In this document: piece by piece, positions 1 through 64,000 of the stretch
How positions within the stretch are numbered: the first letter of the stretch is position 1
How the letters are laid out: each line of letters begins with the position of its first letter
Assembly (NCBI RefSeq): GCF_004025585.1
Contig: NZ_QTZO01000013.1
Span: 1-64,000 of the forward strand
Direction of reading: 5' to 3'
DNA: 64,000 nt
Source: Pseudodesulfovibrio sp. S3
Lineage (GTDB): Bacteria; Desulfobacterota; Desulfovibrionia; Desulfovibrionales; Desulfovibrionaceae
Position numbers and translations under genes: made by a program
The notes under the pieces: model-generated
The model's database searches: none
Seen by the model: only the letters and a program-made list of their open reading frames with translations
Told to the model about the DNA's origin: nothing

Positions 1-62
1 GTTCAGCCCCATCTTGGGGCCGGAGGTGTGCCCCCACCTCCGGCCCCAAGATGGGGCTGAAC
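1..62. repeat. 28-bp perfect inverted repeat (hairpin)
   Basis: Bases 1-28 and 35-62 are exact reverse complements separated by a 6-base loop (tgcccc). The stem is GC-rich and has no following T-run, so it is not a standard intrinsic terminator. The right arm ends two bases before the gaggaga ribosome binding site (64-70) of the first response regulator, so a folded mRNA would sit against that site. The repeat touches the window edge and may continue upstream. Confidence 0.85.
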
Positions 63-76
63 CGAGGAGAATCGAG

Positions 77-454
77 ATGATGAAAATACGTTTGTTGCTG
101 GTTGATGATGAAACCGACTTTCTCACCGCCTATTCGCGCAGATTCGAGCGCAGAAATGCCGAAATAACCATCGCTTCAAGCGGTCAGGAGGCCATTGACA
201 AAATTCGGGACGCCGAGTTCGACGTGGTCATTCTCGACGTCATGATGCCCGAGATGAACGGCATCGAGACCTTGAGGCGCATCAAGGCCATAGCCCCCGA
301 CCTTCCGGTCATCATCCTGACAGGACACGCCGATTCCAAGACGCTCATCCAGGGCATGGACTTCGGCGCCTTCGACTTCATGCTCAAGCCGGTGGGTACC
401 GACGAATTGTATTTCAAGGTGCTGGATGCCGTCAGATCCAGGCAGCGGAGCTAG
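77..454 (+). CDS. Single-domain response regulator (receiver only)
   Basis: A 125-residue CheY-like receiver. The acidic pair D10-D11, phospho-acceptor D54 (ILDVMMPEMNG), T82 (LTGH) and K104 (MLKP) are all present. There is no room for an output domain, so it probably passes phosphate to or from another protein. The start at 77 is chosen because gaggaga lies six bases upstream; an in-frame ATG at 14 falls inside the inverted repeat and has no such site. It is the first visible gene of a seven-gene operon and precedes the PEP-synthase-like gene by 22 bases. Confidence 0.9.
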   Translation: MMKIRLLLVDDETDFLTAYSRRFERRNAEITIASSGQEAIDKIRDAEFDVVILDVMMPEMNGIETLRRIKAIAPDLPVIILTGHADSKTLIQGMDFGAFDFMLKPVGTDELYFKVLDAVRSRQRS

Positions 455-476
455 GCCCAACTGTCGGAGGTGTGCC

Positions 477-3062
477 GTGAAGAATACGCTCAAGACTCTT
501 TTCAATTTCATTCACAGAAATCCTGACGAAAAGGATGAAACGGCAGAACTGTTCCTGGCAAAATCGGAGAACTTCCGGCTGCTGCTGTCGGCCAACAACG
601 AAGCACTTGAACTCATGGCCGAAATGACCGGCGAGGCGCAGTCCGACCAGGTGTTCGGCATATCCCACGTCAGGGCGCAAAGCCTCAAGGTGGCGTCGGG
701 CGTGCGCCAGATGATCGAACGCCTCTGCCTCATGGCTCCCGGAAAATATGAAGCGCTCAGGAATGTTTTCAACAATGTTGTCCAGTCCATGGACGAAGCT
801 TTCGAATCCCGTTCGGCCCGGCCGCTCGGTCCTGTTGTGCTTGAAATGAAGGAAGTCCGGGCCGAATCCCTGCCCGAAACAGGGTCGAAGGTGGCCCTGC
901 TCGGAGAGATTCGTGCCAGGCTCGGCGTGGATGTCCCCCACGGGTTTTCCATCACGGTTTCGGCTTTCCGCATGTTCATGGAAAGCACCGGGCTTGATGA
1001 TGAGATCAGCCGACTCATTCAGATCCATGACGGCAGCAATCTGGAACAGCTCTACAGCCTTGAAAAGGCTGTTCGCAACGCCATTGATCTCGCCCAGATC
1101 CCGGTTGAGATTGAAAAGGCCGTCCAGGCCCAGTGCGCGCGATTCGGAAATATCCGGTTTGCCGTGCGCAGCAGTGCCCTGGATGAAGATTCCGAACAAG
1201 CCGGTTTCGCGGGACAGTTCAAGTCTGTGCTGGGTGTGCGTCCGGCCAACCTGATGGAAGCGTATCGTGCTGTCCTGGCCAGCATGTACTCGGCCACGGC
1301 CATGACCTATATCCGCAATCGCGGTCTTCGTGAGGACGACATGATAATGGCTGTGGGGTGCATGGAAATGATCGACGCCAGGGCTGGAGGCGTGGTCTAC
1401 ACCCGGTCCCCCATGGGGGATGACGATACCGTCGTCGTCAATGCCGTATGCGGTTTGCCCTGTGCGGTCGTGGACGGTAGTTCGGAGGTGGATTCATGGA
1501 TCATCGACCGGACCACCCAGGCCATTGTTCGCAGGGATACAGCCGAAAAGGAAGTTTGCTTCGTGCTGGCCTCCGGCGGCAAGGTTCGCAAGGAGCGCCT
1601 TTACGGGGATTTGGCCGTTGCCCCTTCCATCACCGACGCCGATGCGCTTCGGCTGGCGGCCATGGCGATGCGTATCGAAGATCATTTTTCACATCCGCAG
1701 GACATCGAATGGGCGCAGGCACGGGACGGGAAGATAGTCATTCTCCAGAGCCGTCCCCTGACGGTGAGTTCCGGAGCGCCGGAAACAGTCTCGGACGAAG
1801 ACGAGAGCAGGCATTTGGCGCTGTTGTCTGGTTGCACTCCAGCCAGTCCCGGTGCCGCGTTCGGCTATGTGGTCAAAGTGGAGACCAAGGAGGACATGTT
1901 CGGGTTTCCCGATGGAGCAGTCCTGCTGGCCAGGAACGCCCGTCCGCAGTTGTCGGCCCTGTTGCCGAAGGCCGCGGCTCTGGTCACGGAGTTCGGCAGT
2001 CCCGTGGGACATCTGGCGAATGTCGCCCGGGAATACGGCGTTCCCGCCCTGATCGGTGCGCCGGGTGCAATCGAACGGCTTTCCGGGGTCGGCCTGGTCA
2101 CGGTCAACGGTTCCACGGGAACGGTGTATCTCGGTCACCGCCAGAAGCAGATCGACCGGTCGTCCAGACCGGCACCCAAGCCGAGGGTCTCTGATGTGGG
2201 CATGGCCTTGAAAAATGTGCTCGCCTTCATAACCCCCCTGAACCTGACCGACCCGGAATCGCCCGATTTCAGGCCAGAGAGTTGCCGATCCCTGCACGAT
2301 ATCACCCGGTATTGTCATGAAAAGGCCGTGGCCGAGATGTTCACCAAGGGCAGTCGGCCCGTTTCGAGCGCGCGCAGGCTGACCGGTGAGAAGGCCATGC
2401 AATACTGGCTGGTGGACCTTGGCGGCGGCACGGCTGAATCTGCCGAGAGCAAAAGCATCAGCATCGAGGATGTCCGTTCCAACGCCATGAAGGCGTTGTG
2501 GTTCGGCATGATGGCTGTTCCCTGGGAAGGACCGCCGCCCGTCTGCATTGACGGTTTCATGTCCGTGCTCAGCAGCGCGGCTCGGAATCCGGCCCTTGCG
2601 CCGGGAGCCATGAACGACATGGGAGAACGCAACTACTTCATTGTGGGCAGAAACTACTGCAATCTCCAGTCCCGGTTCGGTTTTCATTTCTGTACCATAG
2701 AAGGGTTTGCCGGAGACGACTCGAACGCGAACTATGCCCTGTTCCAATTCAAGGGCGGCGGAGCCGACATGGGGCGCCGTCATTCCAGGGCGCAGCTTGT
2801 GGAGGAGGTGCTGGAGCGGCACGGTTTCATCGTAGAAATCAAGGAAGACGCCCTGTTTGCCCGACTTGAAGGGGTGTCCAGGGAGGCCGTCGAAGAGGCC
2901 ATGGCCATTCTGGGCTATCTGCTCATGCACACGCGCCAGATCGACATGTCCATGGCGGATTCGCAGGCATGTGCCCGGTACAGGAACAAGTTTGAAAATG
3001 ACATCGGCACAGTCCTTTCGACCCTGCCCACTGAACACGGGGCCGCGAGGTACGTGTCATGA
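477..3062 (+). CDS. PEP/pyruvate-binding (PEP synthase-like) phosphotransfer protein without PEP barrel
   Basis: An 861-residue protein with the N-terminal ATP-grasp domain of PEP synthase and pyruvate phosphate dikinase (FAVRSSALDED near residue 230, GGVVYTRSP near 300). A phosphohistidine swivelling domain follows, with the candidate catalytic His at about residue 512 in GSPVGHLANVARE. Canonical enzymes continue into a PEP-binding TIM barrel; here the last 270 or so residues (582-861) are a different domain I do not recognise. Net PEP synthesis is therefore doubtful. Its place between a receiver and a kinase, with an ATGA overlap into the kinase gene, suggests signalling. The GTG start at 477 follows ggagg by six bases; an upstream ATG at 426 would overlap the receiver gene and lacks a ribosome binding site. 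Confidence 0.75.
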   Translation: MKNTLKTLFNFIHRNPDEKDETAELFLAKSENFRLLLSANNEALELMAEMTGEAQSDQVFGISHVRAQSLKVASGVRQMIERLCLMAPGKYEALRNVFNNVVQSMDEAFESRSARPLGPVVLEMKEVRAESLPETGSKVALLGEIRARLGVDVPHGFSITVSAFRMFMESTGLDDEISRLIQIHDGSNLEQLYSLEKAVRNAIDLAQIPVEIEKAVQAQCARFGNIRFAVRSSALDEDSEQAGFAGQFKSVLGVRPANLMEAYRAVLASMYSATAMTYIRNRGLREDDMIMAVGCMEMIDARAGGVVYTRSPMGDDDTVVVNAVCGLPCAVVDGSSEVDSWIIDRTTQAIVRRDTAEKEVCFVLASGGKVRKERLYGDLAVAPSITDADALRLAAMAMRIEDHFSHPQDIEWAQARDGKIVILQSRPLTVSSGAPETVSDEDESRHLALLSGCTPASPGAAFGYVVKVETKEDMFGFPDGAVLLARNARPQLSALLPKAAALVTEFGSPVGHLANVAREYGVPALIGAPGAIERLSGVGLVTVNGSTGTVYLGHRQKQIDRSSRPAPKPRVSDVGMALKNVLAFITPLNLTDPESPDFRPESCRSLHDITRYCHEKAVAEMFTKGSRPVSSARRLTGEKAMQYWLVDLGGGTAESAESKSISIEDVRSNAMKALWFGMMAVPWEGPPPVCIDGFMSVLSSAARNPALAPGAMNDMGERNYFIVGRNYCNLQSRFGFHFCTIEGFAGDDSNANYALFQFKGGGADMGRRHSRAQLVEEVLERHGFIVEIKEDALFARLEGVSREAVEEAMAILGYLLMHTRQIDMSMADSQACARYRNKFENDIGTVLSTLPTEHGAARYVS

Positions 3063-4735
3063 TGAGTACATCCTATACCAGGCTCAAGTGGAATCTCGTC
3101 CTGATCATCCTGGGCCTTTCCCTCGTCCCTCTGTTCGCGCTGGGCTATGTCATCCATGCCGAATTCAAGCAGACCTATGAGGAAAAACTGACCAGCAATC
3201 TGAAGCTCATGGTGAGCAATAGGCGGGATGCCATAGACATGTTCCTCAATGAGCGGGTGGTGCAGCTCCGCATGCTGGCGGACATGCATTCCTTTGCGGA
3301 AATGACCGATCAGGCCTACCTCGACGCGGTATTCGAAGTCATTCACGAAACATCGCGTTCCTTCATTGATGTAGGCGTCATCGGTCATGATGGCCGCCAT
3401 GAGGCGTACAGCGGTCCGTTCGACCTCAAGGAGGTCAATTACAAGGACGAATCCTGGTTCCATCAGGTCATGCTCAAGGGGCTGTATATCAGCGACGTGT
3501 TCATGGGATTCCGCAATTTCCCGCATTTCATCATTGCCGTGAAGCGGCAGGAAGCCGGCAAGACATGGATACTCCGGGCCACCATCGATTCCGACGTCTT
3601 TATCTCGCTTGTCAGAAATGTCCGTACCGGAAAATACGGTGACGCATATATCGTCAACGACAAAAACCAGTTGCAAACGCCGTCCCGGTTCGGAGGGAAG
3701 GTGCTGTCAAAGGCATCCATCCCGGACCACAAGGGCGGCAGGGATATCGAGATACTGGAATGGTCTGACGGTAGCTCGACCTTTCTGGCCGGGACGACCC
3801 CGCTGGCCAACACTGACTGGCGTCTGGTCATTCTGGAAAATCCGGAGGAAGGGCTGTCTCCCCTGATGCGGACCAAATCCCTGATATACACCCTGCTCGG
3901 GGTGTGCGCGTTGGTGATCTTCTTAGGCGCGTACGTCACGGTCAGTTCGGTGGTGGCAAAGCTCAAGGCATCGGATCGTGAACGGGCGGCCATGGATGCG
4001 GCGGTCATGCAGTCCAGCAAGATGGCTTCCCTGGGGAAGCTGGCGGCCGGGGTGGCCCATGAGGTCAACAATCCGCTTTCCATCATCCGGGAAAGCGCAG
4101 GTTGGATACGGGACATTCTCAACGACGGCGAGCTGGGAGAAAGCAAGGCCGTGGACGAGCTCCAGGAAGCGCTTGCCGACATCGACAGGCACGTGGAGCG
4201 GGCTCGCAAGGTCACGCACAGGATGCTCGGCTTTGCCCGGCGCATGGAACCGCTGAACGAGGACGTGGACCTGAATATGCTGGCCAATCAGACGGTGGCT
4301 TTCCTGGAAAATGAAACCCGGCATCGGAATATCCAGGTGGATTGCCGTCTGGATCAGGAACTGCCGCTCATCACCACCGATTCCAACCAGGTGCAGCAGG
4401 TCATTCTCAATCTGCTGGAGAACGCCATAGACGCCATCGGCGAGAACGGCGCCATCACGGTCACCACCCGCGTGGAGGGGGATATGGTCGCCATGGATAT
4501 CGCCGACAGCGGCGAGGGTATTTCCAGGGAGAACCTTTCCAAGGTCTTCGACCCCTTTTTCACGACAAAACCAACAGGCGAGGGGACCGGCCTGGGCCTG
4601 TCCATAGTCTACAGCACCCTGAGCAAGATCGGCGGCACCATCAACGTGCACAGTGAGCAGGGTCTCGGCACCACGTTCACTGTCAGGCTGCCGTTCGCCT
4701 GTCCTCATTTCCCCGGTTGCAAGGAGGAAGCATGA
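3059..4735 (+). CDS. Membrane histidine kinase with periplasmic Cache-like sensor
   Basis: A 558-residue sensor kinase. Transmembrane segments lie at about residues 12-32 and 275-300, enclosing a periplasmic domain of about 240 residues with a dCACHE-like pattern, often a ligand sensor for small organic molecules. HisKA follows with H334 in GVAHEVNNP. The HATPase part shows N-box (NLLENAIDA), DSGEGI, FFTTKP and GTGLGLS motifs. There is no HAMP or PAS. Its ATG overlaps the stop of the PEP-synthase-like gene (ATGA), and its own stop overlaps the next receiver's start, so the three are translationally coupled. Confidence 0.92.
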   Translation: MMSTSYTRLKWNLVLIILGLSLVPLFALGYVIHAEFKQTYEEKLTSNLKLMVSNRRDAIDMFLNERVVQLRMLADMHSFAEMTDQAYLDAVFEVIHETSRSFIDVGVIGHDGRHEAYSGPFDLKEVNYKDESWFHQVMLKGLYISDVFMGFRNFPHFIIAVKRQEAGKTWILRATIDSDVFISLVRNVRTGKYGDAYIVNDKNQLQTPSRFGGKVLSKASIPDHKGGRDIEILEWSDGSSTFLAGTTPLANTDWRLVILENPEEGLSPLMRTKSLIYTLLGVCALVIFLGAYVTVSSVVAKLKASDRERAAMDAAVMQSSKMASLGKLAAGVAHEVNNPLSIIRESAGWIRDILNDGELGESKAVDELQEALADIDRHVERARKVTHRMLGFARRMEPLNEDVDLNMLANQTVAFLENETRHRNIQVDCRLDQELPLITTDSNQVQQVILNLLENAIDAIGENGAITVTTRVEGDMVAMDIADSGEGISRENLSKVFDPFFTTKPTGEGTGLGLSIVYSTLSKIGGTINVHSEQGLGTTFTVRLPFACPHFPGCKEEA

Positions 4736-5130
4736 CCAGAATCAGAATACTCGTAGTGGACGACGAACCCGATTTCCTGAAGCTGATCGAGCGGCGCCTG
4801 ACAAAACGCAATGTGGATGTGGACACTGTCGGCACCGGCGAGGAGGCTCTGTTGTTCTTGAAAAACACCCCGGTCGACGTGGTGGTCCTGGACGTGCGCA
4901 TGCCGGGCATGAACGGCATCGAGACGCTGAAGGAGATCCGCAAGCGGTTCCGGGAGGTGGAGGTCATCCTGCTTACGGGGCACGGCTCCATGCAGTCGGG
5001 CGTCGAAGGCATCAGCCAGGGGGCTTATGACTATATCCTCAAGCCGTTTTCCATCGACAACCTGCTTGAGCGCATCCGTGCTGCCCATGAGCACGCCCGG
5101 CTCCGAAGACAGCGGCGGGAGAACGCATGA
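4732..5130 (+). CDS. Single-domain response regulator
   Basis: A 132-residue receiver with D10/D11, acceptor D54 (VLDVRMPGMNG), T82 (LTGHG) and K104 (ILKPF). It has no output domain beyond a short charged tail. It resembles the first receiver of the operon closely enough to suggest duplication. The start at 4732 (MTRIRIL) is chosen for aaggagg just upstream and the ATGA overlap with the kinase before it; it also overlaps the kinase after it by four bases. It is the likely partner of one or both flanking kinases. Confidence 0.92.
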   Translation: MTRIRILVVDDEPDFLKLIERRLTKRNVDVDTVGTGEEALLFLKNTPVDVVVLDVRMPGMNGIETLKEIRKRFREVEVILLTGHGSMQSGVEGISQGAYDYILKPFSIDNLLERIRAAHEHARLRRQRRENA

Positions 5131-6044
5131 GCCTGACTCGGGCCAGAGATATCGTCCGGGTGGGACAATATGCCTACCCGGCGTCCTGCCTGGCCATTGC
5201 GGCACTTGTCTGGCAACGGCAATTCAGCGGGAGCACGGTTGTCTTGTCCATTGCCACCGTGTTGACGGTTGTCATGTGGATGCTGCTCAGGACGTCCGCC
5301 CGTTGGCTCAAGGATGCCTCGGTCGAGCAGTCCGAACTTGGGGACCAGCTCATTCAGTCCCAACGCGTACTGGCACTCGGCGAGCTCTCCACCGGCATAG
5401 CCCATGAGATAAACAACCCCCTGAACATCATCATGCAGGAAGCGGAGCTCATGCGGTTCAACCTCGCTTCAAACCCGTCTCCCCAAGAAATGGAGGAAAT
5501 CCGGGGGAGCCTCGACGTCATCTACGCGCAGGTGATGCGCTGCTCCGACATCACCCACAAGCTGCTGGATTTCGCCCGTCACAGAAAGACCGTATCCCAG
5601 CTTGCCGACATCAATCGTCTGGTGGAGGACATGTTGGAGCTGGTCGAGCGCGAAACCAGTCCGAAGAACATCCGGATAATCCGTTTGTTCGACGACCGGT
5701 TGCCCATGGTCAAGACCGATCCCCCGCTCTTGCGGCAGGTCTTTCTCAATCTTCTCATCAATGCGGTGCAGGCCGTGCAAGCCGATGGCGACATCCTCAT
5801 TACCACGTATTGTTCGGGTGAAATGGCCTGTACGGAAATACGGGATACCGGTCCGGGCATCCCGGCAGAATTGCGCGAACGGATATTCAACCCCTTTTTC
5901 ACGACCAAATCACCGGGCGAAGGCACGGGCCTCGGACTGTCCGTCAGCCTGAGGATCGTCAACGAACTCGGGGGGAACATCTCGGTGAACTCCCGACCCG
6001 GAGAGGGGGCGGCATTCACGGTGTGTATCCCGGTCAAATCATAA
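5127..6044 (+). CDS. Short membrane-anchored histidine kinase
   Basis: A 305-residue kinase. Two hydrophobic stretches in the first 55 residues form a membrane hairpin with almost no periplasmic loop, followed directly by HisKA (H93 in GIAHEINNPLN) and HATPase (NLLINAVQA, DTGPGI, FFTTKSPGEGTGLGLS). With no Cache, PAS, GAF or HAMP domain it may sense through its membrane segment or a partner. The kinase core resembles that of the preceding kinase, which suggests duplication of the kinase/receiver pair. Coupled to the receiver gene upstream by ATGA. Confidence 0.9.
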   Translation: MSLTRARDIVRVGQYAYPASCLAIAALVWQRQFSGSTVVLSIATVLTVVMWMLLRTSARWLKDASVEQSELGDQLIQSQRVLALGELSTGIAHEINNPLNIIMQEAELMRFNLASNPSPQEMEEIRGSLDVIYAQVMRCSDITHKLLDFARHRKTVSQLADINRLVEDMLELVERETSPKNIRIIRLFDDRLPMVKTDPPLLRQVFLNLLINAVQAVQADGDILITTYCSGEMACTEIRDTGPGIPAELRERIFNPFFTTKSPGEGTGLGLSVSLRIVNELGGNISVNSRPGEGAAFTVCIPVKS

Positions 6045-6054
6045 TGAGGTGCTT

Positions 6055-6483
6055 ATGACAATCAAGGCAAGAATCCTTGTGGTCGACGACGAAGAGCGGT
6101 TCAGAAAATCCGTAGCCCAGCTCCTGAGAAAGGAGAATTATTATGTGGACGAGGCCCAGGACGGGCATGAGGCCATCAATATGCTCGTCACCAGGGACTA
6201 TGATGTGGTATTGCTCGACATGAAAATGCCCGGCATGTCCGGCGCGGAAACCTTTAGCGAAATACGGCTGCAGGGTTTTGACGTGGAAACCATTTGTCTG
6301 ACGGGACATACCTCCATCGGCGATGCCATGGATCTCCTGCAGAACGGGGTGTTCGACTACCTGCTCAAGCCCGCGTCCATGCCGGAAATCATACAGACGG
6401 TCCAGCGGGCCACGGAAAGGAAGCTTCTCAGACACGGGCAGATAAGCATGTCGGAACTCATTGACGGATCAGCCGTTCGTTGA
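6055..6483 (+). CDS. Single-domain response regulator
   Basis: A 142-residue receiver: D11/D12, acceptor D55 (LLDMKMPGMSG), T83 (LTGHT) and K105 (LLKPAS). It has a C-terminal extension of about 30 residues with no recognisable output domain. The ATG at 6055 lies five bases after gagg; a GTG at 6049 overlaps that site and is less likely. It lies ten bases after the preceding kinase and about 30 bases before the last kinase of the operon. Confidence 0.92.
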   Translation: MTIKARILVVDDEERFRKSVAQLLRKENYYVDEAQDGHEAINMLVTRDYDVVLLDMKMPGMSGAETFSEIRLQGFDVETICLTGHTSIGDAMDLLQNGVFDYLLKPASMPEIIQTVQRATERKLLRHGQISMSELIDGSAVR

Positions 6484-6514
6484 TTCAAACCGCTAGTCAC
6501 CTCGGAGACTTGTC

Positions 6515-8041
6515 ATGAATGATTTTACCCATGAGAATATGGGAATCTGCTACTGGAACGGTTCATTGGGGCCGTTCAATGTGGGGGTCGTGGGGACAGG
6601 GGCGACCCTGAAGGTCCTGATTGATCTTATCTACAACGAAGCCTTCAGGGAATTCCTGCCTGAAATGCGTTTGACCGCCATAAGCAACGCGGACCAGGGC
6701 GATGCTCCGAACCTCTACGAGACGACCTGTCCGGTCTATGTGTCATTTGAGGCCATGCTCGCGGCCCATCCCGAGATCAACCTGGTCGTTGAAATTACGG
6801 GAGACAAGTCCATCCGGTCGAGGCTCCGCCAGTCTCTCCCGGATTCCATCGCCCTGATGGATCATCGCGAGATCGTGTTCCTGTGCGGACTGCATGATAT
6901 GGCCGTGGTCAAGGGCAACTACATGGTTCAGATGGACCATCAGCGCACGCTGATCCAATCCATCATCGATGAAATCAGGGAAGACATCTTTTTGCTCGAC
7001 AAGAAGGGGATCATTCAGGATCTGAACCGGACTGTATGGCAGCGGGCCGGGGTTCCCCGCAAGGAACTTCTGGGCAAGCCGTGCTGGGTCGCCGCCCGCC
7101 TGAGAGACGGCTCCGATTTTTGCAATCAGCTTGATCCCCAGTGCCCTTTTCACAAGACCCTGCAGAGCGGACAGAAGGAAGAGACCCTGATCACGCGGGT
7201 CAACGGGAGCGGCCTTTTGCAGTATTATCGGCTCTATGCCTATCCCATTTACGACATGCGAGGGAATATGTCGCATATCATGGTCATGCACAGAGACATC
7301 ACGGAGAGGACCCAACGCGAGAAGTACCAGCAGCAACGGGATAAGTTCGCCATTATCGGCGAGATGTCCACCTACCTGGCACATGAGATCCGCAACCCGC
7401 TTTACGCCGTGGGCGGCTTTGCCAACGCCCTTTTGCGGTCAACCAGTCTCGGCGAGCAGGAAAGGGAGAAGGTGCAGATCATCGTGGATGAGACAAAGCG
7501 ATTGGATCGCCTGCTCACCAGCATGCTCAGCTTTGCCCGTCCGTCGAGTGTCCCGGAAGGCACTGTTGATGTCGTGGCCGTGTGCCGGGATGTGGCTGAA
7601 CTGATGCTCGCGGGCTACGGCAAGCACGGGTATCAAATCGAAGTCAGGACGACCCCGCCCTTGCCTTCGGTGCAGGGGGATACCGATTCACTCAAGCAGT
7701 GCCTCGTCAATACCGTCAAGAACAGCATCGAGGCCATGGCTGACGGCGGTCTGATCCTGATTGAAATTGGCATGGGCGACAACGAGGTGGTTATACGGAT
7801 CATCGACACGGGATCGGGCATGGACGAGCACCAGATGGACCGGGCGTTCAACCCGTTCTATTCTACCAAGGACGGGGGTAGCGGACTCGGTTTGCCCATG
7901 ATCAAGAAGATCATAGAGGAGTGCGGCGGCAGCGTCTCCCTGGCCAGCAAGCCCGGCAAGGGAACCACTGTCACCATTCGGTTGCAGCCCGCGCTTGACT
8001 CCGAGGCGTCGGTCCAGGTCGAACCTGCGGAACAGCAGTAG
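6515..8041 (+). CDS. Soluble histidine kinase with Rossmann-like N-terminus and cysteine-rich PAS
   Basis: A 508-residue kinase with no transmembrane segment. The first 140 or so residues look like a nucleotide-binding Rossmann domain of the kind found in dehydrogenases: NVGVVGTGAT (GxxGxG pattern), then alternating beta/alpha stretches and VVEITGDKSIRSRL. A PAS domain follows (about 150-265) with three cysteines in GKPCW, DFCNQ and QCPF. HisKA carries H290 (YLAHEIRNPLYA), then HATPase (DTGSGMD, GSGLGLPM). The Rossmann call is by eye; a redox or dinucleotide signal is an inference. It closes the operon and is followed by a terminator. Confidence 0.85.
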   Translation: MNDFTHENMGICYWNGSLGPFNVGVVGTGATLKVLIDLIYNEAFREFLPEMRLTAISNADQGDAPNLYETTCPVYVSFEAMLAAHPEINLVVEITGDKSIRSRLRQSLPDSIALMDHREIVFLCGLHDMAVVKGNYMVQMDHQRTLIQSIIDEIREDIFLLDKKGIIQDLNRTVWQRAGVPRKELLGKPCWVAARLRDGSDFCNQLDPQCPFHKTLQSGQKEETLITRVNGSGLLQYYRLYAYPIYDMRGNMSHIMVMHRDITERTQREKYQQQRDKFAIIGEMSTYLAHEIRNPLYAVGGFANALLRSTSLGEQEREKVQIIVDETKRLDRLLTSMLSFARPSSVPEGTVDVVAVCRDVAELMLAGYGKHGYQIEVRTTPPLPSVQGDTDSLKQCLVNTVKNSIEAMADGGLILIEIGMGDNEVVIRIIDTGSGMDEHQMDRAFNPFYSTKDGGSGLGLPMIKKIIEECGGSVSLASKPGKGTTVTIRLQPALDSEASVQVEPAEQQ

Positions 8042-8067
8042 TTCCTGTGGGGTTGTTCCCCGCGCCG

Positions 8068-8100
8068 AGACCCCGTACCAAAAGGTACGGGGTCTGCTTT
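8068..8100 (+). terminator. Intrinsic terminator of the signalling operon
   Basis: A 12-bp perfect stem (8068-8079 with 8084-8095), aaaa loop and a gcttttg tail. It lies 27 bases after the last kinase stop and before a convergent minus-strand gene, so it may serve both sides. Confidence 0.85.
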
Positions 8101-8133
8101 TGGGGGTGTTCAAAACCCCTGCGGCGATATAGG

Positions 8134-8757
8134 TCAGGATTGTTTCGGGACTGCATGCATATCCGACAGGGAAGACGGGAATGCCGGCCCTTCATGCTCG
8201 GGCGTTCCTCTCTGTAATTCCCGCCGGACCTCTTCGAGGTCGATGATGCGCGGTGGAACCAGGGTGAACCCGGAAGCGTCGCACCAATCGTGGTTGGTGG
8301 CAAATTCCTTGCCGTAGCGAATCTCGTCCAGGATGAAGTATCCCTGTTCGCCCATGATGCGGTCCCATTGGTGCACCATGAATTCGAAGTTGGCCGGGTC
8401 GAATTCCGAGATATTGTCCCATTTCCAGGAAAACTTGCACATCTCGTTGTCGAACCCGAGGACACAGAGGTATTTGGCCCGGCTGTCAAGATACATTCGT
8501 CTGCGAATCTTCATCGGATCAGCCAATATCCTCTCATGGTCGAGGGCAACGGCTTTTCCATCCACTGAAACCTGGATATGGCATACGTCATCGATACGCA
8601 TGCCCCAGGTGGAGGTTTTGCCTTTGCGCCACCATTCCAGGGCTTTCATTGAATAGACATCCGATCCATGGGTTTCAATGATTCGGGCCGTTTTCTCTGA
8701 CACAGGGTGCAGCGCAAGATCACAAGAGTGACCGTGTACGGTAAAGGTGAGTTCCAT
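8134..8757 (-). CDS. Conserved-looking protein of unknown function
   Basis: A 207-residue soluble protein I cannot place. It is rich in Trp and acidic residues and has no signal peptide, transmembrane segment or clear catalytic motif. The segment FSWKWDNISEFDPANF and the run of aromatic residues suggest a compact globular fold. The ATG at 8757 follows aaggagaac; an upstream in-frame ATG has no such site. It is transcribed alone, facing the signalling operon, with about 300 bases separating it from the GltB-like gene upstream on the same strand. Base composition resembles the neighbours. Confidence 0.75.
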   Translation of the reverse strand: MELTFTVHGHSCDLALHPVSEKTARIIETHGSDVYSMKALEWWRKGKTSTWGMRIDDVCHIQVSVDGKAVALDHERILADPMKIRRRMYLDSRAKYLCVLGFDNEMCKFSWKWDNISEFDPANFEFMVHQWDRIMGEQGYFILDEIRYGKEFATNHDWCDASGFTLVPPRIIDLEEVRRELQRGTPEHEGPAFPSSLSDMHAVPKQS

Positions 8758-9053
8758 TATGCGTTCTCCTTGTTGGATTCTCCGTGGCAATGCCTCCTCC
8801 TATGCACGGGCCATGCCTGGCGCGTCCATAGCGTGATCGTGTTTTTATCTGATTGAATATAAAGGAGAAAGGTAACGCAAAATCTGGCAATTGCACCCTT
8901 GCGCGTCCCTTCTCATGCCGCTTGAATCCAGCAAAGCCGTTGCCGAAAGCAGGGCAGGCAATGAGTCCAGGACTTCTGGCTGATGAGCAACAAGAAGGGC
9001 CACTCCATTGCAGGAGCGGCCCTTTCACATTGTCTGGTGGTGAGAATCGGACC

Positions 9054-10682
9054 TTACATGTCCAGGATCTTCTTGGCAGTGTCGTCCATGACATCGGTGA
9101 TGAACGGGATACCGGTTTCGCGTTCGGTCTCGCGATTGGCCGAGGCGATGTCGGCGCGGCTGATGCCGGTCAGGTCGAACTTGCGGGCACCGGCCAGCAA
9201 CTGCTGGAGACCTGCGGAGAGCTTGTCGACCAGGCACCAGATGCCTACGGCACCCAGTGGGATGTTTTTCATTTCATCTTTGCCGACCTTGGCTTCCACG
9301 TCCTGGTAGCAGGCGAAGATTTCTTCTGCGGTCTTGCCGTACTTGGAGACGGAAGCGGGCAGGCTGTCCCAGTTGCCGCTGAGTTCGGTGCGGCGTTCAG
9401 GGTTCAGCACGCCTTCTATGTTGGCTCCCAGGAACCCGGGAATCATCATGCCGCGGCCCATGCAGATCATCTTGGTGAAGGGAGCGCCCATGGCCAGGGC
9501 CTTGAAGATGTTGCTGCCCTTGGCAAAGCCTCCGGCAAAGGACATGTCCACGACCCTTTCACCCTTGGCGGCCAGGCGGGTGGCGTATTCGTGGGCCTTG
9601 GAGTGCAGGAGGATGGAGGGAACGCCCCAGCTTTCCATCATGTTCCAGGGGGACATGCCCGTGCCGCCGCCGGAGCCGTCCATGGTCAGCAGGTCGAGCT
9701 TGGCCTCGGTGGCGAACTTGATGGCCATGGCCAGGGCTTCCATGCCGTAGGAGCCGGTTTTCAGGGAAATGCGTTTGAAGCCGAGCTTGCGCAGGTAGAC
9801 CACGGAGTTCATGAAGTCGTCGTGGACCTGTTGGTAGGTGTTCAGCTCGGTGTAGCCCAGGCGGCTGTGGCGGGCAAAGCTGTGGATCGCACCGCGCTTG
9901 AAGCCTTCCTGCACTTCGGCCTTTTCCGGGTCGGGGTCGACGAGGTAGCCGCGTTTTTTCAGGAAAAGGGCGTATTCGAGGCTTGAGACTTCGATTTCGC
10001 CGCCGATGTTCTTGGCGCCCTGGCCCCATTTGAGCTCGATGATGACCTTGTCGCCGTATTTTTCGGCCACGTACTCGGCCACGCCGTTGCGGGTGTCTTC
10101 CACGTTCAGCTGGACGATGATGGCGCCGTAGCCGTCGTAGTAGCGCATGTAGGTTTCGATGCGGCGATCCAACTCGGGAGCGGAGGAGATGCGGCCGTTC
10201 TGGATGATGGACTCGCGGTCCACGCCGACCACGTTTTCACCGACCACGATGGGGGCGCCGACCAGGGCGCAGCCCACGGCAAAGGAGTCCCAATATTTGG
10301 CTGCGATGAAAGTGGAGCCGAGTGCGCCGGTCATGAAGGGCACGCGACATTTGGTCTTTTCCTCGGCGCCGAAGCTCGTTTCCAGGCTGACGTCCGTGAA
10401 CAGGTGGTCGCCGTTGGTGCCCTTGGAGCCGAGGGCTCCGTAATTGAGGCCCTGGATGCGCAGGGAGTTGTAGGAGACACCCACATGGGTGGTGTTGCCG
10501 CTGCCCGCGGTGACCATGCCGAAATCGCGGGGGTAGAGCATCTCACGTCCGCGCAGGGAAGAGAGCCAGGTTTCGCATTTGCCTTGGCAGTCGGCGCGGC
10601 AGAGCGTGCACAATCCGGATTCGATAGCGTTTCCCCGGTTGACGGAACCGAGAACATCGTTGGATTTAGGCCAGGTGAACAA
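9054..10682 (-). CDS. Stand-alone glutamate synthase-like FMN domain protein
   Basis: A 542-residue protein matching the FMN-binding synthase domain of glutamate synthase large subunits (SGGGTGMSPWNMMESWG and GFAKGSNIFKALAMGA are typical of the barrel). It lacks the N-terminal glutamine amidotransferase domain and the C-terminal GXGXG domain. An N-terminal cluster (CTLCRADCQGKC, near residues 24-35) could hold an iron-sulfur centre. Such proteins, as in archaeal-type GltB, may work with separate amidotransferase subunits; none is visible here. The start is a TTG eight bases after ggagg; the nearby ATG at 10690 is out of frame. The amino acid importer genes lie directly upstream on the same strand. 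Confidence 0.8.
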   Translation of the reverse strand: MFTWPKSNDVLGSVNRGNAIESGLCTLCRADCQGKCETWLSSLRGREMLYPRDFGMVTAGSGNTTHVGVSYNSLRIQGLNYGALGSKGTNGDHLFTDVSLETSFGAEEKTKCRVPFMTGALGSTFIAAKYWDSFAVGCALVGAPIVVGENVVGVDRESIIQNGRISSAPELDRRIETYMRYYDGYGAIIVQLNVEDTRNGVAEYVAEKYGDKVIIELKWGQGAKNIGGEIEVSSLEYALFLKKRGYLVDPDPEKAEVQEGFKRGAIHSFARHSRLGYTELNTYQQVHDDFMNSVVYLRKLGFKRISLKTGSYGMEALAMAIKFATEAKLDLLTMDGSGGGTGMSPWNMMESWGVPSILLHSKAHEYATRLAAKGERVVDMSFAGGFAKGSNIFKALAMGAPFTKMICMGRGMMIPGFLGANIEGVLNPERRTELSGNWDSLPASVSKYGKTAEEIFACYQDVEAKVGKDEMKNIPLGAVGIWCLVDKLSAGLQQLLAGARKFDLTGISRADIASANRETERETGIPFITDVMDDTAKKILDM

Positions 10683-10800
10683 TGTTTCATCCTCCAGAAT
10701 AATATGTATTAGTGTACGGTTGAGAACGGAAAAACGTTCAAATTGTCCTTGGGATGTCTAGAAAAGCAAGCCCCTGTTTTCAAATCGCTGCGCGGCGGGA

Positions 10801-11547
10801 TCAATGCTGCAGTATCTGGCTGAGGAAAAGCTTGGTGCGGTCATATTGCGGATTGGAGAAGAATTCCTCCGGGGGATTCTGTTCCACGATCTCGCCGCAA
10901 TCCATGAATATGACATGATCGGCCACGGTGCGGGCAAAGCCCATTTCGTGGGTTACGCAAACCATGGTCATGTTTTCTTCGGCCAGGCTTACCATGACAT
11001 CGAGAACTTCCTTGATCATCTCCGGGTCCAGCGCCGATGTTGGTTCGTCGAATAACAGGATATTGGGGTTCATGCACAGGGCGCGCGCGATGGCCACACG
11101 CTGTTGCTGCCCGCCGGACAGTTGGCCGGGGTATTTGGCCGCCTGTTCAGCGATGCGCACCCGCTCAAGGAAATGCATGGCCGTTGCCTCGGCCTCCCTT
11201 TTCGGCATTTTCCGTACCCAGATCGGGGCAAGGGTGAGATTCTCCAGCACGGTCATGTGCGGGAAGAGGTTGAAATTCTGGAAGACCATACCCACTTCGC
11301 GGCGGATTTTTTCAATGCCCTTCAGGTTTCCTGTGAGCTCGGTCCCGTCCACGATGATGACCCCTTCCTCGTGATGTTCAAGCTGGTTCATGCACCGGAT
11401 GAGGGTCGATTTGCCGGAGCCGGACGGTCCGCAGATGACGATGCGTTCGCCCTTGTGAACCTGGAGGTCGACGTTTTTGAGCACATGGAAGTCGCCGTAC
11501 CACTTGTTCAGCCCTTTTATGTCAATGACGATTTCGTTGATATCCAT
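10801..11547 (-). CDS. aapP: Polar amino acid ABC transporter ATPase
   Basis: A 248-residue ABC ATPase of the GlnQ/AapP group: Walker [11 protein letters not shown]-loop [10 protein letters not shown], signature LSGGQQQR, Walker [15 protein letters not shown] and switch His (CVTHEMG). It drives ATP-dependent uptake through the two permeases encoded just upstream. The start MDINEIVID is chosen for its length match with the family; the longer reading frame runs back into the permease gene. It is the last gene of the four-gene importer operon. Confidence 0.93.
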
Positions 11548-11558
11548 GGCGAAGCCTT

Positions 11559-12656
11559 TTAGCTGTTGTTCTTGGGGCCGCGTTTCTCGATGCTGCGGCC
11601 GTATCGGCTCATGCCGAAGCAGATGCACCAGTACACCACGGCGCAAAAAATGTAGCCTTCGACCTCATGGCCGAGCCATACCTGATCCTGGGAAGCGGCC
11701 TTGGCCATGCCCAGGAAGTCCAGCAGCCCGACGATGATGACCAGGGAGGTGTCCTTGAACAGGGCGATGCAGCGGCCGATCAGGGACGGCAGCACATAGC
11801 GCAGAGCCTGCGGCAGGATCACGAAGGAGGTGACCATCCAGGGGGAAAGCCCCAGGGCCTTGGCCGCGTCGATCTGGCCGGTTGGGACTGCCTGCAGTCC
11901 GCCCCGAACCACTTCGGCTATGTAGGCGGACGAGAAGAAGATGATGCCCACCTGGACGCGCAGCAGGTTGTTGATCTGCATGTTTACCGGCAGAAACAGC
12001 GGCATCATCACCGAGGCCATGAACAGGATGGTGATGAGCGGAACACCTCTGACCAGTTCGATGAATCCGATGCAGATGGAACTGATGCTCACCATCCTGG
12101 ACTGCCGCCCCAGGGCCAGCAGGATGCCGAATGGCACCGACAACAGGATGCCCACGGCGGCCAGTCCGAGGCTGAGCATGAGACCTCCCCACATGGACTG
12201 ATCCACTTCCTTTAGTCCGGCGTTTCCGCCGACGAGCCAGAGGGCAATCACGAAAAACAGGGGCCAGATGCCGGTCAGGATGCGTTTTCGGCAACGGCCG
12301 CTCACCGTGGCCGCGATCACCCCTGCGAACAGCACCGCGGCTGTCAGCGGTCGCCATGCGAGTTCCGGCGGGTAGGTGCCTATGAGCATGACCCTGGCCT
12401 TGGCTGCGATAAAGGCCCAGCACGCGCCGGTGGTGCCGTCGCACATCTCCGGGCCGCCCAACCAGACCGCATGGATCAACGCCCAGGAAATCAGCGGCGG
12501 GATGGTCTTGATCAGGAGCAGGAGGGCCAGGATGGAAAGCGCTGAATTGAACCAGCTCGAAAACAGATTGGTGCGAAGCCAGAGGATGACGCCGGTGGCG
12601 GCGATGGGAGGCGGTGAGGACGGAGAGGGGGTGAAGGTCTTGGTTTGAGAACTCAT
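11559..12656 (-). CDS. aapM: Amino acid ABC transporter permease (AapM type)
   Basis: A 365-residue inner-membrane permease with several hydrophobic segments and the family's EAA-like loop ([24 protein letters not shown]). It is longer than HisM/GlnP permeases because of an extended N-terminal half with extra membrane segments, as in AapM/YhdY. The ATG at 12656 overlaps the stop of the upstream permease (ATGA), indicating coupled translation. Twelve bases separate its stop from the ATPase start. Confidence 0.9.
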
Positions 12657-13843
12657 CGTTCCACCAACTGCACTTTGGCGTTGAACCAGTTCATGCCCAT
12701 GGAAAGGACGAGGTTGATGGTCAGGTATACCGCCATCCACATGCCGATGATCTCGATGGCCTGGTCGTTCTGGCCGATGATGGTGCCGCCGATGGACACC
12801 ATGTCCGGATAGCCGATAGCCACGGCCAGGGAGCTGTTCTTTACAAGGCTCGTGTAATCGTTGGTGGTGGCCGGGATGCAGACGCGCAGGGTCTGCGGCA
12901 GGATGACCTTGCGCATGACCATACCCGGTTTGAGGCCAAGGGCCTTGGCCGCTTCGAGTTGTCCCTTGTCCACGGATTGGATGCCGCTGCGCACGTTTTC
13001 ACCGATAAAGGCTGCGGTGTACATCACCAGTCCGATCAGCAGGGCGGAAAATTCGGGTTTAAGGACCATGCCTCCCTTGAAATTGAACCCCTTGAGCGCC
13101 GGGACGTCAAAGGCCAGCGGCTGGCCTGCCAGGAAGTAGGCTGCGGTGGGCAGTCCTGCGAGCAGGCCCAGAGAGAGCCATCCGGCCGGGAGGCCTCGGC
13201 CTGTCTCATCGCGCATCCGTTTGGATTTCCTGATCAGCAGTATGGAGGCCAGGGCGGCTCCGGTCACGGCCAGGAACACCCACCCCATGCCGTCCTGAAA
13301 TTCTGGCCGGGAAGCGAACATGCCTCTGTTGTTGATGAAGATATCGCCGAAGGGATTCAGGCTGTTGCGCGGCGCAGGCAGGAAGGCCAGCAGGGTCGAA
13401 TAGCAGAAAAACAGGGTCAGCAGCAGGGGGATGTTGCGGAGCACCTCAACATAGACGGCCGCCAAACGGGCCACCAGCCAGTTGGTGGACACACGCGCCA
13501 CGCCCACCAGGACACCGAGTATGGTGGCCAGCACGATGGACAGGGCGGATACGAACAGGGTGTTCAGGATACCGATGACAAAGGCTTGTCCATAGGTGTC
13601 GGCCGGGGAATAGGGCAGGAGCGTGTCGTTGATGGGCAGCCCGCCTTCCACGGAAAGGAACCCGAAGCCCGAGGCGATGTTGCGCGCCTCAAGATTGGCC
13701 TGGGTGTTTTGGAAGAGTTGCAGCGCCACATAGAGAATCGCCCCGACTACGAGAGTCTGGGCCAGGAGCGTGGGTAACTGCGTTTTCAGTTTGGAAGCTT
13801 TCAAAACAACCGGCTTTGGTTTGGGGTGAACGAACGACCGCAC
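12653..13843 (-). CDS. aapQ: Amino acid ABC transporter permease (AapQ type)
   Basis: A 396-residue permease with an extended N-terminus and a large insertion between early membrane segments, as in AapQ/YhdX. The coupling loop reads EAAKALGLKPGMVMRKVILPQ. It pairs with the AapM-type permease downstream through a four-base overlap. The only upstream start in frame is a GTG at 13843, which lies inside a hairpin and has no good ribosome binding site; a TTG 13 codons later is the alternative. Expression may be lower than that of the binding-protein gene before it. Confidence 0.88.
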   Translation of the reverse strand: MRSFVHPKPKPVVLKASKLKTQLPTLLAQTLVVGAILYVALQLFQNTQANLEARNIASGFGFLSVEGGLPINDTLLPYSPADTYGQAFVIGILNTLFVSALSIVLATILGVLVGVARVSTNWLVARLAAVYVEVLRNIPLLLTLFFCYSTLLAFLPAPRNSLNPFGDIFINNRGMFASRPEFQDGMGWVFLAVTGAALASILLIRKSKRMRDETGRGLPAGWLSLGLLAGLPTAAYFLAGQPLAFDVPALKGFNFKGGMVLKPEFSALLIGLVMYTAAFIGENVRSGIQSVDKGQLEAAKALGLKPGMVMRKVILPQTLRVCIPATTNDYTSLVKNSSLAVAIGYPDMVSIGGTIIGQNDQAIEIIGMWMAVYLTINLVLSMGMNWFNAKVQLVER

Positions 13844-13868
13844 CGGCCAGGGTCCCGGTCGGTGCGGT
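13837..13868 (-). promoter_or_regulatory. Intergenic stem-loop between binding-protein and permease genes
   Basis: The arms 13837-13845 and 13860-13868 are perfect complements (9 bp, extendable to 12 with one wobble). The hairpin lies 27 bases after the binding-protein stop and contains the GTG start of the next gene. It lacks a T-run. In such importer operons a stem-loop at this place often stabilises the upstream message or attenuates the downstream genes; that role is inferred. Confidence 0.6.
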
Positions 13869-13894
13869 GTGTGTGCATCGTGATGACGGTCCGG

Positions 13895-14908
13895 CTAGCG
13901 GATCGGCATGGCGTAGATCAGCCCGCCTTTGGTCCAAAGGTTGTTGTGGCCGCGGGGGATTTTCAAGGCGGTGTCGGGGCCGAAGTTGCGGTTGTACATC
14001 TCGCCGTAGTTGCCCACAGCCTGAATGGCACGGACCAGCCAGTCATTGTCCAGATTGACGAAGGTGCCGATGTCGCCGGTGGCGCCAAGCATGCGCTGGA
14101 CCATCGGGTCGGTAGAGGTCTTTTTCATTTCCAGGACATTGGCCTGGGTAATGCCCTTTTCTTCGGCTTCGATGAGTCCGAAAAGAACCCATGTGACCAG
14201 GTCCTTCCACTGATTGTCGCCGTGACGGACAAAGGGAGACAGGGGCTCCTTGGAGAAAACTTCGGGCAGGATGATGTGTTGGTCGGAATCAGTCGCACCG
14301 GCACGAAGGGAGGCCAACTGGCTGACATCGGTGGTGAAGGCGTCGGTGCGTCCGGCCACATAGGCGTTGAAGGCCTCTTTCTTGGAATCGAAGACCACGG
14401 TTTCCAACTTGATGTTGTTGGCGCGGGCGAAATCGGCCACGTTCAGCTCGGAAGTGGTGCCGGAGACCACGGCCACCGAGGCGCCGTCAAGGTCGGTGGC
14501 TTTGCTCACGCCCAGGCTCTTCTTTACCATGAGGCCCTGACCATCGTAGAACAGGACCACGGTGAAATCCACGCCCTGCTTTCCGTCACGTTTCATGGTC
14601 CAGGTTGTGCCGCGGGACAGGTCTACCTGGCCCGAGGAAACAGCGACGATCTTCTGTTTGGAGGCAAGGGGCACAAATTTGATGGCATCCGGGTCTTTCA
14701 GGACAGCGGCTGCCACGGCATGGCCCATATCTACGTCGAAACCGGTCCAGCGACCGTTGGAGTCAGGCGCGGAAAAACCGGCCACGCCTTCGCTGACGCC
14801 AAGAATAAGTTCTTTGTTTTGCTGAACTTTTTCAAGTGTCCCTGCCATGGCGGTGGTGGCCATGGCAAGCATGAGAACTGCCAATAGAATTTTGCCGATA
14901 GTCTTCAT
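13895..14908 (-). CDS. aapJ: Periplasmic amino acid-binding protein
   Basis: A 337-residue solute-binding protein of family 3 (AapJ/BztA group). A signal peptide is clear (MKTIGKILLAVLMLA then TAMAG cleavage region). The mature part has GFDVDMGHAVAAA, RGTTWTMKRD, GTTSELNVADFA and QAVGNYGEMYNRNFG, all typical of general L-amino acid receptors. Start MKTIGK follows a gagagag-type ribosome binding site; the longer frame has no role. First gene of the importer operon. Confidence 0.93.
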   Translation of the reverse strand: MKTIGKILLAVLMLAMATTAMAGTLEKVQQNKELILGVSEGVAGFSAPDSNGRWTGFDVDMGHAVAAAVLKDPDAIKFVPLASKQKIVAVSSGQVDLSRGTTWTMKRDGKQGVDFTVVLFYDGQGLMVKKSLGVSKATDLDGASVAVVSGTTSELNVADFARANNIKLETVVFDSKKEAFNAYVAGRTDAFTTDVSQLASLRAGATDSDQHIILPEVFSKEPLSPFVRHGDNQWKDLVTWVLFGLIEAEEKGITQANVLEMKKTSTDPMVQRMLGATGDIGTFVNLDNDWLVRAIQAVGNYGEMYNRNFGPDTALKIPRGHNNLWTKGGLIYAMPIR

Positions 14909-15341
14909 TCTCTCTCTCCTTGAATATTGAGTCGGGCCAGACATTGGTTGGTGTCAATGTTACGATTAAGTGACAATGGTGTTACAGACATGGGTCAGGC
15001 TGTCAATGAACGTCTCTTGAAAAGTAGGCTGTCGCAACCGTTGGCAGGAATATTCCATTCTCGTCTGGCAGGGCGAAGTCAGGCCCCGTCTGCGGCATCC
15101 TGAAGAGAACAAAAATGGAGAGCGCGCCAGGTACCGGCCTCTTTCCCTTGAGCTTGTTTGGGCTGAACGGGCTTTCGCACATGATAGGGGAAAGTCGAGT
15201 GCTTTTATTCTGATTGATGGATTGCCAGATGCAAAAGGATACACAAGGTAGAGTCTGCCAGTTCAGCACACCTGATGCAGTCATTGGCATTATTTGAACA
15301 TCCAAAAGCACAAAAGCGGCGGGATGAGAACGCTCAAAGGA
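14909..15341. other. Intergenic region upstream of the amino acid importer
   Basis: About 430 bases with no gene I can support. Short reading frames here have no ribosome binding sites. It must hold the promoter of the minus-strand importer operon, but I see no confident -35/-10 pair. It ends at the terminator of the tRNA-Phe gene. Confidence 0.5.
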
Positions 15342-15375
15342 AAAGGCCTTACGAAGAATACTCCGTAAGGCCTTT
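15342..15375 (-). terminator. Terminator of left tRNA-Phe
   Basis: A 12-bp perfect stem (15342-15353 with 15364-15375). On the minus strand it is followed by a T-rich tail (ttttcctttg). It lies eight bases beyond the CCA end of the left tRNA-Phe gene. Confidence 0.8.
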
Positions 15376-15383
15376 GATATCTA

Positions 15384-15459
15384 TGGTGCTCGGGGACGGA
15401 ATTGAACCGCCGACACGGGGATTTTCAGTCCCCTGCTCTACCGACTGAGCTACCCGAGC
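15384..15459 (-). tRNA. tRNA-Phe (GAA), left copy
   Basis: A complete 76-base tRNA with an encoded CCA end. The acceptor arms gctcggg/cccgagc pair exactly; the anticodon stem-loop reads ggggactgaaaatcccc, giving anticodon GAA. The T-arm contains ggttcaattcc. It is identical over its whole length to the copy at 26649-26724 and marks the left boundary of the genomic island. Confidence 0.97.
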
Positions 15460-15508
15460 AACCGGTTGAGAAGTGGGGTTTACCCAAATGGGGGACGGTT
15501 TGCAACCT
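15384..15508. repeat. Left copy of 125-bp direct repeat (tRNA-Phe plus 5' flank)
   Basis: This segment matches 26649-26773 in the same orientation with three mismatches, all in the 49 bases upstream of the tRNA. Identity stops sharply at both sides. The repeat covers the complete tRNA and its promoter region rather than just the 3' end usually duplicated by integrases, which leaves open whether it is an integration duplication or an older tandem tRNA duplication. Confidence 0.9.
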
Positions 15509-15608
15509 GCTTGAATGGTTGTTTATATCGGCCGTCAGAATGTCCCTGCGGATAAGCATAGGGGTTGGAAACAACCCGAGTGAATTCATGGCGCAGACCA
15601 GAGAAAAA

Positions 15609-15637
15609 GCGTCGTGAGTTTACCCTATGTTTACCCG
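15609..15637. repeat. Left inner direct repeat with paired GTTTACCC motifs
   Basis: Contains tttaccctatgtttaccc within a 21-bp exact match to 26577-26597; about 28 bp match with two mismatches. GTTTACCC occurs at 15618-15625 and 15629-15636, eleven bases apart, that is one helical turn. A third copy is at 15478-15485 near the tRNA. Candidate integrase arm sites or attachment core. Confidence 0.75.
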
Positions 15638-15645
15638 GAGGATCG

Positions 15646-16800
15646 ATGGCGATCACGATCAAATGCCCGAACTGTTCATCGACGTACAAACTCGGCACCA
15701 AGTCTTGCCGCAAGTGCAAGACCAACCTCCAGCAACACCGGAAATACAAGGTCATGATCAAGGTGCGGGGCCGATGGAAGACGAAGACCGTCGACTCCCT
15801 GAAGCTGGCCGAACAGATCGAAGCGAAGTGGAGGCACGATATCACTGTCGCAGCCGTGGTGCCGGAGAAGATGCCGGTGCCGACCTTGCAGGAGGTCTGG
15901 GACAGGTTCGACAGGCTGCATAACTCAAAGCTGAAGTCGCCGCGATCATGGCGCAAGGTCTGGGAAACCCGTGTCCGAAAACGGTTCGGGCAAATGCGGC
16001 TGGATGAGATCACGCCGCCGGACATAGCCGAGTTCATGTGCTCCATGAAGAGCATGCAAAGGACCAAGGGGACTCGGAAACCACTGGCGATGGAGACGGT
16101 CACCAAGAACGTGAAACTCATCAGCAGGTTGTACAGCTACGCAGCCAAGAACGGACTCTACGAGGGCACTAACCCGGCGACACGCCTCGACATGCCCCGA
16201 TACGACAACCAAGTGACCAACCCCCTCACCGATGCCGAGCTAGACCGCCTCATGGCCGTTCTGGGCACATGGAAGAACCGCATGGTCGCCCTTGCCTTCC
16301 AGTTCTGCCTCGCGACAGGGAAAAGGACGGGCGAGGTCTTCAGCCTCACGTGGCCGGATGTGGACTACGAGGGAGACGTCATCCGGTTCGAGATCAAGAG
16401 CATGGTTAAGGGACGGTGCCAGTACCTACCCATGAACGACATGATGAAGAGCATCCTTGCCGAGGCCCGAGCCGAACGACAGGCGCGGTCGAATTTGGTC
16501 TTCCATTCGACCAACGGCAATCGCATCCACTACCGCTGGCCGTGGACCCGTATCAAGGCCGCAGCCAATCTTCGCGCAGAAATTCGCCCCCACGACCTGC
16601 GGCACACGTTTGCATCAAGGCTTGTCAGTACCGGCAAGGTCGATCTCTACACGCTTCAGCACATCCTTGGTCACAAGACCGTGAGCATGACCCAGCGGTA
16701 TGCCCATCTTGCCGATGAGTCGGTCAGGAGAGGGATGGCGGCGGCGGAGAGTGTGTTTTCAGGCAGTTGCCGGGTACCCCCGAATCGAGAAGGTTCTTGA
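15646..16800 (+). CDS. Tyrosine recombinase / integrase
   Basis: A 384-residue phage-type integrase. The N-terminus carries a small zinc ribbon (CPNC near residues 7-10 and CRKC near 21-24), followed by a SAM-like core-binding domain (about 70-170) and the catalytic domain with Arg near 227 (GKRTGEV), HDLRHTFAS near 316-324, LGHKT near 340-345 and the nucleophile Tyr near 351 (QRYAHL). The ATG follows cggagga. The reading frame stays open upstream through the inner repeat, but that part is unlikely to be translated. It presumably mobilises the island. Confidence 0.95.
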   Translation: MAITIKCPNCSSTYKLGTKSCRKCKTNLQQHRKYKVMIKVRGRWKTKTVDSLKLAEQIEAKWRHDITVAAVVPEKMPVPTLQEVWDRFDRLHNSKLKSPRSWRKVWETRVRKRFGQMRLDEITPPDIAEFMCSMKSMQRTKGTRKPLAMETVTKNVKLISRLYSYAAKNGLYEGTNPATRLDMPRYDNQVTNPLTDAELDRLMAVLGTWKNRMVALAFQFCLATGKRTGEVFSLTWPDVDYEGDVIRFEIKSMVKGRCQYLPMNDMMKSILAEARAERQARSNLVFHSTNGNRIHYRWPWTRIKAAANLRAEIRPHDLRHTFASRLVSTGKVDLYTLQHILGHKTVSMTQRYAHLADESVRRGMAAAESVFSGSCRVPPNREGS

Positions 16801-16848
16801 GCGACTGCATCCCTTCTGCTAGAGTCTGGAGAAATTCAAGAAATCACC

Positions 16849-17931
16849 ATGAAGCACAAACTGATCGACCTTTTCTCCGGCTGCGGAGGTATGACCTTAG
16901 GGTTCGTTCATCCCGATTACTGCGGGAGGTTCGAGTCCGTCTTTGCGTTGGACAACGATCAGGCGGCCGTCAACAGCTATATCGCCAACTTCGGCAGCCA
17001 TGCCGTGTGCGACGACATCGAGAATTGGGCGTCGGGCGGGCTGGTCGGACAAGTCCCCGAAGCCGACATTGTCATCGGTGGGCCTCCCTGTCAGGGGTTC
17101 AGCCTGCTCAACAAGAAGCGCAAAGGGGATCACCGCCGAGCCTTGTGGGAGCCGTACATGGACATCGTTGCCATGTCCGGTGCGCGAGTCTTCGTCATCG
17201 AGAACGTGCAGGGACTGCTCAAGGCGGACGAGAAGAAGGAAATTGTTAAGAGAGCCGAAAAGCTCGGGTTTAAGACGACCTCGGCTCTTCTCAATGCGGC
17301 CGACTACGGAGCACCCCAGACCCGGAAGAGGGCATTCATCGTGGGCTGGAAGATGTCGGCATTCGACGTCGTGTCCTTTCCACCGAAGCCGACGCACTCC
17401 TTGGACCCGGAAAGGACGGGGTTGCCTCGGTGGCGTACCGTTGCCGATATGATCTCCGATCTTCCGCCACCGGAGGGGTTCGAGATCAGGGATGTCCCGG
17501 CACCGCTCAATCTTCATTTTCGCCGGAACCCGACGGCCAAGAGTCTGCAGCGGTACAGAGCCGTTCCGCCGGGGGGCAATCGGTTCGATTTGCAACGCAA
17601 TGCGCCGGAGATCACTCCTCAGTGTTGGATCAGGAAGGTTTCGGGCGGTACAGACTTGTTCGGCCGTTTGTGGTGGGATCGTCCGTCAGTGACTATTCGG
17701 ACGGAGTTCTTCAAGCCGGAAAAGGGTCGGTATCTACACCCGGAGCAGCATCGTCCCATCACCCACCGAGAAGCTGCTCGGCTCATGGGTTTCCCCGATC
17801 ACTTTGTCTTCACGGGCACGAAGACCGAAGTAGCCCGTCAGATCGGCAATGCCGTTCCCCCGGATATGGCCGCCGCCGTGGCGAGGGCCATTGCCGACGT
17901 GCTCGCCATGAGGGCCAGAAAGGCCGCCTAG
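16849..17931 (+). CDS. DNA (cytosine-5) methyltransferase
   Basis: A 360-residue m5C methyltransferase with motif I (DLFSGCGGMTLGF), motif IV with the catalytic Cys81 (GGPPCQGFS), motif VI (IENV), motif VIII (QTRKRAF) and motif X (QIGNAVPPDMA). The target-recognition region lies roughly between residues 200 and 285. Its stop codon overlaps that of the HNH nuclease gene encoded on the other strand, and Vsr follows, so it is read as the protective half of a restriction-modification cluster. The recognition sequence cannot be read from the protein. Confidence 0.95.
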   Translation: MKHKLIDLFSGCGGMTLGFVHPDYCGRFESVFALDNDQAAVNSYIANFGSHAVCDDIENWASGGLVGQVPEADIVIGGPPCQGFSLLNKKRKGDHRRALWEPYMDIVAMSGARVFVIENVQGLLKADEKKEIVKRAEKLGFKTTSALLNAADYGAPQTRKRAFIVGWKMSAFDVVSFPPKPTHSLDPERTGLPRWRTVADMISDLPPPEGFEIRDVPAPLNLHFRRNPTAKSLQRYRAVPPGGNRFDLQRNAPEITPQCWIRKVSGGTDLFGRLWWDRPSVTIRTEFFKPEKGRYLHPEQHRPITHREAARLMGFPDHFVFTGTKTEVARQIGNAVPPDMAAAVARAIADVLAMRARKAA

Positions 17932-18869
17932 TCCTTTTCGCCCTTGCTGTGCCGCTTGTCGTGGCAGATGTTGCAGAGGGTGGTCAGATTCTCCACCGTG
18001 TTCTCGCCGCCGTCAGCATGATGCTTCATGTGGTGCGCTTCAAGATGCCTCGGGTCGGAAGGGTTCCATAGGTCGTGATTCCAGCCGCAGTCTTGGCATG
18101 TGTGACCGTCTCGCATGTACACTTCACGGCGAACCGCATCCTTGATGACCCGGTCATGCTCAGGTGCCTGTCGGTCCTCGACCAGCACATACATGCTCAC
18201 TGGGAGATCGGGCATGCCGGTGTTCTGGGTCATGATGGGCCAGCCGTATTCGGTACGTAGCTCGCGGGTTCGTCGTGCCCACTCACTTCTGTTGTCGGCT
18301 ACGTACCGAAGCTCCTCACCGGAGACTTCCTTGCCGACGTTGCTGCGGAAGAATTTGAGAATTTTGTCTCGGACGGACAAGTCCTTTTCCTTGCGAATCT
18401 CGTTGGCCACATTCCAGCGATAGGCTGCATCGCGGTCCTGTTCGTCGGAGAGGAGCAGATAGTCATCCGGCTTCATGGCGTCGAGTTCCTCCCCGAAGCC
18501 GTTCTCCTCGTCGTCCTTCATGTCCTTGACCGTGTATCCGGTGATGACCTTCCAGCCGTGTTCGACACGGAGTTCCCGGATGCGACGGGCGTATTCGCTG
18601 ATGCCGCCGATGACCATGAGTTCCTCCCCGTCGATGACCACGCCGACATACTTGAGCAGGTAGCGGAGTATGCGGTCCCGTGCCGCCTTTGCCGTCTCGT
18701 CGCGCAGAAGGGAACTACCGAGGTCGCGAAGGAGATGATTGGCCGGGATGAGTTCGCGTACCTGTTGCCTGAGGCTGCTGCTCTTGAGATGGTTCTCGAA
18801 ATCATTCAAGAGCTCAACCAATGCAGAGCGTAGGGATTCGGGGTTGCCGATGCAGGATCGTCTTGCCAT
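17928..18869 (-). CDS. HNH endonuclease, probable restriction enzyme
   Basis: A 313-residue protein ending in an HNH domain: CQDCG, then HLEAHH, then LCNICHDKRH, with two CxxC pairs as zinc ligands. The N-terminal part holds two copies of a module of about 55 residues (around 66-118 and 167-222), each with a GEEL and an RIRELR/RTRELR EHGW/EYGW core, probably duplicated DNA-binding units. The gene is tail-to-tail with the methyltransferase (stops overlap) and starts ten bases after vsr. Restriction partner is the most likely role. Confidence 0.85.
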   Translation of the reverse strand: MARRSCIGNPESLRSALVELLNDFENHLKSSSLRQQVRELIPANHLLRDLGSSLLRDETAKAARDRILRYLLKYVGVVIDGEELMVIGGISEYARRIRELRVEHGWKVITGYTVKDMKDDEENGFGEELDAMKPDDYLLLSDEQDRDAAYRWNVANEIRKEKDLSVRDKILKFFRSNVGKEVSGEELRYVADNRSEWARRTRELRTEYGWPIMTQNTGMPDLPVSMYVLVEDRQAPEHDRVIKDAVRREVYMRDGHTCQDCGWNHDLWNPSDPRHLEAHHMKHHADGGENTVENLTTLCNICHDKRHSKGEKD

Positions 18870-18879
18870 GAGTGCTGCC

Positions 18880-19290
18880 TTATCGAGGTAGGAAGGCCGT
18901 CAGCCTGTCCGTCAGTTCGTCGAGGTTCTTGGTTTCGCATTCCCAGATCACAAGACACCTGTACCCAAGGTCTTGAAGTTGTTCAATGGCCTTGGCATCG
19001 CGGGAGACATTACCCTTTAGCTTTTTCTCCCAGAATTCGACGTTGGTTTTGGGCATGGTCGCTCTTTTGCATCCCGGATGCAGATGCCAGAAACAGCCGT
19101 GGACGAAGATCACCGACTTCCTGCGGGGAAGGACAATATCGGGTGTGCCGGGAAGGTCTTTGCGATGCAGACGGAAGCGGTAGCCGAGGGCGTGAAGGAG
19201 CTTGCGGACTTGGATTTCTGGTTTGGTATCCTTCGAAACAATCGAACTCATAATTGACGAGCGTTTCGTTTTCACAAATGTATCCACCAA
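18880..19290 (-). CDS. vsr: Very short patch repair endonuclease Vsr
   Basis: A 136-residue Vsr-family nuclease: MSSIVSKDTKPE, LRxxLHALGYRFRLH, GTPDIVLP (catalytic Asp), VFVHGCFWH-like VIFVHGCFWHLH and the CKRATMPKTN loop. Vsr nicks next to T:G mismatches made when 5-methylcytosine deaminates, so it repairs damage caused by the neighbouring methyltransferase. It is co-transcribed with the HNH nuclease gene downstream. Confidence 0.95.
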   Translation of the reverse strand: MVDTFVKTKRSSIMSSIVSKDTKPEIQVRKLLHALGYRFRLHRKDLPGTPDIVLPRRKSVIFVHGCFWHLHPGCKRATMPKTNVEFWEKKLKGNVSRDAKAIEQLQDLGYRCLVIWECETKNLDELTDRLTAFLPR

Positions 19291-19330
19291 GATTGATTAA
19301 TCCCCTTCCGGCTTCGTAACCATTAAAAAC

Positions 19331-19358
19331 AAAAAAGCCACAGTATATACTGTGGCTT
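19331..19358 (-). terminator. Terminator downstream of the deaminase / small-ORF unit
   Basis: An 11-bp perfect stem (19335-19345 with 19348-19358). On the minus strand it is followed by ttttttgttttt, a strong T-run. It ends the transcript carrying the small ORF and the deaminase. Confidence 0.9.
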
Positions 19359-19381
19359 AAATAATCTCTGTGAGCCTGTTG

Positions 19382-19594
19382 TCAAAAACACAACTCATAA
19401 GCCTCATCGGCTAGCTCTTTTAGAGTTTTTTCCTTTTTGGCTTTTTGTTCAGATTTTGATTGCTCACTTACATATGTGCAAAAACTAATAATCTTTGAAT
19501 GAGTTGCAACCTTTGCTTCTTCAACATGCTCTACCCTAGTATCCGTAAACGGTAGCTCAAGCTGCTTAGCAACTATCCGCGTTTTGCGACTCAT
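19382..19594 (-). CDS. Small protein downstream of the deaminase, unknown
   Basis: A 70-residue lysine- and glutamate-rich protein with no signal peptide or transmembrane segment. It has a plausible ribosome binding site (aagggag eight bases before the ATG). It lies 85 bases after the deaminase stop, on the same strand, before a strong terminator, and shares the deaminase's AT-rich codon use, so the two probably moved together. It might be an accessory or regulator of the deaminase; nothing in the sequence shows which. In Vibrio cholerae the known regulator of the homologous enzyme is an RNA, not a protein. Confidence 0.6.
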   Translation of the reverse strand: MSRKTRIVAKQLELPFTDTRVEHVEEAKVATHSKIISFCTYVSEQSKSEQKAKKEKTLKELADEAYELCF

Positions 19595-19679
19595 CCTCTA
19601 AACTCCCTTAAATTGTCCACAGTTTCTAGACGTCCCTTGGACATATAAAATCTAGTGAAAAAACTAACCCAAATCAAGC

Positions 19680-21293
19680 TTATTTTTTTGCCGCCATTTG
19701 CTCCCCATGATAGGTGGCCACCACTTTTTCAAAGTCGAGTGAGTTAAATAAGAATTTCTGAAGTACAGGTTTTGCCACACTAAGATCGACATCGATTCTC
19801 TTGCCGTTTTTCTTTCGGTTCCCAATTTCGAACATATTTACAAATTGTTTCGGGGCGACGCCTTCAAAGGGAATGATACGCAGCTTCGAAATATCTTGTA
19901 GTTTGTCTGAAGCATCGATTTCTATCGAATCGCTATGCAGATCAAAGGCCAAACTCTTTTCATAAGGCTCTATGTAATAGACCTTACTAATCCCGGAAGA
20001 TACAATGTGACGAGCGCAGTGGTGGCATGGAAAAGTAGTACAATATAAAGACCCGCCTCTAAGTGAGACTGTAGACATCCGAGCTGCTGTAGTGATTGCA
20101 TCCATTTCAGCATGGACAGCTCTGGAAAACTCTATGAGTCCCTCAAGCTGCGGGATGTCAGCAGCCTTTTTGCGAAGCATCTCGACTATGCCATCGACAT
20201 CCATATTCTCTTTTTTTAAAAGCTCAACAAGGCCATCCACCTTTTTACAAACTTTCATCAACTCGCTTTTAAAAACCCCTTCAATCTCTCCAATTATCTC
20301 ATTTTTTTTGTCATTACTTTGGCACGTGCCGTTTGCTTTCATTACACAACGGAAATCATCTTCACCATCTTCGGGTCCATACAAACCTCCTCCTCCCCTC
20401 GGGACGTCATTCCTCCCGGTCGAAATCAAGTCGCCCTCAGCGCTCAATATAGCTGCACCCACCTGCCTCGACATACAGCCTGATCGCAATGAAGCTGAAT
20501 GTGCAGCATTCATAGCGTATTCATCCAGTGTAGGCGTTATGTCCCTCTTTCCGAGCATTAGGTTCAGATACCGATCAATAGGATTGTCCAGTGCGCCAGC
20601 GTTTCCTTTAGCGTTCCTGATGAAGAAATCTGCGTGTTGAATTGTTTTTACAAGCTTTTGTCCATACTTTAGGCCTTCATTCTTATCCCTCTGAGTAAGA
20701 ATTACAGCATCTTCCTTGCCAAACCCATCTTCATTTACAAGTCGATTTGTCCTAATTTGCTCGGGACACAACACGCCTACCATATAAAACATGTTGCCAT
20801 ACACTGCCTTCAAAAGTTCGTACTCGGCAGGATGCTTCAAGCTATCGATGAATGTTACGTGGCGTCTGTTGCGTTTATTTTCCTCTTTGGATTCCTTGGT
20901 CTCTTCTCGCCTATCGATGGCAATACTGCTGACGATTTTTTGAGCTAGAACATCCGTCCCGTATTCATCTCGAAGTTCATTCCCTAAGTCCTGAAGTGTC
21001 TCGATTTTCTTGGCCTTAGCCATGCTGCCGAGATTCTCAATCCTTTTATCTTCAGGGAAAGAGTCAACGATCAGTGTGCTGACCTTTATATATTTTGTGT
21101 CGTACTTTTTCCCCGCGAGATTGGCTTCAAACCTTTTCGCGACTACGGATGTCCCACTTCCCAATGCTCCGCAAAAAGCTATAATCAACTCGTCAGTCTG
21201 CCTACTATTGATGAGCTCCATCAACGAGCCTGCTTTACTGCTGAGTTTTTCGCCCTTTCTAGCTTGGTCAACCATCTTCTTTGCTTCGGACAT
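19680..21293 (-). CDS. DcdV/AvcD-type anti-phage nucleotide deaminase
   Basis: A 537-residue two-domain protein. The N-terminus is a P-loop kinase-like domain (FCGALGSGTSVV, near residues 40-51). The C-terminal half is a deoxycytidylate-deaminase domain with the zinc motifs VHAEMDA and PCHHC (about 390-430) and an internal cysteine-bearing insertion. This arrangement is that of DcdV/AvcD enzymes, which deaminate dC nucleotides during infection and starve phage replication. The ATG at 21293 is chosen because ggag lies six bases upstream; ATGs at 21305 and 21323 are alternatives. The gene is much AT-richer than its neighbours, a sign of separate acquisition. Confidence 0.9.
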   Translation of the reverse strand: MSEAKKMVDQARKGEKLSSKAGSLMELINSRQTDELIIAFCGALGSGTSVVAKRFEANLAGKKYDTKYIKVSTLIVDSFPEDKRIENLGSMAKAKKIETLQDLGNELRDEYGTDVLAQKIVSSIAIDRREETKESKEENKRNRRHVTFIDSLKHPAEYELLKAVYGNMFYMVGVLCPEQIRTNRLVNEDGFGKEDAVILTQRDKNEGLKYGQKLVKTIQHADFFIRNAKGNAGALDNPIDRYLNLMLGKRDITPTLDEYAMNAAHSASLRSGCMSRQVGAAILSAEGDLISTGRNDVPRGGGGLYGPEDGEDDFRCVMKANGTCQSNDKKNEIIGEIEGVFKSELMKVCKKVDGLVELLKKENMDVDGIVEMLRKKAADIPQLEGLIEFSRAVHAEMDAITTAARMSTVSLRGGSLYCTTFPCHHCARHIVSSGISKVYYIEPYEKSLAFDLHSDSIEIDASDKLQDISKLRIIPFEGVAPKQFVNMFEIGNRKKNGKRIDVDLSVAKPVLQKFLFNSLDFEKVVATYHGEQMAAKK

Positions 21294-21396
21294 AGGAATC
21301 TCCATATGGTTTGAAACCTCCATACTTCACATCTTATACAAATAAAAGCTTTGAAAGACTGTTCTGAGATCAAAAACGGAATTTCCTGTGTGGCCG

Positions 21397-21425
21397 CATG
21401 GGTATACCCATGTGTCTAGTAGACA
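21397..21425. promoter_or_regulatory. Palindromes upstream of serine recombinase (candidate recombination or operator site)
   Basis: A 16-bp perfect palindrome (21397-21412, catgggtatacccatg) is followed at once by a 13-base odd palindrome (21413-21425, tgtctagtagaca). Each half of the second fits the TGTCYNNTA consensus of Tn3-family resolvase sites. They lie about 90 bases before the recombinase start, in the gap shared with the divergent deaminase gene, so they could be a res-like site, an operator, or both. Confidence 0.55.
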
Positions 21426-21513
21426 TGTCGTGGACAAGAGGGTTGACATCTGGATTTATGTCCATGTAGAGTGGCAACGTCTTAGAATAAAATGTCCACA
21501 CAGGGAGTCACTC

Positions 21514-22080
21514 ATGATCATCGCCTACGCCCGAGTCAGCACTACCGACCAAGACGCATCCATGCAGGTCGCCGCCATCCGCAAGGAGTACCCGGAAGCC
21601 CTCATCCATGAAGAGCAGGCAAGCGCGACGAGTCGGGATGGCAGACCGAGGCTAGAGATGATCATCCAGACCCTCCGTGAAGGCGACTCGCTGGTCGTGT
21701 GGAAACTGGATCGACTGGCCCGCAACGTCCTCGACCTGCTTCAGATCGTCGAGGAGTTGGAGACGAAAGGGGCTGGTCTCGTGATCCTCGATCAGAAGAT
21801 CGACACCAGCACGGCAGCGGGGAAGTGCTTCTTGCAGATGCTGGGAGTGTTCGCCGAGTTCGAGACCAACCTCCGCAGGGAGCGGCAGATGGCCGGGATC
21901 GCCAAGGCGAAGTCCGAAGGCAAGTACCGAGGCCGTCCGGCCACTCTCAACAAGGACAAGATCAGCGGGATGCTGGCAGATGGGATGAGCCATGCCGCCA
22001 TCGCCAAGAAGCTCGGCATCAGCACCAAGAGTGTCCAGCGGGTACGGCGGGAGATTGAAGAAAAGTCAACCGTCGATTAG
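21514..22080 (+). CDS. Serine recombinase (resolvase/invertase family)
   Basis: A 188-residue small serine recombinase. The nucleophile Ser is in YARVSTTDQ; the catalytic domain continues with KLDRLARNVLDLL and FAEFETNLRRERQ; a C-terminal helix-turn-helix (AAIAKKLGISTKSVQRV) binds DNA. Length and layout match Tn3 resolvases and Hin-type invertases. The ATG follows agggag. It lies divergent from the deaminase and could resolve, invert or simply regulate part of the island. Confidence 0.95.
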   Translation: MIIAYARVSTTDQDASMQVAAIRKEYPEALIHEEQASATSRDGRPRLEMIIQTLREGDSLVVWKLDRLARNVLDLLQIVEELETKGAGLVILDQKIDTSTAAGKCFLQMLGVFAEFETNLRRERQMAGIAKAKSEGKYRGRPATLNKDKISGMLADGMSHAAIAKKLGISTKSVQRVRREIEEKSTVD

Positions 22081-22083
22081 TAC

Positions 22084-22854
22084 TCAATGCTCATTCTGGG
22101 GACATCTCGCCAATCTTGGCGAAGTCTCAATCACTGATAACGACTCGATCAGCATTCGCATGTTACCATTCCCGCCAAAATGGATGGTTGTGCAGGGGAA
22201 ATGCTGCGGCATCACGCCGTGCAGGTATGCACCCATGAGGCGGAGCCAGTGGTCACGGTCGATCAGCGGCTGGCGGGTAGGCGTCCGCATGCCCGCGTCG
22301 CCGGTGAAACCGAGATAGAGAAGAGCGACGGGCAGACCGCAATCGGCGAGCTTCCATGCCGTGGCGATGCGGTTAGAGAGTTGGTAGTGAGTGTCTCGGC
22401 TGATGGAGAAGCCGGGGAGGATCTGATTCAGCGCTGAGTTGGCTTCTTCGATACACTGCCCGATGATATGGTGATTCTCCTTGGACTGGTCGCTGGCCTT
22501 GGGTGACAGCGGCTTGCCGTTCCAGTCGAGTTCCTGATCGTTGGCCTTGGCCTCCACGAGGAGCAGGCCGGGAGTGCCGTCAATGGTGCAGGTGGACAGG
22601 ATGTCCCACTGCGGGTTGCGGTATCGGTCCGGCACCCACCATGCGTCGAATCGAGCGAAGTCGAATCGATCCTTGCAGTGCTCGGCGCAAAATCGACGTA
22701 CGGTCCACTCTTCGCTGTCGGCGTACCCCTGCGGTCGCTGCGTATCGCCCTCAACCACGTGTACCCCATGCTCTCCAAGTATGTTGGACATTACGACAGC
22801 GAACCTGCCGGAATCGAGCAGGTCGAGGACGTGTTTGAGGCTTCCGCGCGGCAT
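22084..22854 (-). CDS. Unknown protein with possible PD-(D/E)XK nuclease core
   Basis: A 256-residue soluble protein I cannot assign. Residues in the first third read QWDILS, then about ten residues later LLLVEAKAND: an Asp followed by a beta strand ending in E-x-K, the pattern of PD-(D/E)XK nucleases. The rest has no recognised motif. It begins five bases after the stop of the beta-propeller lipoprotein gene and has no ribosome binding site of its own, so its translation is probably coupled. It converges on the serine recombinase (three bases apart). A nuclease or restriction role is a hypothesis. Confidence 0.6.
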   Translation of the reverse strand: MPRGSLKHVLDLLDSGRFAVVMSNILGEHGVHVVEGDTQRPQGYADSEEWTVRRFCAEHCKDRFDFARFDAWWVPDRYRNPQWDILSTCTIDGTPGLLLVEAKANDQELDWNGKPLSPKASDQSKENHHIIGQCIEEANSALNQILPGFSISRDTHYQLSNRIATAWKLADCGLPVALLYLGFTGDAGMRTPTRQPLIDRDHWLRLMGAYLHGVMPQHFPCTTIHFGGNGNMRMLIESLSVIETSPRLARCPQNEH

Positions 22855-22859
22855 CGGGG

Positions 22860-24110
22860 TTATTGCAGTTCGGTTAAGGGGATGAGGCGTACCCCTTCCT
22901 CGCTGCATGCCGCCAACACATTTCCGTCTGGGAAAAAGTCGACAGAGTATATCGCCTTCTGGGTGATGTTCGAATAGGCAACGCGTCCATTGACAACATC
23001 AAAGAGCACTATGGCCCCTTGTCCTCCTACCGGATACGCTTGAATCGCCATGGCCAGATACCTCCCGTCAGGAGAATAGGTTGCATCCATGATCCCGGCT
23101 GCTTCCTCAGAGGTGAACTGCTGCACCTTTCGACCATTGACGAGGTCATAAGTCATCATATCTGCCCCTCGAAGCGCACTGTAGGTGGTCAAGAGATTTC
23201 CGTCAGGGGAGAGGGCAATCCCACGCAACTCTTGGGGGGCAGTCCATGAGTACATCGTTTTGCCGCTCGCAGGATCATACAGCCGAATCTCGCCAAAACC
23301 TGCCGTTTCCCAGTCCTTGAGCGCTCCAAGGGCAAGAAAGCGTCCATCATGAGAAAACTGGGTCGACACGGCAACGGAATCGACCAGTGTCTGGTCAACA
23401 ATTGTCTGTCCGCTGGCGAGATCGTAAAGGTGCAACTCGTCATCAGCGAACAGGCCCACCGTGGCATCCAGAAGCCAGATGGTCCCGGTTATATACTCAA
23501 ACGGTCTGCCCGCGACATTCTTCTTGGTTACTACAGCCAGTCGCTGGCAGTCTGGAGAAAAAAAAGCCACGCAGTCTTCCATGGGACGTTCAAAGAGCAA
23601 CTTCCCGTCCTCGACATTAATGACCCGGACAGAGGTTTTCGTGGAGTAGGCCAGCATCTTGCCATCCGAGGAATAGGAGACGTGCCGTGGCGAGTCCAGG
23701 CTTCCCCATTCGTGGATGGTTTCCCCGGTTTGGAGTGCTCTGATCCGAATGACCTCATCAGTGGAGGTAAGCAAAGCTTTGCCGTCCGGGGAAAAGGCTT
23801 GGAAGGTGGTTCCCTTGTCAAGGGCCAGTTGCCAGCCGTTTTCCGGGTTGATGATCATGTCCGTCTTGAAAAGTTGGTGGATTGCCATGTGGCGGCCGTC
23901 GCTGGATATCGTTACCCCATAGACTCTTTGATCCTTGAGCAGCGTCTTCTCATTCTTCATCTGCGAATAGAACGCGCAGTTCCCTGTTGGAGCCCCCTCA
24001 AGCTCCACAACCGGGTTCTTGAGCTTTCCGGCACAGCCGACACACAGCAAGAGGGCGATAACCGCGCAGGCCAGCACAACATACCGTTTCACGTTCTCAA
24101 ACACCTTCAT
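22860..24110 (-). CDS. Beta-propeller (WD40-like) lipoprotein
   Basis: A 416-residue protein with a lipoprotein signal (hydrophobic run then LLLCVGC, Cys26 as lipidation site). The mature part consists of repeated blades with FSPDGKALL, YSSDGKMLA, LSPDGNLLT and YSPDGRYLA, typical of WD40/PD40 propellers. It should be anchored in the periplasm or outer membrane and bind partners rather than catalyse. Why such a protein is encoded in a defence-type island, directly before a possible nuclease gene, is unclear. Confidence 0.85.
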   Translation of the reverse strand: MKVFENVKRYVVLACAVIALLLCVGCAGKLKNPVVELEGAPTGNCAFYSQMKNEKTLLKDQRVYGVTISSDGRHMAIHQLFKTDMIINPENGWQLALDKGTTFQAFSPDGKALLTSTDEVIRIRALQTGETIHEWGSLDSPRHVSYSSDGKMLAYSTKTSVRVINVEDGKLLFERPMEDCVAFFSPDCQRLAVVTKKNVAGRPFEYITGTIWLLDATVGLFADDELHLYDLASGQTIVDQTLVDSVAVSTQFSHDGRFLALGALKDWETAGFGEIRLYDPASGKTMYSWTAPQELRGIALSPDGNLLTTYSALRGADMMTYDLVNGRKVQQFTSEEAAGIMDATYSPDGRYLAMAIQAYPVGGQGAIVLFDVVNGRVAYSNITQKAIYSVDFFPDGNVLAACSEEGVRLIPLTELQ

Positions 24111-24186
24111 TTACAGTTCCTCGCTTCAGCTTCGATATGAGTTTGGTTGGTTCAGTTTTCGTTCGAATACAGAGGATCGGTTCGTG

Positions 24187-24555
24187 TCATTTCATCAAGT
24201 TCGCGACCTGCTGCGACATTAGGTCTGTCAATATCTTCACAGCAACATCCATGGTCACCCCGCCCAGTTTGGCGAATATGCCTTGGGCCTTCTTCCAGCG
24301 TTTGCTGTCGCGAGAGGCGTCGAGGAAGTCATGACCGTACCACGTCAGGCGGATAGGCATGGCTGAGGGGCTTGATGACCCCAAATCGGAAATCTCCTCT
24401 CCCTCAATCAACCCGGCTTCGACCATCAAGAGAAAATGATAGCCAACCTCTTCTTCTGAGTAACCATCCACCTCAATGTTGTCCGGGGAATAGCCATCAG
24501 GATGCTCTTCAAGTTCAAAAAGCAGGCTCCGTACAAGATCCATGTTTCTTTTCAT
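24187..24555 (-). CDS. DUF2513 family protein
   Basis: A 122-residue protein matching the DUF2513 pattern: MKRNMDLVRSLLFELEEHPDG at the start, EGYSEEEV-like VDGYSEEEVGYHFLLM, AGLIEG and LTWYGHDFLDASRD. It is probably a small winged-helix-like protein, common in phages and islands; function unknown. The start at 24555 has a strong ggaggag site eight bases upstream, and the ATG overlaps the stop of the truncated HsdM frame by one base. Confidence 0.85.
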   Translation of the reverse strand: MKRNMDLVRSLLFELEEHPDGYSPDNIEVDGYSEEEVGYHFLLMVEAGLIEGEEISDLGSSSPSAMPIRLTWYGHDFLDASRDSKRWKKAQGIFAKLGGVTMDVAVKILTDLMSQQVANLMK

Positions 24556-24761
24556 CAGATAAACTCCTCCCACATATCGTTTTTGTCGGTTAAAGCTGCT
24601 GAGATGAAGAAGGACTCTTTGGTCGGTTCCAACACGTATTCGAGACGACGAAGAAGCGTGAACGGGAGGATGACAAGGCCATACTGGGACTGCTTGAAGT
24701 CGCCCCGAAGGAGGTCGGCAACGGCCCAGATGCTGGCGGCAGTGGCGGAGAAGTTGGTCAT
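24555..24761 (-). pseudogene. Truncated N-terminus of type I restriction methyltransferase HsdM
   Basis: About 50 residues ([31 protein letters not shown]) match the start of HsdM subunits, which are normally around 500 residues long. After EPTKESF the frame runs into unrelated sequence and stops. No HsdM catalytic motif, HsdS or HsdR is present nearby. There is no good ribosome binding site; the frame can be read back to 24839. It is best seen as the remnant of a type I system lost or replaced during island turnover. Confidence 0.75.
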
Positions 24762-24974
24762 GTGAAAGCCCGTGTTGTTTAACGATGCGGAAAGACGATT
24801 GAAAATCTGCTCAGTTGTTATCCCGGATCGCCATGACAATCAAGGTGTTGCCATTGAGCTGAAACGCGCGCGAGGATGCTGGTTGAACGCAAATGGCAAC
24901 AGTGGTAGCAGCAGTCGTCGACATACAAGTTAAGGTGATACCAATCAGGAACTGGAACAAATAAAGAGGGCACG

Positions 24975-25622
24975 ATGGCATCAAATACGAAGCTGAAATG
25001 GGAAAAGGACTTGGTCGAGGAGCTCCTTGAGGTTGTGCGGAATGCTGCCCGGGGACAGCTTAAAACAACGGGACCGGAGCCGTATTTGACCAAAACTGAT
25101 TTGAGAAAGCTCGGTTACTCCTTGGACGAAGTGAAGGCTCTCATCGAGCAAGAGTTCGGCCTGCAGGTCAAGACCGACCCTCGGAGCATGTGGCCTTTCA
25201 ACGATCACACCATCAAGCTGTCCCCCAACTTCGAGGACGTGTTCCGGTCGATACTGGAGAATGATGAACTGAAGCCGCGAAACGACCAGAAGATCAAGCA
25301 GATCATCAAGGATGCTGGCGGCAGGCCATACTACTCCAAGGGGTACGGCGACAAGAATGTCGGAGATGCAGTGGTCCAGCCCAACAAGGATGTAATCGCC
25401 ACCCAGATCGGCAAATCCTCGAGGACGGTCGAGCGAGAAATCAAGCACATGGTCGATGCCGGGATATTGATCCCGCTCAAGACGGCCCGCAACGAACCCA
25501 ACCTGTATGTGATTGGCGTTCTCGCGCCCTACGCGGGCAACAACGCCATGGTCCGGCCATTCCTCAACATGACTTCACGTCGGGATGAGATCAGAACGGC
25601 GTTGCAGAAGCTGGGATTCTGA
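24975..25622 (+). CDS. Winged-helix domain protein, unknown
   Basis: A 215-residue soluble protein. A helix-turn-helix is visible at about 135-165 (VIATQIGKSSRTVEREIKHMVDAGIL), like the winged helices of replication initiators and regulators. The N-terminus is highly charged. It stands alone, reading toward the island's right end. It could be a regulator or part of island maintenance; I do not recognise the family. Confidence 0.7.
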   Translation: MASNTKLKWEKDLVEELLEVVRNAARGQLKTTGPEPYLTKTDLRKLGYSLDEVKALIEQEFGLQVKTDPRSMWPFNDHTIKLSPNFEDVFRSILENDELKPRNDQKIKQIIKDAGGRPYYSKGYGDKNVGDAVVQPNKDVIATQIGKSSRTVEREIKHMVDAGILIPLKTARNEPNLYVIGVLAPYAGNNAMVRPFLNMTSRRDEIRTALQKLGF

Positions 25623-26570
25623 TCGAGTTCCTGTCCGCCATTTGTCGCACAGTAAGCATCCATTTTGTCGCACAGAATCCTGTTAAACACTCAGAGTCGT
25701 ATTCTGCGCGACATTCTTCTGCATGATTTATTCGTTATTTCGATATGTTGAGAAAAAGCATAAAGAGTAACCACCCTCTGGGCGTAACATAGAAGCACAT
25801 CAGTTCGCTGGGTCTGATTCATGTGTTGCCAGATGTTGCAAGGAGGAGGCATGTGGTTGGCGTCCCTGACGGGACAACTCAGCTTCGCTCCGTGGAAGCC
25901 TTCGGCTCTCATCTTCCGGACAAGGAAACAAAGGAGACCCAGCGCGCGCAGCGCGGGTGGGATGACGAGAGAGACGAGGCCGCAGGCCGAGACGGTGGAG
26001 GCAGACCACAAAGAAGAGACGACTACACGGAGCATACCCAGCTATCGGTAGTTGCTTCCATCTGTGTAGTTCGATGTTCGCTGGCGTCTCTGAATTTTGG
26101 TATCGCCTTTTCACAAAGTGCCTCAAGTCGAGCTGCTGTACCACGCCAGACTCCCCCTCCGGGATTTTTCCAGTACGGCGATAGATGCCCTGTCGAGGAA
26201 AAATTTTGAGAGGGTCGTTTTCGCGGATGGAGGGTACTCAAGGGGGCTAGGCACAGCCACCGCGAAGAGGCAGAAGTCCTACAGAAGTCGGACGATTTTG
26301 TGTGCCCTGCGTTTTTTGAGGAAAAGCGCATGGGCCGTGGCTTCCCTAGGTGCACAAAGAGAGGCTGGCAGACTTCGGACGATCTATGGACGATTTTGGG
26401 CGTTTTGTCTTTTTTTTTAGGGTAAACGACTGTCCTGCATGTTGTGCAGGGTGAAAGCGAATGGCGCGACGATCAACTAGAGGGAATCGAAGCGGTTGCG
26501 AGGATCGCTGTTTTGTGAGTAGATGAGAGTTACGCCGCACGGCAGCAAGCCGTTAAGGCGGGAGGAAAAT
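25623..26570. other. Gene-poor right end of the island
   Basis: About 950 bases without a convincing gene. The best candidate is a 66-codon frame at 25851-26051 (+) with a strong aaggaggagg site but low-complexity, Arg/Thr-rich translation. The region has several short palindromes and a T9 run at 26410-26418 followed by an inverted GTTTACCC (26420-26427). It could hold a non-coding RNA, recombination sites or decayed genes. Confidence 0.4.
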
Positions 26571-26598
26571 CGACGAGAGTTTACCCTATGTTTACCCG
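26571..26598. repeat. Right inner direct repeat with paired GTTTACCC motifs
   Basis: A 21-bp exact match (26577-26597) to the left inner repeat, with GTTTACCC at 26579-26586 and 26590-26597. The translated remnant RREFTLCLP is shared with the segment before the integrase start. It lies ten bases before the terminator of the right tRNA-Phe; another GTTTACCC is at 26743-26750. Confidence 0.75.
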
Positions 26599-26603
26599 CC
26601 CAC

Positions 26604-26639
26604 GAAAAAAGGCCTTCATCGTTTCCGATGAAAGCCTTT
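26604..26639 (-). terminator. Terminator of right tRNA-Phe
   Basis: A 14-bp stem with one wobble (26608-26621 with 26626-26639), loop tttc-like, followed on the minus strand by a T6 run. It lies nine bases beyond the CCA end of the right tRNA. Its sequence differs from the left tRNA's terminator. Confidence 0.85.
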
Positions 26640-26648
26640 ATTTCCAAG

Positions 26649-26724
26649 TGGTGCTCGGGGACGGAATTGAACCGCCGACACGGGGATTTTCAGTCCCCTG
26701 CTCTACCGACTGAGCTACCCGAGC
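26649..26724 (-). tRNA. tRNA-Phe (GAA), right copy
   Basis: A complete 76-base tRNA-Phe with encoded CCA, identical to the left copy. Anticodon GAA. It starts 73 bases after the stop of the aldehyde oxidoreductase gene, also on the minus strand, with no terminator between. Both copies look functional. Confidence 0.97.
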
Positions 26725-26773
26725 AACCGGTCGAGAAGTGGGGTTTACCCAAATGGCGGGCGGTTTGCAACCT
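26649..26773. repeat. Right copy of 125-bp direct repeat (tRNA-Phe plus 5' flank)
   Basis: Matches 15384-15508 with three mismatches in the 5' flank. The offset between copies is 11,265 bases. Confidence 0.9.
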
Positions 26774-26797
26774 CTTTTTTTCTGGACAACCTTTTTT

Positions 26798-28552
26798 TTA
26801 GTCGTCTTCCTCAAGCGGGGCACCCATTTCCAGGATGCGCGCTGCATAACCTGTGCGCAGCGCTTCCATGTATTCCGTATCAAGAGGTCCCTTCCAGGTG
26901 GTGATCTCCGAGTACCGTTTGGGGATCTTTGCCTGGTCGGGGCGGTAGCCCATCCGGAGCCGCAGCCGCCAGCGCAGTTTTTGTACCCGATGTCCGATGT
27001 CGGCGACGGATTCATTGTGGACGCCGTAGCCCACTGACTCCAACGCTTCAGCCAAAAGGTCGTCCTTGTACACGCCGCGAGAGAACAGGCAGCCTACCAT
27101 GCAGTTGAGCACGATCCGCTCGCGTTCGTCGTTGACAAGGAAATCCAAGGCCTTGGTTACATCCTTGTCTTCGTGCTTCTGGTCGTAGGCATAACCTCCT
27201 GAATCCAGATGGGAGTGCCGGAAACCGAGTCCCTCGGAGACGAAGAAAACTTCTCCCGTGGCATAGCCGGCCATTTCCTGGCCGAGTACGCAGGCGAAAT
27301 CCGCACCGCCGTAGTGTTCTGCGCACTTCAGGGTACCCTGGGCCAGCAGTTTGTAGAAGTCATTGGTGGGCCGTCCCAGGCGTTCCACGGCCTGCATATA
27401 CGTCTCGGCATCGCCCCAGGTCAGTTTGACCTCGGTCTCCTTTTCACTGATGACGCCCTTTTCCAGGGCCTCGGTGGCCCAGGCCAGGGCCACGCCTGTG
27501 GACATGCAGTCCAGCCCTTCCTTTTCGATGACGTCCAGGATGCGCAGGACCTGAGGGGCATCCGTGACCTCCAGCATGCCTCCGCAGGAAAAGATGGGTT
27601 CGTAGTCGTACCCGACCTGGCGATAGAGATACTGATTGTTGGTCTGGAACTGTTCGCGGACAAAGCCGACATGGATGCAACCCACAGGACACCCCGCACA
27701 GGCCGCGTTCCGCAGCAGGGTGTCGTCTGCAAAGGTCTCGCCGGAAATACCCCCGGCATTCGGGCTGGAGGTCTGTTGCAGGTTCTTCCACGGCAGGCTT
27801 TTCAATTCATTGAGCGGGTTGATGTTCACCGCCGTTCCCAGGCCGTGATATTTGGCCATCATTTCGGTGGTGGTGAGTTGTTCGAAGATGTGTTTGTAGA
27901 GTTTTGGATAGGCCTTGCCCTCTGGCAGATCAAAGCCCCGGTCACCCAGGATGCAGATGGCCTTCAGGTTCTTGATGCCCATGGCCGTACCGCCGCCCAA
28001 TCGTCCGAAATGGCGGAAGGTATCCACGTTGATGCAGGCGTATGCCGACAGATTCTCGCCCGCAGGACCGATGCGCAGGATGGATCGGCGGCCCGAGCCG
28101 GGGAATATCTTTCTGAGCACGCGACCGGTGTGTATGGCATCGAATCCGCGCATGTATTCCACATCGCGGGTCTCCACCCGCCGGGAACCGACGCACAGGG
28201 CCGTCAGCCGTTTTGCCTTTCCGGTCACCACCAGGGCGTCCAGGTTGGCAAACCGCAGGGACAGGGCGGATTTACCGCCAGCGTAACTCTCGGTGTACTG
28301 GTTGTGGTAGGGGGACCGGAATGCGCAGCAGGTCTTGCTCATGAGCGGGAAGTAGCCGGTCAAGGGGCCGATGGCGAAGATGACGGGTTGTTCCGGGTCG
28401 TCCCAATCGCGGTCAATGAAGCCGAATTTTTCGAACAGCCGGGCCGCAAGGCCTGCGCCGCCGAGGTATTCACCCCGTCCGGGAAGCTCGATGATGTTGG
28501 TCTTGCCTGTGGTCAGGTTGACCTCCATGACGCGGAAGAAGTCTCTAATCAT
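26798..28552 (-). CDS. Aldehyde ferredoxin oxidoreductase family protein
   Basis: A 584-residue tungsten-pterin oxidoreductase of the AOR family. The 4Fe-4S ligands are seen in CAGCPVGC (near residue 290) and NCMVGC (near 500); LGGAGLAARLF, GPLTGYFPLMSK and FRHFGRLGGGTAMG match pterin-cofactor segments. It oxidises aldehydes (or reduces acids) using ferredoxin. The start at 28552 (MIRDFF) overlaps the ferredoxin gene's end by eight bases and has a good aaggaggg site, so the two are an operon and probably one enzyme. The natural substrate cannot be told from sequence. Confidence 0.92.
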   Translation of the reverse strand: MIRDFFRVMEVNLTTGKTNIIELPGRGEYLGGAGLAARLFEKFGFIDRDWDDPEQPVIFAIGPLTGYFPLMSKTCCAFRSPYHNQYTESYAGGKSALSLRFANLDALVVTGKAKRLTALCVGSRRVETRDVEYMRGFDAIHTGRVLRKIFPGSGRRSILRIGPAGENLSAYACINVDTFRHFGRLGGGTAMGIKNLKAICILGDRGFDLPEGKAYPKLYKHIFEQLTTTEMMAKYHGLGTAVNINPLNELKSLPWKNLQQTSSPNAGGISGETFADDTLLRNAACAGCPVGCIHVGFVREQFQTNNQYLYRQVGYDYEPIFSCGGMLEVTDAPQVLRILDVIEKEGLDCMSTGVALAWATEALEKGVISEKETEVKLTWGDAETYMQAVERLGRPTNDFYKLLAQGTLKCAEHYGGADFACVLGQEMAGYATGEVFFVSEGLGFRHSHLDSGGYAYDQKHEDKDVTKALDFLVNDERERIVLNCMVGCLFSRGVYKDDLLAEALESVGYGVHNESVADIGHRVQKLRWRLRLRMGYRPDQAKIPKRYSEITTWKGPLDTEYMEALRTGYAARILEMGAPLEEDD

Positions 28553-28979
28553 CGCTCCCTCCTTCGGTCTGCTCCCGCTTGGGGAGATCCACCAGTTCAA
28601 GGCAGTCGTGCGGACAGAACGGCACACATTGTCCGCAGTGGATGCATACATACGGGTTTACCAGGTGGTCCAGAAAGATGGCGTCCACCGGGCAGGCTTC
28701 AGCACATTTGCCACAGCGGATGCACAGCTTCTTTTTCTGGATGACGCCGCCGTCGCGCCGCTGGATGAGCGAGCCGGTGGGACATGCTTCGGCGCAGGGG
28801 GCCGGTGAGCAGGCCAGACAGACTCGTGCCTCGAAGCCGGTGGACAGGCCGCCCGCCGACGAGATGCGAATGCCCGCCTTGTTCCAGGAGAGAAATTTGT
28901 GGACCTGTCTTGCGCAGGCCAGTGAGCATGAGTGGCAGCCTATGCATCGTTCCATGCGTGCTGCTCTAAGAACTTTCAT
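28545..28979 (-). CDS. Four-cluster-type 4Fe-4S ferredoxin, AOR partner
   Basis: A 144-residue protein dense in cysteines: CIGCHSCSLAC, CLACSPAPCAEAC, CIRCGKCAEAC and CIHCGQCVPFC, enough for about four 4Fe-4S clusters, as in HycB/AOR-associated electron-transfer subunits. It should carry electrons from the oxidoreductase encoded directly downstream. The start follows ggagg by seven bases. Confidence 0.92.
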   Translation of the reverse strand: MKVLRAARMERCIGCHSCSLACARQVHKFLSWNKAGIRISSAGGLSTGFEARVCLACSPAPCAEACPTGSLIQRRDGGVIQKKKLCIRCGKCAEACPVDAIFLDHLVNPYVCIHCGQCVPFCPHDCLELVDLPKREQTEGGSDD

Positions 28980-29012
28980 TGCAATGCCTCCAAGGACTCT
29001 TGTGCATGGGGA

Positions 29013-30632
29013 CTATTCCACTTTTTGTAAGATATCCTGTTTGAGAGCCCAAAGGATATGATTTTCTATTTTTGGAGTATTTAAGGACGCGATTTCGGAA
29101 ATCTTGCTTATCAGGGTGTTGGTGTCAACCGGATTACGGGCAAAAAAAGCAAGTTTTTTGATGACGTCCGGGTCGATGGTCCCATGAAGGCCGGTATAGA
29201 TGTTGGGGTAATCCCTGTCCCGGTAAAACGCCTCGCCTGTTCGACCGATCTTGAGCACGGTCGATCCGGTCAGGGTTTGGCTGGCGTAGTGGCTGAACAG
29301 TGCCCCGAATTCAGGAGCCAGGGGGTGGGGGAGGTCCCGCAGTGGTTCGGCCGTTGCCGGTTCTTTCCACAGGGCGTCCCACAGGGAGACGTACTGGTCG
29401 ATGACCTTGGGCCAGGAAAACCGTTCAAGCACCCGATTGCGTGCGGCGGCACCCATGGCCTGTCGCAGGGTCGGGGAGTGGATCAGTCGCCCGAGAGCCT
29501 CGGTCAGGAGCGGGATGTCCACGGCAGTGGTCTGCGCAAGTTGCAGGTGATAGTGGCTGTCAAAATTCAGGGGAGCCATGAGGTCCACTTCGGGGGTGGT
29601 AGCCGGTCCTGTTGTCGGCACCAGAAGCCCGGTCACGCCGTCCTCCACGATATCCCGGTAGCCGTCGTAGTCCGATGCCACCACGGGCAGGCCGAAGGCT
29701 CCGGCCTCGACCAGGGTGATGCCGAAGGTCTCCTGCGGGTTGTCGGCAATGGACACGAAAATGTCCGCAGACTGGAACAGCAGCAGCTTGTTGGCTTCGT
29801 TCGGGCGCAGGTGGATGCTCAGGGAGATGCCGATATTGGCCGCCAGGTTGGTCAGCGTGTCCAGGGTGTGGTTGTCCTTGTCGCTCCAGCCCGCCAGGAC
29901 CAGTTCCACGCCGCCGGGGTCCATGCCGTCCTGCACCAGCCGGTGCAGTGCGCGGATCAGAGGCACCAGGTCCATTTTTGAATGGTGGGATATCCGTCCG
30001 AAGACCAGCACGCGGACCAGGGGGCCCTGATTCGGCTCGCCGGGGCCATAGGCTTCCGTGTCCACGGCCAGGGGGATGTGCGCCAGCCCTGGCGCCGGGT
30101 GCGTCTCCTCAGACAGGGCAAACCCGTTGCGCAGGAGACGGAAGTAGGTGTCCACAACCTGCCTGCCTGCTGTGGAGGTGCAGACAATGGCGTCCCTACG
30201 GGTGGTTCCAGGCCACAGGTGTTGCAGAAAGGCCTGGGGGTAATTGGCATAGCTCAGGGAATGGATGAGGCCGGTGACCGGAAAGATCCGTTCGCTGTAG
30301 CGGTTGCGCATGCGGGCCAGGTAGGGCTGGCTGGTGATGCAGTCGGACAGGTGGAAGCAATGGTAGCTGCCGGCGGCCAGCATCCGGGGCAACTCCGCGC
30401 GCTGCATGAGTTTGATCCGTCCCGCCTCAAGCATTGCCAAAGCGGTCTTTTCCAGATGGCGTTGCAATGGGGCGAGCGCACTGTTTCCGGGAAGAAAGAA
30501 ATGATATTCGCTGAAGGGGTCCGCTTGAAGCAGGGAGTCCAGGAACCTTACATTCGCCACGGTGCGCCCCAGAATCGGGCCGCCTTCGAAAAAGGGGTCC
30601 AGGGTTCCCCATATGCGTTGTTTTTTCGGCAT
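29013..30632 (-). CDS. Glycosyltransferase (GT4-like)
   Basis: A 539-residue protein with a GT-B fold signature: VRVLVFGRISHHSKMD (start of the C-terminal domain, near residue 225), ELVLAGWSD, LLLFQSADIFVS and the nucleotide-sugar motif ETFGITLVEAGAFGLPVVA. It adds a sugar to an unknown acceptor. The first methionine with family-like sequence is at 30632 (MPKKQRIW); the ribosome binding site is weak. The C-terminal 100 residues have no known domain. Confidence 0.85.
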   Translation of the reverse strand: MPKKQRIWGTLDPFFEGGPILGRTVANVRFLDSLLQADPFSEYHFFLPGNSALAPLQRHLEKTALAMLEAGRIKLMQRAELPRMLAAGSYHCFHLSDCITSQPYLARMRNRYSERIFPVTGLIHSLSYANYPQAFLQHLWPGTTRRDAIVCTSTAGRQVVDTYFRLLRNGFALSEETHPAPGLAHIPLAVDTEAYGPGEPNQGPLVRVLVFGRISHHSKMDLVPLIRALHRLVQDGMDPGGVELVLAGWSDKDNHTLDTLTNLAANIGISLSIHLRPNEANKLLLFQSADIFVSIADNPQETFGITLVEAGAFGLPVVASDYDGYRDIVEDGVTGLLVPTTGPATTPEVDLMAPLNFDSHYHLQLAQTTAVDIPLLTEALGRLIHSPTLRQAMGAAARNRVLERFSWPKVIDQYVSLWDALWKEPATAEPLRDLPHPLAPEFGALFSHYASQTLTGSTVLKIGRTGEAFYRDRDYPNIYTGLHGTIDPDVIKKLAFFARNPVDTNTLISKISEIASLNTPKIENHILWALKQDILQKVE

Positions 30633-30888
30633 ACTTAGGTCCAAACGTTTCTTTGAGGTTTTGTCAATGGGCAGCCGGGCCAAGACCGGCAGTCTTTGCC
30701 TACCCCGGAACCGGCGTGCGTCACAGCTCATTTTTTTTCATATTGAATATCAAACGAATAGACGGTGGTAACGGCCGTGTTCGCGGGGTTTTCATCGCAG
30801 GAAGATCCTTTGGCCCTGTTTTTGCTCAACTCCCTGTGCGGGCGTGAAGCCCGTCAATGATTTGACGCTTAAGGAGTATGGTGGAGAC

Positions 30889-32379
30889 ATGCCAAGACAG
30901 ACCATCAAGCGGGGCAGGCGGCCTGAGCTCATGTGGGGGCTCGGGTTGGACGATGCGCTCAGGCAGCAGATAGAAGAGGGTGTGGGGCCCGGTTTTCACA
31001 TTCGGAATTTTCCTGCCGGTGCATTGCCTGTGACCAAGGAACTGGAGCAGGACGAGAAGCCTTCAGCCGCCTGGATTCCCTGGTCGGTATGGAAGGACTT
31101 TCCAGAGTACCGGAAGGAAGAATACCGCAATCAGGACGATACCCAGCGCATCCTGATCCAGGACAAGGACGATATGCCCCTTGAAATGGACCGGGTTCTT
31201 GCCGAAGGTTTCCTGACCGTGGTGCATACGCCGCTCACCAAGCCCAAGATCCAGGACGTCCTGTTCAGGGCCAAGGAACTGACGAGCATGTATTCGGACA
31301 TCTACCGGATGACCGAGGAGATCATGCTCGAGCGCGAACTGCTGGCCCGCAAGAGCGATCAACTCCTGTTCTTGAACAAGGTGCTGGCGTCGGCCACCGA
31401 AAGCCTGGATGCGTCCACCATCCTGGCCAATGCCAAGAGCACGCTCGGCCTGGTGCTTCCCATCAAGATGCTGCATGCGGCATTCTGGAGTCTCCAGAGC
31501 GAGTCCGGCGATGTGGAAATATTTCTCAACGGCAAGATGACCCCGGAAACCGAATCCGCCTGGATCGAGCATGTCATGGTCTCTGCCAGTTCCATGGGTT
31601 CCGGTCCGTTCGGCGGATTTCAGGTCGAGTACACGGATTCCGTGCGCAGGCCGGAATATTCCCTGACGCCCGACAAGGGCAAGCTGGTGACCATGCCGCT
31701 TACGGCCGGTGCCGAGACTTTCGGCTGTCTGGTCCTGCTTTGCGAATCCGGCTATCGGTTGGGCAAGGATCAGGTGGAAACCTTCCGCTCTGCGGTCAAC
31801 CACATCGGGTTGGCCCTGCGCAATGCCCAGGCCTTCAAGGAGGTCAAGCTGCGCGCCGATCGCGATGCCCTGACCCGTATCTACAACCGTCACTCCTTTG
31901 ATGAGCGGCTGGTCTACGAGATCAAGCGCCGCCGCCGCTACCGCCATGACCTTTCCCTGCTCATGCTGGATCTTGATCACTTCAAGTCCGTGAACGACAC
32001 ATACGGCCACAAGGCCGGGGACATGGTGCTGCGCAAGGTCGGCGACATCCTGACCAACACGTTCCGCACCACGGACCTGCCCGCCCGCTACGGCGGCGAA
32101 GAGTTTGTCGTGCTCCTCCCGCACACCACCGAGGAGGCGGCCTGGAAGCTGGCTGAAAGGGTCCGCACGGTCGTGGAGGAATGCAGTTTCGATTTTGACG
32201 GACAGAAGTTTGCCGTTACCGCGTCCATCGGCGTGGCCACCGTGGAAGGAGGTTCGCTGACCTCCGATGACGAACTCATCGTCAAGGCGGACAAGGCCTT
32301 GTACCAGGCCAAGAACAACGGCCGGAACATGGTCGTGGTTTCCGGTCAGAAGACCGCTGCCCAAAGGGCCATGCAATAA
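30889..32379 (+). CDS. Diguanylate cyclase with GAF-like sensor
   Basis: A 496-residue soluble protein. The N-terminus (about 1-130) looks like a degenerate receiver, with a QTIKRGRRPEL start and VLAEGFLTVVHTPLTKPKIQD near its end. A GAF-like domain (about 160-330) follows. The C-terminal GGDEF domain carries RYGGEEFVVLLP, FKSVNDTYGHKAGD and DKALYQAKNNGRN, so it should make cyclic di-GMP. The start MPRQTIK follows ggtggag. A strong terminator follows. Confidence 0.9.
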   Translation: MPRQTIKRGRRPELMWGLGLDDALRQQIEEGVGPGFHIRNFPAGALPVTKELEQDEKPSAAWIPWSVWKDFPEYRKEEYRNQDDTQRILIQDKDDMPLEMDRVLAEGFLTVVHTPLTKPKIQDVLFRAKELTSMYSDIYRMTEEIMLERELLARKSDQLLFLNKVLASATESLDASTILANAKSTLGLVLPIKMLHAAFWSLQSESGDVEIFLNGKMTPETESAWIEHVMVSASSMGSGPFGGFQVEYTDSVRRPEYSLTPDKGKLVTMPLTAGAETFGCLVLLCESGYRLGKDQVETFRSAVNHIGLALRNAQAFKEVKLRADRDALTRIYNRHSFDERLVYEIKRRRRYRHDLSLLMLDLDHFKSVNDTYGHKAGDMVLRKVGDILTNTFRTTDLPARYGGEEFVVLLPHTTEEAAWKLAERVRTVVEECSFDFDGQKFAVTASIGVATVEGGSLTSDDELIVKADKALYQAKNNGRNMVVVSGQKTAAQRAMQ

Positions 32380-32395
32380 CAAAAGACAGGCGATG

Positions 32396-32436
32396 AACCG
32401 CCCTGTCCGGCTTTGGCCGGGCAGGGCGGTTTTTTT
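32396..32436 (+). terminator. Terminator of the diguanylate cyclase gene
   Basis: A 15-bp stem (32396-32410 with 32417-32431, one wobble) and a T7 run, 17 bases after the stop codon. Confidence 0.95.
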
Positions 32437-32608
32437 ATGTCCGATTTTCCGTCCGTACCCCTGCCGGGCAATGCTTTCACCGTACCCCTGTCAAGTTGAT
32501 TTTTTATACCTCTCGGCTGCTTTTTCTATACATTCGCCGACATCTCCGGGGTTTGTAAAAAACCGGGTCTACACTCCTGCCAAACACTTTAACAGGAGGA
32601 TTTTGACT

Positions 32609-32902
32609 ATGGGAGGAAGCGCATCGTTAATTACAACCGTTTTCGGCTCCGTGCTGAGTTCGGCAATGGGGAAATCGAAACCGGACAGGTCCGACGCCCT
32701 GGAAGAAGAGCGCAAGGCCCGAGCGGAGGAAAAGCTCCGGGAGGAGGCCGAGGAACGCCGTCGGGACAGGGAAAAGGTTCTGGAGTCACGCAAGCTGGAG
32801 GAAAAAAGCCGTCAGGAAGGCACACTCTCCGGGAGTGCGGCCTCATTGGTGGACGGCCCCGAGGTCAGCTCTATGGCCTTGAAACGAAAGCTGGGAGAGT
32901 AA
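32609..32902 (+). CDS. Small charged coiled-coil protein at start of phage module
   Basis: A 97-residue protein. The first 25 residues are small and hydrophobic (GGSASLITTVFGSVLSSAMG); the middle 50 are almost entirely Glu, Arg and Lys, predicting a long charged helix. The aggagga site is strong. It lies one base before the portal gene and appears to belong to the same operon. Similar short proteins precede portals in some podoviruses; no exact function is known. Confidence 0.7.
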   Translation: MGGSASLITTVFGSVLSSAMGKSKPDRSDALEEERKARAEEKLREEAEERRRDREKVLESRKLEEKSRQEGTLSGSAASLVDGPEVSSMALKRKLGE

Positions 32903-32903
32903 G

Positions 32904-34646
32904 ATGGACAGGACAGAACTTGCCCGCTCCCTGCTCACCCGGTTCAAGGGGCTGGAGGAAACGCGTCAGCCGTGGGTCGGTTCGTGGCAGGAGCTGACGG
33001 AGTACATGCTGCCCCGCAAGAACAGCTTCACAGCGCCCGGACCGGGCATGACCATGCGTGGTCGTACCGGGGACGAGCGCATCTTCGATTCCACGCCCAT
33101 GCATGCGCTGGAGTTGTTGGCCTCGTCCCTGGGCGGATTGCTGACCAATTCGGCCTTGCCGTGGTTCGACATCTCGGTGAAGGACCGCCGGCTCGGAGAC
33201 GCCACGGCCGTGCGCGACTTCCTGCAGGCGGCCCGCGAACGCATGGTGGCGGTCTTCAATTCCGAAGACACCGGCTTCCAGGCCCATGTCCACGAACTGT
33301 ATCTGGATGTGGCCCTGCTCGGCACGGCGGTCATGTATGTGGAGTCCGACAACCAGACCGTGGTCCGCTTCACCACCCGTCCCCTGGGCGAGGTGTATGT
33401 GGCCGAATCCGTGCGCGGTCAGGTGGACACCGTGTACCGCAAGTACGAGATCCCGGCCCGTCAGGCCGCCCTGGAATGGGGCGGGGCCTGTTCGGACGAG
33501 ATCAGGCGCATGGCCGAGGACCGGCCCGAGGAAAAGGTGGAGATCCTGCATGCGGTCTTCCCTCGCACCGACCGGGACCCGCGCGGTCTGGGCGTGATCA
33601 ACTTCCCGTATGCCAGCGTGTACTTGGAGATCAGGAACAGCCACATAGTGGAGGAGAGCGGCTACCTGGAAATGCCGTACATGGTCCCGCGCTGGGCCAA
33701 GGCCGCAGGCGAGATATACGGGCGGGGACCGGGCCAGACCGCCCTGTCCGACACCCGCGTGCTCAACGCCATGGCCCGCACCGCGCTCATGGCCGCAGAA
33801 AAGATGTCGGACCCGCCGCTCATGGTGCCGGACGACGGTTTTCTCGGTCCGGTGCGTTCCGGTCCGGGCGGGCTGTCGTACTACCGGGCCGGCTCTTCGG
33901 ACCGCATCGAACCCCTGCCCGTGAACGTTGATCTGCGTGCCACCGAGGACATGATGACCCAGCGTCGCGAGTCCATCCGGCGCATCTTTCTGGGTGATCA
34001 GCTCTCCCAGGAAGGCCCGGCGGTCACGGCCACCGAGGCGGTCATCCGCCAATCCGAGAAGATGCGCGTGCTCGGCCCGGTCCTGGGCAGACTCCAGACC
34101 GAATTCCTGAGTCCGCTCATCAAGCGGGTCTTCCGCATCATGCTGCGCATGGGCGAATTGCCCACTTTCCCCGAAGGGTTGAATCCCGAAGACCTGGAGG
34201 TGCGCTACACCTCGCCCGTGGCCCGCGCCCAGAAGCAGTACGAGGCCCAGGGGCTGGCCCAGGTCATGGAGTACCTCTCGCCCCTGGTGGGCGCGCAGGA
34301 CGCCTTCGGCATCATGGACAACTTCGACACCGACCGCATGGCCCGGCATGTGGCCGAGCTGTTTCACATCCCGTCCGACTATCTCAAGGCCGAGGATATG
34401 GTGTCCGAGTCCCGGGACCAGAGACAACAGGCAGCGGGCAGTGCGCAGACCGCATCCACGGTGGCCAACATGGCGGCCATCGCCAAGACCCTGTCCGAGG
34501 CCTACACGGATCGGCCCAACGTGCTGACCGAGCTGTGGGCCATGCTCTCCGGCACCCTTGCCGGAGCGGCGCTCGACACGCTCGAACCCTCCTCGCAGGA
34601 AACAATCAAACCCGAACAATCAGACAGGGAGGAGCCCCATGCCTGA
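32904..34646 (+). CDS. T7-like phage portal (head-to-tail connector) protein
   Basis: A 580-residue protein matching the podovirus head-tail connector family (T7 gp8 type): RQPWVGSWQELTEYMLPRK at the start, the DSTPMHALELLASSLGGLLTN segment, VDLRATEDMMTQRRESIRRIF and a long helical C-terminus rich in Gln. The portal ring is the gate through which DNA enters the capsid. Length is normal and the frame intact. It overlaps the next gene by eight bases. No terminase gene lies upstream; the preceding gene beyond the small ORF is a cellular cyclase. Confidence 0.9.
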   Translation: MDRTELARSLLTRFKGLEETRQPWVGSWQELTEYMLPRKNSFTAPGPGMTMRGRTGDERIFDSTPMHALELLASSLGGLLTNSALPWFDISVKDRRLGDATAVRDFLQAARERMVAVFNSEDTGFQAHVHELYLDVALLGTAVMYVESDNQTVVRFTTRPLGEVYVAESVRGQVDTVYRKYEIPARQAALEWGGACSDEIRRMAEDRPEEKVEILHAVFPRTDRDPRGLGVINFPYASVYLEIRNSHIVEESGYLEMPYMVPRWAKAAGEIYGRGPGQTALSDTRVLNAMARTALMAAEKMSDPPLMVPDDGFLGPVRSGPGGLSYYRAGSSDRIEPLPVNVDLRATEDMMTQRRESIRRIFLGDQLSQEGPAVTATEAVIRQSEKMRVLGPVLGRLQTEFLSPLIKRVFRIMLRMGELPTFPEGLNPEDLEVRYTSPVARAQKQYEAQGLAQVMEYLSPLVGAQDAFGIMDNFDTDRMARHVAELFHIPSDYLKAEDMVSESRDQRQQAAGSAQTASTVANMAAIAKTLSEAYTDRPNVLTELWAMLSGTLAGAALDTLEPSSQETIKPEQSDREEPHA

Positions 34647-34869
34647 AACAAGTCCATTCGAACTGCACCGGGCCTACAAGCGGCTCTTTGATTCCGCCGA
34701 CGGGCACACCGTCATGGACGATCTGGAAAAACGCGGCTGCTTCATGAGGTCCACCTTTTCCACGGACGCGGGCCGCACCGAGTTCAACGAAGGCCGCAGG
34801 TCATTGGTCCTGCACATGAAACACATGCTTACCGAAGACAACTTCATCGAAAAGGAGAACAACCGATGA
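34639..34869 (+). CDS. Bbp19-like small phage protein
   Basis: A 76-residue protein of the Bbp19-like type found between portal and scaffold genes in podoviruses (FELHRAYKRLF, LEKRGCFMRSTF, NEGRRSLVLHM). It probably takes part in head assembly; the precise role is unknown. Start after gggagga; overlaps the portal gene by eight and the scaffold gene by four bases. Confidence 0.8.
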   Translation: MPETSPFELHRAYKRLFDSADGHTVMDDLEKRGCFMRSTFSTDAGRTEFNEGRRSLVLHMKHMLTEDNFIEKENNR

Positions 34870-35702
34870 TCAGCGATACCAACAAGAAATGGCAGATGAC
34901 CCTGCCCGAGGACTGGACCGTCAGGCAGATGGATGAAAACGGCGTCGAGACCGAGATTCCCCTGCGCGACCATCCGTCGCTGGAAAAGTACGCCACCAAG
35001 GACGAGGCCGTGAAGGCCCTGGTCCACGCCCAGCGCATGCTCGGCAAGAGCCCCGACGGATACATCCGCCTGCCGGGCGATGAGGACGGTCCCGAGGCGT
35101 TGGCCGCCTTCCATGCCGCCCTTGGCAGGCCCGAGGGGCCGGACGGCTATGAACTGCCGGGCATGGACCTGCCCGACGGGTTCGAGGTCCGGGAGGAATT
35201 GATCGACGGCCTCAGGCAGAAGGCGCACGAGCTGGGTCTGAACCCGAAGCAGGTGTCCGGCCTGTACGAGTGGTTCATGCCCATGGTTCTGGACGCCCAT
35301 CACGGCCTGGAATCCGAGGCGTCCAAACTGTGCGAATCCGAGCTGGAATCCTTGCGTTCCGTGCATCGCGGCGACACCCCGGCCCTGCTCGACTCCGCCC
35401 TGCGCGCCGCCGAGGCCCTTGGCGGCGAGGATCTGCTGGTCGCCCTGGACAAGACCGGGGCAGGCAATCGGGCCGCAGTCATCAGCGCCTTCGCCAAGAT
35501 CGCGCCCCTGGTTCTCGAAGGCGGCCTGCGCGGTTCGGCCAGGGGGTGGGGCGAGGACCTGACCATCGAGCGGCTGCGCGAGATGATGCAGGACCCGCGC
35601 TACAAGGACCCGACCAAGCGCGACGACACGTTCGTGAAAAAGGTCAACCAGGGCTTCGAGTTGCTCTATCCCGGAGACTACATGCCCGGAAGTCGTATCT
35701 GA
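34866..35702 (+). CDS. Phage capsid scaffolding protein (T7 gp9-like)
   Basis: A 278-residue acidic protein. The segments ALVHAQRMLGKSPDGYIRLP and PEGPDGYELP followed by helical acidic sequence match podovirus scaffold proteins, which guide capsid assembly and then leave. It is coupled to the preceding gene by ATGA. In T7-like phages the major capsid gene follows directly; here only short frames follow. Confidence 0.8.
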   Translation: MISDTNKKWQMTLPEDWTVRQMDENGVETEIPLRDHPSLEKYATKDEAVKALVHAQRMLGKSPDGYIRLPGDEDGPEALAAFHAALGRPEGPDGYELPGMDLPDGFEVREELIDGLRQKAHELGLNPKQVSGLYEWFMPMVLDAHHGLESEASKLCESELESLRSVHRGDTPALLDSALRAAEALGGEDLLVALDKTGAGNRAAVISAFAKIAPLVLEGGLRGSARGWGEDLTIERLREMMQDPRYKDPTKRDDTFVKKVNQGFELLYPGDYMPGSRI

Positions 35703-35723
35703 TCGGCTTTCGACTCTACCACC

Positions 35724-35750
35724 GGGCCGGAGGCAGCATGCCTCCGGCCC
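35724..35750 (+). terminator. Hairpin after the scaffold gene
   Basis: A 12-bp perfect stem (35724-35735 with 35739-35750) with a three-base loop and no T-run. It lies between the scaffold stop and the next small frame, the place where T7-like phages separate scaffold from capsid expression. Confidence 0.6.
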
Positions 35751-35769
35751 GCAACATAAGGAAACACAT

Positions 35770-35937
35770 ATGAATTCACTGTTGAACACGGACGCATTTA
35801 CCCGTATTGCGGCAAACAGGGACACCGGAGAACCCCGGCGCAGATGGAAAGAACACCGCTTGTCTCTGGATGGGGACATCCCCCTTTGCCCCCCCCATTC
35901 GGTTGAAAGGGGGGCAATGTTTATGCCGCGTTCATGA
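35770..35937 (+). CDS. Short ORF where the capsid gene should be (possible capsid remnant)
   Basis: A 55-residue frame with a good aaggaaac ribosome binding site. The opening (MNSLLNTDAFTRIAANRD) would fit the first residues of a capsid protein, but after about 30 residues the frame becomes Pro/Cys-rich and stops. I read it as a capsid gene cut by deletion; it could also be a small unknown gene. It overlaps the next short frame through ATGA. Confidence 0.4.
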   Translation: MNSLLNTDAFTRIAANRDTGEPRRRWKEHRLSLDGDIPLCPPHSVERGAMFMPRS

Positions 35938-36056
35938 CCACCACTCCGGGCGTAAGTTCGTTCGTCAGGATGGTGGCGGCAAGGGTGTTGTGTCTGACAG
36001 GGGTGACCGTCGCAGGCCTTGCCGTGCTGATTCGCGCACGTCATGAGGGGAGCTAG
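35934..36056 (+). CDS. 40-residue ORF, possible membrane peptide
   Basis: A frame starting in an ATGA overlap with the previous one. Its middle (VLCLTGVTVAGLAVLI) is hydrophobic enough for one membrane span. It may be a tiny phage gene or the tail end of a deleted gene. No ribosome binding site of its own. Confidence 0.3.
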   Translation: MTTTPGVSSFVRMVAARVLCLTGVTVAGLAVLIRARHEGS

Positions 36057-36087
36057 GCAGTTTTGAAGGCTTCGCGGGCTTGTCCGG

Positions 36088-37026
36088 CTACTTGATTTCA
36101 GAGAGTGTTTTTCGGAACGCGTCCAGATGCGGCCCGCCGCAGGCCACGGCCTTTTTGGCTGCTGCCAGAGCTTTTTCGCGTTGCCCCATCTCCGCCAGGA
36201 CCTGGGCCAGATTGTTGAAGGCTATGCCGTTGTCGGGACGAAGCATTGTGGCGCGTTGAAACGCGGCAGCCGCATCGGGTCTGCTGCCCAGGGCATACCT
36301 GGCATTGCCCAACCCGATCCAGGCGTCATAGTTTTCCGGCCATCTTTCCACGGCGGCGGCATAGGCCGGAGCCGCCGACTCCGGGACCTGTGCGCGTTCA
36401 AGCCCCACGGAGGCTTCGAGCCACGCCTTTTCCTTGACCGTCACCGGCATCCGTGACGGCGGCAGCACCAAAAGCCCCCAGAAGTCGCTCGACCCCCAGG
36501 TGTTTTCAAAGACGCGATACGGCGAGACCTTGGTTTCGGTGACCCCGGACCGGAGGAAGACCTGTCCGGCGGGTTGGTCGTACCCGATGACCATCGCATA
36601 GTGCCACACCGGATACCAGGATAACCCCAGGTTTTGCAGGACGATCACCGGATTGCCTCCGGCCACTTCGGCAATGAGCTGTTCCGCACCCGTGATGGGA
36701 TAGGCTATGCGGCCATGACGCCGGGCAGCAGTGATCATGTCCGGTTGCAGGCTCCCTTTGCGTGCAGGGGTGTAGACTTCGTCCACCAGCGCACCGGGTT
36801 GCATGGGCAGGCCGCTCCAGGTGAGGGCCATGGCCAAGGCCGCAGGGCCGCACTGATACTCTTCCTGAGGATAGAAAGGGACATCCTCGACCACGAATTG
36901 CGGATTCCCTGCCGGGGGCGGGGGCATCACGCCCCCGTACAGGCTGCAGCCCGAACCCGTGGCAAGGAGCAACAGGAGGAGAACGGCGGCCGCTGTCCGG
37001 CCGCCGCTCCTTTTAATTCCGTGCAT
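36088..37026 (-). CDS. PA2778-family C39-like cysteine peptidase lipoprotein with TPRs
   Basis: A 312-residue secreted lipoprotein (lipobox TGSGC). A C39-like papain-fold domain has Cys in YQCGPAALAMAL, His in VWHYAMVIGYD and a following Asp; TPR-like helices make up the last 110 residues. Such proteins occur beside PA2779-family proteins, as here, with a 14-base overlap. The substrate is unknown; bacteriocin-leader cleavage, typical of C39, is unlikely because no transporter or precursor peptide is nearby. Confidence 0.85.
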   Translation of the reverse strand: MHGIKRSGGRTAAAVLLLLLLATGSGCSLYGGVMPPPPAGNPQFVVEDVPFYPQEEYQCGPAALAMALTWSGLPMQPGALVDEVYTPARKGSLQPDMITAARRHGRIAYPITGAEQLIAEVAGGNPVIVLQNLGLSWYPVWHYAMVIGYDQPAGQVFLRSGVTETKVSPYRVFENTWGSSDFWGLLVLPPSRMPVTVKEKAWLEASVGLERAQVPESAAPAYAAAVERWPENYDAWIGLGNARYALGSRPDAAAAFQRATMLRPDNGIAFNNLAQVLAEMGQREKALAAAKKAVACGGPHLDAFRKTLSEIK

Positions 37027-37441
37027 GGGGCTGATACCTTGTCACGAACGGATAGACGTCCGTCCATCCGGCAATGTCCGTGACCAGCAGCACCACAAAG
37101 ACAAAAAGTGCAGCTCCGATGATCACGCCGAATGCGCCGCTGCCAGCGGGCATGTCCGCCACCTGGTCCGCGATCTGCGCTACTTCGGCATCGGACAGGG
37201 CGTCAACACGCTTTTCCACTTCGGCAACGTCAACGCCCTGGTCGGCCAGGACCTGCCGGACTTCGGCCCGCTGCAGGTGCGTTTTGATCAGGGCGCGGTT
37301 TTCGGCACTCCGGCTCACGGCCATGGAGGCTTCCGTGGAGATCATCTTCGCTTGGGCGACCGAGACGGAAACATTCAGGAGGAACAGGGAAAAAACCATG
37401 AACAGACATACAAAACGGGTAAATTTGGGATAAGTTTTCAT
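37013..37441 (-). CDS. PA2779-family membrane protein
   Basis: A 142-residue protein with an N-terminal signal anchor (FVCLFMVFSLFLLNVSV) and a second hydrophobic segment near the C-terminus (GVIIGAALFVFVVLLV). The middle holds charged helices with VLADQGVDVAEVEKRV and ALSDAEVAQIADQ. It matches the partner regularly found upstream of PA2778-type peptidases; function unknown. ATG after aaaggatcg. Confidence 0.85.
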   Translation of the reverse strand: MKTYPKFTRFVCLFMVFSLFLLNVSVSVAQAKMISTEASMAVSRSAENRALIKTHLQRAEVRQVLADQGVDVAEVEKRVDALSDAEVAQIADQVADMPAGSGAFGVIIGAALFVFVVLLVTDIAGWTDVYPFVTRYQPHARN

Positions 37442-37600
37442 GTTGGCGATCCTTTGGTTTTATGATCCAGGGTAATCCTGCGCGTCCCATACATTGCGGA
37501 AATGCTTATGACAAGTTGTACTTTTTTTGCACATGCCCCCTGTGCCGTGTTGGTCAATTCGCCCTTGACACGCCTTGCCAATGACCTACAAGGGACACGC

Positions 37601-38638
37601 ATGCAAAACCTCATCGAGCTGACAAAAAACGATCTCGAAGCCTTTGTGGCCGAGGACCTCAAGGAACCCCGTTTCCGGACCGAGCAGATCTGGCAGTGGC
37701 TGTGGCAAAAGCGCGTCCGCGACGTGGAAGCCATGACCAACCTGTCCAAGCCGCTTCGGGACAAGGTGGCGTCCATGGCCTGTATTGTCTGGCCCGAGAT
37801 CGCCAAGGTGGCCACAAGCAAGGACGGGACCATCAAGTTCCTGCTGCGGCTGGGCGACGGCAAGCTCATCGAGACCGTGCTCATTCCCATGAACGACCGC
37901 TACTCCCAGTGCCTGTCCACCCAGGTGGGCTGCGCCATGGCCTGCACGTTCTGCAATACCGGCAAGCTCGGCTTCGAACGCAATCTTTCCTACGGCGAGA
38001 TCATGGGGCAGATCCTGGTGGGCCGCCAGTACCTGGAAGACCGGGGCATGAACCCGCTCAAGAATCTCGTGTTCATGGGCATGGGCGAGCCGCTGCTCAA
38101 CCTGGATAATCTGATCAAGGTATTGACCGACCTGCCGTGCGAACGCGGCCTTTCGCTCTCCTGGCGGCGGTCCATGGTTTCCACGGTGGGCTTCCCGGAC
38201 AAGCTCAAGATTCTGGGCGATCTGGAAATAGCCCTGCCCGCCATCTCCCTGCACGCGCCCACCCAGGAACTGCGTGCGCAAATCATGCCCAAGGCGGCCA
38301 AGGTCCATCTGGACGACCTCATGGCGGCGCTTCGAGCCTATCCCATGCGTCCGCGTGAGCGGATCACCTTCGAGTATCTGCTCCTGAAGGACGTGAACGA
38401 TTCCCTTGAACATGCGGATCAGTTGGCCCGACTCATCGACCGCAAAAAGGGCAAGATCAACCTCATCGCCTACAACGCCACCGAGGGCATGCCCTACGGC
38501 GCACCGGATCGCGACAAGGTGGAGGCGTTCGAGAAGCGGTTGTGGGCTCATGGCCTGACCGCTTTCATCCGCCGCTCCATGGGCGCGGACATCGAGGCGG
38601 CCTGCGGCCAGCTCAAGGCTGAGAACCGCGACACCTGA
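37601..38638 (+). CDS. rlmN: 23S rRNA/tRNA (adenine-C2) methyltransferase RlmN
   Basis: A 345-residue radical-SAM enzyme that methylates A2503 of 23S rRNA and A37 of some tRNAs. The cluster-binding CAMACTFC (C111, C115, C118) is intact, and a conserved Cys near residue 338 (EAACGQL) is the methyl carrier. FMGMGEPLLN and STVGFPDKL are family marks. The start MQNLIE follows a short aaggga site; the longer frame covers the promoter region. Confidence 0.97.
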   Translation: MQNLIELTKNDLEAFVAEDLKEPRFRTEQIWQWLWQKRVRDVEAMTNLSKPLRDKVASMACIVWPEIAKVATSKDGTIKFLLRLGDGKLIETVLIPMNDRYSQCLSTQVGCAMACTFCNTGKLGFERNLSYGEIMGQILVGRQYLEDRGMNPLKNLVFMGMGEPLLNLDNLIKVLTDLPCERGLSLSWRRSMVSTVGFPDKLKILGDLEIALPAISLHAPTQELRAQIMPKAAKVHLDDLMAALRAYPMRPRERITFEYLLLKDVNDSLEHADQLARLIDRKKGKINLIAYNATEGMPYGAPDRDKVEAFEKRLWAHGLTAFIRRSMGADIEAACGQLKAENRDT

Positions 38639-38647
38639 CCCTGACGG

Positions 38648-39409
38648 CTATTGCATCAGGCCGTGTTTCTTCTTGATGGAATCCACCAGTTCGCGGTGGG
38701 TTTTCATGAATTCGTTGAATTCCCGGAGCACCTCGGGGCGGTTTATGGTCGACAGGTGGTAGACGTCGGTCTTGTGGGGCAGGGCAGGGTCCATGACCAG
38801 ACGCCCCTTGAGTCCCATCGCCGCGAGCAGGTGGCGGACCGCCTCCTCGTTGGCGTAGACGGCGTCCACCCGGTCGATCAGCGCCTTGCCCAGCAGTCCT
38901 GAAATGGACGCGTTCTCCGAGACGGTCAGGTCTTTGGGATTCATGATGGGTTTGAGCAGCCAGGGCTTGAATCCGGCAATGATGCCCAGAACCCGGATGC
39001 CCTTGACGCCCCTTCCCAGATTCTCGGGCTTGACATGGATGCCGTCGGTGTATTCGCACACGGGATCGGAGTAGGTTATGGCGAGCCCCTTGCGCTTGCC
39101 GGGGTGCCAGTCTTTGGAGTCCGGGAATTTCAGGTCCAGGATGCGGGTGACCAGGAAATCCTGGTACAGCCGTTTAACGGGCAGGGGGTCGTAGACCAAG
39201 TCGTAGCCGTACTCGATGGCGAATGCGTCGAGAAGATCCCGGGCATAGCCCCTGTATTCACCGTTCTGGATGGAACCGTAGGGGGGGTAGTCCAGGCACT
39301 CGACTCCTACGGTGAGCCGCTGTCCGGCCAGGGCCGGGGTGATGAGAAGCAGAAGGGCACACAGGGCCAGGGCCGTCGCAAATGATCGCGTCAGGGCGGT
39401 CGTTGTCAT
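38648..39409 (-). CDS. Periplasmic substrate-binding protein (family 3-like)
   Basis: A 253-residue secreted protein: signal peptide to about residue 28 (ALCALLLLITPALAG), then LTVGVECLDYPPYGS and GYARDLLDAFAIEYG, the opening of bacterial extracellular solute-binding family 3. No permease or ATPase gene is adjacent, so it may feed another importer or act as a sensor. The ATG at 39409 is preferred over a TTG eight codons earlier; neither has a strong ribosome binding site. Confidence 0.8.
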   Translation of the reverse strand: MTTTALTRSFATALALCALLLLITPALAGQRLTVGVECLDYPPYGSIQNGEYRGYARDLLDAFAIEYGYDLVYDPLPVKRLYQDFLVTRILDLKFPDSKDWHPGKRKGLAITYSDPVCEYTDGIHVKPENLGRGVKGIRVLGIIAGFKPWLLKPIMNPKDLTVSENASISGLLGKALIDRVDAVYANEEAVRHLLAAMGLKGRLVMDPALPHKTDVYHLSTINRPEVLREFNEFMKTHRELVDSIKKKHGLMQ

Positions 39410-39559
39410 CGTATCGGTTGCGGTTTGTTTCAAGTGAGGTTTTTCGGCTGGTTTGTTGTGAATAAGAGTAGCCCGTATTCGGGTTCACATGCTTTCGGAG
39501 ATGGTTACCCCGAATCAAAGCAGGTGACAATGGTTAGTTAGGTAGCGTATATACCGGCC

Positions 39560-40390
39560 ATGGATTCCCAAACCGTACTCTACGCCTTCGGGCTGACACT
39601 GTTCGCCGGACTTTCCACCGGCATCGGCTCGGCAATCGCATTTTTCGCCCGCCGGACCAATACCAAATTCCTGTCCCTTGCCCTGGGGTTTTCCGCAGGG
39701 GTCATGATCTATGTTTCCTTTGTGGAGATTCTGGTCAAGGCCAGGGATGCCCTGACCATTGAACTGGGCGAGTTTTCCGCCGCCTGGGTGACCGCGCTTT
39801 CCTTCTTCGGCGGCATCGCGTTCATCGCCGTCATCGACAAGTTCGTGCCCAGCTATGAAAATCCGCACGAGATGCATTCCATTGAAGAGATGGATGAAGG
39901 CAAGGAAAACCTGCCCAAGAACGAGGCCCACAATTTTGACAAATTGAGGCGTACCGGCGTGTTTGCGGCCATTGCCATCGCCATCCACAATTTCCCCGAG
40001 GGGCTGGCCACCTTTACCGCGGCCCTGACCGACCCGGCCCTGGGCACGGCCATTGCCGTGGCCATCGCCATCCACAACATCCCGGAAGGCATTGCCGTGT
40101 CCATCCCGCTCTTCTACGCCACCGGGGACCGCAAGAAGGCCTTTTTCTACTCCTTCCTGTCCGGCCTGTCCGAGCCGGTGGGCGCGCTCATAGGCTACCT
40201 CATCCTGATGCCGTTCTTCACGCCCACCCTCTTCGGCGTCCTGTTCGCGGGTGTGGGCGGGATCATGGTCTTTATCTCCCTGGATGAGTTGCTCCCGGCT
40301 GCCGAGGAGTTCGGTGAACACCACCTCGCTATCTACGGACTGATTGCCGGGATGGTGGTCATGGCCCTGTCCTTGTTGCTTTTTTTGTGA
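39560..40390 (+). CDS. zupT: ZIP-family zinc transporter ZupT
   Basis: A 276-residue inner-membrane protein with about eight membrane spans. The metal-binding helices carry [10 protein letters not shown] and [10 protein letters not shown], the paired HNxPEG motifs of ZIP transporters; a His/Glu/Asp-containing loop ([12 protein letters not shown]) precedes them. It imports zinc and possibly iron or manganese. It is monocistronic. Confidence 0.95.
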
Positions 40391-40832
40391 CACGGTTTGG
40401 GATAGCCGGCCGTCTGCACCCCTTCCATGTACGATTTGAAGCTCAAGGCGGCGCGGCTGCGCCTGCGCTCAAGCCGTACCCGAAATCCACACGCCTGACC
40501 CGTTTTCGAAGGCCGTCCGAGAGCGGAAATCCGGGAATAACGTTTCTTTCAATCTAAGACATGAGGGCAGCGGCGAAGCGATGTGCCCCCCTGCATAACA
40601 CGGCGCAAGGCTTGGAAGAGCGGGACAGATGTGCATGTGTCGGGTGTGGTTTAACCGGAGGCGCAGCCTGGCTACGGTGAGGATTAAACCGTGCCCGGCA
40701 AATGTGCAGATGGTCCGCTATCCCAAGCCGGGGAGCGAGGGAATCCGGGGGTTGCCTTCGTCCATCATCATATGTATGGGTAATCCCCTGCCGCCGGGAT
40801 TCGGCGGACATCATATATTCAGGAGCGCATCT
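40391..40832. other. Intergenic region after zupT
   Basis: About 440 bases with no gene I can support. Open frames run through it in several directions but lack ribosome binding sites and family likeness. The promoter and aggag site (40821-40825) of the following small gene lie at its right end. Confidence 0.5.
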
Positions 40833-41114
40833 ATGGCATCCAACGTGGACGAAATCACCATCAATTATTCCGAAGACAACCAGCTCATCGTCAAGGAGTT
40901 GGACAAGGTCATCCTGTCCAAGGGCGCATGGACCACCATCGTCTTCCGGTATCAGGAACTCAATCGCGCCAAGGGCGAATTCGGCCCGGAAAAATACACC
41001 ATCCGCCGCTATCAGAAAGTGGACGGGACCTACCGTCCCAAGTCCAAGTTCAATATCTCCTCCCAGGCCCAGGCCCAGAAGGTCGTGGAAGCCCTGAGCG
41101 GCTGGTTCGAGTAG
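40833..41114 (+). CDS. Small conserved-looking protein, unknown
   Basis: A 93-residue protein with a beta-rich middle (KYTIRRYQKVDGTYRPKSK) and a helical end (AQAQKVVEALSGWF). No membrane segment or metal motif. It has a good ribosome binding site and lies 15 bases before nfo, so the two are probably co-transcribed. Function not recognised. Confidence 0.8.
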   Translation: MASNVDEITINYSEDNQLIVKELDKVILSKGAWTTIVFRYQELNRAKGEFGPEKYTIRRYQKVDGTYRPKSKFNISSQAQAQKVVEALSGWFE

Positions 41115-41129
41115 GTCTGAGAGGCGCCC

Positions 41130-41975
41130 ATGTATTTGGGAGCGCATATGTCCATTGCCGGAGGCCTGTATATGGCCTTCGAGCGCATCGGCAAGGTCGG
41201 TGGCACGGCCTTGCAGATTTTTACCCGCAATCAGCGGCAGTGGAAGGTTCCCGACCTGACCGCTTACGACATAGAGCTTTTTTCCATGGCCTGGCAGCAG
41301 TGGGGTGATTATCCCGTTGCCGCGCACGATTCCTATCTGATCAATCTCGCCTCCAACAATCCCGACCTGCTGAACCGGTCGACCCTGGCCTTTGCCGAGG
41401 AACTCCGGCGGATCGAGGCCCTGTCCGTTCCCTATCTGGTCACCCATCCCGGTTCCCATCTGGGCGATGGCGTGGAGGCGGGCATAGAACGGTATGCGGC
41501 CAATCTTGACGCGGCCATCGAGAAATCCGGCAGCGAGCGCGGCATGGTCCTGCTGGAGACCACGGCCGGACAGGGCACCAACCTCGGTTCCACGTTCGAA
41601 GAGCTGGCAGCCGTCATCGCCCTGTCCGCCCACCCGGACCGGCTCGGTGTCTGCTACGACACCTGTCACACTTTTGCCGCAGGCTACGATATCCGAACTC
41701 CCGAGGCGTATGCGGAAACCTTTGCCGCCTTTGACCGCATCATCGGTCTGGACCGGCTCAAATTTTTCCATCTGAACGACACCAAGAACGAATTCGGCTC
41801 CCGCAAGGACCGGCACGAACATATCGGGCAGGGCGAGATCGGCCAGGAAGGCTTCCGCAACCTCATGCGCGACCTTCGTTTTGCCGACATCCCCAAGACT
41901 CTGGAAACGCCCAAGGACGACGACCTTGAAGACGACATTCGCAACCTGGACTTGCTGCGCGGACTGGTGAAATAG
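41130..41975 (+). CDS. nfo: Endonuclease IV
   Basis: A 281-residue AP endonuclease. Metal ligands are seen in YLGAHMSIAGG, VTHPGSHLGDG, VLLETTAGQG, VCYDTCHTFAAGYD and FHLNDTKNEFGSRKDRHEHIGQGEIG. It cuts DNA 5' to abasic sites in base-excision repair. Length is normal. It follows the 93-residue protein gene closely. Confidence 0.97.
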   Translation: MYLGAHMSIAGGLYMAFERIGKVGGTALQIFTRNQRQWKVPDLTAYDIELFSMAWQQWGDYPVAAHDSYLINLASNNPDLLNRSTLAFAEELRRIEALSVPYLVTHPGSHLGDGVEAGIERYAANLDAAIEKSGSERGMVLLETTAGQGTNLGSTFEELAAVIALSAHPDRLGVCYDTCHTFAAGYDIRTPEAYAETFAAFDRIIGLDRLKFFHLNDTKNEFGSRKDRHEHIGQGEIGQEGFRNLMRDLRFADIPKTLETPKDDDLEDDIRNLDLLRGLVK

Positions 41976-42105
41976 CATTCGAAGCGCCCATCCGGTTGGC
42001 TGCGGCGCCAGTTGCGCGTTCGAATCTGCTGGTCCTGACAATTCAGTTGTAAGGGCCTTTTCATTTGGGTATTCCTTGGTTGGTGCTTCATCAGGAGAGA
42101 AAGGC

Positions 42106-42543
42106 ATGCCAATGAACATCGTCGTTGCAATGGAAGATGACTACCTTGAAATCATGGAAGTTTGGGAAGCATCCGTTCGGGCTACGCATGAGTTCCTGAC
42201 GGAAAGGGATATCCGGTTTTTCAGGTCTGTGATTCTGAGTGAATATCTTCCCACGGTCACGCTCCATTGCGTCAAGGACGGGGTTGGTAGAATCCACGGC
42301 TTCGTGGGTGTGGTCGAACAGGCTGTAGAAATGCTGTTTCTGGCCCCGCAAAGCAGGGGCAAGGGGCTGGGGAAGATGTTGTTGAATTTTGCCATAGCCG
42401 AATTCGGGGCAAGGAAGTTGGACGTTAACGAACAAAATCCTGGTGCGGTCGGTTTCTACGAACACATGGGGTTCAAGGTAGTGAGCCGTTCTCCGGTGGA
42501 TGCAACGGGCAAGCCATTTCCTCTCCTGCATATGGAGCTGTAG
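42106..42543 (+). CDS. GNAT-family N-acetyltransferase
   Basis: A 145-residue acetyltransferase with the acetyl-CoA loop LFLAPQSRGKGLGKMLL and the C-terminal EQNPGAVGFYEHMGFKV motif. It resembles YjaB-type enzymes that acetylate small molecules or protein N-termini; the substrate is not visible. Start at 42106 after aggagagaaagg. Confidence 0.88.
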   Translation: MPMNIVVAMEDDYLEIMEVWEASVRATHEFLTERDIRFFRSVILSEYLPTVTLHCVKDGVGRIHGFVGVVEQAVEMLFLAPQSRGKGLGKMLLNFAIAEFGARKLDVNEQNPGAVGFYEHMGFKVVSRSPVDATGKPFPLLHMEL

Positions 42544-42640
42544 TTTTTGAATTCTGCGTGCACTGCACGTCGCAACACATACTCCCCCTCCTATCCCGCG
42601 AAGCGACACCGAAAAGTTAGGAAAGGAGAGGGGATGGGGT

Positions 42641-42697
42641 CCGGTGAAGGGGAGAGGGAAAGCCCTTTTCAAAGGGTTTCTCTCTCCCCTTCACCGG
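42641..42697. repeat. Long intergenic near-perfect inverted repeat
   Basis: Arms 42641-42665 and 42674-42697 pair over about 24 bases with one mismatch and one bulge, around an 8-base loop. The stem is purine-rich on one strand (ggagagggaa) and lies just upstream of the HAD gene. Such elements often occur repeatedly in Desulfovibrio intergenic DNA; I see only this copy in the window. Confidence 0.8.
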
Positions 42698-42715
42698 CTG
42701 CCGGAGGCCTCTGTC

Positions 42716-43384
42716 TTGCCCAAGCTTGACGCCATTATATTCGATTTCGACGGGACGTTGGCCGACGTGCCTTTGGACTTTGATTTCATGAAGACCAAGA
42801 TCGCGGCCCTGGGCGAGGTGTTCATGGACGAGCGCCCGGTGCCTGACGGTCTGCCCGCGCTGGAGTGGCTGGAGGCGCTGGCGGCCCAGGTCATGGAGCG
42901 GGACCGGGCCGAAGGCATGGAGTTCCTGTCGCGCGGCAGGCTGGTCATCGCGGCCACGGAGCTGGACGCAGCCAGGGACGGCCAGCTGTTCGAGTTCACC
43001 CGACCGACTCTTGCCACGCTGCGAAAACGCGGTGTGGCCGCAGGCGTGATCACCCGCAATATCTCGGCGGCGGTGAAAGTGGTTTTCCCTGACATAGAGA
43101 AATTTATCGAAGTATTCATTCCCCGCGAGATCGCCGTGTGTCTCAAGCCGAATCCCGGCCACCTGCTTCAGGCCTTGGATTTACTGGGCATTGCCCCGGA
43201 ACATACCCTCATGGTGGGTGATCACCCCATGGATGTCGAGACGGCCAAGGCCGCCGGGGCCATGTCCGCGGCCGTGACCAGCGGCAAGGTGACTGCCCAG
43301 GGGTTTGCTCATCTCGACCCCGATTTCGTGTCTGCGGACGTGCAGGCCCTGATGGCTGTTCTGGCGGAGACCGGCCTTTTGTGA
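42716..43384 (+). CDS. HAD-family hydrolase
   Basis: A 222-residue haloacid-dehalogenase-type phosphatase: motif I IFDFDGTLAD near residue 8, motif II ITRN, motif III Lys (CLKPNPGHLL) and motif IV VGDHPMDVETAKAAG. It resembles phosphoglycolate phosphatases. The start is a TTG at 42716, eight bases after ggagg; no ATG or GTG fits as well, and the long frame upstream is the hairpin. Confidence 0.9.
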   Translation: MPKLDAIIFDFDGTLADVPLDFDFMKTKIAALGEVFMDERPVPDGLPALEWLEALAAQVMERDRAEGMEFLSRGRLVIAATELDAARDGQLFEFTRPTLATLRKRGVAAGVITRNISAAVKVVFPDIEKFIEVFIPREIAVCLKPNPGHLLQALDLLGIAPEHTLMVGDHPMDVETAKAAGAMSAAVTSGKVTAQGFAHLDPDFVSADVQALMAVLAETGLL

Positions 43385-43542
43385 CATCTGCGCATATATT
43401 TTTCGAACAGCTGTCCGGACATGCGGGCTCTTTCCGTGTCGTTTGGTGAACGACAGGAATAGTGCGGCTAACGACATTGTGCAGCTATTGTAAATAAGCT
43501 AATGTTAAGAAAGGAAACATTACTATTATCAGGCGAGAGAAC

Positions 43543-44571
43543 ATGTTCGATTGGGAAAAATCCATGTCGGCCGAAGAGGCACGAAAGGCCATGGAGCGGG
43601 AGCGCCCTGAAGGACGCGAGCCGGAGACGGTGGTCGTTGTCGGGGAAATGGTTCCCATTCAGGAGGAATTGGTTCGCGCCGATAGGATGTATGGCGAGGC
43701 CGTGGGGTACGCACATGAGTTCATGGACGCGGTCAGGCGCGGAAAGTCCTTTGAATTCAATGATGCCGTGCCGCTGGTCAGCGGATTTATCGAGTCCGTG
43801 TTTCGGAACGAGTCGGCCGCTGCCGCCATCGGCAAGCTGAAGGCTTTTGACAAGTATACCTATACCCACTGCATCAACGTTTCCATCCTGGCCGTGATCC
43901 TCGGCAAAAGGCTCGGTTATTCTCAGGAGAATCTTGAACTGATCGGTCTTGCCGGAATCTTCCACGACGTGGGCAAGGCGGTCATTCCAGAAAGCGTCTT
44001 GAACAAGCCGGGCAAGTTGAACGAAAAAGAGATGAATATCATGCGCACACACCCCCTGCGCGGATACGAGATCCTCAAGAAGCAGAAGAACATCCCGGAA
44101 GAGGTCCTGCACGCGGCATTGGACCACCACGAAAAATTCGACGGCAGCGGATATCCGCGCGGCCTGAAGGGAGACGAGATCAGCGATTTTTCCCGGTTGT
44201 TGTCCGTGGTGGATGTGTACGACGCCCTGACCAGCAAGCGGGTGTACAAGGATCCTTTGCCGCCCGGCAAGGTTCTGGGGATGATGTTCAAGTGGCGGGT
44301 GACCGACTACCACCCCAATATCGTGGAGGAGTTCATCAAGAGTCTGGGGGTGTATCCCGTGGGCAGTTTTGTGCGTCTCTCCAACGGACATTATGCCGTG
44401 GTCATCGATCACAACATCGTCGACCCGCTTTTGCCCCTGGTTCGCGAGGTCTATGACGGTTCCATGCGGCAGATCCCGGCCACTGAAATCGATCTGGCCG
44501 TCAGCGGGACGACCATCACCGAAGTGGTCAATCCCGACGATTACAACATCAACGTCTACAGATTGATCTAG
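43543..44571 (+). CDS. HD-GYP cyclic di-GMP phosphodiesterase
   Basis: A 342-residue protein. The HD-GYP domain (about 105-260) has GIFHDVGKA, ALDHHEKFDGSGYPRGL and VVDVYDALTSKRVYK, the full metal-binding and GYP signature, so it should break down cyclic di-GMP. The N-terminus is a helical region without a known sensor. A C-terminal extension of about 70 residues follows. It may counter the cyclase at 30889-32379. Confidence 0.93.
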   Translation: MFDWEKSMSAEEARKAMERERPEGREPETVVVVGEMVPIQEELVRADRMYGEAVGYAHEFMDAVRRGKSFEFNDAVPLVSGFIESVFRNESAAAAIGKLKAFDKYTYTHCINVSILAVILGKRLGYSQENLELIGLAGIFHDVGKAVIPESVLNKPGKLNEKEMNIMRTHPLRGYEILKKQKNIPEEVLHAALDHHEKFDGSGYPRGLKGDEISDFSRLLSVVDVYDALTSKRVYKDPLPPGKVLGMMFKWRVTDYHPNIVEEFIKSLGVYPVGSFVRLSNGHYAVVIDHNIVDPLLPLVREVYDGSMRQIPATEIDLAVSGTTITEVVNPDDYNINVYRLI

Positions 44572-44649
44572 CTGATCCCGTCGGTCCGCTTTCCTGTCCC
44601 GGCCTTCCGTGGTACATTTCCCCATCGATGCTTCAACAAGGATGTTTCC

Positions 44650-45762
44650 ATGGCTTCAAAGGTGTATTTCTGGAATCTGCGGGCCTCGTCCAAGGCTCCG
44701 TTCGGCAAGAGGATGCGCAGCCTGCTCAAGGCCGCCAAAGCGGATAAGGCCATCAACGAGGGCGACCTGACCGCGGTCAAGCTGCACTTCGGCGAACAGG
44801 GAACCACCGGTTTCCTGCGTCCTTTGTGGATCAAGCCGATCCTGGATTTCATCATCGAGGCGGGCGGGAAGCCGTTTTTGACCGATGCCTCCACCTTGTA
44901 TGTGGGCCAGCGCGGTGAGGCTGTGTCCCATGCCCTGTGTGCGGCCCGGCACGGTTGGGATCCGCTCATCCTGAATGCGCCGGTGATCATCGCCGATGGC
45001 CTCAGGGGAGAGTTCGAGGTGACCGTGCCCGTGGAGGGCAAGCATCTGGACGAGGTCTATCTGGGCGGGGCCATTGCCGAGGCCGATTTCCTGGTGTCGC
45101 TGAATCATTTCAAGGGGCACGAACTGGCCGGTTACGGAGGCGCTCTCAAAAATCTCGGTATGGGGGCCGCATCCAAGAAGGGCAAGATGCAGCAGCATTT
45201 TTCCACTGGTCCCATTGTCAAACCGGACCTGTGCGAGGCGTGCGAGGCCTGCATCAAGGCATGCAAGACCGGGGCGCTTTACATCGACGATACTATTGGC
45301 AAGATAGCCCTCAACGCGGAAAAGTGTGTGGGTTGCGGTGGCTGTTTCGTGGCTTGTCGCCACGGCGGCCTGGAGGTGAACTGGAAGGTGGGCGTTCAGG
45401 ACTTTCTGGAGCGGATGATGGAGTACGTCAAGGGCGTGCTGGCCACCAAGCGCACCCCCTGTCTGCATGTCAATTTCGTCATGGACGTGGTGCCCGACTG
45501 CGACTGTGTGGGCTTTACCGATGCACCCATCTGCCCGGATATCGGCGTCCTGGTCAGCTTCGACCCCGTGGCCGTGGATCAGGCGTCCATGGACCTGGTC
45601 AGTCAGGCCCAGCCCCTGTATCCGAGCCAGTTGCCCTTCGGGGTGACTCCCGGTCAAAACAAGTTTCTGGCCATCCACAGGCACGTGCCCGAAAACTTCG
45701 GCCTGGACTACGCCGAGGAACTCGGTATCGGCACACGGGAGTATGAGCTGGTGAGCCTGTAG
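44650..45762 (+). CDS. DUF362 protein with two 4Fe-4S clusters
   Basis: A 370-residue protein. The first 190 residues match DUF362 (TAVKLHFGEQGTTGF, LTDASTLYVGQR, NHFKGHELAGYGGALKN). A ferredoxin insert follows with CEACEACIKAC and CVGCGGCFVAC. The remainder returns to DUF362. An electron-transfer role is likely, reaction unknown. Common in anaerobes. ATG after aagga. Confidence 0.9.
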   Translation: MASKVYFWNLRASSKAPFGKRMRSLLKAAKADKAINEGDLTAVKLHFGEQGTTGFLRPLWIKPILDFIIEAGGKPFLTDASTLYVGQRGEAVSHALCAARHGWDPLILNAPVIIADGLRGEFEVTVPVEGKHLDEVYLGGAIAEADFLVSLNHFKGHELAGYGGALKNLGMGAASKKGKMQQHFSTGPIVKPDLCEACEACIKACKTGALYIDDTIGKIALNAEKCVGCGGCFVACRHGGLEVNWKVGVQDFLERMMEYVKGVLATKRTPCLHVNFVMDVVPDCDCVGFTDAPICPDIGVLVSFDPVAVDQASMDLVSQAQPLYPSQLPFGVTPGQNKFLAIHRHVPENFGLDYAEELGIGTREYELVSL

Positions 45763-45813
45763 GGGCTCTGTTCGAAGTCGTTTTTCCGTCTCCTGCGCAG
45801 ATGTACGGTGCGT

Positions 45814-46698
45814 CTATTTGCTGATCCAGAGGGCCGCGTCCGTGAGTTGGCGCAGGAGCTGTACCGAGACCGTGCTGGGAAACAGGTTTTCCATCCTGGT
45901 CTGACTGCTGGTGCCGTGCCGTCCCACGCCCACCGCAGAGTAGTTGCCCACCTGCACCTCACTGAGGATAGCCTTGACCACGTTTTTATCCGTGACCATC
46001 TTCAGTTCGATGCGGTCATCAGGGACGCCGTTCTCGCCCAGCAAGGCCAAACCCTCATCAAAGATACGCCCGGCCCGGGCCGTTTCGTAGCCCTGCTGGG
46101 CCACATGAAACAGCGTGAAGGTATGCCTGGGTTCCTCGGCCAGCATGTACCCGGCGTGGTCGACCATGCGCAGGGAGGGTTCTGAGCCGTCCATGCACAG
46201 CAGGATATCGTGCCGGGGGTGGTCGGGCGGCCGTTTGCAGACCCAGATGGGGAAATCGATGTCCTGCCACAACAGCTCGTGACACACGGAGTTCTCGAAT
46301 ATCTCCTCGAACCAGGAGAACTCCTTGCGGCCCAGGACCAGGGCATCGTAGAGGCCGTTTCGCGCTTCGTCGATGAGTTCCCGGACAGTGCCCACCTTGG
46401 AATGCACCACCTTGGTTCGTACTTTTTCACCGCTGCATCCTGCGACGTCGACTATCCAGCGGCGCGCATCTTCGAGCGCCTTTTTCCCTGAGCCTTTCTT
46501 GTGAGCCACAAGCTCCCTGTGCTCGTCGTCCGTGAGGGGCCTGTTTGTATCGAGCCTGTCGCAGATGACGACTCTGGGGGCAACATAGAACAGGGTCATC
46601 TTGAGGTCGCAGAAGCTGTCGAACACCTCGTTGAGGAAACGCAGGTTGTATGAGGCGGCGCGGTCGTCGCCGATGGCGAGGAGGAGGTCTTTTTCCAC
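45814..46698 (-). CDS. Tandem universal stress protein
   Basis: A 294-residue protein made of two UspA-like domains. The first begins DLLLAIGDDRAASYN and includes DALVLGRKEFSWFEEI; the second begins DILLCMDGSEPSLRMVDHAG and ends with NYSAVGVGRHG. The ATP-binding GxxG-x9-G(S/T) motif is imperfect in both. GTG start eight bases after aaaggag. Transcribed divergently from the DUF4390 gene. Confidence 0.88.
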   Translation of the reverse strand: MEKDLLLAIGDDRAASYNLRFLNEVFDSFCDLKMTLFYVAPRVVICDRLDTNRPLTDDEHRELVAHKKGSGKKALEDARRWIVDVAGCSGEKVRTKVVHSKVGTVRELIDEARNGLYDALVLGRKEFSWFEEIFENSVCHELLWQDIDFPIWVCKRPPDHPRHDILLCMDGSEPSLRMVDHAGYMLAEEPRHTFTLFHVAQQGYETARAGRIFDEGLALLGENGVPDDRIELKMVTDKNVVKAILSEVQVGNYSAVGVGRHGTSSQTRMENLFPSTVSVQLLRQLTDAALWISK

Positions 46699-46817
46699 GG
46701 GGAGGACTCCTTTGGGAATGTGTATTCGTTATTCATGACACTAACGGACCGGACCGGGAAAAGACAAGGCCGGACCTCTTGTCCTTTATATCGGGTGCTG
46801 GTACATGTTCAAGGATA

Positions 46818-47390
46818 ATGCGTACCCATGAGAAAAAGAAGATTTTGGCCCAAATCGGGGTTGTCCTGGTTATCCTCCTCCTGGCCGGAAGCGCACTGGC
46901 CCAGAGTCTGAGCCTCATGGCCCCTTCCCTGGCCAATGTACGGGGCAGGCTCACGGCCCGTTTCGGGGTCGCCGTGGAGGAGAAACCCATATTGAAGGGA
47001 GAGCTTGAGGACGGTGGCGTGCTGGTACTCAAGTGTCAGGTGCGGCTGATCGAAGCCAACGATTACTGGTTTAATCGTGTGATTTCCGAGGCCCAGTTCG
47101 AGAGCATCCTCAAGTTCGATCCGCTGACCAGGGATTTCATCATGTCCCTGCCTGATCGCGAGACCCTCCTGCGGAATACCGACCTGGGCAAGCTGCTCGA
47201 CGAGGGCTGGGGGACCATAGAAGCCAGCTTGGGCGAGTGGGCACTCCTTGACCGCGGCAGAAAGTACAGTCTGCTGCTGCATACCTCCATGAACGAGCAG
47301 GACGCGCCCGAGGGCGTGATGCGGTATATCTATTTCTGGTCCTGGGACGCCGGGGCCGACAACTCCTTTCAGCTTGATTTTACCTTCTAG
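46818..47390 (+). CDS. DUF4390 secreted/membrane protein
   Basis: A 190-residue protein with an N-terminal hydrophobic anchor (IGVVLVILLLAGSALA) and a DUF4390 body (LKCQVRLIEANDYWFNRVISEAQF, LTRDFIMSLPDRETLL). In many proteobacteria DUF4390 genes sit before ntrY-like kinases, as here with an 11-base gap. Function is unknown; a membrane partner of the kinase is possible. Confidence 0.88.
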   Translation: MRTHEKKKILAQIGVVLVILLLAGSALAQSLSLMAPSLANVRGRLTARFGVAVEEKPILKGELEDGGVLVLKCQVRLIEANDYWFNRVISEAQFESILKFDPLTRDFIMSLPDRETLLRNTDLGKLLDEGWGTIEASLGEWALLDRGRKYSLLLHTSMNEQDAPEGVMRYIYFWSWDAGADNSFQLDFTF

Positions 47391-47401
47391 CGGAGCTGCC
47401 A

Positions 47402-49594
47402 GTGACGCCTGATCCAATCCGCATCAGCTCCACCACCCGTCGTGACCAGAAGCGACACAAGCGCGAGTATATCCTTGCCCTGGTCTTTCTGGTGCTCATC
47501 GTCGGACTGACCTTTGCCGAACTCAAGTACCTGAGCGGGGATTACTACCTTATTCTCAACCTGCTCATTTTGAACGTGGTCTTCCTGCTGGCCATGCTTT
47601 TTTACGTGGCCAGGAATGCGGTCAGGCTCATTCTCGAACGGCAGCGAAGGGTTCTCGGGTCCAAGCTGCGCACGCGTCTGGTATTGGCTTTCATCTCTCT
47701 GTCGCTCATTCCTACCGTGCTCATCTATCTGGTCTCGGTGAAGTTCGTGCAGACCTCGGTGGACTACTGGTTCAAGGGCCAGGTGGAGGAGTCCATGGAG
47801 CAGGCCCTGGAGCTGGGACGGGCTTTTTACGGTTCGGCTCAGGAGCGGTTGGAGCGGCGCGGCGCGGTCATGATCAATGAGATCATCGAGTCCAAGTTCG
47901 CCTGGGGCGGCAAGGCCATGGACAAGTACCTGAGCAAGAAATTCGACGAATACGACCTGACCCTGGTGGGTGTCATCAACCCCGAGGGCAATGAACAGAA
48001 CACCCATGCCACGGCCCAGTGGAGTCAGGCCTGGCCTGAGATCAAGGAGAAGATCGACTGGGTGTCGCTGCGCGCGGACCCGCGTTCCTGGACGACCATC
48101 ATTCCCAAGCCCGGGTCCGATCTGGTGCTCGGGGTTACGCCCGTGGACGAAGGGCGGAGCGGCTATCTGGTCATCGGTGAAACCGTGGGCCAGGGGCTCC
48201 TGCACCGCCTCGATCAGATCGTGCGCGGCCTGGACGAATACAAGAAGCTCAAGACCCGCAAATATCCGTGGAAGATGAATCTCTATCTTACCCTGGGGGT
48301 CATGGCCCTGCTCATCATTCTGGGTGCCATCTGGTTCGGGTTCAGGCTGGCCAAGGAAATATCGGCCCCGGTTCAGGCCCTGGCCGCAGGCACCGAGCGC
48401 ATTGGGCGCGGGGACCTTTCCGTCCGCCTGGAGGATCGCTCCGACGACGAACTCGGGTTTCTGGTTCAGTCCTTCAACCGCATGGCCGAGGATCTGGAAC
48501 AGAGCCAGAACTCGGTGCAGCAGGCAAACGAGCGCCTGGGCCAGCAGAATCAGGAGTTGGAGCGGCGTGGGCAGTATATCGAGACCGTGCTCAACAACAT
48601 CACCTCGGGCGTCATCTCCATGGACGCCGAAGGACGCATCGGCACGGTGAACACCGCAGCCGAGAATATTCTCGGAGTTCCTGGTGTCTTTCTTATCGGC
48701 AAGGTGCCGCACAACCTGCTCTCCGGGGATTTCGCCCTGTTGATGCAGGGTGCCATCACGCAACTTTCCTCAAAACCCGGTGCAGTCTGGCAGCGTCAGA
48801 TCGATCTGCCCGTGCGGGGCAAGATCATCAAGGTCCTGGTCAACGTGGTGTCGCTCAAGAATGTGGGTGGTCGCAACGCGGGTCATGTGGCCGTGTTCGA
48901 GGACATCACCGAGCTGGAAAAAATTCAGCGTTTGGCCGCATGGCGTGAAGTGGCCCGCCGCATCGCCCATGAGATCAAGAATCCGCTCACTCCCATCAAG
49001 CTGTCGGCCCAACGTTTGCAGCGCAAGTATGGCGGCAGGATCGGCGAGGCGACTTTTGACGAGTGTACCGGGTTGATCGTCAACCAGGTGGAGCGGCTCC
49101 AGAACATGGTCACCGAGTTTTCTGCCTATGCCAAGCTGCCTGAAGTGCAGCCGCAACCGGACCTGCTGGCCCCGCTCCTGGAAGAGGTCACGGCCATGTT
49201 CGCGAATACCCATCGCAAGATAAAGTGGGATCTTTCCTTTTCCACGCCCATCCAGGAATTTCCCTTTGACCGGGAGGGTATCCGCAAGGTGCTCATCAAC
49301 CTGCTTACCAATGCGGCCGAGGCCCTGCGGGGCATGAAGGGCGGCGAGGTCCAGATCACGACCGCCCATGACGTTGAAGCGGGTACGGTGACCATTGCCG
49401 TGGCTGACAACGGGCCGGGGCTGCCCAAGGATTCCTCGCGCATGTTCGAGCCTTACTACACGGAAAAGAAGGGCGGCACAGGCCTGGGCCTGACCATTGT
49501 CCGGTCCATCGTCTCCGACCACGGCGGCACAGTTCGTGCCGCATCCAATCACCCTCAGGGAACGGTCTTCATCGTCGAGTTGCATGACGCCTGA
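47402..49594 (+). CDS. ntrY: NtrY-like membrane histidine kinase
   Basis: A 730-residue kinase. Hydrophobic segments at about 24-46, 52-72, 98-120 and 297-320 enclose a periplasmic domain. HAMP (about 320-375), PAS (about 395-500), HisKA with H523 (RRIAHEIKNPLTPIK) and HATPase (NLLTNAAEAL, DNGPGLP, KKGGTGLGLT) follow. The RIAHEIKNPLTP box and domain order are those of NtrY. Its expected partner NtrX is not next door but at 58636-60039 on the other strand. GTG start after gcggag. Confidence 0.9.
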   Translation: MTPDPIRISSTTRRDQKRHKREYILALVFLVLIVGLTFAELKYLSGDYYLILNLLILNVVFLLAMLFYVARNAVRLILERQRRVLGSKLRTRLVLAFISLSLIPTVLIYLVSVKFVQTSVDYWFKGQVEESMEQALELGRAFYGSAQERLERRGAVMINEIIESKFAWGGKAMDKYLSKKFDEYDLTLVGVINPEGNEQNTHATAQWSQAWPEIKEKIDWVSLRADPRSWTTIIPKPGSDLVLGVTPVDEGRSGYLVIGETVGQGLLHRLDQIVRGLDEYKKLKTRKYPWKMNLYLTLGVMALLIILGAIWFGFRLAKEISAPVQALAAGTERIGRGDLSVRLEDRSDDELGFLVQSFNRMAEDLEQSQNSVQQANERLGQQNQELERRGQYIETVLNNITSGVISMDAEGRIGTVNTAAENILGVPGVFLIGKVPHNLLSGDFALLMQGAITQLSSKPGAVWQRQIDLPVRGKIIKVLVNVVSLKNVGGRNAGHVAVFEDITELEKIQRLAAWREVARRIAHEIKNPLTPIKLSAQRLQRKYGGRIGEATFDECTGLIVNQVERLQNMVTEFSAYAKLPEVQPQPDLLAPLLEEVTAMFANTHRKIKWDLSFSTPIQEFPFDREGIRKVLINLLTNAAEALRGMKGGEVQITTAHDVEAGTVTIAVADNGPGLPKDSSRMFEPYYTEKKGGTGLGLTIVRSIVSDHGGTVRAASNHPQGTVFIVELHDA

Positions 49595-49784
49595 TCCGCT
49601 GGTCTTGTCCGTACATAAATCCGGAAGACACGGGTAACCGTGCAGGCGAACGTGTAATCGACGAGCAGGTCTGATTTTTCCAATCGTGTTGACATGTTGG
49701 AAACTGGCAATCGATTTCGAGCCGTGTTAATCTGGATTTGGGCGTGACGCTTTCACGCCCGAACACGTATTCAAGGATAATGCA

Positions 49785-50687
49785 GTGCGCGCAATAATCG
49801 CCGGCGGGACCGGCTTCATAGGCAGGGCTCTGGTTCGGGAACTCAAGGAGCACGGTTGGGAGATCGTGGTTCTGTCACGCAATCCCGGCAAGGTCGCTGC
49901 CGTGTTCGATACCGGCGTCATAGGTATGCCATGGGACAACGGCGACTGGCCCGACATGATCGAGCCGGATACGGCCGTGGTCAATCTGGCTGGGGAAGAC
50001 ATTGCGGGCGGTCGGTGGACCGGGGCCAGGAAGCGGCGCATCCTGGACAGCCGGGTCCGGGCGGGCGAGCGTATCGTTCAGGCTGTGAAAAAGGCGGGCG
50101 TTGCCCCCGGCGTCCTGATTCAGGCCTCGGCTGTTGGTTACTACGGTCCGTGCGGCAACACGCCTGTCAATGAATACGCTGAGTCCGGCAAGGGATTCCT
50201 GGCCGAAGTGACTCGTCGGTGGGAGTCTTCGACGTCCGGGCTGGAGGAGCTGGGTTCCAGGCGTTGTATCGTCCGTACGGGGGTGGTCCTCGGTCAGGGC
50301 GGAGCGCTCAAACGCATGTTGCCTCCCTTCCGATATTTCCTGGGCGGGCCTCCCGGCAGCGGTTTCCAGGGCGTCTCCTGGATTCACCTGCACGATGAAG
50401 TCAGGGCCATTCGGTTTCTCATGGAAAACCCCGAGGCCAGCGGTCCATACAATCTGACCTCCCCAAATCCGGTCAATTTCCGCAAGTTCGCCCACGCCTT
50501 GGGCACGGTCCTGAACCGTCCCTACAAGACCCCGGTGCCGCCGTTCGCCCTGCGTCTGCTGTTTGGTGAGATGGCCGACGAGGTGCTGCTCTCCGGTCAG
50601 TTGGCCCTGCCCGAACGGTTGATGAAGGCGGGCTTCACCTTCGGTTTTCCTGACCTCAGGGATGCGCTTCGGGATATTCTTCGATAG
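49785..50687 (+). CDS. TIGR01777-family NAD-dependent epimerase (YfcH-like)
   Basis: A 300-residue short-chain dehydrogenase/epimerase: N-terminal GGTGFIGRALVRELK, then VNLAGEDIAGGRW, QASAVGYYG (active-site Tyr) and VSWIHLHDEVRAI. The C-terminal DUF1731-like part (YKTPVPPFALRLLFGEMADEVLLSGQ) is present. The substrate is unknown. GTG start after aagga. Confidence 0.93.
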   Translation: MRAIIAGGTGFIGRALVRELKEHGWEIVVLSRNPGKVAAVFDTGVIGMPWDNGDWPDMIEPDTAVVNLAGEDIAGGRWTGARKRRILDSRVRAGERIVQAVKKAGVAPGVLIQASAVGYYGPCGNTPVNEYAESGKGFLAEVTRRWESSTSGLEELGSRRCIVRTGVVLGQGGALKRMLPPFRYFLGGPPGSGFQGVSWIHLHDEVRAIRFLMENPEASGPYNLTSPNPVNFRKFAHALGTVLNRPYKTPVPPFALRLLFGEMADEVLLSGQLALPERLMKAGFTFGFPDLRDALRDILR

Positions 50688-50693
50688 GGACTG

Positions 50694-51302
50694 CTACTTC
50701 CCCAAGCCGTGATCAAGAATGGCGATCTTTTCCGTCAGCCAGTTGGTCCAGAATCGGCAGACAGTTTTGTCGTGGTGTGCGGAAAGGGGATTCATGAACC
50801 CATGCCCCGCTTCGGCCTGATGACACAGCACCAGCGGTTTTGTCTCCAGGGTGCGGATCAACTCGGTCACGTCGAAGTGGGGTTCGCGGTTGGGAAAGAT
50901 CAAATCCACGGGCGCATGTGGGGTGAGGTCCGCCATGTCCCGGATGGCGGAGCCGTAGAAACAACATGCCCGGATCGCGGGTGAGGGTTTTTGGCAGGCA
51001 GCCGCCCAGACCGCACCGGCCCCGGCGCTGAAGCCGACCAGGAAAACCGGGTACTCGGCCCTGTTCAACCGTGCGGTTACCCGTCGGGCGTACTCCGCAT
51101 GCCCACACTGATCGAGATAGGCCGCATAAGCCTCGTTCTCGTTGGAGAAATGCGGGTCGCGGCCGTCATAGGGGTCGATGACGTTGACCCGGTACGCGAG
51201 CGGACGCAGGGTTTCCGCGAGGCTGTCCACGTGGGCCGTGCGTCCCCATATCTCGGTGGCCAATATGATTTCCAAATCTGTTCCTTGGCGTTGCTGGATC
51301 AT
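50694..51302 (-). CDS. Dienelactone hydrolase-like alpha/beta hydrolase
   Basis: A 202-residue hydrolase. The nucleophile elbow is GFSAGAGA (Ser in place of the usual dienelactone Cys), with the acid near LIFPNREPHFD and His in EAGHGFMNP. The start at 51302 has a weak site; the longer frame would cross the terminator of the peroxiredoxin gene. It may act on esters or lactones. Confidence 0.85.
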   Translation of the reverse strand: MIQQRQGTDLEIILATEIWGRTAHVDSLAETLRPLAYRVNVIDPYDGRDPHFSNENEAYAAYLDQCGHAEYARRVTARLNRAEYPVFLVGFSAGAGAVWAAACQKPSPAIRACCFYGSAIRDMADLTPHAPVDLIFPNREPHFDVTELIRTLETKPLVLCHQAEAGHGFMNPLSAHHDKTVCRFWTNWLTEKIAILDHGLGK

Positions 51303-51340
51303 AGTACATAGTCCCCATGCCGGGAACTGGCAACAAGGAG

Positions 51341-51373
51341 AACGCCCCCTCCGAACCGTTCGGAGGGGGCGTT
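51341..51373. terminator. Terminator of the peroxiredoxin gene
   Basis: A 15-bp perfect stem (51341-51355 with 51359-51373) with a three-base loop, 35 bases beyond the peroxiredoxin stop. T-runs are weak on both sides, so termination may depend on the very stable stem. Confidence 0.75.
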
Positions 51374-51408
51374 TGTGCAACAGGAGTTACGAGAGTGTGA
51401 GATCGTAA

Positions 51409-52041
51409 CTAGTCGTTAAGCGCTTCGTAGACCTTGCCCACCATGGCGTCGTTGGGGGTCAGGGTTTTTTCGCCGGGAGTCCACTTGGCCGGGCAGACCT
51501 CGGCGGGATGGTCCTTGAGGTAGGTGTTGGCCTCCATCTTGCGGACCAGTTCGTCGGCGTTGCGGCCCACGTTGTAGAAGTTGACTTCGGACGAGGCCAG
51601 CACGCCTTCGGGGTTGATGACGAAGGTGCCGCGCAGGGCCAGGCCGGTGTCGTAGTCCCAGACATCGAAGAAGCGGGACACTTCGCCCGTGGGGTCGGCG
51701 GCCATCTTGAACCTTACGTCCGCCAGCATGCGCTCGTCCGTCCTCCAGGCCATGTGGCTGAATTTGGTGTCCGTGGATACGGAGATCACCTCGGCACCCA
51801 GCTTGACCAGTTCCTGGTGTCTGGTTGCCAGATCAGCCAACTCGGTGGGGCAGACAAAGGTGAAGTCGGCCGGGTAGAAGAACAGGATGGTCCACTTGCC
51901 TTCTTTGCGCACAGCGCCCAGGTCCACTTCGCAGAAGGCACCTTCGGCAGGATCAAAGGCCTCCATGGTAAATGCAGGGACAGGCTGGCCTACTTTGGCG
52001 AAATCAGGCATCATTTCATCGGTATCGTGTTCGTGTGTCAT
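51409..52041 (-). CDS. 2-Cys peroxiredoxin (AhpC/Prx1 type)
   Basis: A 210-residue peroxiredoxin: peroxidatic Cys64 in FYPADFTFVCPTEL and resolving Cys near 183 in AEVCPAKW. It removes hydrogen peroxide and organic peroxides using a thioredoxin-like donor. The ATG follows aagga. It is a single-gene unit with its own terminator, consistent with high expression under oxygen stress in an anaerobe. Confidence 0.95.
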   Translation of the reverse strand: MTHEHDTDEMMPDFAKVGQPVPAFTMEAFDPAEGAFCEVDLGAVRKEGKWTILFFYPADFTFVCPTELADLATRHQELVKLGAEVISVSTDTKFSHMAWRTDERMLADVRFKMAADPTGEVSRFFDVWDYDTGLALRGTFVINPEGVLASSEVNFYNVGRNADELVRKMEANTYLKDHPAEVCPAKWTPGEKTLTPNDAMVGKVYEALND

Positions 52042-52256
52042 AATTTATTCCTTGTTATCGAGTGAGTTGAATTATTAATAGGAATGATTTCTGTTCTCAA
52101 GAGACTAGTGCTGGTCCGTACTGCCGTCAAGTGTTTTTTGCATAATTCCCCACTTTGCCCCCGGGAGCGTGGTAGTGTATACCGTGACTTCGTGCTGACG
52201 CGGCGTATGTGCCGGCGTCCGGGCTGGTCCTGATACATACAAATAAGAGAGTATAC

Positions 52257-55166
<2,910 letters not shown>

Positions 55167-55173
55167 GGGGCGG

Positions 55174-56403
55174 TCAGTCGTCGAGGAAAGCTTCCAGCGC
55201 GGCCTGGACTGTCGGGTACTGGACGGTCTGCATGATGTTGCGGGCTTTCCGGGCCAACCCTTTCCGGTCCGCCATGGTTCTCTGCATATCCCGGATGGTG
55301 GCGGCGTATTTGTCCGCCATGTCCGGGATGTTGCATTGCCGCATGATACGCTCGCAATCCGCGAATGACTGAAGACTCGGGCAGAGCAGGGAGCGGAAAT
55401 AGGCCACGGGCATGGCTTCGGTCAATCTGCCTTGATCCGCCAACATGCGGAACAGGGTGTCGTAGCCCGCAGCCCACAGCGGTTCCCGCTCCAGGAGCGC
55501 GAACAGATGTTCCGTGGTCGGATCGTCGAGGTGTCGGGCCAGTTCTTCCGTGCGTTCTTCGGGCAAGCGCACCATCAGCTCCAGCCAGGGGGTGAACCCC
55601 GGCTCGAACCCGTCAGCCAGGATCAGGTCGTACAAATCCGCCTTTGCGTGCCTGCACCGCCTCCGAAGCAGGCGCAGGTTGTCGGACTCATGGTCGAACC
55701 GTCCTTCGGTGCCGTGGGTGAGGTGATAGGTCACGCTCTGTGGGATGATCGAAAAATAACCGCCCTGTCGGGCTATGCGGCAACACAGGTCCACGTCTTC
55801 CATGCCGTTGACGAACCCTGCAAAAAAGCCGTTTTCAGCCTTGAACAGCCGGGTGGGCATGAGCAGGGCCGCTGCCGTGACCACGTTCAGCCTGCGTTGT
55901 TTTGTGACGGCCGGATGCGTGTGGGGAAAATATTCATACAGGTGCCGGAATTCCATGCCGTAGGAGACCGCAATGCCCAGGTGCTGCACCCGCTTGGAGC
56001 GCACGGTGCCGTCATCAGGGAACAGGAGCAGGGGGCCGACACCGGCAAGGCGGGGGTCGCCCTTCATGGCCTTGAGAAGCGGGGGCAACCAGTTGGGCGT
56101 CACGAGAGTGTCGTTGTTCAGGAAGTAGAGATATTCCGCCGAGCTGGCCCAGGCACCTTCGTTGCACGCCTTGGCAAACCCCAGATTTTCAGTCAGACGC
56201 AAATAGGTGAAGTGTTCGCCGAAGAGCGATTTGCCCAGCAGGGGGGCCTCGTCGGGCGTTTGGTCCGTGGAGCCGTTGTCCGCCAGGATGACCTGAAAAT
56301 CCGGGCCGGGGGTATGTTCCCTGAGGCTGTGCAGACAACTGCTCGTCAACTCCCAATTGTTCCATACCGGGATGACCACGGAAACGGTGTGCAGTGGTTT
56401 CAT
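55174..56403 (-). CDS. Glycosyltransferase family 2
   Basis: A 409-residue GT-A enzyme: VSVVIPVWNNWELTSSCL, ILADNGSTDQTPD (metal-binding region), LNNDTLVTPNWLPP and GFVNGMEDVDLCCRIARQGG. The last 150 residues are helical and of unknown role. It starts 15 bases after the methyltransferase gene on the same strand, so the pair may modify a surface glycan or flagellin. Confidence 0.9.
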   Translation of the reverse strand: MKPLHTVSVVIPVWNNWELTSSCLHSLREHTPGPDFQVILADNGSTDQTPDEAPLLGKSLFGEHFTYLRLTENLGFAKACNEGAWASSAEYLYFLNNDTLVTPNWLPPLLKAMKGDPRLAGVGPLLLFPDDGTVRSKRVQHLGIAVSYGMEFRHLYEYFPHTHPAVTKQRRLNVVTAAALLMPTRLFKAENGFFAGFVNGMEDVDLCCRIARQGGYFSIIPQSVTYHLTHGTEGRFDHESDNLRLLRRRCRHAKADLYDLILADGFEPGFTPWLELMVRLPEERTEELARHLDDPTTEHLFALLEREPLWAAGYDTLFRMLADQGRLTEAMPVAYFRSLLCPSLQSFADCERIMRQCNIPDMADKYAATIRDMQRTMADRKGLARKARNIMQTVQYPTVQAALEAFLDD

Positions 56404-56418
56404 AGTGTTGTCGGGTGG

Positions 56419-57135
56419 CTAGCCCATCTCCGGTTCGCTTTTCCAGGCAAAGAGCGGCGTCAGGGGTTTCATGTTCGTGAAGTCCACGCGCACGGCCACA
56501 AAGGCCCCCAGTGAGGGCGGCAGGATCTTCGAATTGATCAGGTTGCACAGGCCGGTGGGTTTCCAGGTCTTGGCGGGGCCGGGCAGGACCGAGCGGGCCA
56601 GGGTGGGGCGAAACCCCGTGGCATTGTGGATGAGGTCCTGCATTTCGCACCAGGTGAACCAATTGGCCTTGCTCAGGGTGGAGCCGGAGTTGCGCACGTT
56701 CATGGTGTAGTAGAGGGAGTTCTTGTTCAGGAAGCCGATGAGCAGTCCCTTTTCGGCCACACGGGCGGCTTCCGTGAGCATGGCCTCGGGTTCTTCCGTA
56801 AACTCCAGCACGGACCAGAGCAGGGCATAGTCGAACTCGTTGTCCGAGTAGCCCATGTGCTCTCCATGGCCCAGGTGCAGTTCGGCCCGGTTGCCGAATC
56901 GCTTGCGTGCGGCCATGATCATCTCCGGGGAGTTGTCCATGCCGGTCACGTCCAGTCCCATCTGATAGAGCATCTCCAGGAACAGCCCCGTGCCGCATCC
57001 GATCTCCAACAGCTTGTGCTTGCGGCGGGGCCATCCGGCCAGCACGTCCTGCAACAGCCGCGCCTCCTGGTCCAGGGCGTACTGCCCCTCCGGGGTGTCG
57101 AACCATGCTTCGTATCTATCCGGGTCCCATGCCAT
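56419..57135 (-). CDS. Class I SAM-dependent methyltransferase
   Basis: A 238-residue methyltransferase: motif I LLEIGCGTGLFLE near residue 40, VTGMDNSPEMI, and YALLWSVLEF. UbiE/methyltransferase-11 type. Upstream of and probably co-transcribed with the glycosyltransferase. The substrate is not evident. ATG after aaggga. Confidence 0.9.
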   Translation of the reverse strand: MAWDPDRYEAWFDTPEGQYALDQEARLLQDVLAGWPRRKHKLLEIGCGTGLFLEMLYQMGLDVTGMDNSPEMIMAARKRFGNRAELHLGHGEHMGYSDNEFDYALLWSVLEFTEEPEAMLTEAARVAEKGLLIGFLNKNSLYYTMNVRNSGSTLSKANWFTWCEMQDLIHNATGFRPTLARSVLPGPAKTWKPTGLCNLINSKILPPSLGAFVAVRVDFTNMKPLTPLFAWKSEPEMG

Positions 57136-57230
57136 CGGTTTGTCCCTTGAAAAGGTTTTCCGCTCCCTAAAGTATGACCATCTTGCCCCTTTCTGTAAAT
57201 AGGGCGTTTTTTGGATTTAAGAACTCCAAG

Positions 57231-57342
57231 GTTTTGTCTTCCAATTTGTGCACTCAAAAAATCTTGTCTACGCGGAAAGCCTCTTTTTGGGAGTCAAAAA
57301 GTTTTGTCTTCCAATTTGCGCATTCAAAAAGTTTTGTCTTCC
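57231..57342. repeat. Imperfect direct repeats upstream of the Fic gene
   Basis: A 30-base unit beginning gttttgtcttccaatttg occurs at 57231-57260 and 57301-57330 with two mismatches, and its first 12 bases recur at 57331-57342. Periods of 70 and 30 bases are uneven, so it is not a CRISPR array. The surrounding 300 bases are AT-rich, in contrast to the chromosome. Confidence 0.75.
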
Positions 57343-57427
57343 TCAATATTTATTTTTGGGAAACTAATAGCCCACTCACTGCGCAAAAAAACAAATAAGT
57401 CGATTTGTCGCCTAAAAGACAACAATC

Positions 57428-57456
57428 TTGACATGAAACAATGTTGATGTTTTAAA
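57428..57456 (+). promoter_or_regulatory. Sigma-70-like promoter of the Fic gene
   Basis: A perfect -35 (TTGACA, 57428-57433), a 17-base spacer and a fair -10 (TTTAAA, 57451-57456), 38 bases before the Fic start codon. Confidence 0.65.
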
Positions 57457-57494
57457 TGTTTAAAATTTAGTAAGCAAAATAAACAGGAAAAAAC

Positions 57495-58631
57495 ATGTTA
57501 AGCAAGCTTCCGGATTTGAATTTCGAAAACGCAGTCAACTACCACTACGATCAGTTTCCGCCAAACAATCTCGATTATGCAAAAATTATCAGACCGTTGG
57601 CGTTAGCTACCGATGCTATCGCACGGTACGATCAAATGTTGAAGAATATGCACAATAGCGAAATACTGTTGGCCCCCCTTCGTAACCAGGAGGCGATCAT
57701 TTCATCACGTATGGAAGGGACCATAAGTACGATGGATGAAATATTGAGATATGAGGCAGACTTTGATGAAGACGAGTATGGCGTGACACAGACCAGGTCC
57801 GAAGTCATCGAGACGTTGCTATACCAGAGGGCATTGAAATCTGCTCAACAGTCAATGGAGAATGGGCGTCAGATTTCAAGTTGGTTCATCCGTGCGATTC
57901 ACCAAAGACTTTTGTTTTTAGGTCGCGGTGCGGAAAAAAATCCTGGTAAATTTAAAAATGAGCAGAATTACCTGGCAGATAAAACCCAGCGCAACATCCT
58001 GTTCGTTCCGATTAGTCCGGAAAAATTGATTGATGGATTGGACAGCTTGTTTGAATATATCGCAAATAAAAATGAATTGGACTTGATCAAGACAGCGGTT
58101 TCGCATGTCGAATTCGAAGCCTTGCATCCGTTTAAAGATGGCAATGGTCGTATAGGTAGAATGCTGATTACATTGATGCTATGGAACGCCGGGGTGATCT
58201 CCGAACCCCATTTTTATATTAGTGCATATCTTGAAGAGCAAAAGGATTTGTATATCGATTGCATGAGAGAGGTCTCAAGGTCCGGTGACTGGACGGGGTG
58301 GTGCTGTTTTTTTTTGGAAGCATTGGAAAAGCAGGCCATGCGAAATTTAAAAGTAGTCGAAGAAATTACCACTTTGTACAATGAAATGAAAAGTTTGTTC
58401 AGGAAAAAGCTGTCATCCAAGTGGCACGTTAAGGCGTTGGACTACATTTTTACGAATCCGGTATTCAGAAATAATAAATTTACAAAGGGGAGCGGCATCC
58501 CATCCACAACAGCTGCCAAGTTCAGCAGGACGCTTGTTGATGAAGGTTTGCTGCGTACGCTTGAAGAGGCATCAGGCAGGAGACCAGCCCTATACTCCTT
58601 CGAACCGTTGATGAATCTAGTCCGAGTTTAA
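57495..58631 (+). CDS. Fic-family protein (AMPylase), AT-rich
   Basis: A 378-residue Fic protein. The active-site HPFKDGNGRIGR is intact (H211), so nucleotide transfer (usually AMPylation) is possible. An N-terminal inhibitory helix motif (SSRMEG, residues 70-75, Glu74) should hold it inactive until released, as in self-inhibited class II enzymes. A C-terminal winged helix (about 320-370) suggests DNA binding. The gene and its upstream region are clearly AT-richer than both neighbours, a sign of transfer. It ends four bases before the NtrX-like gene's stop. Confidence 0.93.
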   Translation: MLSKLPDLNFENAVNYHYDQFPPNNLDYAKIIRPLALATDAIARYDQMLKNMHNSEILLAPLRNQEAIISSRMEGTISTMDEILRYEADFDEDEYGVTQTRSEVIETLLYQRALKSAQQSMENGRQISSWFIRAIHQRLLFLGRGAEKNPGKFKNEQNYLADKTQRNILFVPISPEKLIDGLDSLFEYIANKNELDLIKTAVSHVEFEALHPFKDGNGRIGRMLITLMLWNAGVISEPHFYISAYLEEQKDLYIDCMREVSRSGDWTGWCCFFLEALEKQAMRNLKVVEEITTLYNEMKSLFRKKLSSKWHVKALDYIFTNPVFRNNKFTKGSGIPSTTAAKFSRTLVDEGLLRTLEEASGRRPALYSFEPLMNLVRV

Positions 58632-58635
58632 CACC

Positions 58636-60039
58636 TTAATCCGTCTGGATTTTGTAGGCCTTGAGCTTTCGGTAGAGTGAACTGCGCTCCAGGCCGATGG
58701 ATTTGGCCAGCTGCGAGATGTTGCCGTCGAATTCCTTGAGCTTGGCCTCCAGGAACCGGGCTTCGAAGTCGGCACGCGCCTGCTTGAGGTCGGCCGGTCC
58801 GTCTGCGATCAGTTCTTCCACGGCATCCTGTCCAACGGAAGTGGCCGGGTTCGGCTCGGGGGCCGGTCTGACCTTTTTGAACTCGGGCGGCAACCGGTCC
58901 GGGGTGACCGTGTCCCCGGCGTACATGATGAACATGCGTTCCACGAAATTCTTCAGTTCCCGGACATTGCCCGGCCAGGGGTATTCCTTGAGAACGGCAA
59001 TGGCGTCAGGGGCAAAGGAAATGGGTTTGAACCCGTGCTGTCGGACCAATATGCCCATGAAATCATTGATCAGCAGCGGGATGTCGTCGGTCCGGTCGCG
59101 CAGGGGGGGCAGTTCCAAGGGAAAGACCTTGAGCCTGTAGTATAGGTCCTCGCGGAAATTACCGGCCTCGATCTCTTTGGCCAGGTCCTTGTTGGTGGCC
59201 GCGATGACGCGCACGTCCACGGTGATGGTCTTGCGCCCGCCCACGTGTTCAAAGGCCTGTTCCTGGAGAATGCGGAGAATCTTTGCCTGTGTCTTCAGAC
59301 TCATGTCGCCGATTTCATCAAGGAAGAGAGTGGAGCCGTCAGCCAGTTCGAACTTGCCTTCCTGGGCCCTGTCCGCGCCTGTGAACGCGCCCTTTTCGTG
59401 GCCGAAGAGTTCGGATTCGATGAGTTCTTCGGGGATGGCCGCACAGTTCACGGCCACCAGGGGCCGGTCGGATCGGCTGGACTGGTCGTGGATGGACCGG
59501 GCCACGATTTCCTTGCCCGTGCCGTTTTCGCCGGTGATGAGCACCCAGGCTTCGGTGGGGGCCACCCTGCCGATGACTTCCTTGAGGGTGACGATGGGTT
59601 CGGATTCGCCGGTCAGGGTGTAGGGCTGCTCCGAACTGATGCGGGTCTTGAGGGCGATGTTTTCCTGGCGCAGACGGGAGAATTCCAGGCCGTTGCGCGA
59701 GGAAACCACCACCTTTTCCAGGGAAAGAGGCTTTTCAATGAAGTCGAAAGCCCCCTTTTTCAGGGCCTTGACCGCAGTTTCAATGGTGCCGTGGCCGGAG
59801 ATCATGATTACGGGGAGTCCTTCGTAATCCCGAGAGATGATTTCAAGCACTTCAAGTCCGTCCATGCCCGGCAGCCAGATATCGAGAAAAACCAGGTCCG
59901 GGATGTCGGTTCCCAGAATTTCCAGTCCCTGTTCGCCGGACTCCGCCTCCACGATGTCCAGTCCCTCGTCCTCGAGAATGCCGCGCAGGGAAAGACGGAT
60001 GGTTGCTTCGTCGTCGATGATCAGGATTTTTCCGGCCAT
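58636..60039 (-). CDS. ntrX: NtrX-like sigma-54-dependent response regulator
   Basis: A 467-residue regulator. Receiver domain: D9/D10, acceptor D53 (FLDIWLPGMDG), ISGHGTIETAVKA and KKGAFDFIEKP, wording close to NtrX. AAA+ domain: Walker A GENGTGKE, GAFTGA loop for sigma-54 contact, and LFLDEIGDMS. A Fis-type helix-turn-helix ends the protein (NISQLAKSIGLERSSLYRKL). It activates sigma-54 promoters. The likely kinase is the NtrY-like protein at 47402-49594. ATG after aaggga. Confidence 0.9.
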   Translation of the reverse strand: MAGKILIIDDEATIRLSLRGILEDEGLDIVEAESGEQGLEILGTDIPDLVFLDIWLPGMDGLEVLEIISRDYEGLPVIMISGHGTIETAVKALKKGAFDFIEKPLSLEKVVVSSRNGLEFSRLRQENIALKTRISSEQPYTLTGESEPIVTLKEVIGRVAPTEAWVLITGENGTGKEIVARSIHDQSSRSDRPLVAVNCAAIPEELIESELFGHEKGAFTGADRAQEGKFELADGSTLFLDEIGDMSLKTQAKILRILQEQAFEHVGGRKTITVDVRVIAATNKDLAKEIEAGNFREDLYYRLKVFPLELPPLRDRTDDIPLLINDFMGILVRQHGFKPISFAPDAIAVLKEYPWPGNVRELKNFVERMFIMYAGDTVTPDRLPPEFKKVRPAPEPNPATSVGQDAVEELIADGPADLKQARADFEARFLEAKLKEFDGNISQLAKSIGLERSSLYRKLKAYKIQTD

Positions 60040-60130
60040 GGGTACTCCCTTGCAAGGTCATGCGGCTGAAAAGTCGCCGTCACTCCTTATAGATGGAATG
60101 GCCTAATGATTCAAGCCGGACCGGATCTTT

Positions 60131-61279
60131 TCAGAAATCCCAGTGCTTTTTCCGCAGCCACCGGTAGGAGCGCTTACCGTGGACCATGTCGCCGAGTTGG
60201 GTTCCGGCCATGCGAATGAACCAGCGCAGCGATGCCGATCCGAACCATTGCACCCCCCTGAACAGGGTCCAGCGCAGGATATTGGAGCCCTTGAGTTCGG
60301 GCATGACGTATCGGTTCAGTCGGACCCGGTAGGCCGTGCCGGGGTGGGTTCCGGTCGTCAGGGCCTGGGCCACGGCCTGGCCCGCGTACATGCCTGTGCA
60401 CAGGGCAAAGAAGATGCCCTCGCCGAGCAGCGGCTCCACGAATCCGCCCGCGTCCCCGGCCAGCAGGGTCACGCCGTGGACCGGATTCTCCAGGTAGTTT
60501 CCATAGGGAAGCGGGTGTCCGCGCAGGTCGGGAATTGCGTCTGATTTAATCTCGAGAAAATCTAGATAATCTTTAAACACCTGGGAAAAGTTGATATTAT
60601 TGCGGCGTAATCCGCAGATACCCACGATGATCCGATCGCGGTTCGGAAAGACCCATCCATAGCCGGCGTTCATGAATCCAACATAGAGTTCCGGGTTTTT
60701 CAAAGGTCTCGGCAAGGCCTCTTTCGAAACTTTGATTTCGATGGTCGGGGCCATGAAACGTTTTATCCGGTCCCGGTCGAGGAAAGGGAACGAGTTCCGC
60801 ACAACGGAGTTGGCACCGTCCGCACCGATGACATATCGGCCCTGGAAGGTCCGGCCGTCCCGGCAGGTGACCACTCCCTTGATCGGGTCGCAGGCCGTGA
60901 CCGGCGTTTCCTGGAAGACTTCGGCCCCGGCTTCCCGTGCGCGGGAGAGGAGCAGGTCGTCGAACAGGGTTCGGTCCACGAAGTGGAAGGGAAAGGAGAG
61001 GGAGCCTTCGGCAAGGGGCTGTGACAAGGTTCGGATGGAGTAGCGGTCGGAAGTGTGGTTGATGGCACCACTCCGGGTCAGGGATTCCGGCGTTTCTCCG
61101 AACAAGGATTCCAGCAGGCGGATGGATTTCCAGGTCAGCAGCCCGCCGCACAACTTGTTTCGCGGAAACCGTTCGCGGTCAAGAATGGCCACGGAAAAAC
61201 CTTGCCGGGCCAGTGAAATCCCGGCCGCGCTGCCTGCCAGCGAACCGCCGCAGATGATGGTGTCATATGTTTTTGTCAT
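60131..61279 (-). CDS. Geranylgeranyl reductase-family FAD oxidoreductase
   Basis: A 382-residue flavoprotein: N-terminal FAD-binding IICGGSLAGSAAGISLARQG, FPRNKLCGGLL (family motif), VIGADGANSVVRN and LLAGDAGGFVEPLLGEGI. The family saturates isoprenoid chains of lipids or quinones. It lies 90 bases upstream of the NtrX-like gene on the same strand. The exact substrate is unknown. Confidence 0.9.
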   Translation of the reverse strand: MTKTYDTIICGGSLAGSAAGISLARQGFSVAILDRERFPRNKLCGGLLTWKSIRLLESLFGETPESLTRSGAINHTSDRYSIRTLSQPLAEGSLSFPFHFVDRTLFDDLLLSRAREAGAEVFQETPVTACDPIKGVVTCRDGRTFQGRYVIGADGANSVVRNSFPFLDRDRIKRFMAPTIEIKVSKEALPRPLKNPELYVGFMNAGYGWVFPNRDRIIVGICGLRRNNINFSQVFKDYLDFLEIKSDAIPDLRGHPLPYGNYLENPVHGVTLLAGDAGGFVEPLLGEGIFFALCTGMYAGQAVAQALTTGTHPGTAYRVRLNRYVMPELKGSNILRWTLFRGVQWFGSASLRWFIRMAGTQLGDMVHGKRSYRWLRKKHWDF

Positions 61280-61364
61280 ATCATCCGCCCAGTGAAAATT
61301 CCTCTACACTGCGTCCGGCATCCGGCGCAAGCCTGGGGAGATCGTTCGCATGCCGCCCCCGGCC

Positions 61365-61853
61365 TCACATGGTGTTGATCATTGAAGTGGGTTTTTTCCC
61401 CTGTTTTTTCAGCTCGATGTACGCCTGCACATCCTTGTCGAGCTTGGCGAGGATGGTTAAGGACAAGTCCTTTCGCTGGGTGCGGCGGACCGGGGTGGTG
61501 AATTTGAACCCGTCGGCCATGACCACATGGACCTCGAAGAGGATTTCCGTGGTCGGGGCGATCTCCTTGTATTTGTCCTGGGGCGAGGCTTCGATCTTGA
61601 CCTCTTCAAACAGCTTGTTGCGGACTTTGATATAGTCGCGAATCCGTTCCAACTCTGTATCCGTGTAGTCCTTGCGGTCCATGCTTCCGGCGAATTTGAG
61701 CTTTTTACTGCTGGTGTTGGAGAAAACGGATTCACCTTTGCGTACGATATCCAGATTGAAGAAGATGAAGATGACGAAGGCCGCAAGCAGGACCAGGAGG
61801 ATGTTCCTGACCTGTTCCATCGTCTTGTGGTTGCGTTTCTTCTTGCTTTGCAT
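61365..61853 (-). CDS. Single-span membrane protein, unknown
   Basis: A 162-residue protein with one transmembrane helix near the N-terminus (ILLVLLAAFVIFIFFNL) after a short basic cytoplasmic tail; the remaining 120 residues would face the periplasm. No domain recognised. ATG after aaggag. Possibly co-transcribed with the flavoprotein gene 85 bases downstream. Confidence 0.8.
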   Translation of the reverse strand: MQSKKKRNHKTMEQVRNILLVLLAAFVIFIFFNLDIVRKGESVFSNTSSKKLKFAGSMDRKDYTDTELERIRDYIKVRNKLFEEVKIEASPQDKYKEIAPTTEILFEVHVVMADGFKFTTPVRRTQRKDLSLTILAKLDKDVQAYIELKKQGKKPTSMINTM

Positions 61854-62030
61854 GCCGGCTCCTTCGCGGTTCGGGTCGTGTTCGGTCCACAGCTATACTA
61901 TGAAATTGACCAATAAAAAAGGTTCGTTTGACTGCTTCTTTCGGAGAGGCCCGGTAACCTTGACAAATTCCATGACCGGGGCCAAGTTGTTCAATTGAAT
62001 CACAGTGGTTGCGGGAGCTGAAGAGAACGT

Positions 62031-63800
62031 ATGGAGAACAGCAAGATAGCCGCCCTGGTAGAATTGGGCATTTTGTGCAGGGGCGAACCTGTCGAGGTCT
62101 TCGGCGATGGCGCGGAAGACCCTGGACCGTATAGGTATTCGGACCACAATCAGCTTTGCCGGTTCGAGCACCCCAGGTATCAACACCCTTACCAGGACGA
62201 GTCCGTCACCACCTATCGGTTTTTTGCCCAGGACACCTCCATGCCCGAGGCTCTGGAGCAGACCCGGCTGGTTGTCCTGCTCGGTGTGGCCGATTCCGAG
62301 GCGCTCAGGCAATGCGTGGCCTCACGCCAGGCCGTAGTGATTCTGTTCGAGCCGGATGAGCGCGTGCTCATCAAATTCTTGGAGCGTTTCAAGCTGGCCG
62401 AATTGAACCGGGACAACCTGTTCTGTTTTACGGGCAATCCCTATTCCTTTAATCCCGCTCTCCAGGAGATGCTGCCCGGAGACATGTTCCGGCTGGGCAC
62501 CCCGGCCTTTTTCATGACCGATCGCATCCGGCGCAACTATGGATCGTGGGCGCATCAGGTTGTCGAGTACCTTGAGATTCTTCACTACCGTCACGCCATC
62601 TACGGACTGTCCGGCCAGTCTCTATGTCGGTCGCGGCCATTGCGGGACATCCATCGCGGGCTCCTGCTTGATCAGCAGGTGCATGTCTACGAGAATATTC
62701 CCGACTATCTTTTATTCTCCGATATTTCACAGCTCAAGAACCGCCTCAAGGATACCGATGCCATTCTGGTGGCAGCCGGCCCGGAATTGGACGGGAAGCT
62801 CGAATACATCCGGCGTAACCGGGATCGGGCGGTGGTCATCTGCGTGAACAATGCGGTCAAGCCCCTAGTGGAGGCTGGCATTCATCCACATTTCGTGGTC
62901 ATCAACGACACTTCCCTGGAGTCCGGGTTGGTCTTCAGGCATATCCCCGAATTGCCCGGGACCATCCTTGTGGGTCACTGCCTGTCGGATTTAGGTGGCG
63001 ACAGGTTCGGCATCAAATACCTGTTCGGCTCTTTCCTGCCTCAAGTCTTCGGCCAGCGGGGCAACCTGAAGCTGCACGGTTCGGTCATATCCACAGCGTT
63101 CTCCCTGGCCCGGCATCTTGGATGCGCGAAGTGTGTGTTGATCGGGGTGCAGCTCGCCTCGGATAACCCCTGGGGGCTGGATTACGTTAAGGGCTCTGTG
63201 AAGGAGAAACCGAAGCAGGGCGAACAGACCTTGATCAATAAGTACCCTCAACTCTACCCGGTGACTACGCCTTTTGACGAGCAGCTTTATACCACTCTCA
63301 ATTTCCGGGACGCGGCCCTGTGGCTGGCCGAGGAAATTCGGCTTTCGAACATCGTATGTGTCAACACCTCTCGGGCCAGTATTCTGTATGGGCCGGGCAT
63401 TTCTTTCGAGGAGGAACCTGAGTTGTCCGGCACAATGCCTTCACTGGCCGCCCTGTTCAGGCCGCACCCGCCCCGCTTGGATCGGGAGGAGGTGCGGAAA
63501 TATATCAAGCATGAGTTGGGTCTCTGGACCAATTTGCGCGACGTGGCCCGGACTATGCTGGAGGATACCGGGCCGGCCATGGCGGCCAAGGGTATGGCCA
63601 TTTTGGATCAGTTGGACAGGAATAACATCACTTACATGGTGGAACGGCATACGGGCTTTAGCAATTGGGATTTCCAGAAACTGGTATTCCGGGGCGATGA
63701 GGCCAATCGGCGCAAGGGACTGCGGCTCTACTTCAGACACGTCCTCGCCATGAGTGAGGAATTTCTTTCCATCATAGGCCGTTCCGTGAAAAATCTCTAA
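62031..63800 (+). CDS. DUF115 / MptE-like motility accessory factor
   Basis: A 589-residue protein of the Maf/DUF115 type. The core domain (about 240-420) reads AILVAAGPELDGKLEYI, VVICVNNAVKPLVEAGIHPHFVVINDT and AKCVLIGVQLA, the MptE-like fold. Such proteins transfer nonulosonic sugars to flagellins in several bacteria, though no flagellin or sugar synthesis genes are seen in this window. Stop codon overlaps that of nadE on the other strand. Confidence 0.85.
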   Translation: MENSKIAALVELGILCRGEPVEVFGDGAEDPGPYRYSDHNQLCRFEHPRYQHPYQDESVTTYRFFAQDTSMPEALEQTRLVVLLGVADSEALRQCVASRQAVVILFEPDERVLIKFLERFKLAELNRDNLFCFTGNPYSFNPALQEMLPGDMFRLGTPAFFMTDRIRRNYGSWAHQVVEYLEILHYRHAIYGLSGQSLCRSRPLRDIHRGLLLDQQVHVYENIPDYLLFSDISQLKNRLKDTDAILVAAGPELDGKLEYIRRNRDRAVVICVNNAVKPLVEAGIHPHFVVINDTSLESGLVFRHIPELPGTILVGHCLSDLGGDRFGIKYLFGSFLPQVFGQRGNLKLHGSVISTAFSLARHLGCAKCVLIGVQLASDNPWGLDYVKGSVKEKPKQGEQTLINKYPQLYPVTTPFDEQLYTTLNFRDAALWLAEEIRLSNIVCVNTSRASILYGPGISFEEEPELSGTMPSLAALFRPHPPRLDREEVRKYIKHELGLWTNLRDVARTMLEDTGPAMAAKGMAILDQLDRNNITYMVERHTGFSNWDFQKLVFRGDEANRRKGLRLYFRHVLAMSEEFLSIIGRSVKNL

Positions 63801-64000
63801 AGCTCCCGCTTGCAGGCCAGGGGCATCCGCCAGCCCGTGCCGAAGGAGCGCGGCGTCAGCTTGATTCCCGGAGCGGCCTGACGGCGTTTGAATTCGGCAA
63901 ACCGCACCAGTTTCAGCACTTTGGCCACGGTCTCCCGGTCAAACCCCGCCGCAACGATTTCCCGTTCGGATTTGTGCCGTTCGATGTGCAGTTCCAGAAT
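63797..64000 (-). CDS. nadE: Glutamine-dependent NAD+ synthetase, C-terminal part
   Basis: The last 67 codons of a gene that continues beyond the window. The translation (ERHKSEREIVAAGFD, ETVAKVLKLVRFAEFKRRQ, APGIKLTPRSFGTGWRMP) matches the C-terminus of NadE. Its stop overlaps the stop of the DUF115 gene. Confidence 0.9.
   Translation of the reverse strand: MLELHIERHKSEREIVAAGFDRETVAKVLKLVRFAEFKRRQAAPGIKLTPRSFGTGWRMPLACKREL

Follow-up and report, generated by a model that had tools for sequence, protein, structure and literature searches.

The chance is about even that an operon at the start of the window (the whole stretch of DNA analysed, the first 64 kb of contig C13 in a genome of 3.68 Mb and 43 contigs) provides the signalling part of a module for anion uptake in dissimilatory sulfur metabolism, one in which an ATP-driven phosphohistidine output controls the uptake of sulfate or a related oxyanion. 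Its central product, PEPL, belongs to a large family. The C-terminal domain that marks this family is undescribed and, in the two phyla sampled, nearly restricted to dsrA-bearing genomes.

Seven open reading frames on the + strand were confirmed at positions 77-8041, in the order REC1, PEPL, HK1, REC2, HK2, REC3 and HK3. They encode three lone receivers, three histidine kinases and one 861-residue ATP-grasp/phosphohistidine protein (PEPL); reading frames, Pfam domains and motifs agree with the seven tightly packed genes described in the initial annotation. The genes overlap by 4 nt at three junctions and the remaining gaps are 22, 10 and 31 nt. The receivers are REC1 (77-454; Response_reg 3.5e-30), which lies immediately 5' of PEPL and shares up to 85% identity with its counterpart in relatives, REC2 (4732-5130; 1.2e-32) and REC3 (6055-6483, with a start possibly at 6049; 6.7e-30). 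Response_reg is the sole family above the Pfam cut-off in each and all three retain the acceptor Asp, Thr and Lys. None has a second domain above that cut-off, either DNA-binding or enzymatic, an output that is usual in receivers but not obligatory.

The kinases differ in their sensor regions. HK1 (3059-4735) is a membrane histidine kinase with a dCache sensor (HisKA, HATPase_c and dCache_1 in Pfam), HK2 (5127-6044; HisKA and HATPase_c) lacks a recognised sensor domain, and HK3 (6515-8041) carries a PAS domain (PAS_4, 3.5e-10) behind an N-terminal domain that is possibly Rossmann-like. Above the Pfam cut-off, all three have HisKA and HATPase_c together with related models of the GHKL type, and each retains the H-box AHE[VI]xNPL. 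HisKA/HATPase kinases are thus combined with receivers that have an acceptor Asp, as in two-component systems. The N-terminus of HK3 (6515-6970) has matches to NAD_binding_3 (0.017) and GFO_IDH_MocA (0.033), both under the cut-off; HK3 could be a redox-sensing kinase. Its slot is occupied by a methyl-accepting protein in four relatives, identified by Pfam in L079 and by a profile built from L079 in L078, L080 and L083.

The gene order of the locus is kept in the orthologous loci compared. The window's genome has 29 lone receivers (open frames up to 190 aa) and three PEPL genes; seven of these receivers are located at most 6 kb from a PEPL gene, where 0.3 would be expected from the receiver density of that genome alone. 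This excess, together with the conserved gene order, shows that the clustering of receivers at PEPL is not due to chance. As the initial annotation had stated, no recognised DNA-binding domain was found by Pfam in the seven products. A candidate output, an anion permease, is nevertheless encoded upstream.

That permease half is absent from the window, which begins where contig C13 begins. In all ten of the closest orthologous loci compared (L035, L072-L080) a membrane protein of 180-194 aa and a permease of 616-625 aa are encoded directly 5' of REC1, followed further 5' by a receiver-CBS protein, a lone receiver and, at the far end, a kinase. The far-end kinase matches the HK1 sensor region in nine of the ten loci; in L078 it is cut by the locus end. 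The upstream genes of L075 were assigned by Pfam to Yip1, Na_sulph_symp (1e-47) and Response_reg plus CBS. Contig C9 (119541 bp) of the window's genome ends with such genes, in the order HK1-like kinase, a 1034-aa gene on the opposite strand, receiver, receiver-CBS protein, DASS permease, Yip1-like protein and 72 further bases. The DASS permease (C9 116830-118677) is 87% identical to that of L075. Because the ends of C9 and C13 have no sequence overlap, we infer from synteny that they form one locus. HK1 and the C9 kinase share 33% identity over 544 columns, which suggests that the two respond to related signals.

A GC-rich hairpin just 5' of REC1 is probably the reason why the assembly broke at this point. 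It occupies positions 1-63 of the + strand, has a perfect stem of 28 bp, and folds as RNA with -64.5 kcal/mol (z -12.65). Shorter GC-rich hairpins lie between the Yip1-like gene and REC1 in the four relatives folded (L035, L074, L075, L080), with z of -2.1 to -3.9; for that of L074, 6 of 200 shuffles fold equally well. Part of the length of the window's hairpin may be an assembly artefact.

PEPL (477-3062) starts at a GTG codon, and the same start residue is found in its two nearest homologues, L072 and L035. The protein consists of a helical N-terminus, an ATP-grasp domain, a phosphohistidine domain and the undescribed C-terminal domain. In the predicted model the N-terminal part (about residues 1-118; 477-830) forms three long helices preceded by 18 residues of low confidence; residues 1-120 have no Pfam match, and F33 and L94 are invariant in the family alignment. 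The ATP-grasp domain (residues 135-442; 879-1802; PPDK_N 2.8e-79) can be aligned with a solved PEP synthase, and all 80 of the 80 family members aligned share its residues K138, R231, E411, Q424 and R426. They also share His512 (codon at 2010-2012) in the phosphohistidine swivel domain (residues 477-548; 1905-2120; PEP-utilizers 6.5e-16), in keeping with the earlier observation that the protein keeps its His.

The family is defined by the C-terminal domain (residues 562-861; 2160-3059). Ten of its residues are invariant: C603, H607, D608, R611, H614, R733, H737, N752, R771 and D791. Residues 562-861 have no Pfam match, and no confident fold match to a solved structure was obtained for the domain. 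The PEP-binding barrel is not among the matches of PEPL, and the AlphaFold model of its C-terminal 300 residues has mixed secondary structure without the eightfold repeat of a beta/alpha barrel. The absence of the barrel, proposed from the window alone, was thus confirmed. A longer PEPL variant of 1061-1087 aa is present in four Nitrospirota loci (L210-L213), with about 200 extra C-terminal residues that are conserved and look beta-rich; the L210 copy adjoins a PhnD-like gene.

PEP synthase, pyruvate phosphate dikinase and rifampin phosphotransferase combine an ATP-grasp with a swivelling phosphohistidine domain, as does PEPL, but PEPL lacks the PEP barrel and has a different C-terminal domain. 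It possesses the two domains of a PEP synthase with the catalytic residues. In the aligned PEP synthase a Thr stands two residues before the His, whereas PEPL has a Val there. Against the curated PEP synthase families PEPL scores 302.5 of 598 bits (PRK06464.1) and 286.6 of 739.75 bits (TIGR01418.1). Assignment as a PEP synthase (pyruvate, water dikinase) was rejected, as PEPL falls below these family cut-offs and is without the PEP/pyruvate-binding barrel.

Of 297 genomes sampled evenly across the host's phylum, 107 matched a profile of the C-terminal domain, with up to at least 8 matches per genome. Since only the best candidates per genome were scored (8 for the domain and 6 for dsrA; 12 and 8 in the Nitrospirota searches), absences and copy numbers are inexact. 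dsrA was found in 144 of the 297 genomes: 102 of the 107 with the domain and 42 of the 190 without it (Fisher p 3e-38). The domain-bearing genomes without dsrA (G042, G078, G094, G113, G164) are all 62-80% complete, and dsrA was missing from none of the 93 domain-bearing genomes with completeness of 90% or more and contamination of 5% or less. A similar picture came from Nitrospirota, to which the genome of L037 belongs. There the domain was matched in 55 and dsrA in 87 of 198 genomes, with dsrA in 49 of the 55 that have the domain and 38 of the 143 that do not (p 4e-16). The genomes are akin to one another and the p values therefore overstate independence; the two phyla nevertheless agree. 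The reverse does not hold, as 42 dsrA genomes of the host's phylum and 38 of Nitrospirota have no domain match.

The neighbours of 170 PEPL genes were compared. These were not a random draw: the closest homologues were taken first, then genes spread over families, with loci up to L196, and rows under 600 aa and repeated C-termini were left out. Within 6 kb, a lone receiver was found near 146 genes, a kinase near 133 and either near 152. The link with kinases and receivers is thus firm in relatives too, and neither of the two outcomes that would have spoken against the initial annotation by its own account (homologues mostly without kinases, a normal C-terminal PEP-binding barrel) was observed. 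A TauE-type permease was found near 89, a DASS permease near 31 and either near 112, while 102 of the 170 had both kinds of neighbour, signalling and permease. A lone receiver adjoins PEPL on the same strand with a gap below 300 bp in 86. There were 18 genes without a lone receiver or kinase and 58 without DASS or TauE within this distance. The DASS, TauE and companion profiles were each built from a single sequence, and such absences are therefore soft. Full 6-kb flanks on both sides were available for only 98 genes, of which 88 had a lone receiver or kinase, 60 had DASS or TauE, and 6 had none of the four.

Permease type tracks the PEPL tree, with 43 changes where shuffles give 94.6. In this tree the window belongs to a clade of 16 rows (support 98), and DASS is the nearest permease within 6 kb in the other 15 of 15. 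Permeases near PEPL are often accompanied by small proteins that either have no Pfam match or belong to the Yip1 or DUF4881 families. DUF4881 (PF16222) proteins lie 3' of TauE_b permeases near PEPL in seven loci (L036, L103, L104, L107, L127, L131, L132), a siting that gives a hint to the role of that family. In the window's genome, locus L197 (G000:C1:352500-362500) has a TauE_a and T239 permease pair, an HK1-like kinase and three receivers but no PEPL in 10 kb. The PEPL on contig C5 of the window's genome (L081) has a kinase and three receivers nearby and no permease match. In relatives such as L125 gene sets of these two types form one cluster. PEPL may act in trans.

The initial annotation knew of no described system of this form. 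Two kinds of such clusters are, however, already in print, so the PEPL module is not without precedent, and it is wider than could be seen from the window. The first is the Desulfovibrio "nitrate cluster" of Korte et al. 2014, DVU0251-DVU0245 / Dde_0597-Dde_0605 (PMC4001038). Like the window module, it has a PEPL-type protein (PPDK_N plus PEP-utilizing), a lone receiver and a sensor kinase, here together with a TauE-type permease. Transposon mutants of DVU0246 (PPDK/PEP-utilizing), DVU0247 (receiver), DVU0250 and DVU0251 (TauE permease) grew equally with and without 100 mM nitrate, and insertions in the cluster, among them those in DVU0246, DVU0247 and DVU0251, gave the same resistance to 100 mM nitrate and none to nitrite. 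Its authors put forward a leaky thiosulfate transporter as a hypothesis. Some results fit less neatly: DVU0245 mutants were inhibited, and the DVU0250 mutant did well when grown by itself despite low fitness in the pool. For the kinase DVU0248, a pseudogene according to its annotation, the mutant gained in the pool, yet when tested singly it showed little or no advantage with nitrate; this speaks against a need for the kinase in the D. vulgaris cluster, the score of 2.34 for its G20 homologue notwithstanding (PMC4001038). It could also be expression, and not the activity of the permease, that underlies the nitrate phenotype. As published, in the text available, the cluster has phenotypes and the leaky-transport hypothesis but no mechanism for the PPDK/PEP-utilizing protein (PMC4001038).

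A cluster on contig C2 of the window's genome (L082) appears to match the nitrate cluster. It encodes a TauE permease, an unknown protein of 205 aa, a PhnD-like protein, a kinase, a receiver, a PEPL with the C-terminal domain and a dual-specificity phosphatase; DVU0246 is its probable PEPL orthologue, judged by gene order and the domain list of the paper. The window module differs from the nitrate cluster in its DASS permease, three kinases and three receivers, and in lacking the PhnD-like protein and the phosphatase. TauE, PhnD-like and dual-specificity phosphatase genes, all found in L082, were not found around PEPL in L035 and L072-L080, bar a TauE near the L075 locus end. By synteny across the contig break, the locus combines PEPL, a lone receiver, a kinase and a permease as the nitrate cluster does, with DASS replacing TauE.

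The second kind comprises clusters of DASS sulfate transporters with two-component systems and CBS proteins, reported from 26 species in a 2025 study (PMC11887813). A DASS permease stands there beside cache-sensor kinases, response regulators and CBS-domain proteins, as here. Through synteny, the C9 end and the window together supply the DASS permease, the cache-type kinase and the CBS-domain protein, the likeness being one of gene content and family-level domains (Na_sulph_symp). The authors suggest that the cache kinases sense sulfate and act on transporter formation via response regulators termed WalR type (PMC11887813). The words "phosphoenolpyruvate" and "dikinase" are absent from its main text as available, and the available text of PMC4001038 and PMC11887813 contains no discussion of PEPL as a family. 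The identity of the sulfate transporter in sulfate reducers has been called unresolved, with DASS and TSUP (TauE/CysZ type) among the candidates and most candidate genes far from the pathway genes (PMC5840216). In the literature searched we found no description of PEPL proteins as a family or of their C-terminal domain, nor any report that they are nearly restricted to dsrA genomes or repeatedly paired with anion permeases.

In the proposed mechanism, kinases such as HK1 and its upstream relative would sense an external anion, most simply sulfate, through their dCache domains and phosphorylate the lone receivers. A receiver, most likely REC1, would bind PEPL and switch the ATP-driven phosphorylation of His512 on or off. 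Among family members none was found in which PEPL is fused to a receiver, kinase or permease, so direct contact between REC1 and PEPL is one that we infer. The swivelling His domain would then deliver this phosphate to an acceptor, either a site within the C-terminal domain or one that docks there, for example on a membrane partner, and the phosphorylated state would directly raise or lower the activity of a partner permease. That partner would here be the DASS permease, accompanied by the Yip1-like and receiver-CBS proteins, and in sister modules a TauE-type permease. DASS members also carry dicarboxylates, so that sulfate as the substrate here is not certain. A shared mutant phenotype of PEPL-type, receiver and permease genes has been published for the sister cluster (PMC4001038).

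The nitrogen PTS, whose EI-Ntr is in our view comparable to PEPL, also uses a phosphohistidine swivel protein to regulate ion transport. EI-Ntr obtains its phosphate from PEP by means of a barrel and passes it on to HPr-like and EIIA proteins, whereas PEPL has an ATP-grasp domain and no barrel. The more specific proposal, that a two-component system controls an ATP-driven phosphohistidine swivel protein, equipped with a new acceptor domain, which gates anion permeases post-translationally, is tentative, and we hold it with less than even confidence.

PEPL might instead be an ordinary small-molecule enzyme resembling rifampin phosphotransferase, in which ATP phosphorylates His512, the C-terminal domain binds a substrate, perhaps a sulfur compound imported by the neighbouring permease, and the kinases and receivers only time gene use. 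This is conceivable but rather doubtful. The seven products include no recognised DNA-binding domain, and a purely transcriptional route would need a regulator encoded elsewhere. Genomes with up to at least 8 PEPL matches among the best candidates scored, and PEPL genes that adjoin different permease families, also fit an enzyme of this kind poorly, as does the published cluster, in which losing the PEPL-type gene has the same effect as losing the permease (PMC4001038).

The initial annotation had proposed that PEPL is a phosphate donor or sink for receivers (ATP to His512 to receiver Asp, and back), a kinase-independent input of the energy state. His512 and the ATP-grasp residues are intact, phosphohistidine-to-Asp transfer is normal two-component chemistry, and a lone receiver adjoins PEPL on the same strand in half of the genes (86 of 170). 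A donor other than the kinase would fit the D. vulgaris cluster, where the kinase gene is annotated as a pseudogene (PMC4001038). Yet most modules (133 of 170) already have kinases for their receivers, the invariant C-terminal domain would be left without a role, and the suggested link to pyruvate status found no evidence in its favour. Such a donor or sink is improbable. Least probable is a bystander role, in which PEPL would be a gluconeogenic or orphan enzyme whose gene lies in a two-component cluster by coincidence. The 6 of 98 fully flanked copies that have none of the four neighbours would suit it, but the lone receivers or kinases near 152 of 170 copies, the gene order kept among relatives, the near-restriction to dsrA genomes in two phyla and a score far under the PEP synthase cut-offs make a pure bystander role unlikely.

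If permease gating by PEPL is true, it would represent a two-component output other than DNA binding, a receiver enzyme domain or flagellar control. It would also amount to an ATP-powered analogue of transporter control by the PTS. In the two phyla sampled, such a system would occur almost exclusively in organisms that have dissimilatory sulfite reductase, and a genome would often hold several copies, each of them belonging with a permease of its own. PEPL beside a permease offers a genomic criterion for choosing the permeases that matter in sulfate reducers, and the nitrate-resistance cluster becomes tied to a family with several copies per genome. PEPL, His512 and one undescribed domain are named targets, with a practical side in the control of sulfide formation (souring, corrosion).

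Elsewhere in the window, two identical tRNA-Phe genes (76 bp and 7 further identical bases) flank an 11-kb stretch at 15384-26724 that dips to about 49% G+C. Read by eye, it encodes a cytosine-C5 DNA methyltransferase (16849-17931), a Vsr-like endonuclease (18880-19290) and a serine resolvase (21388-22080), and it is possibly an integrated island.
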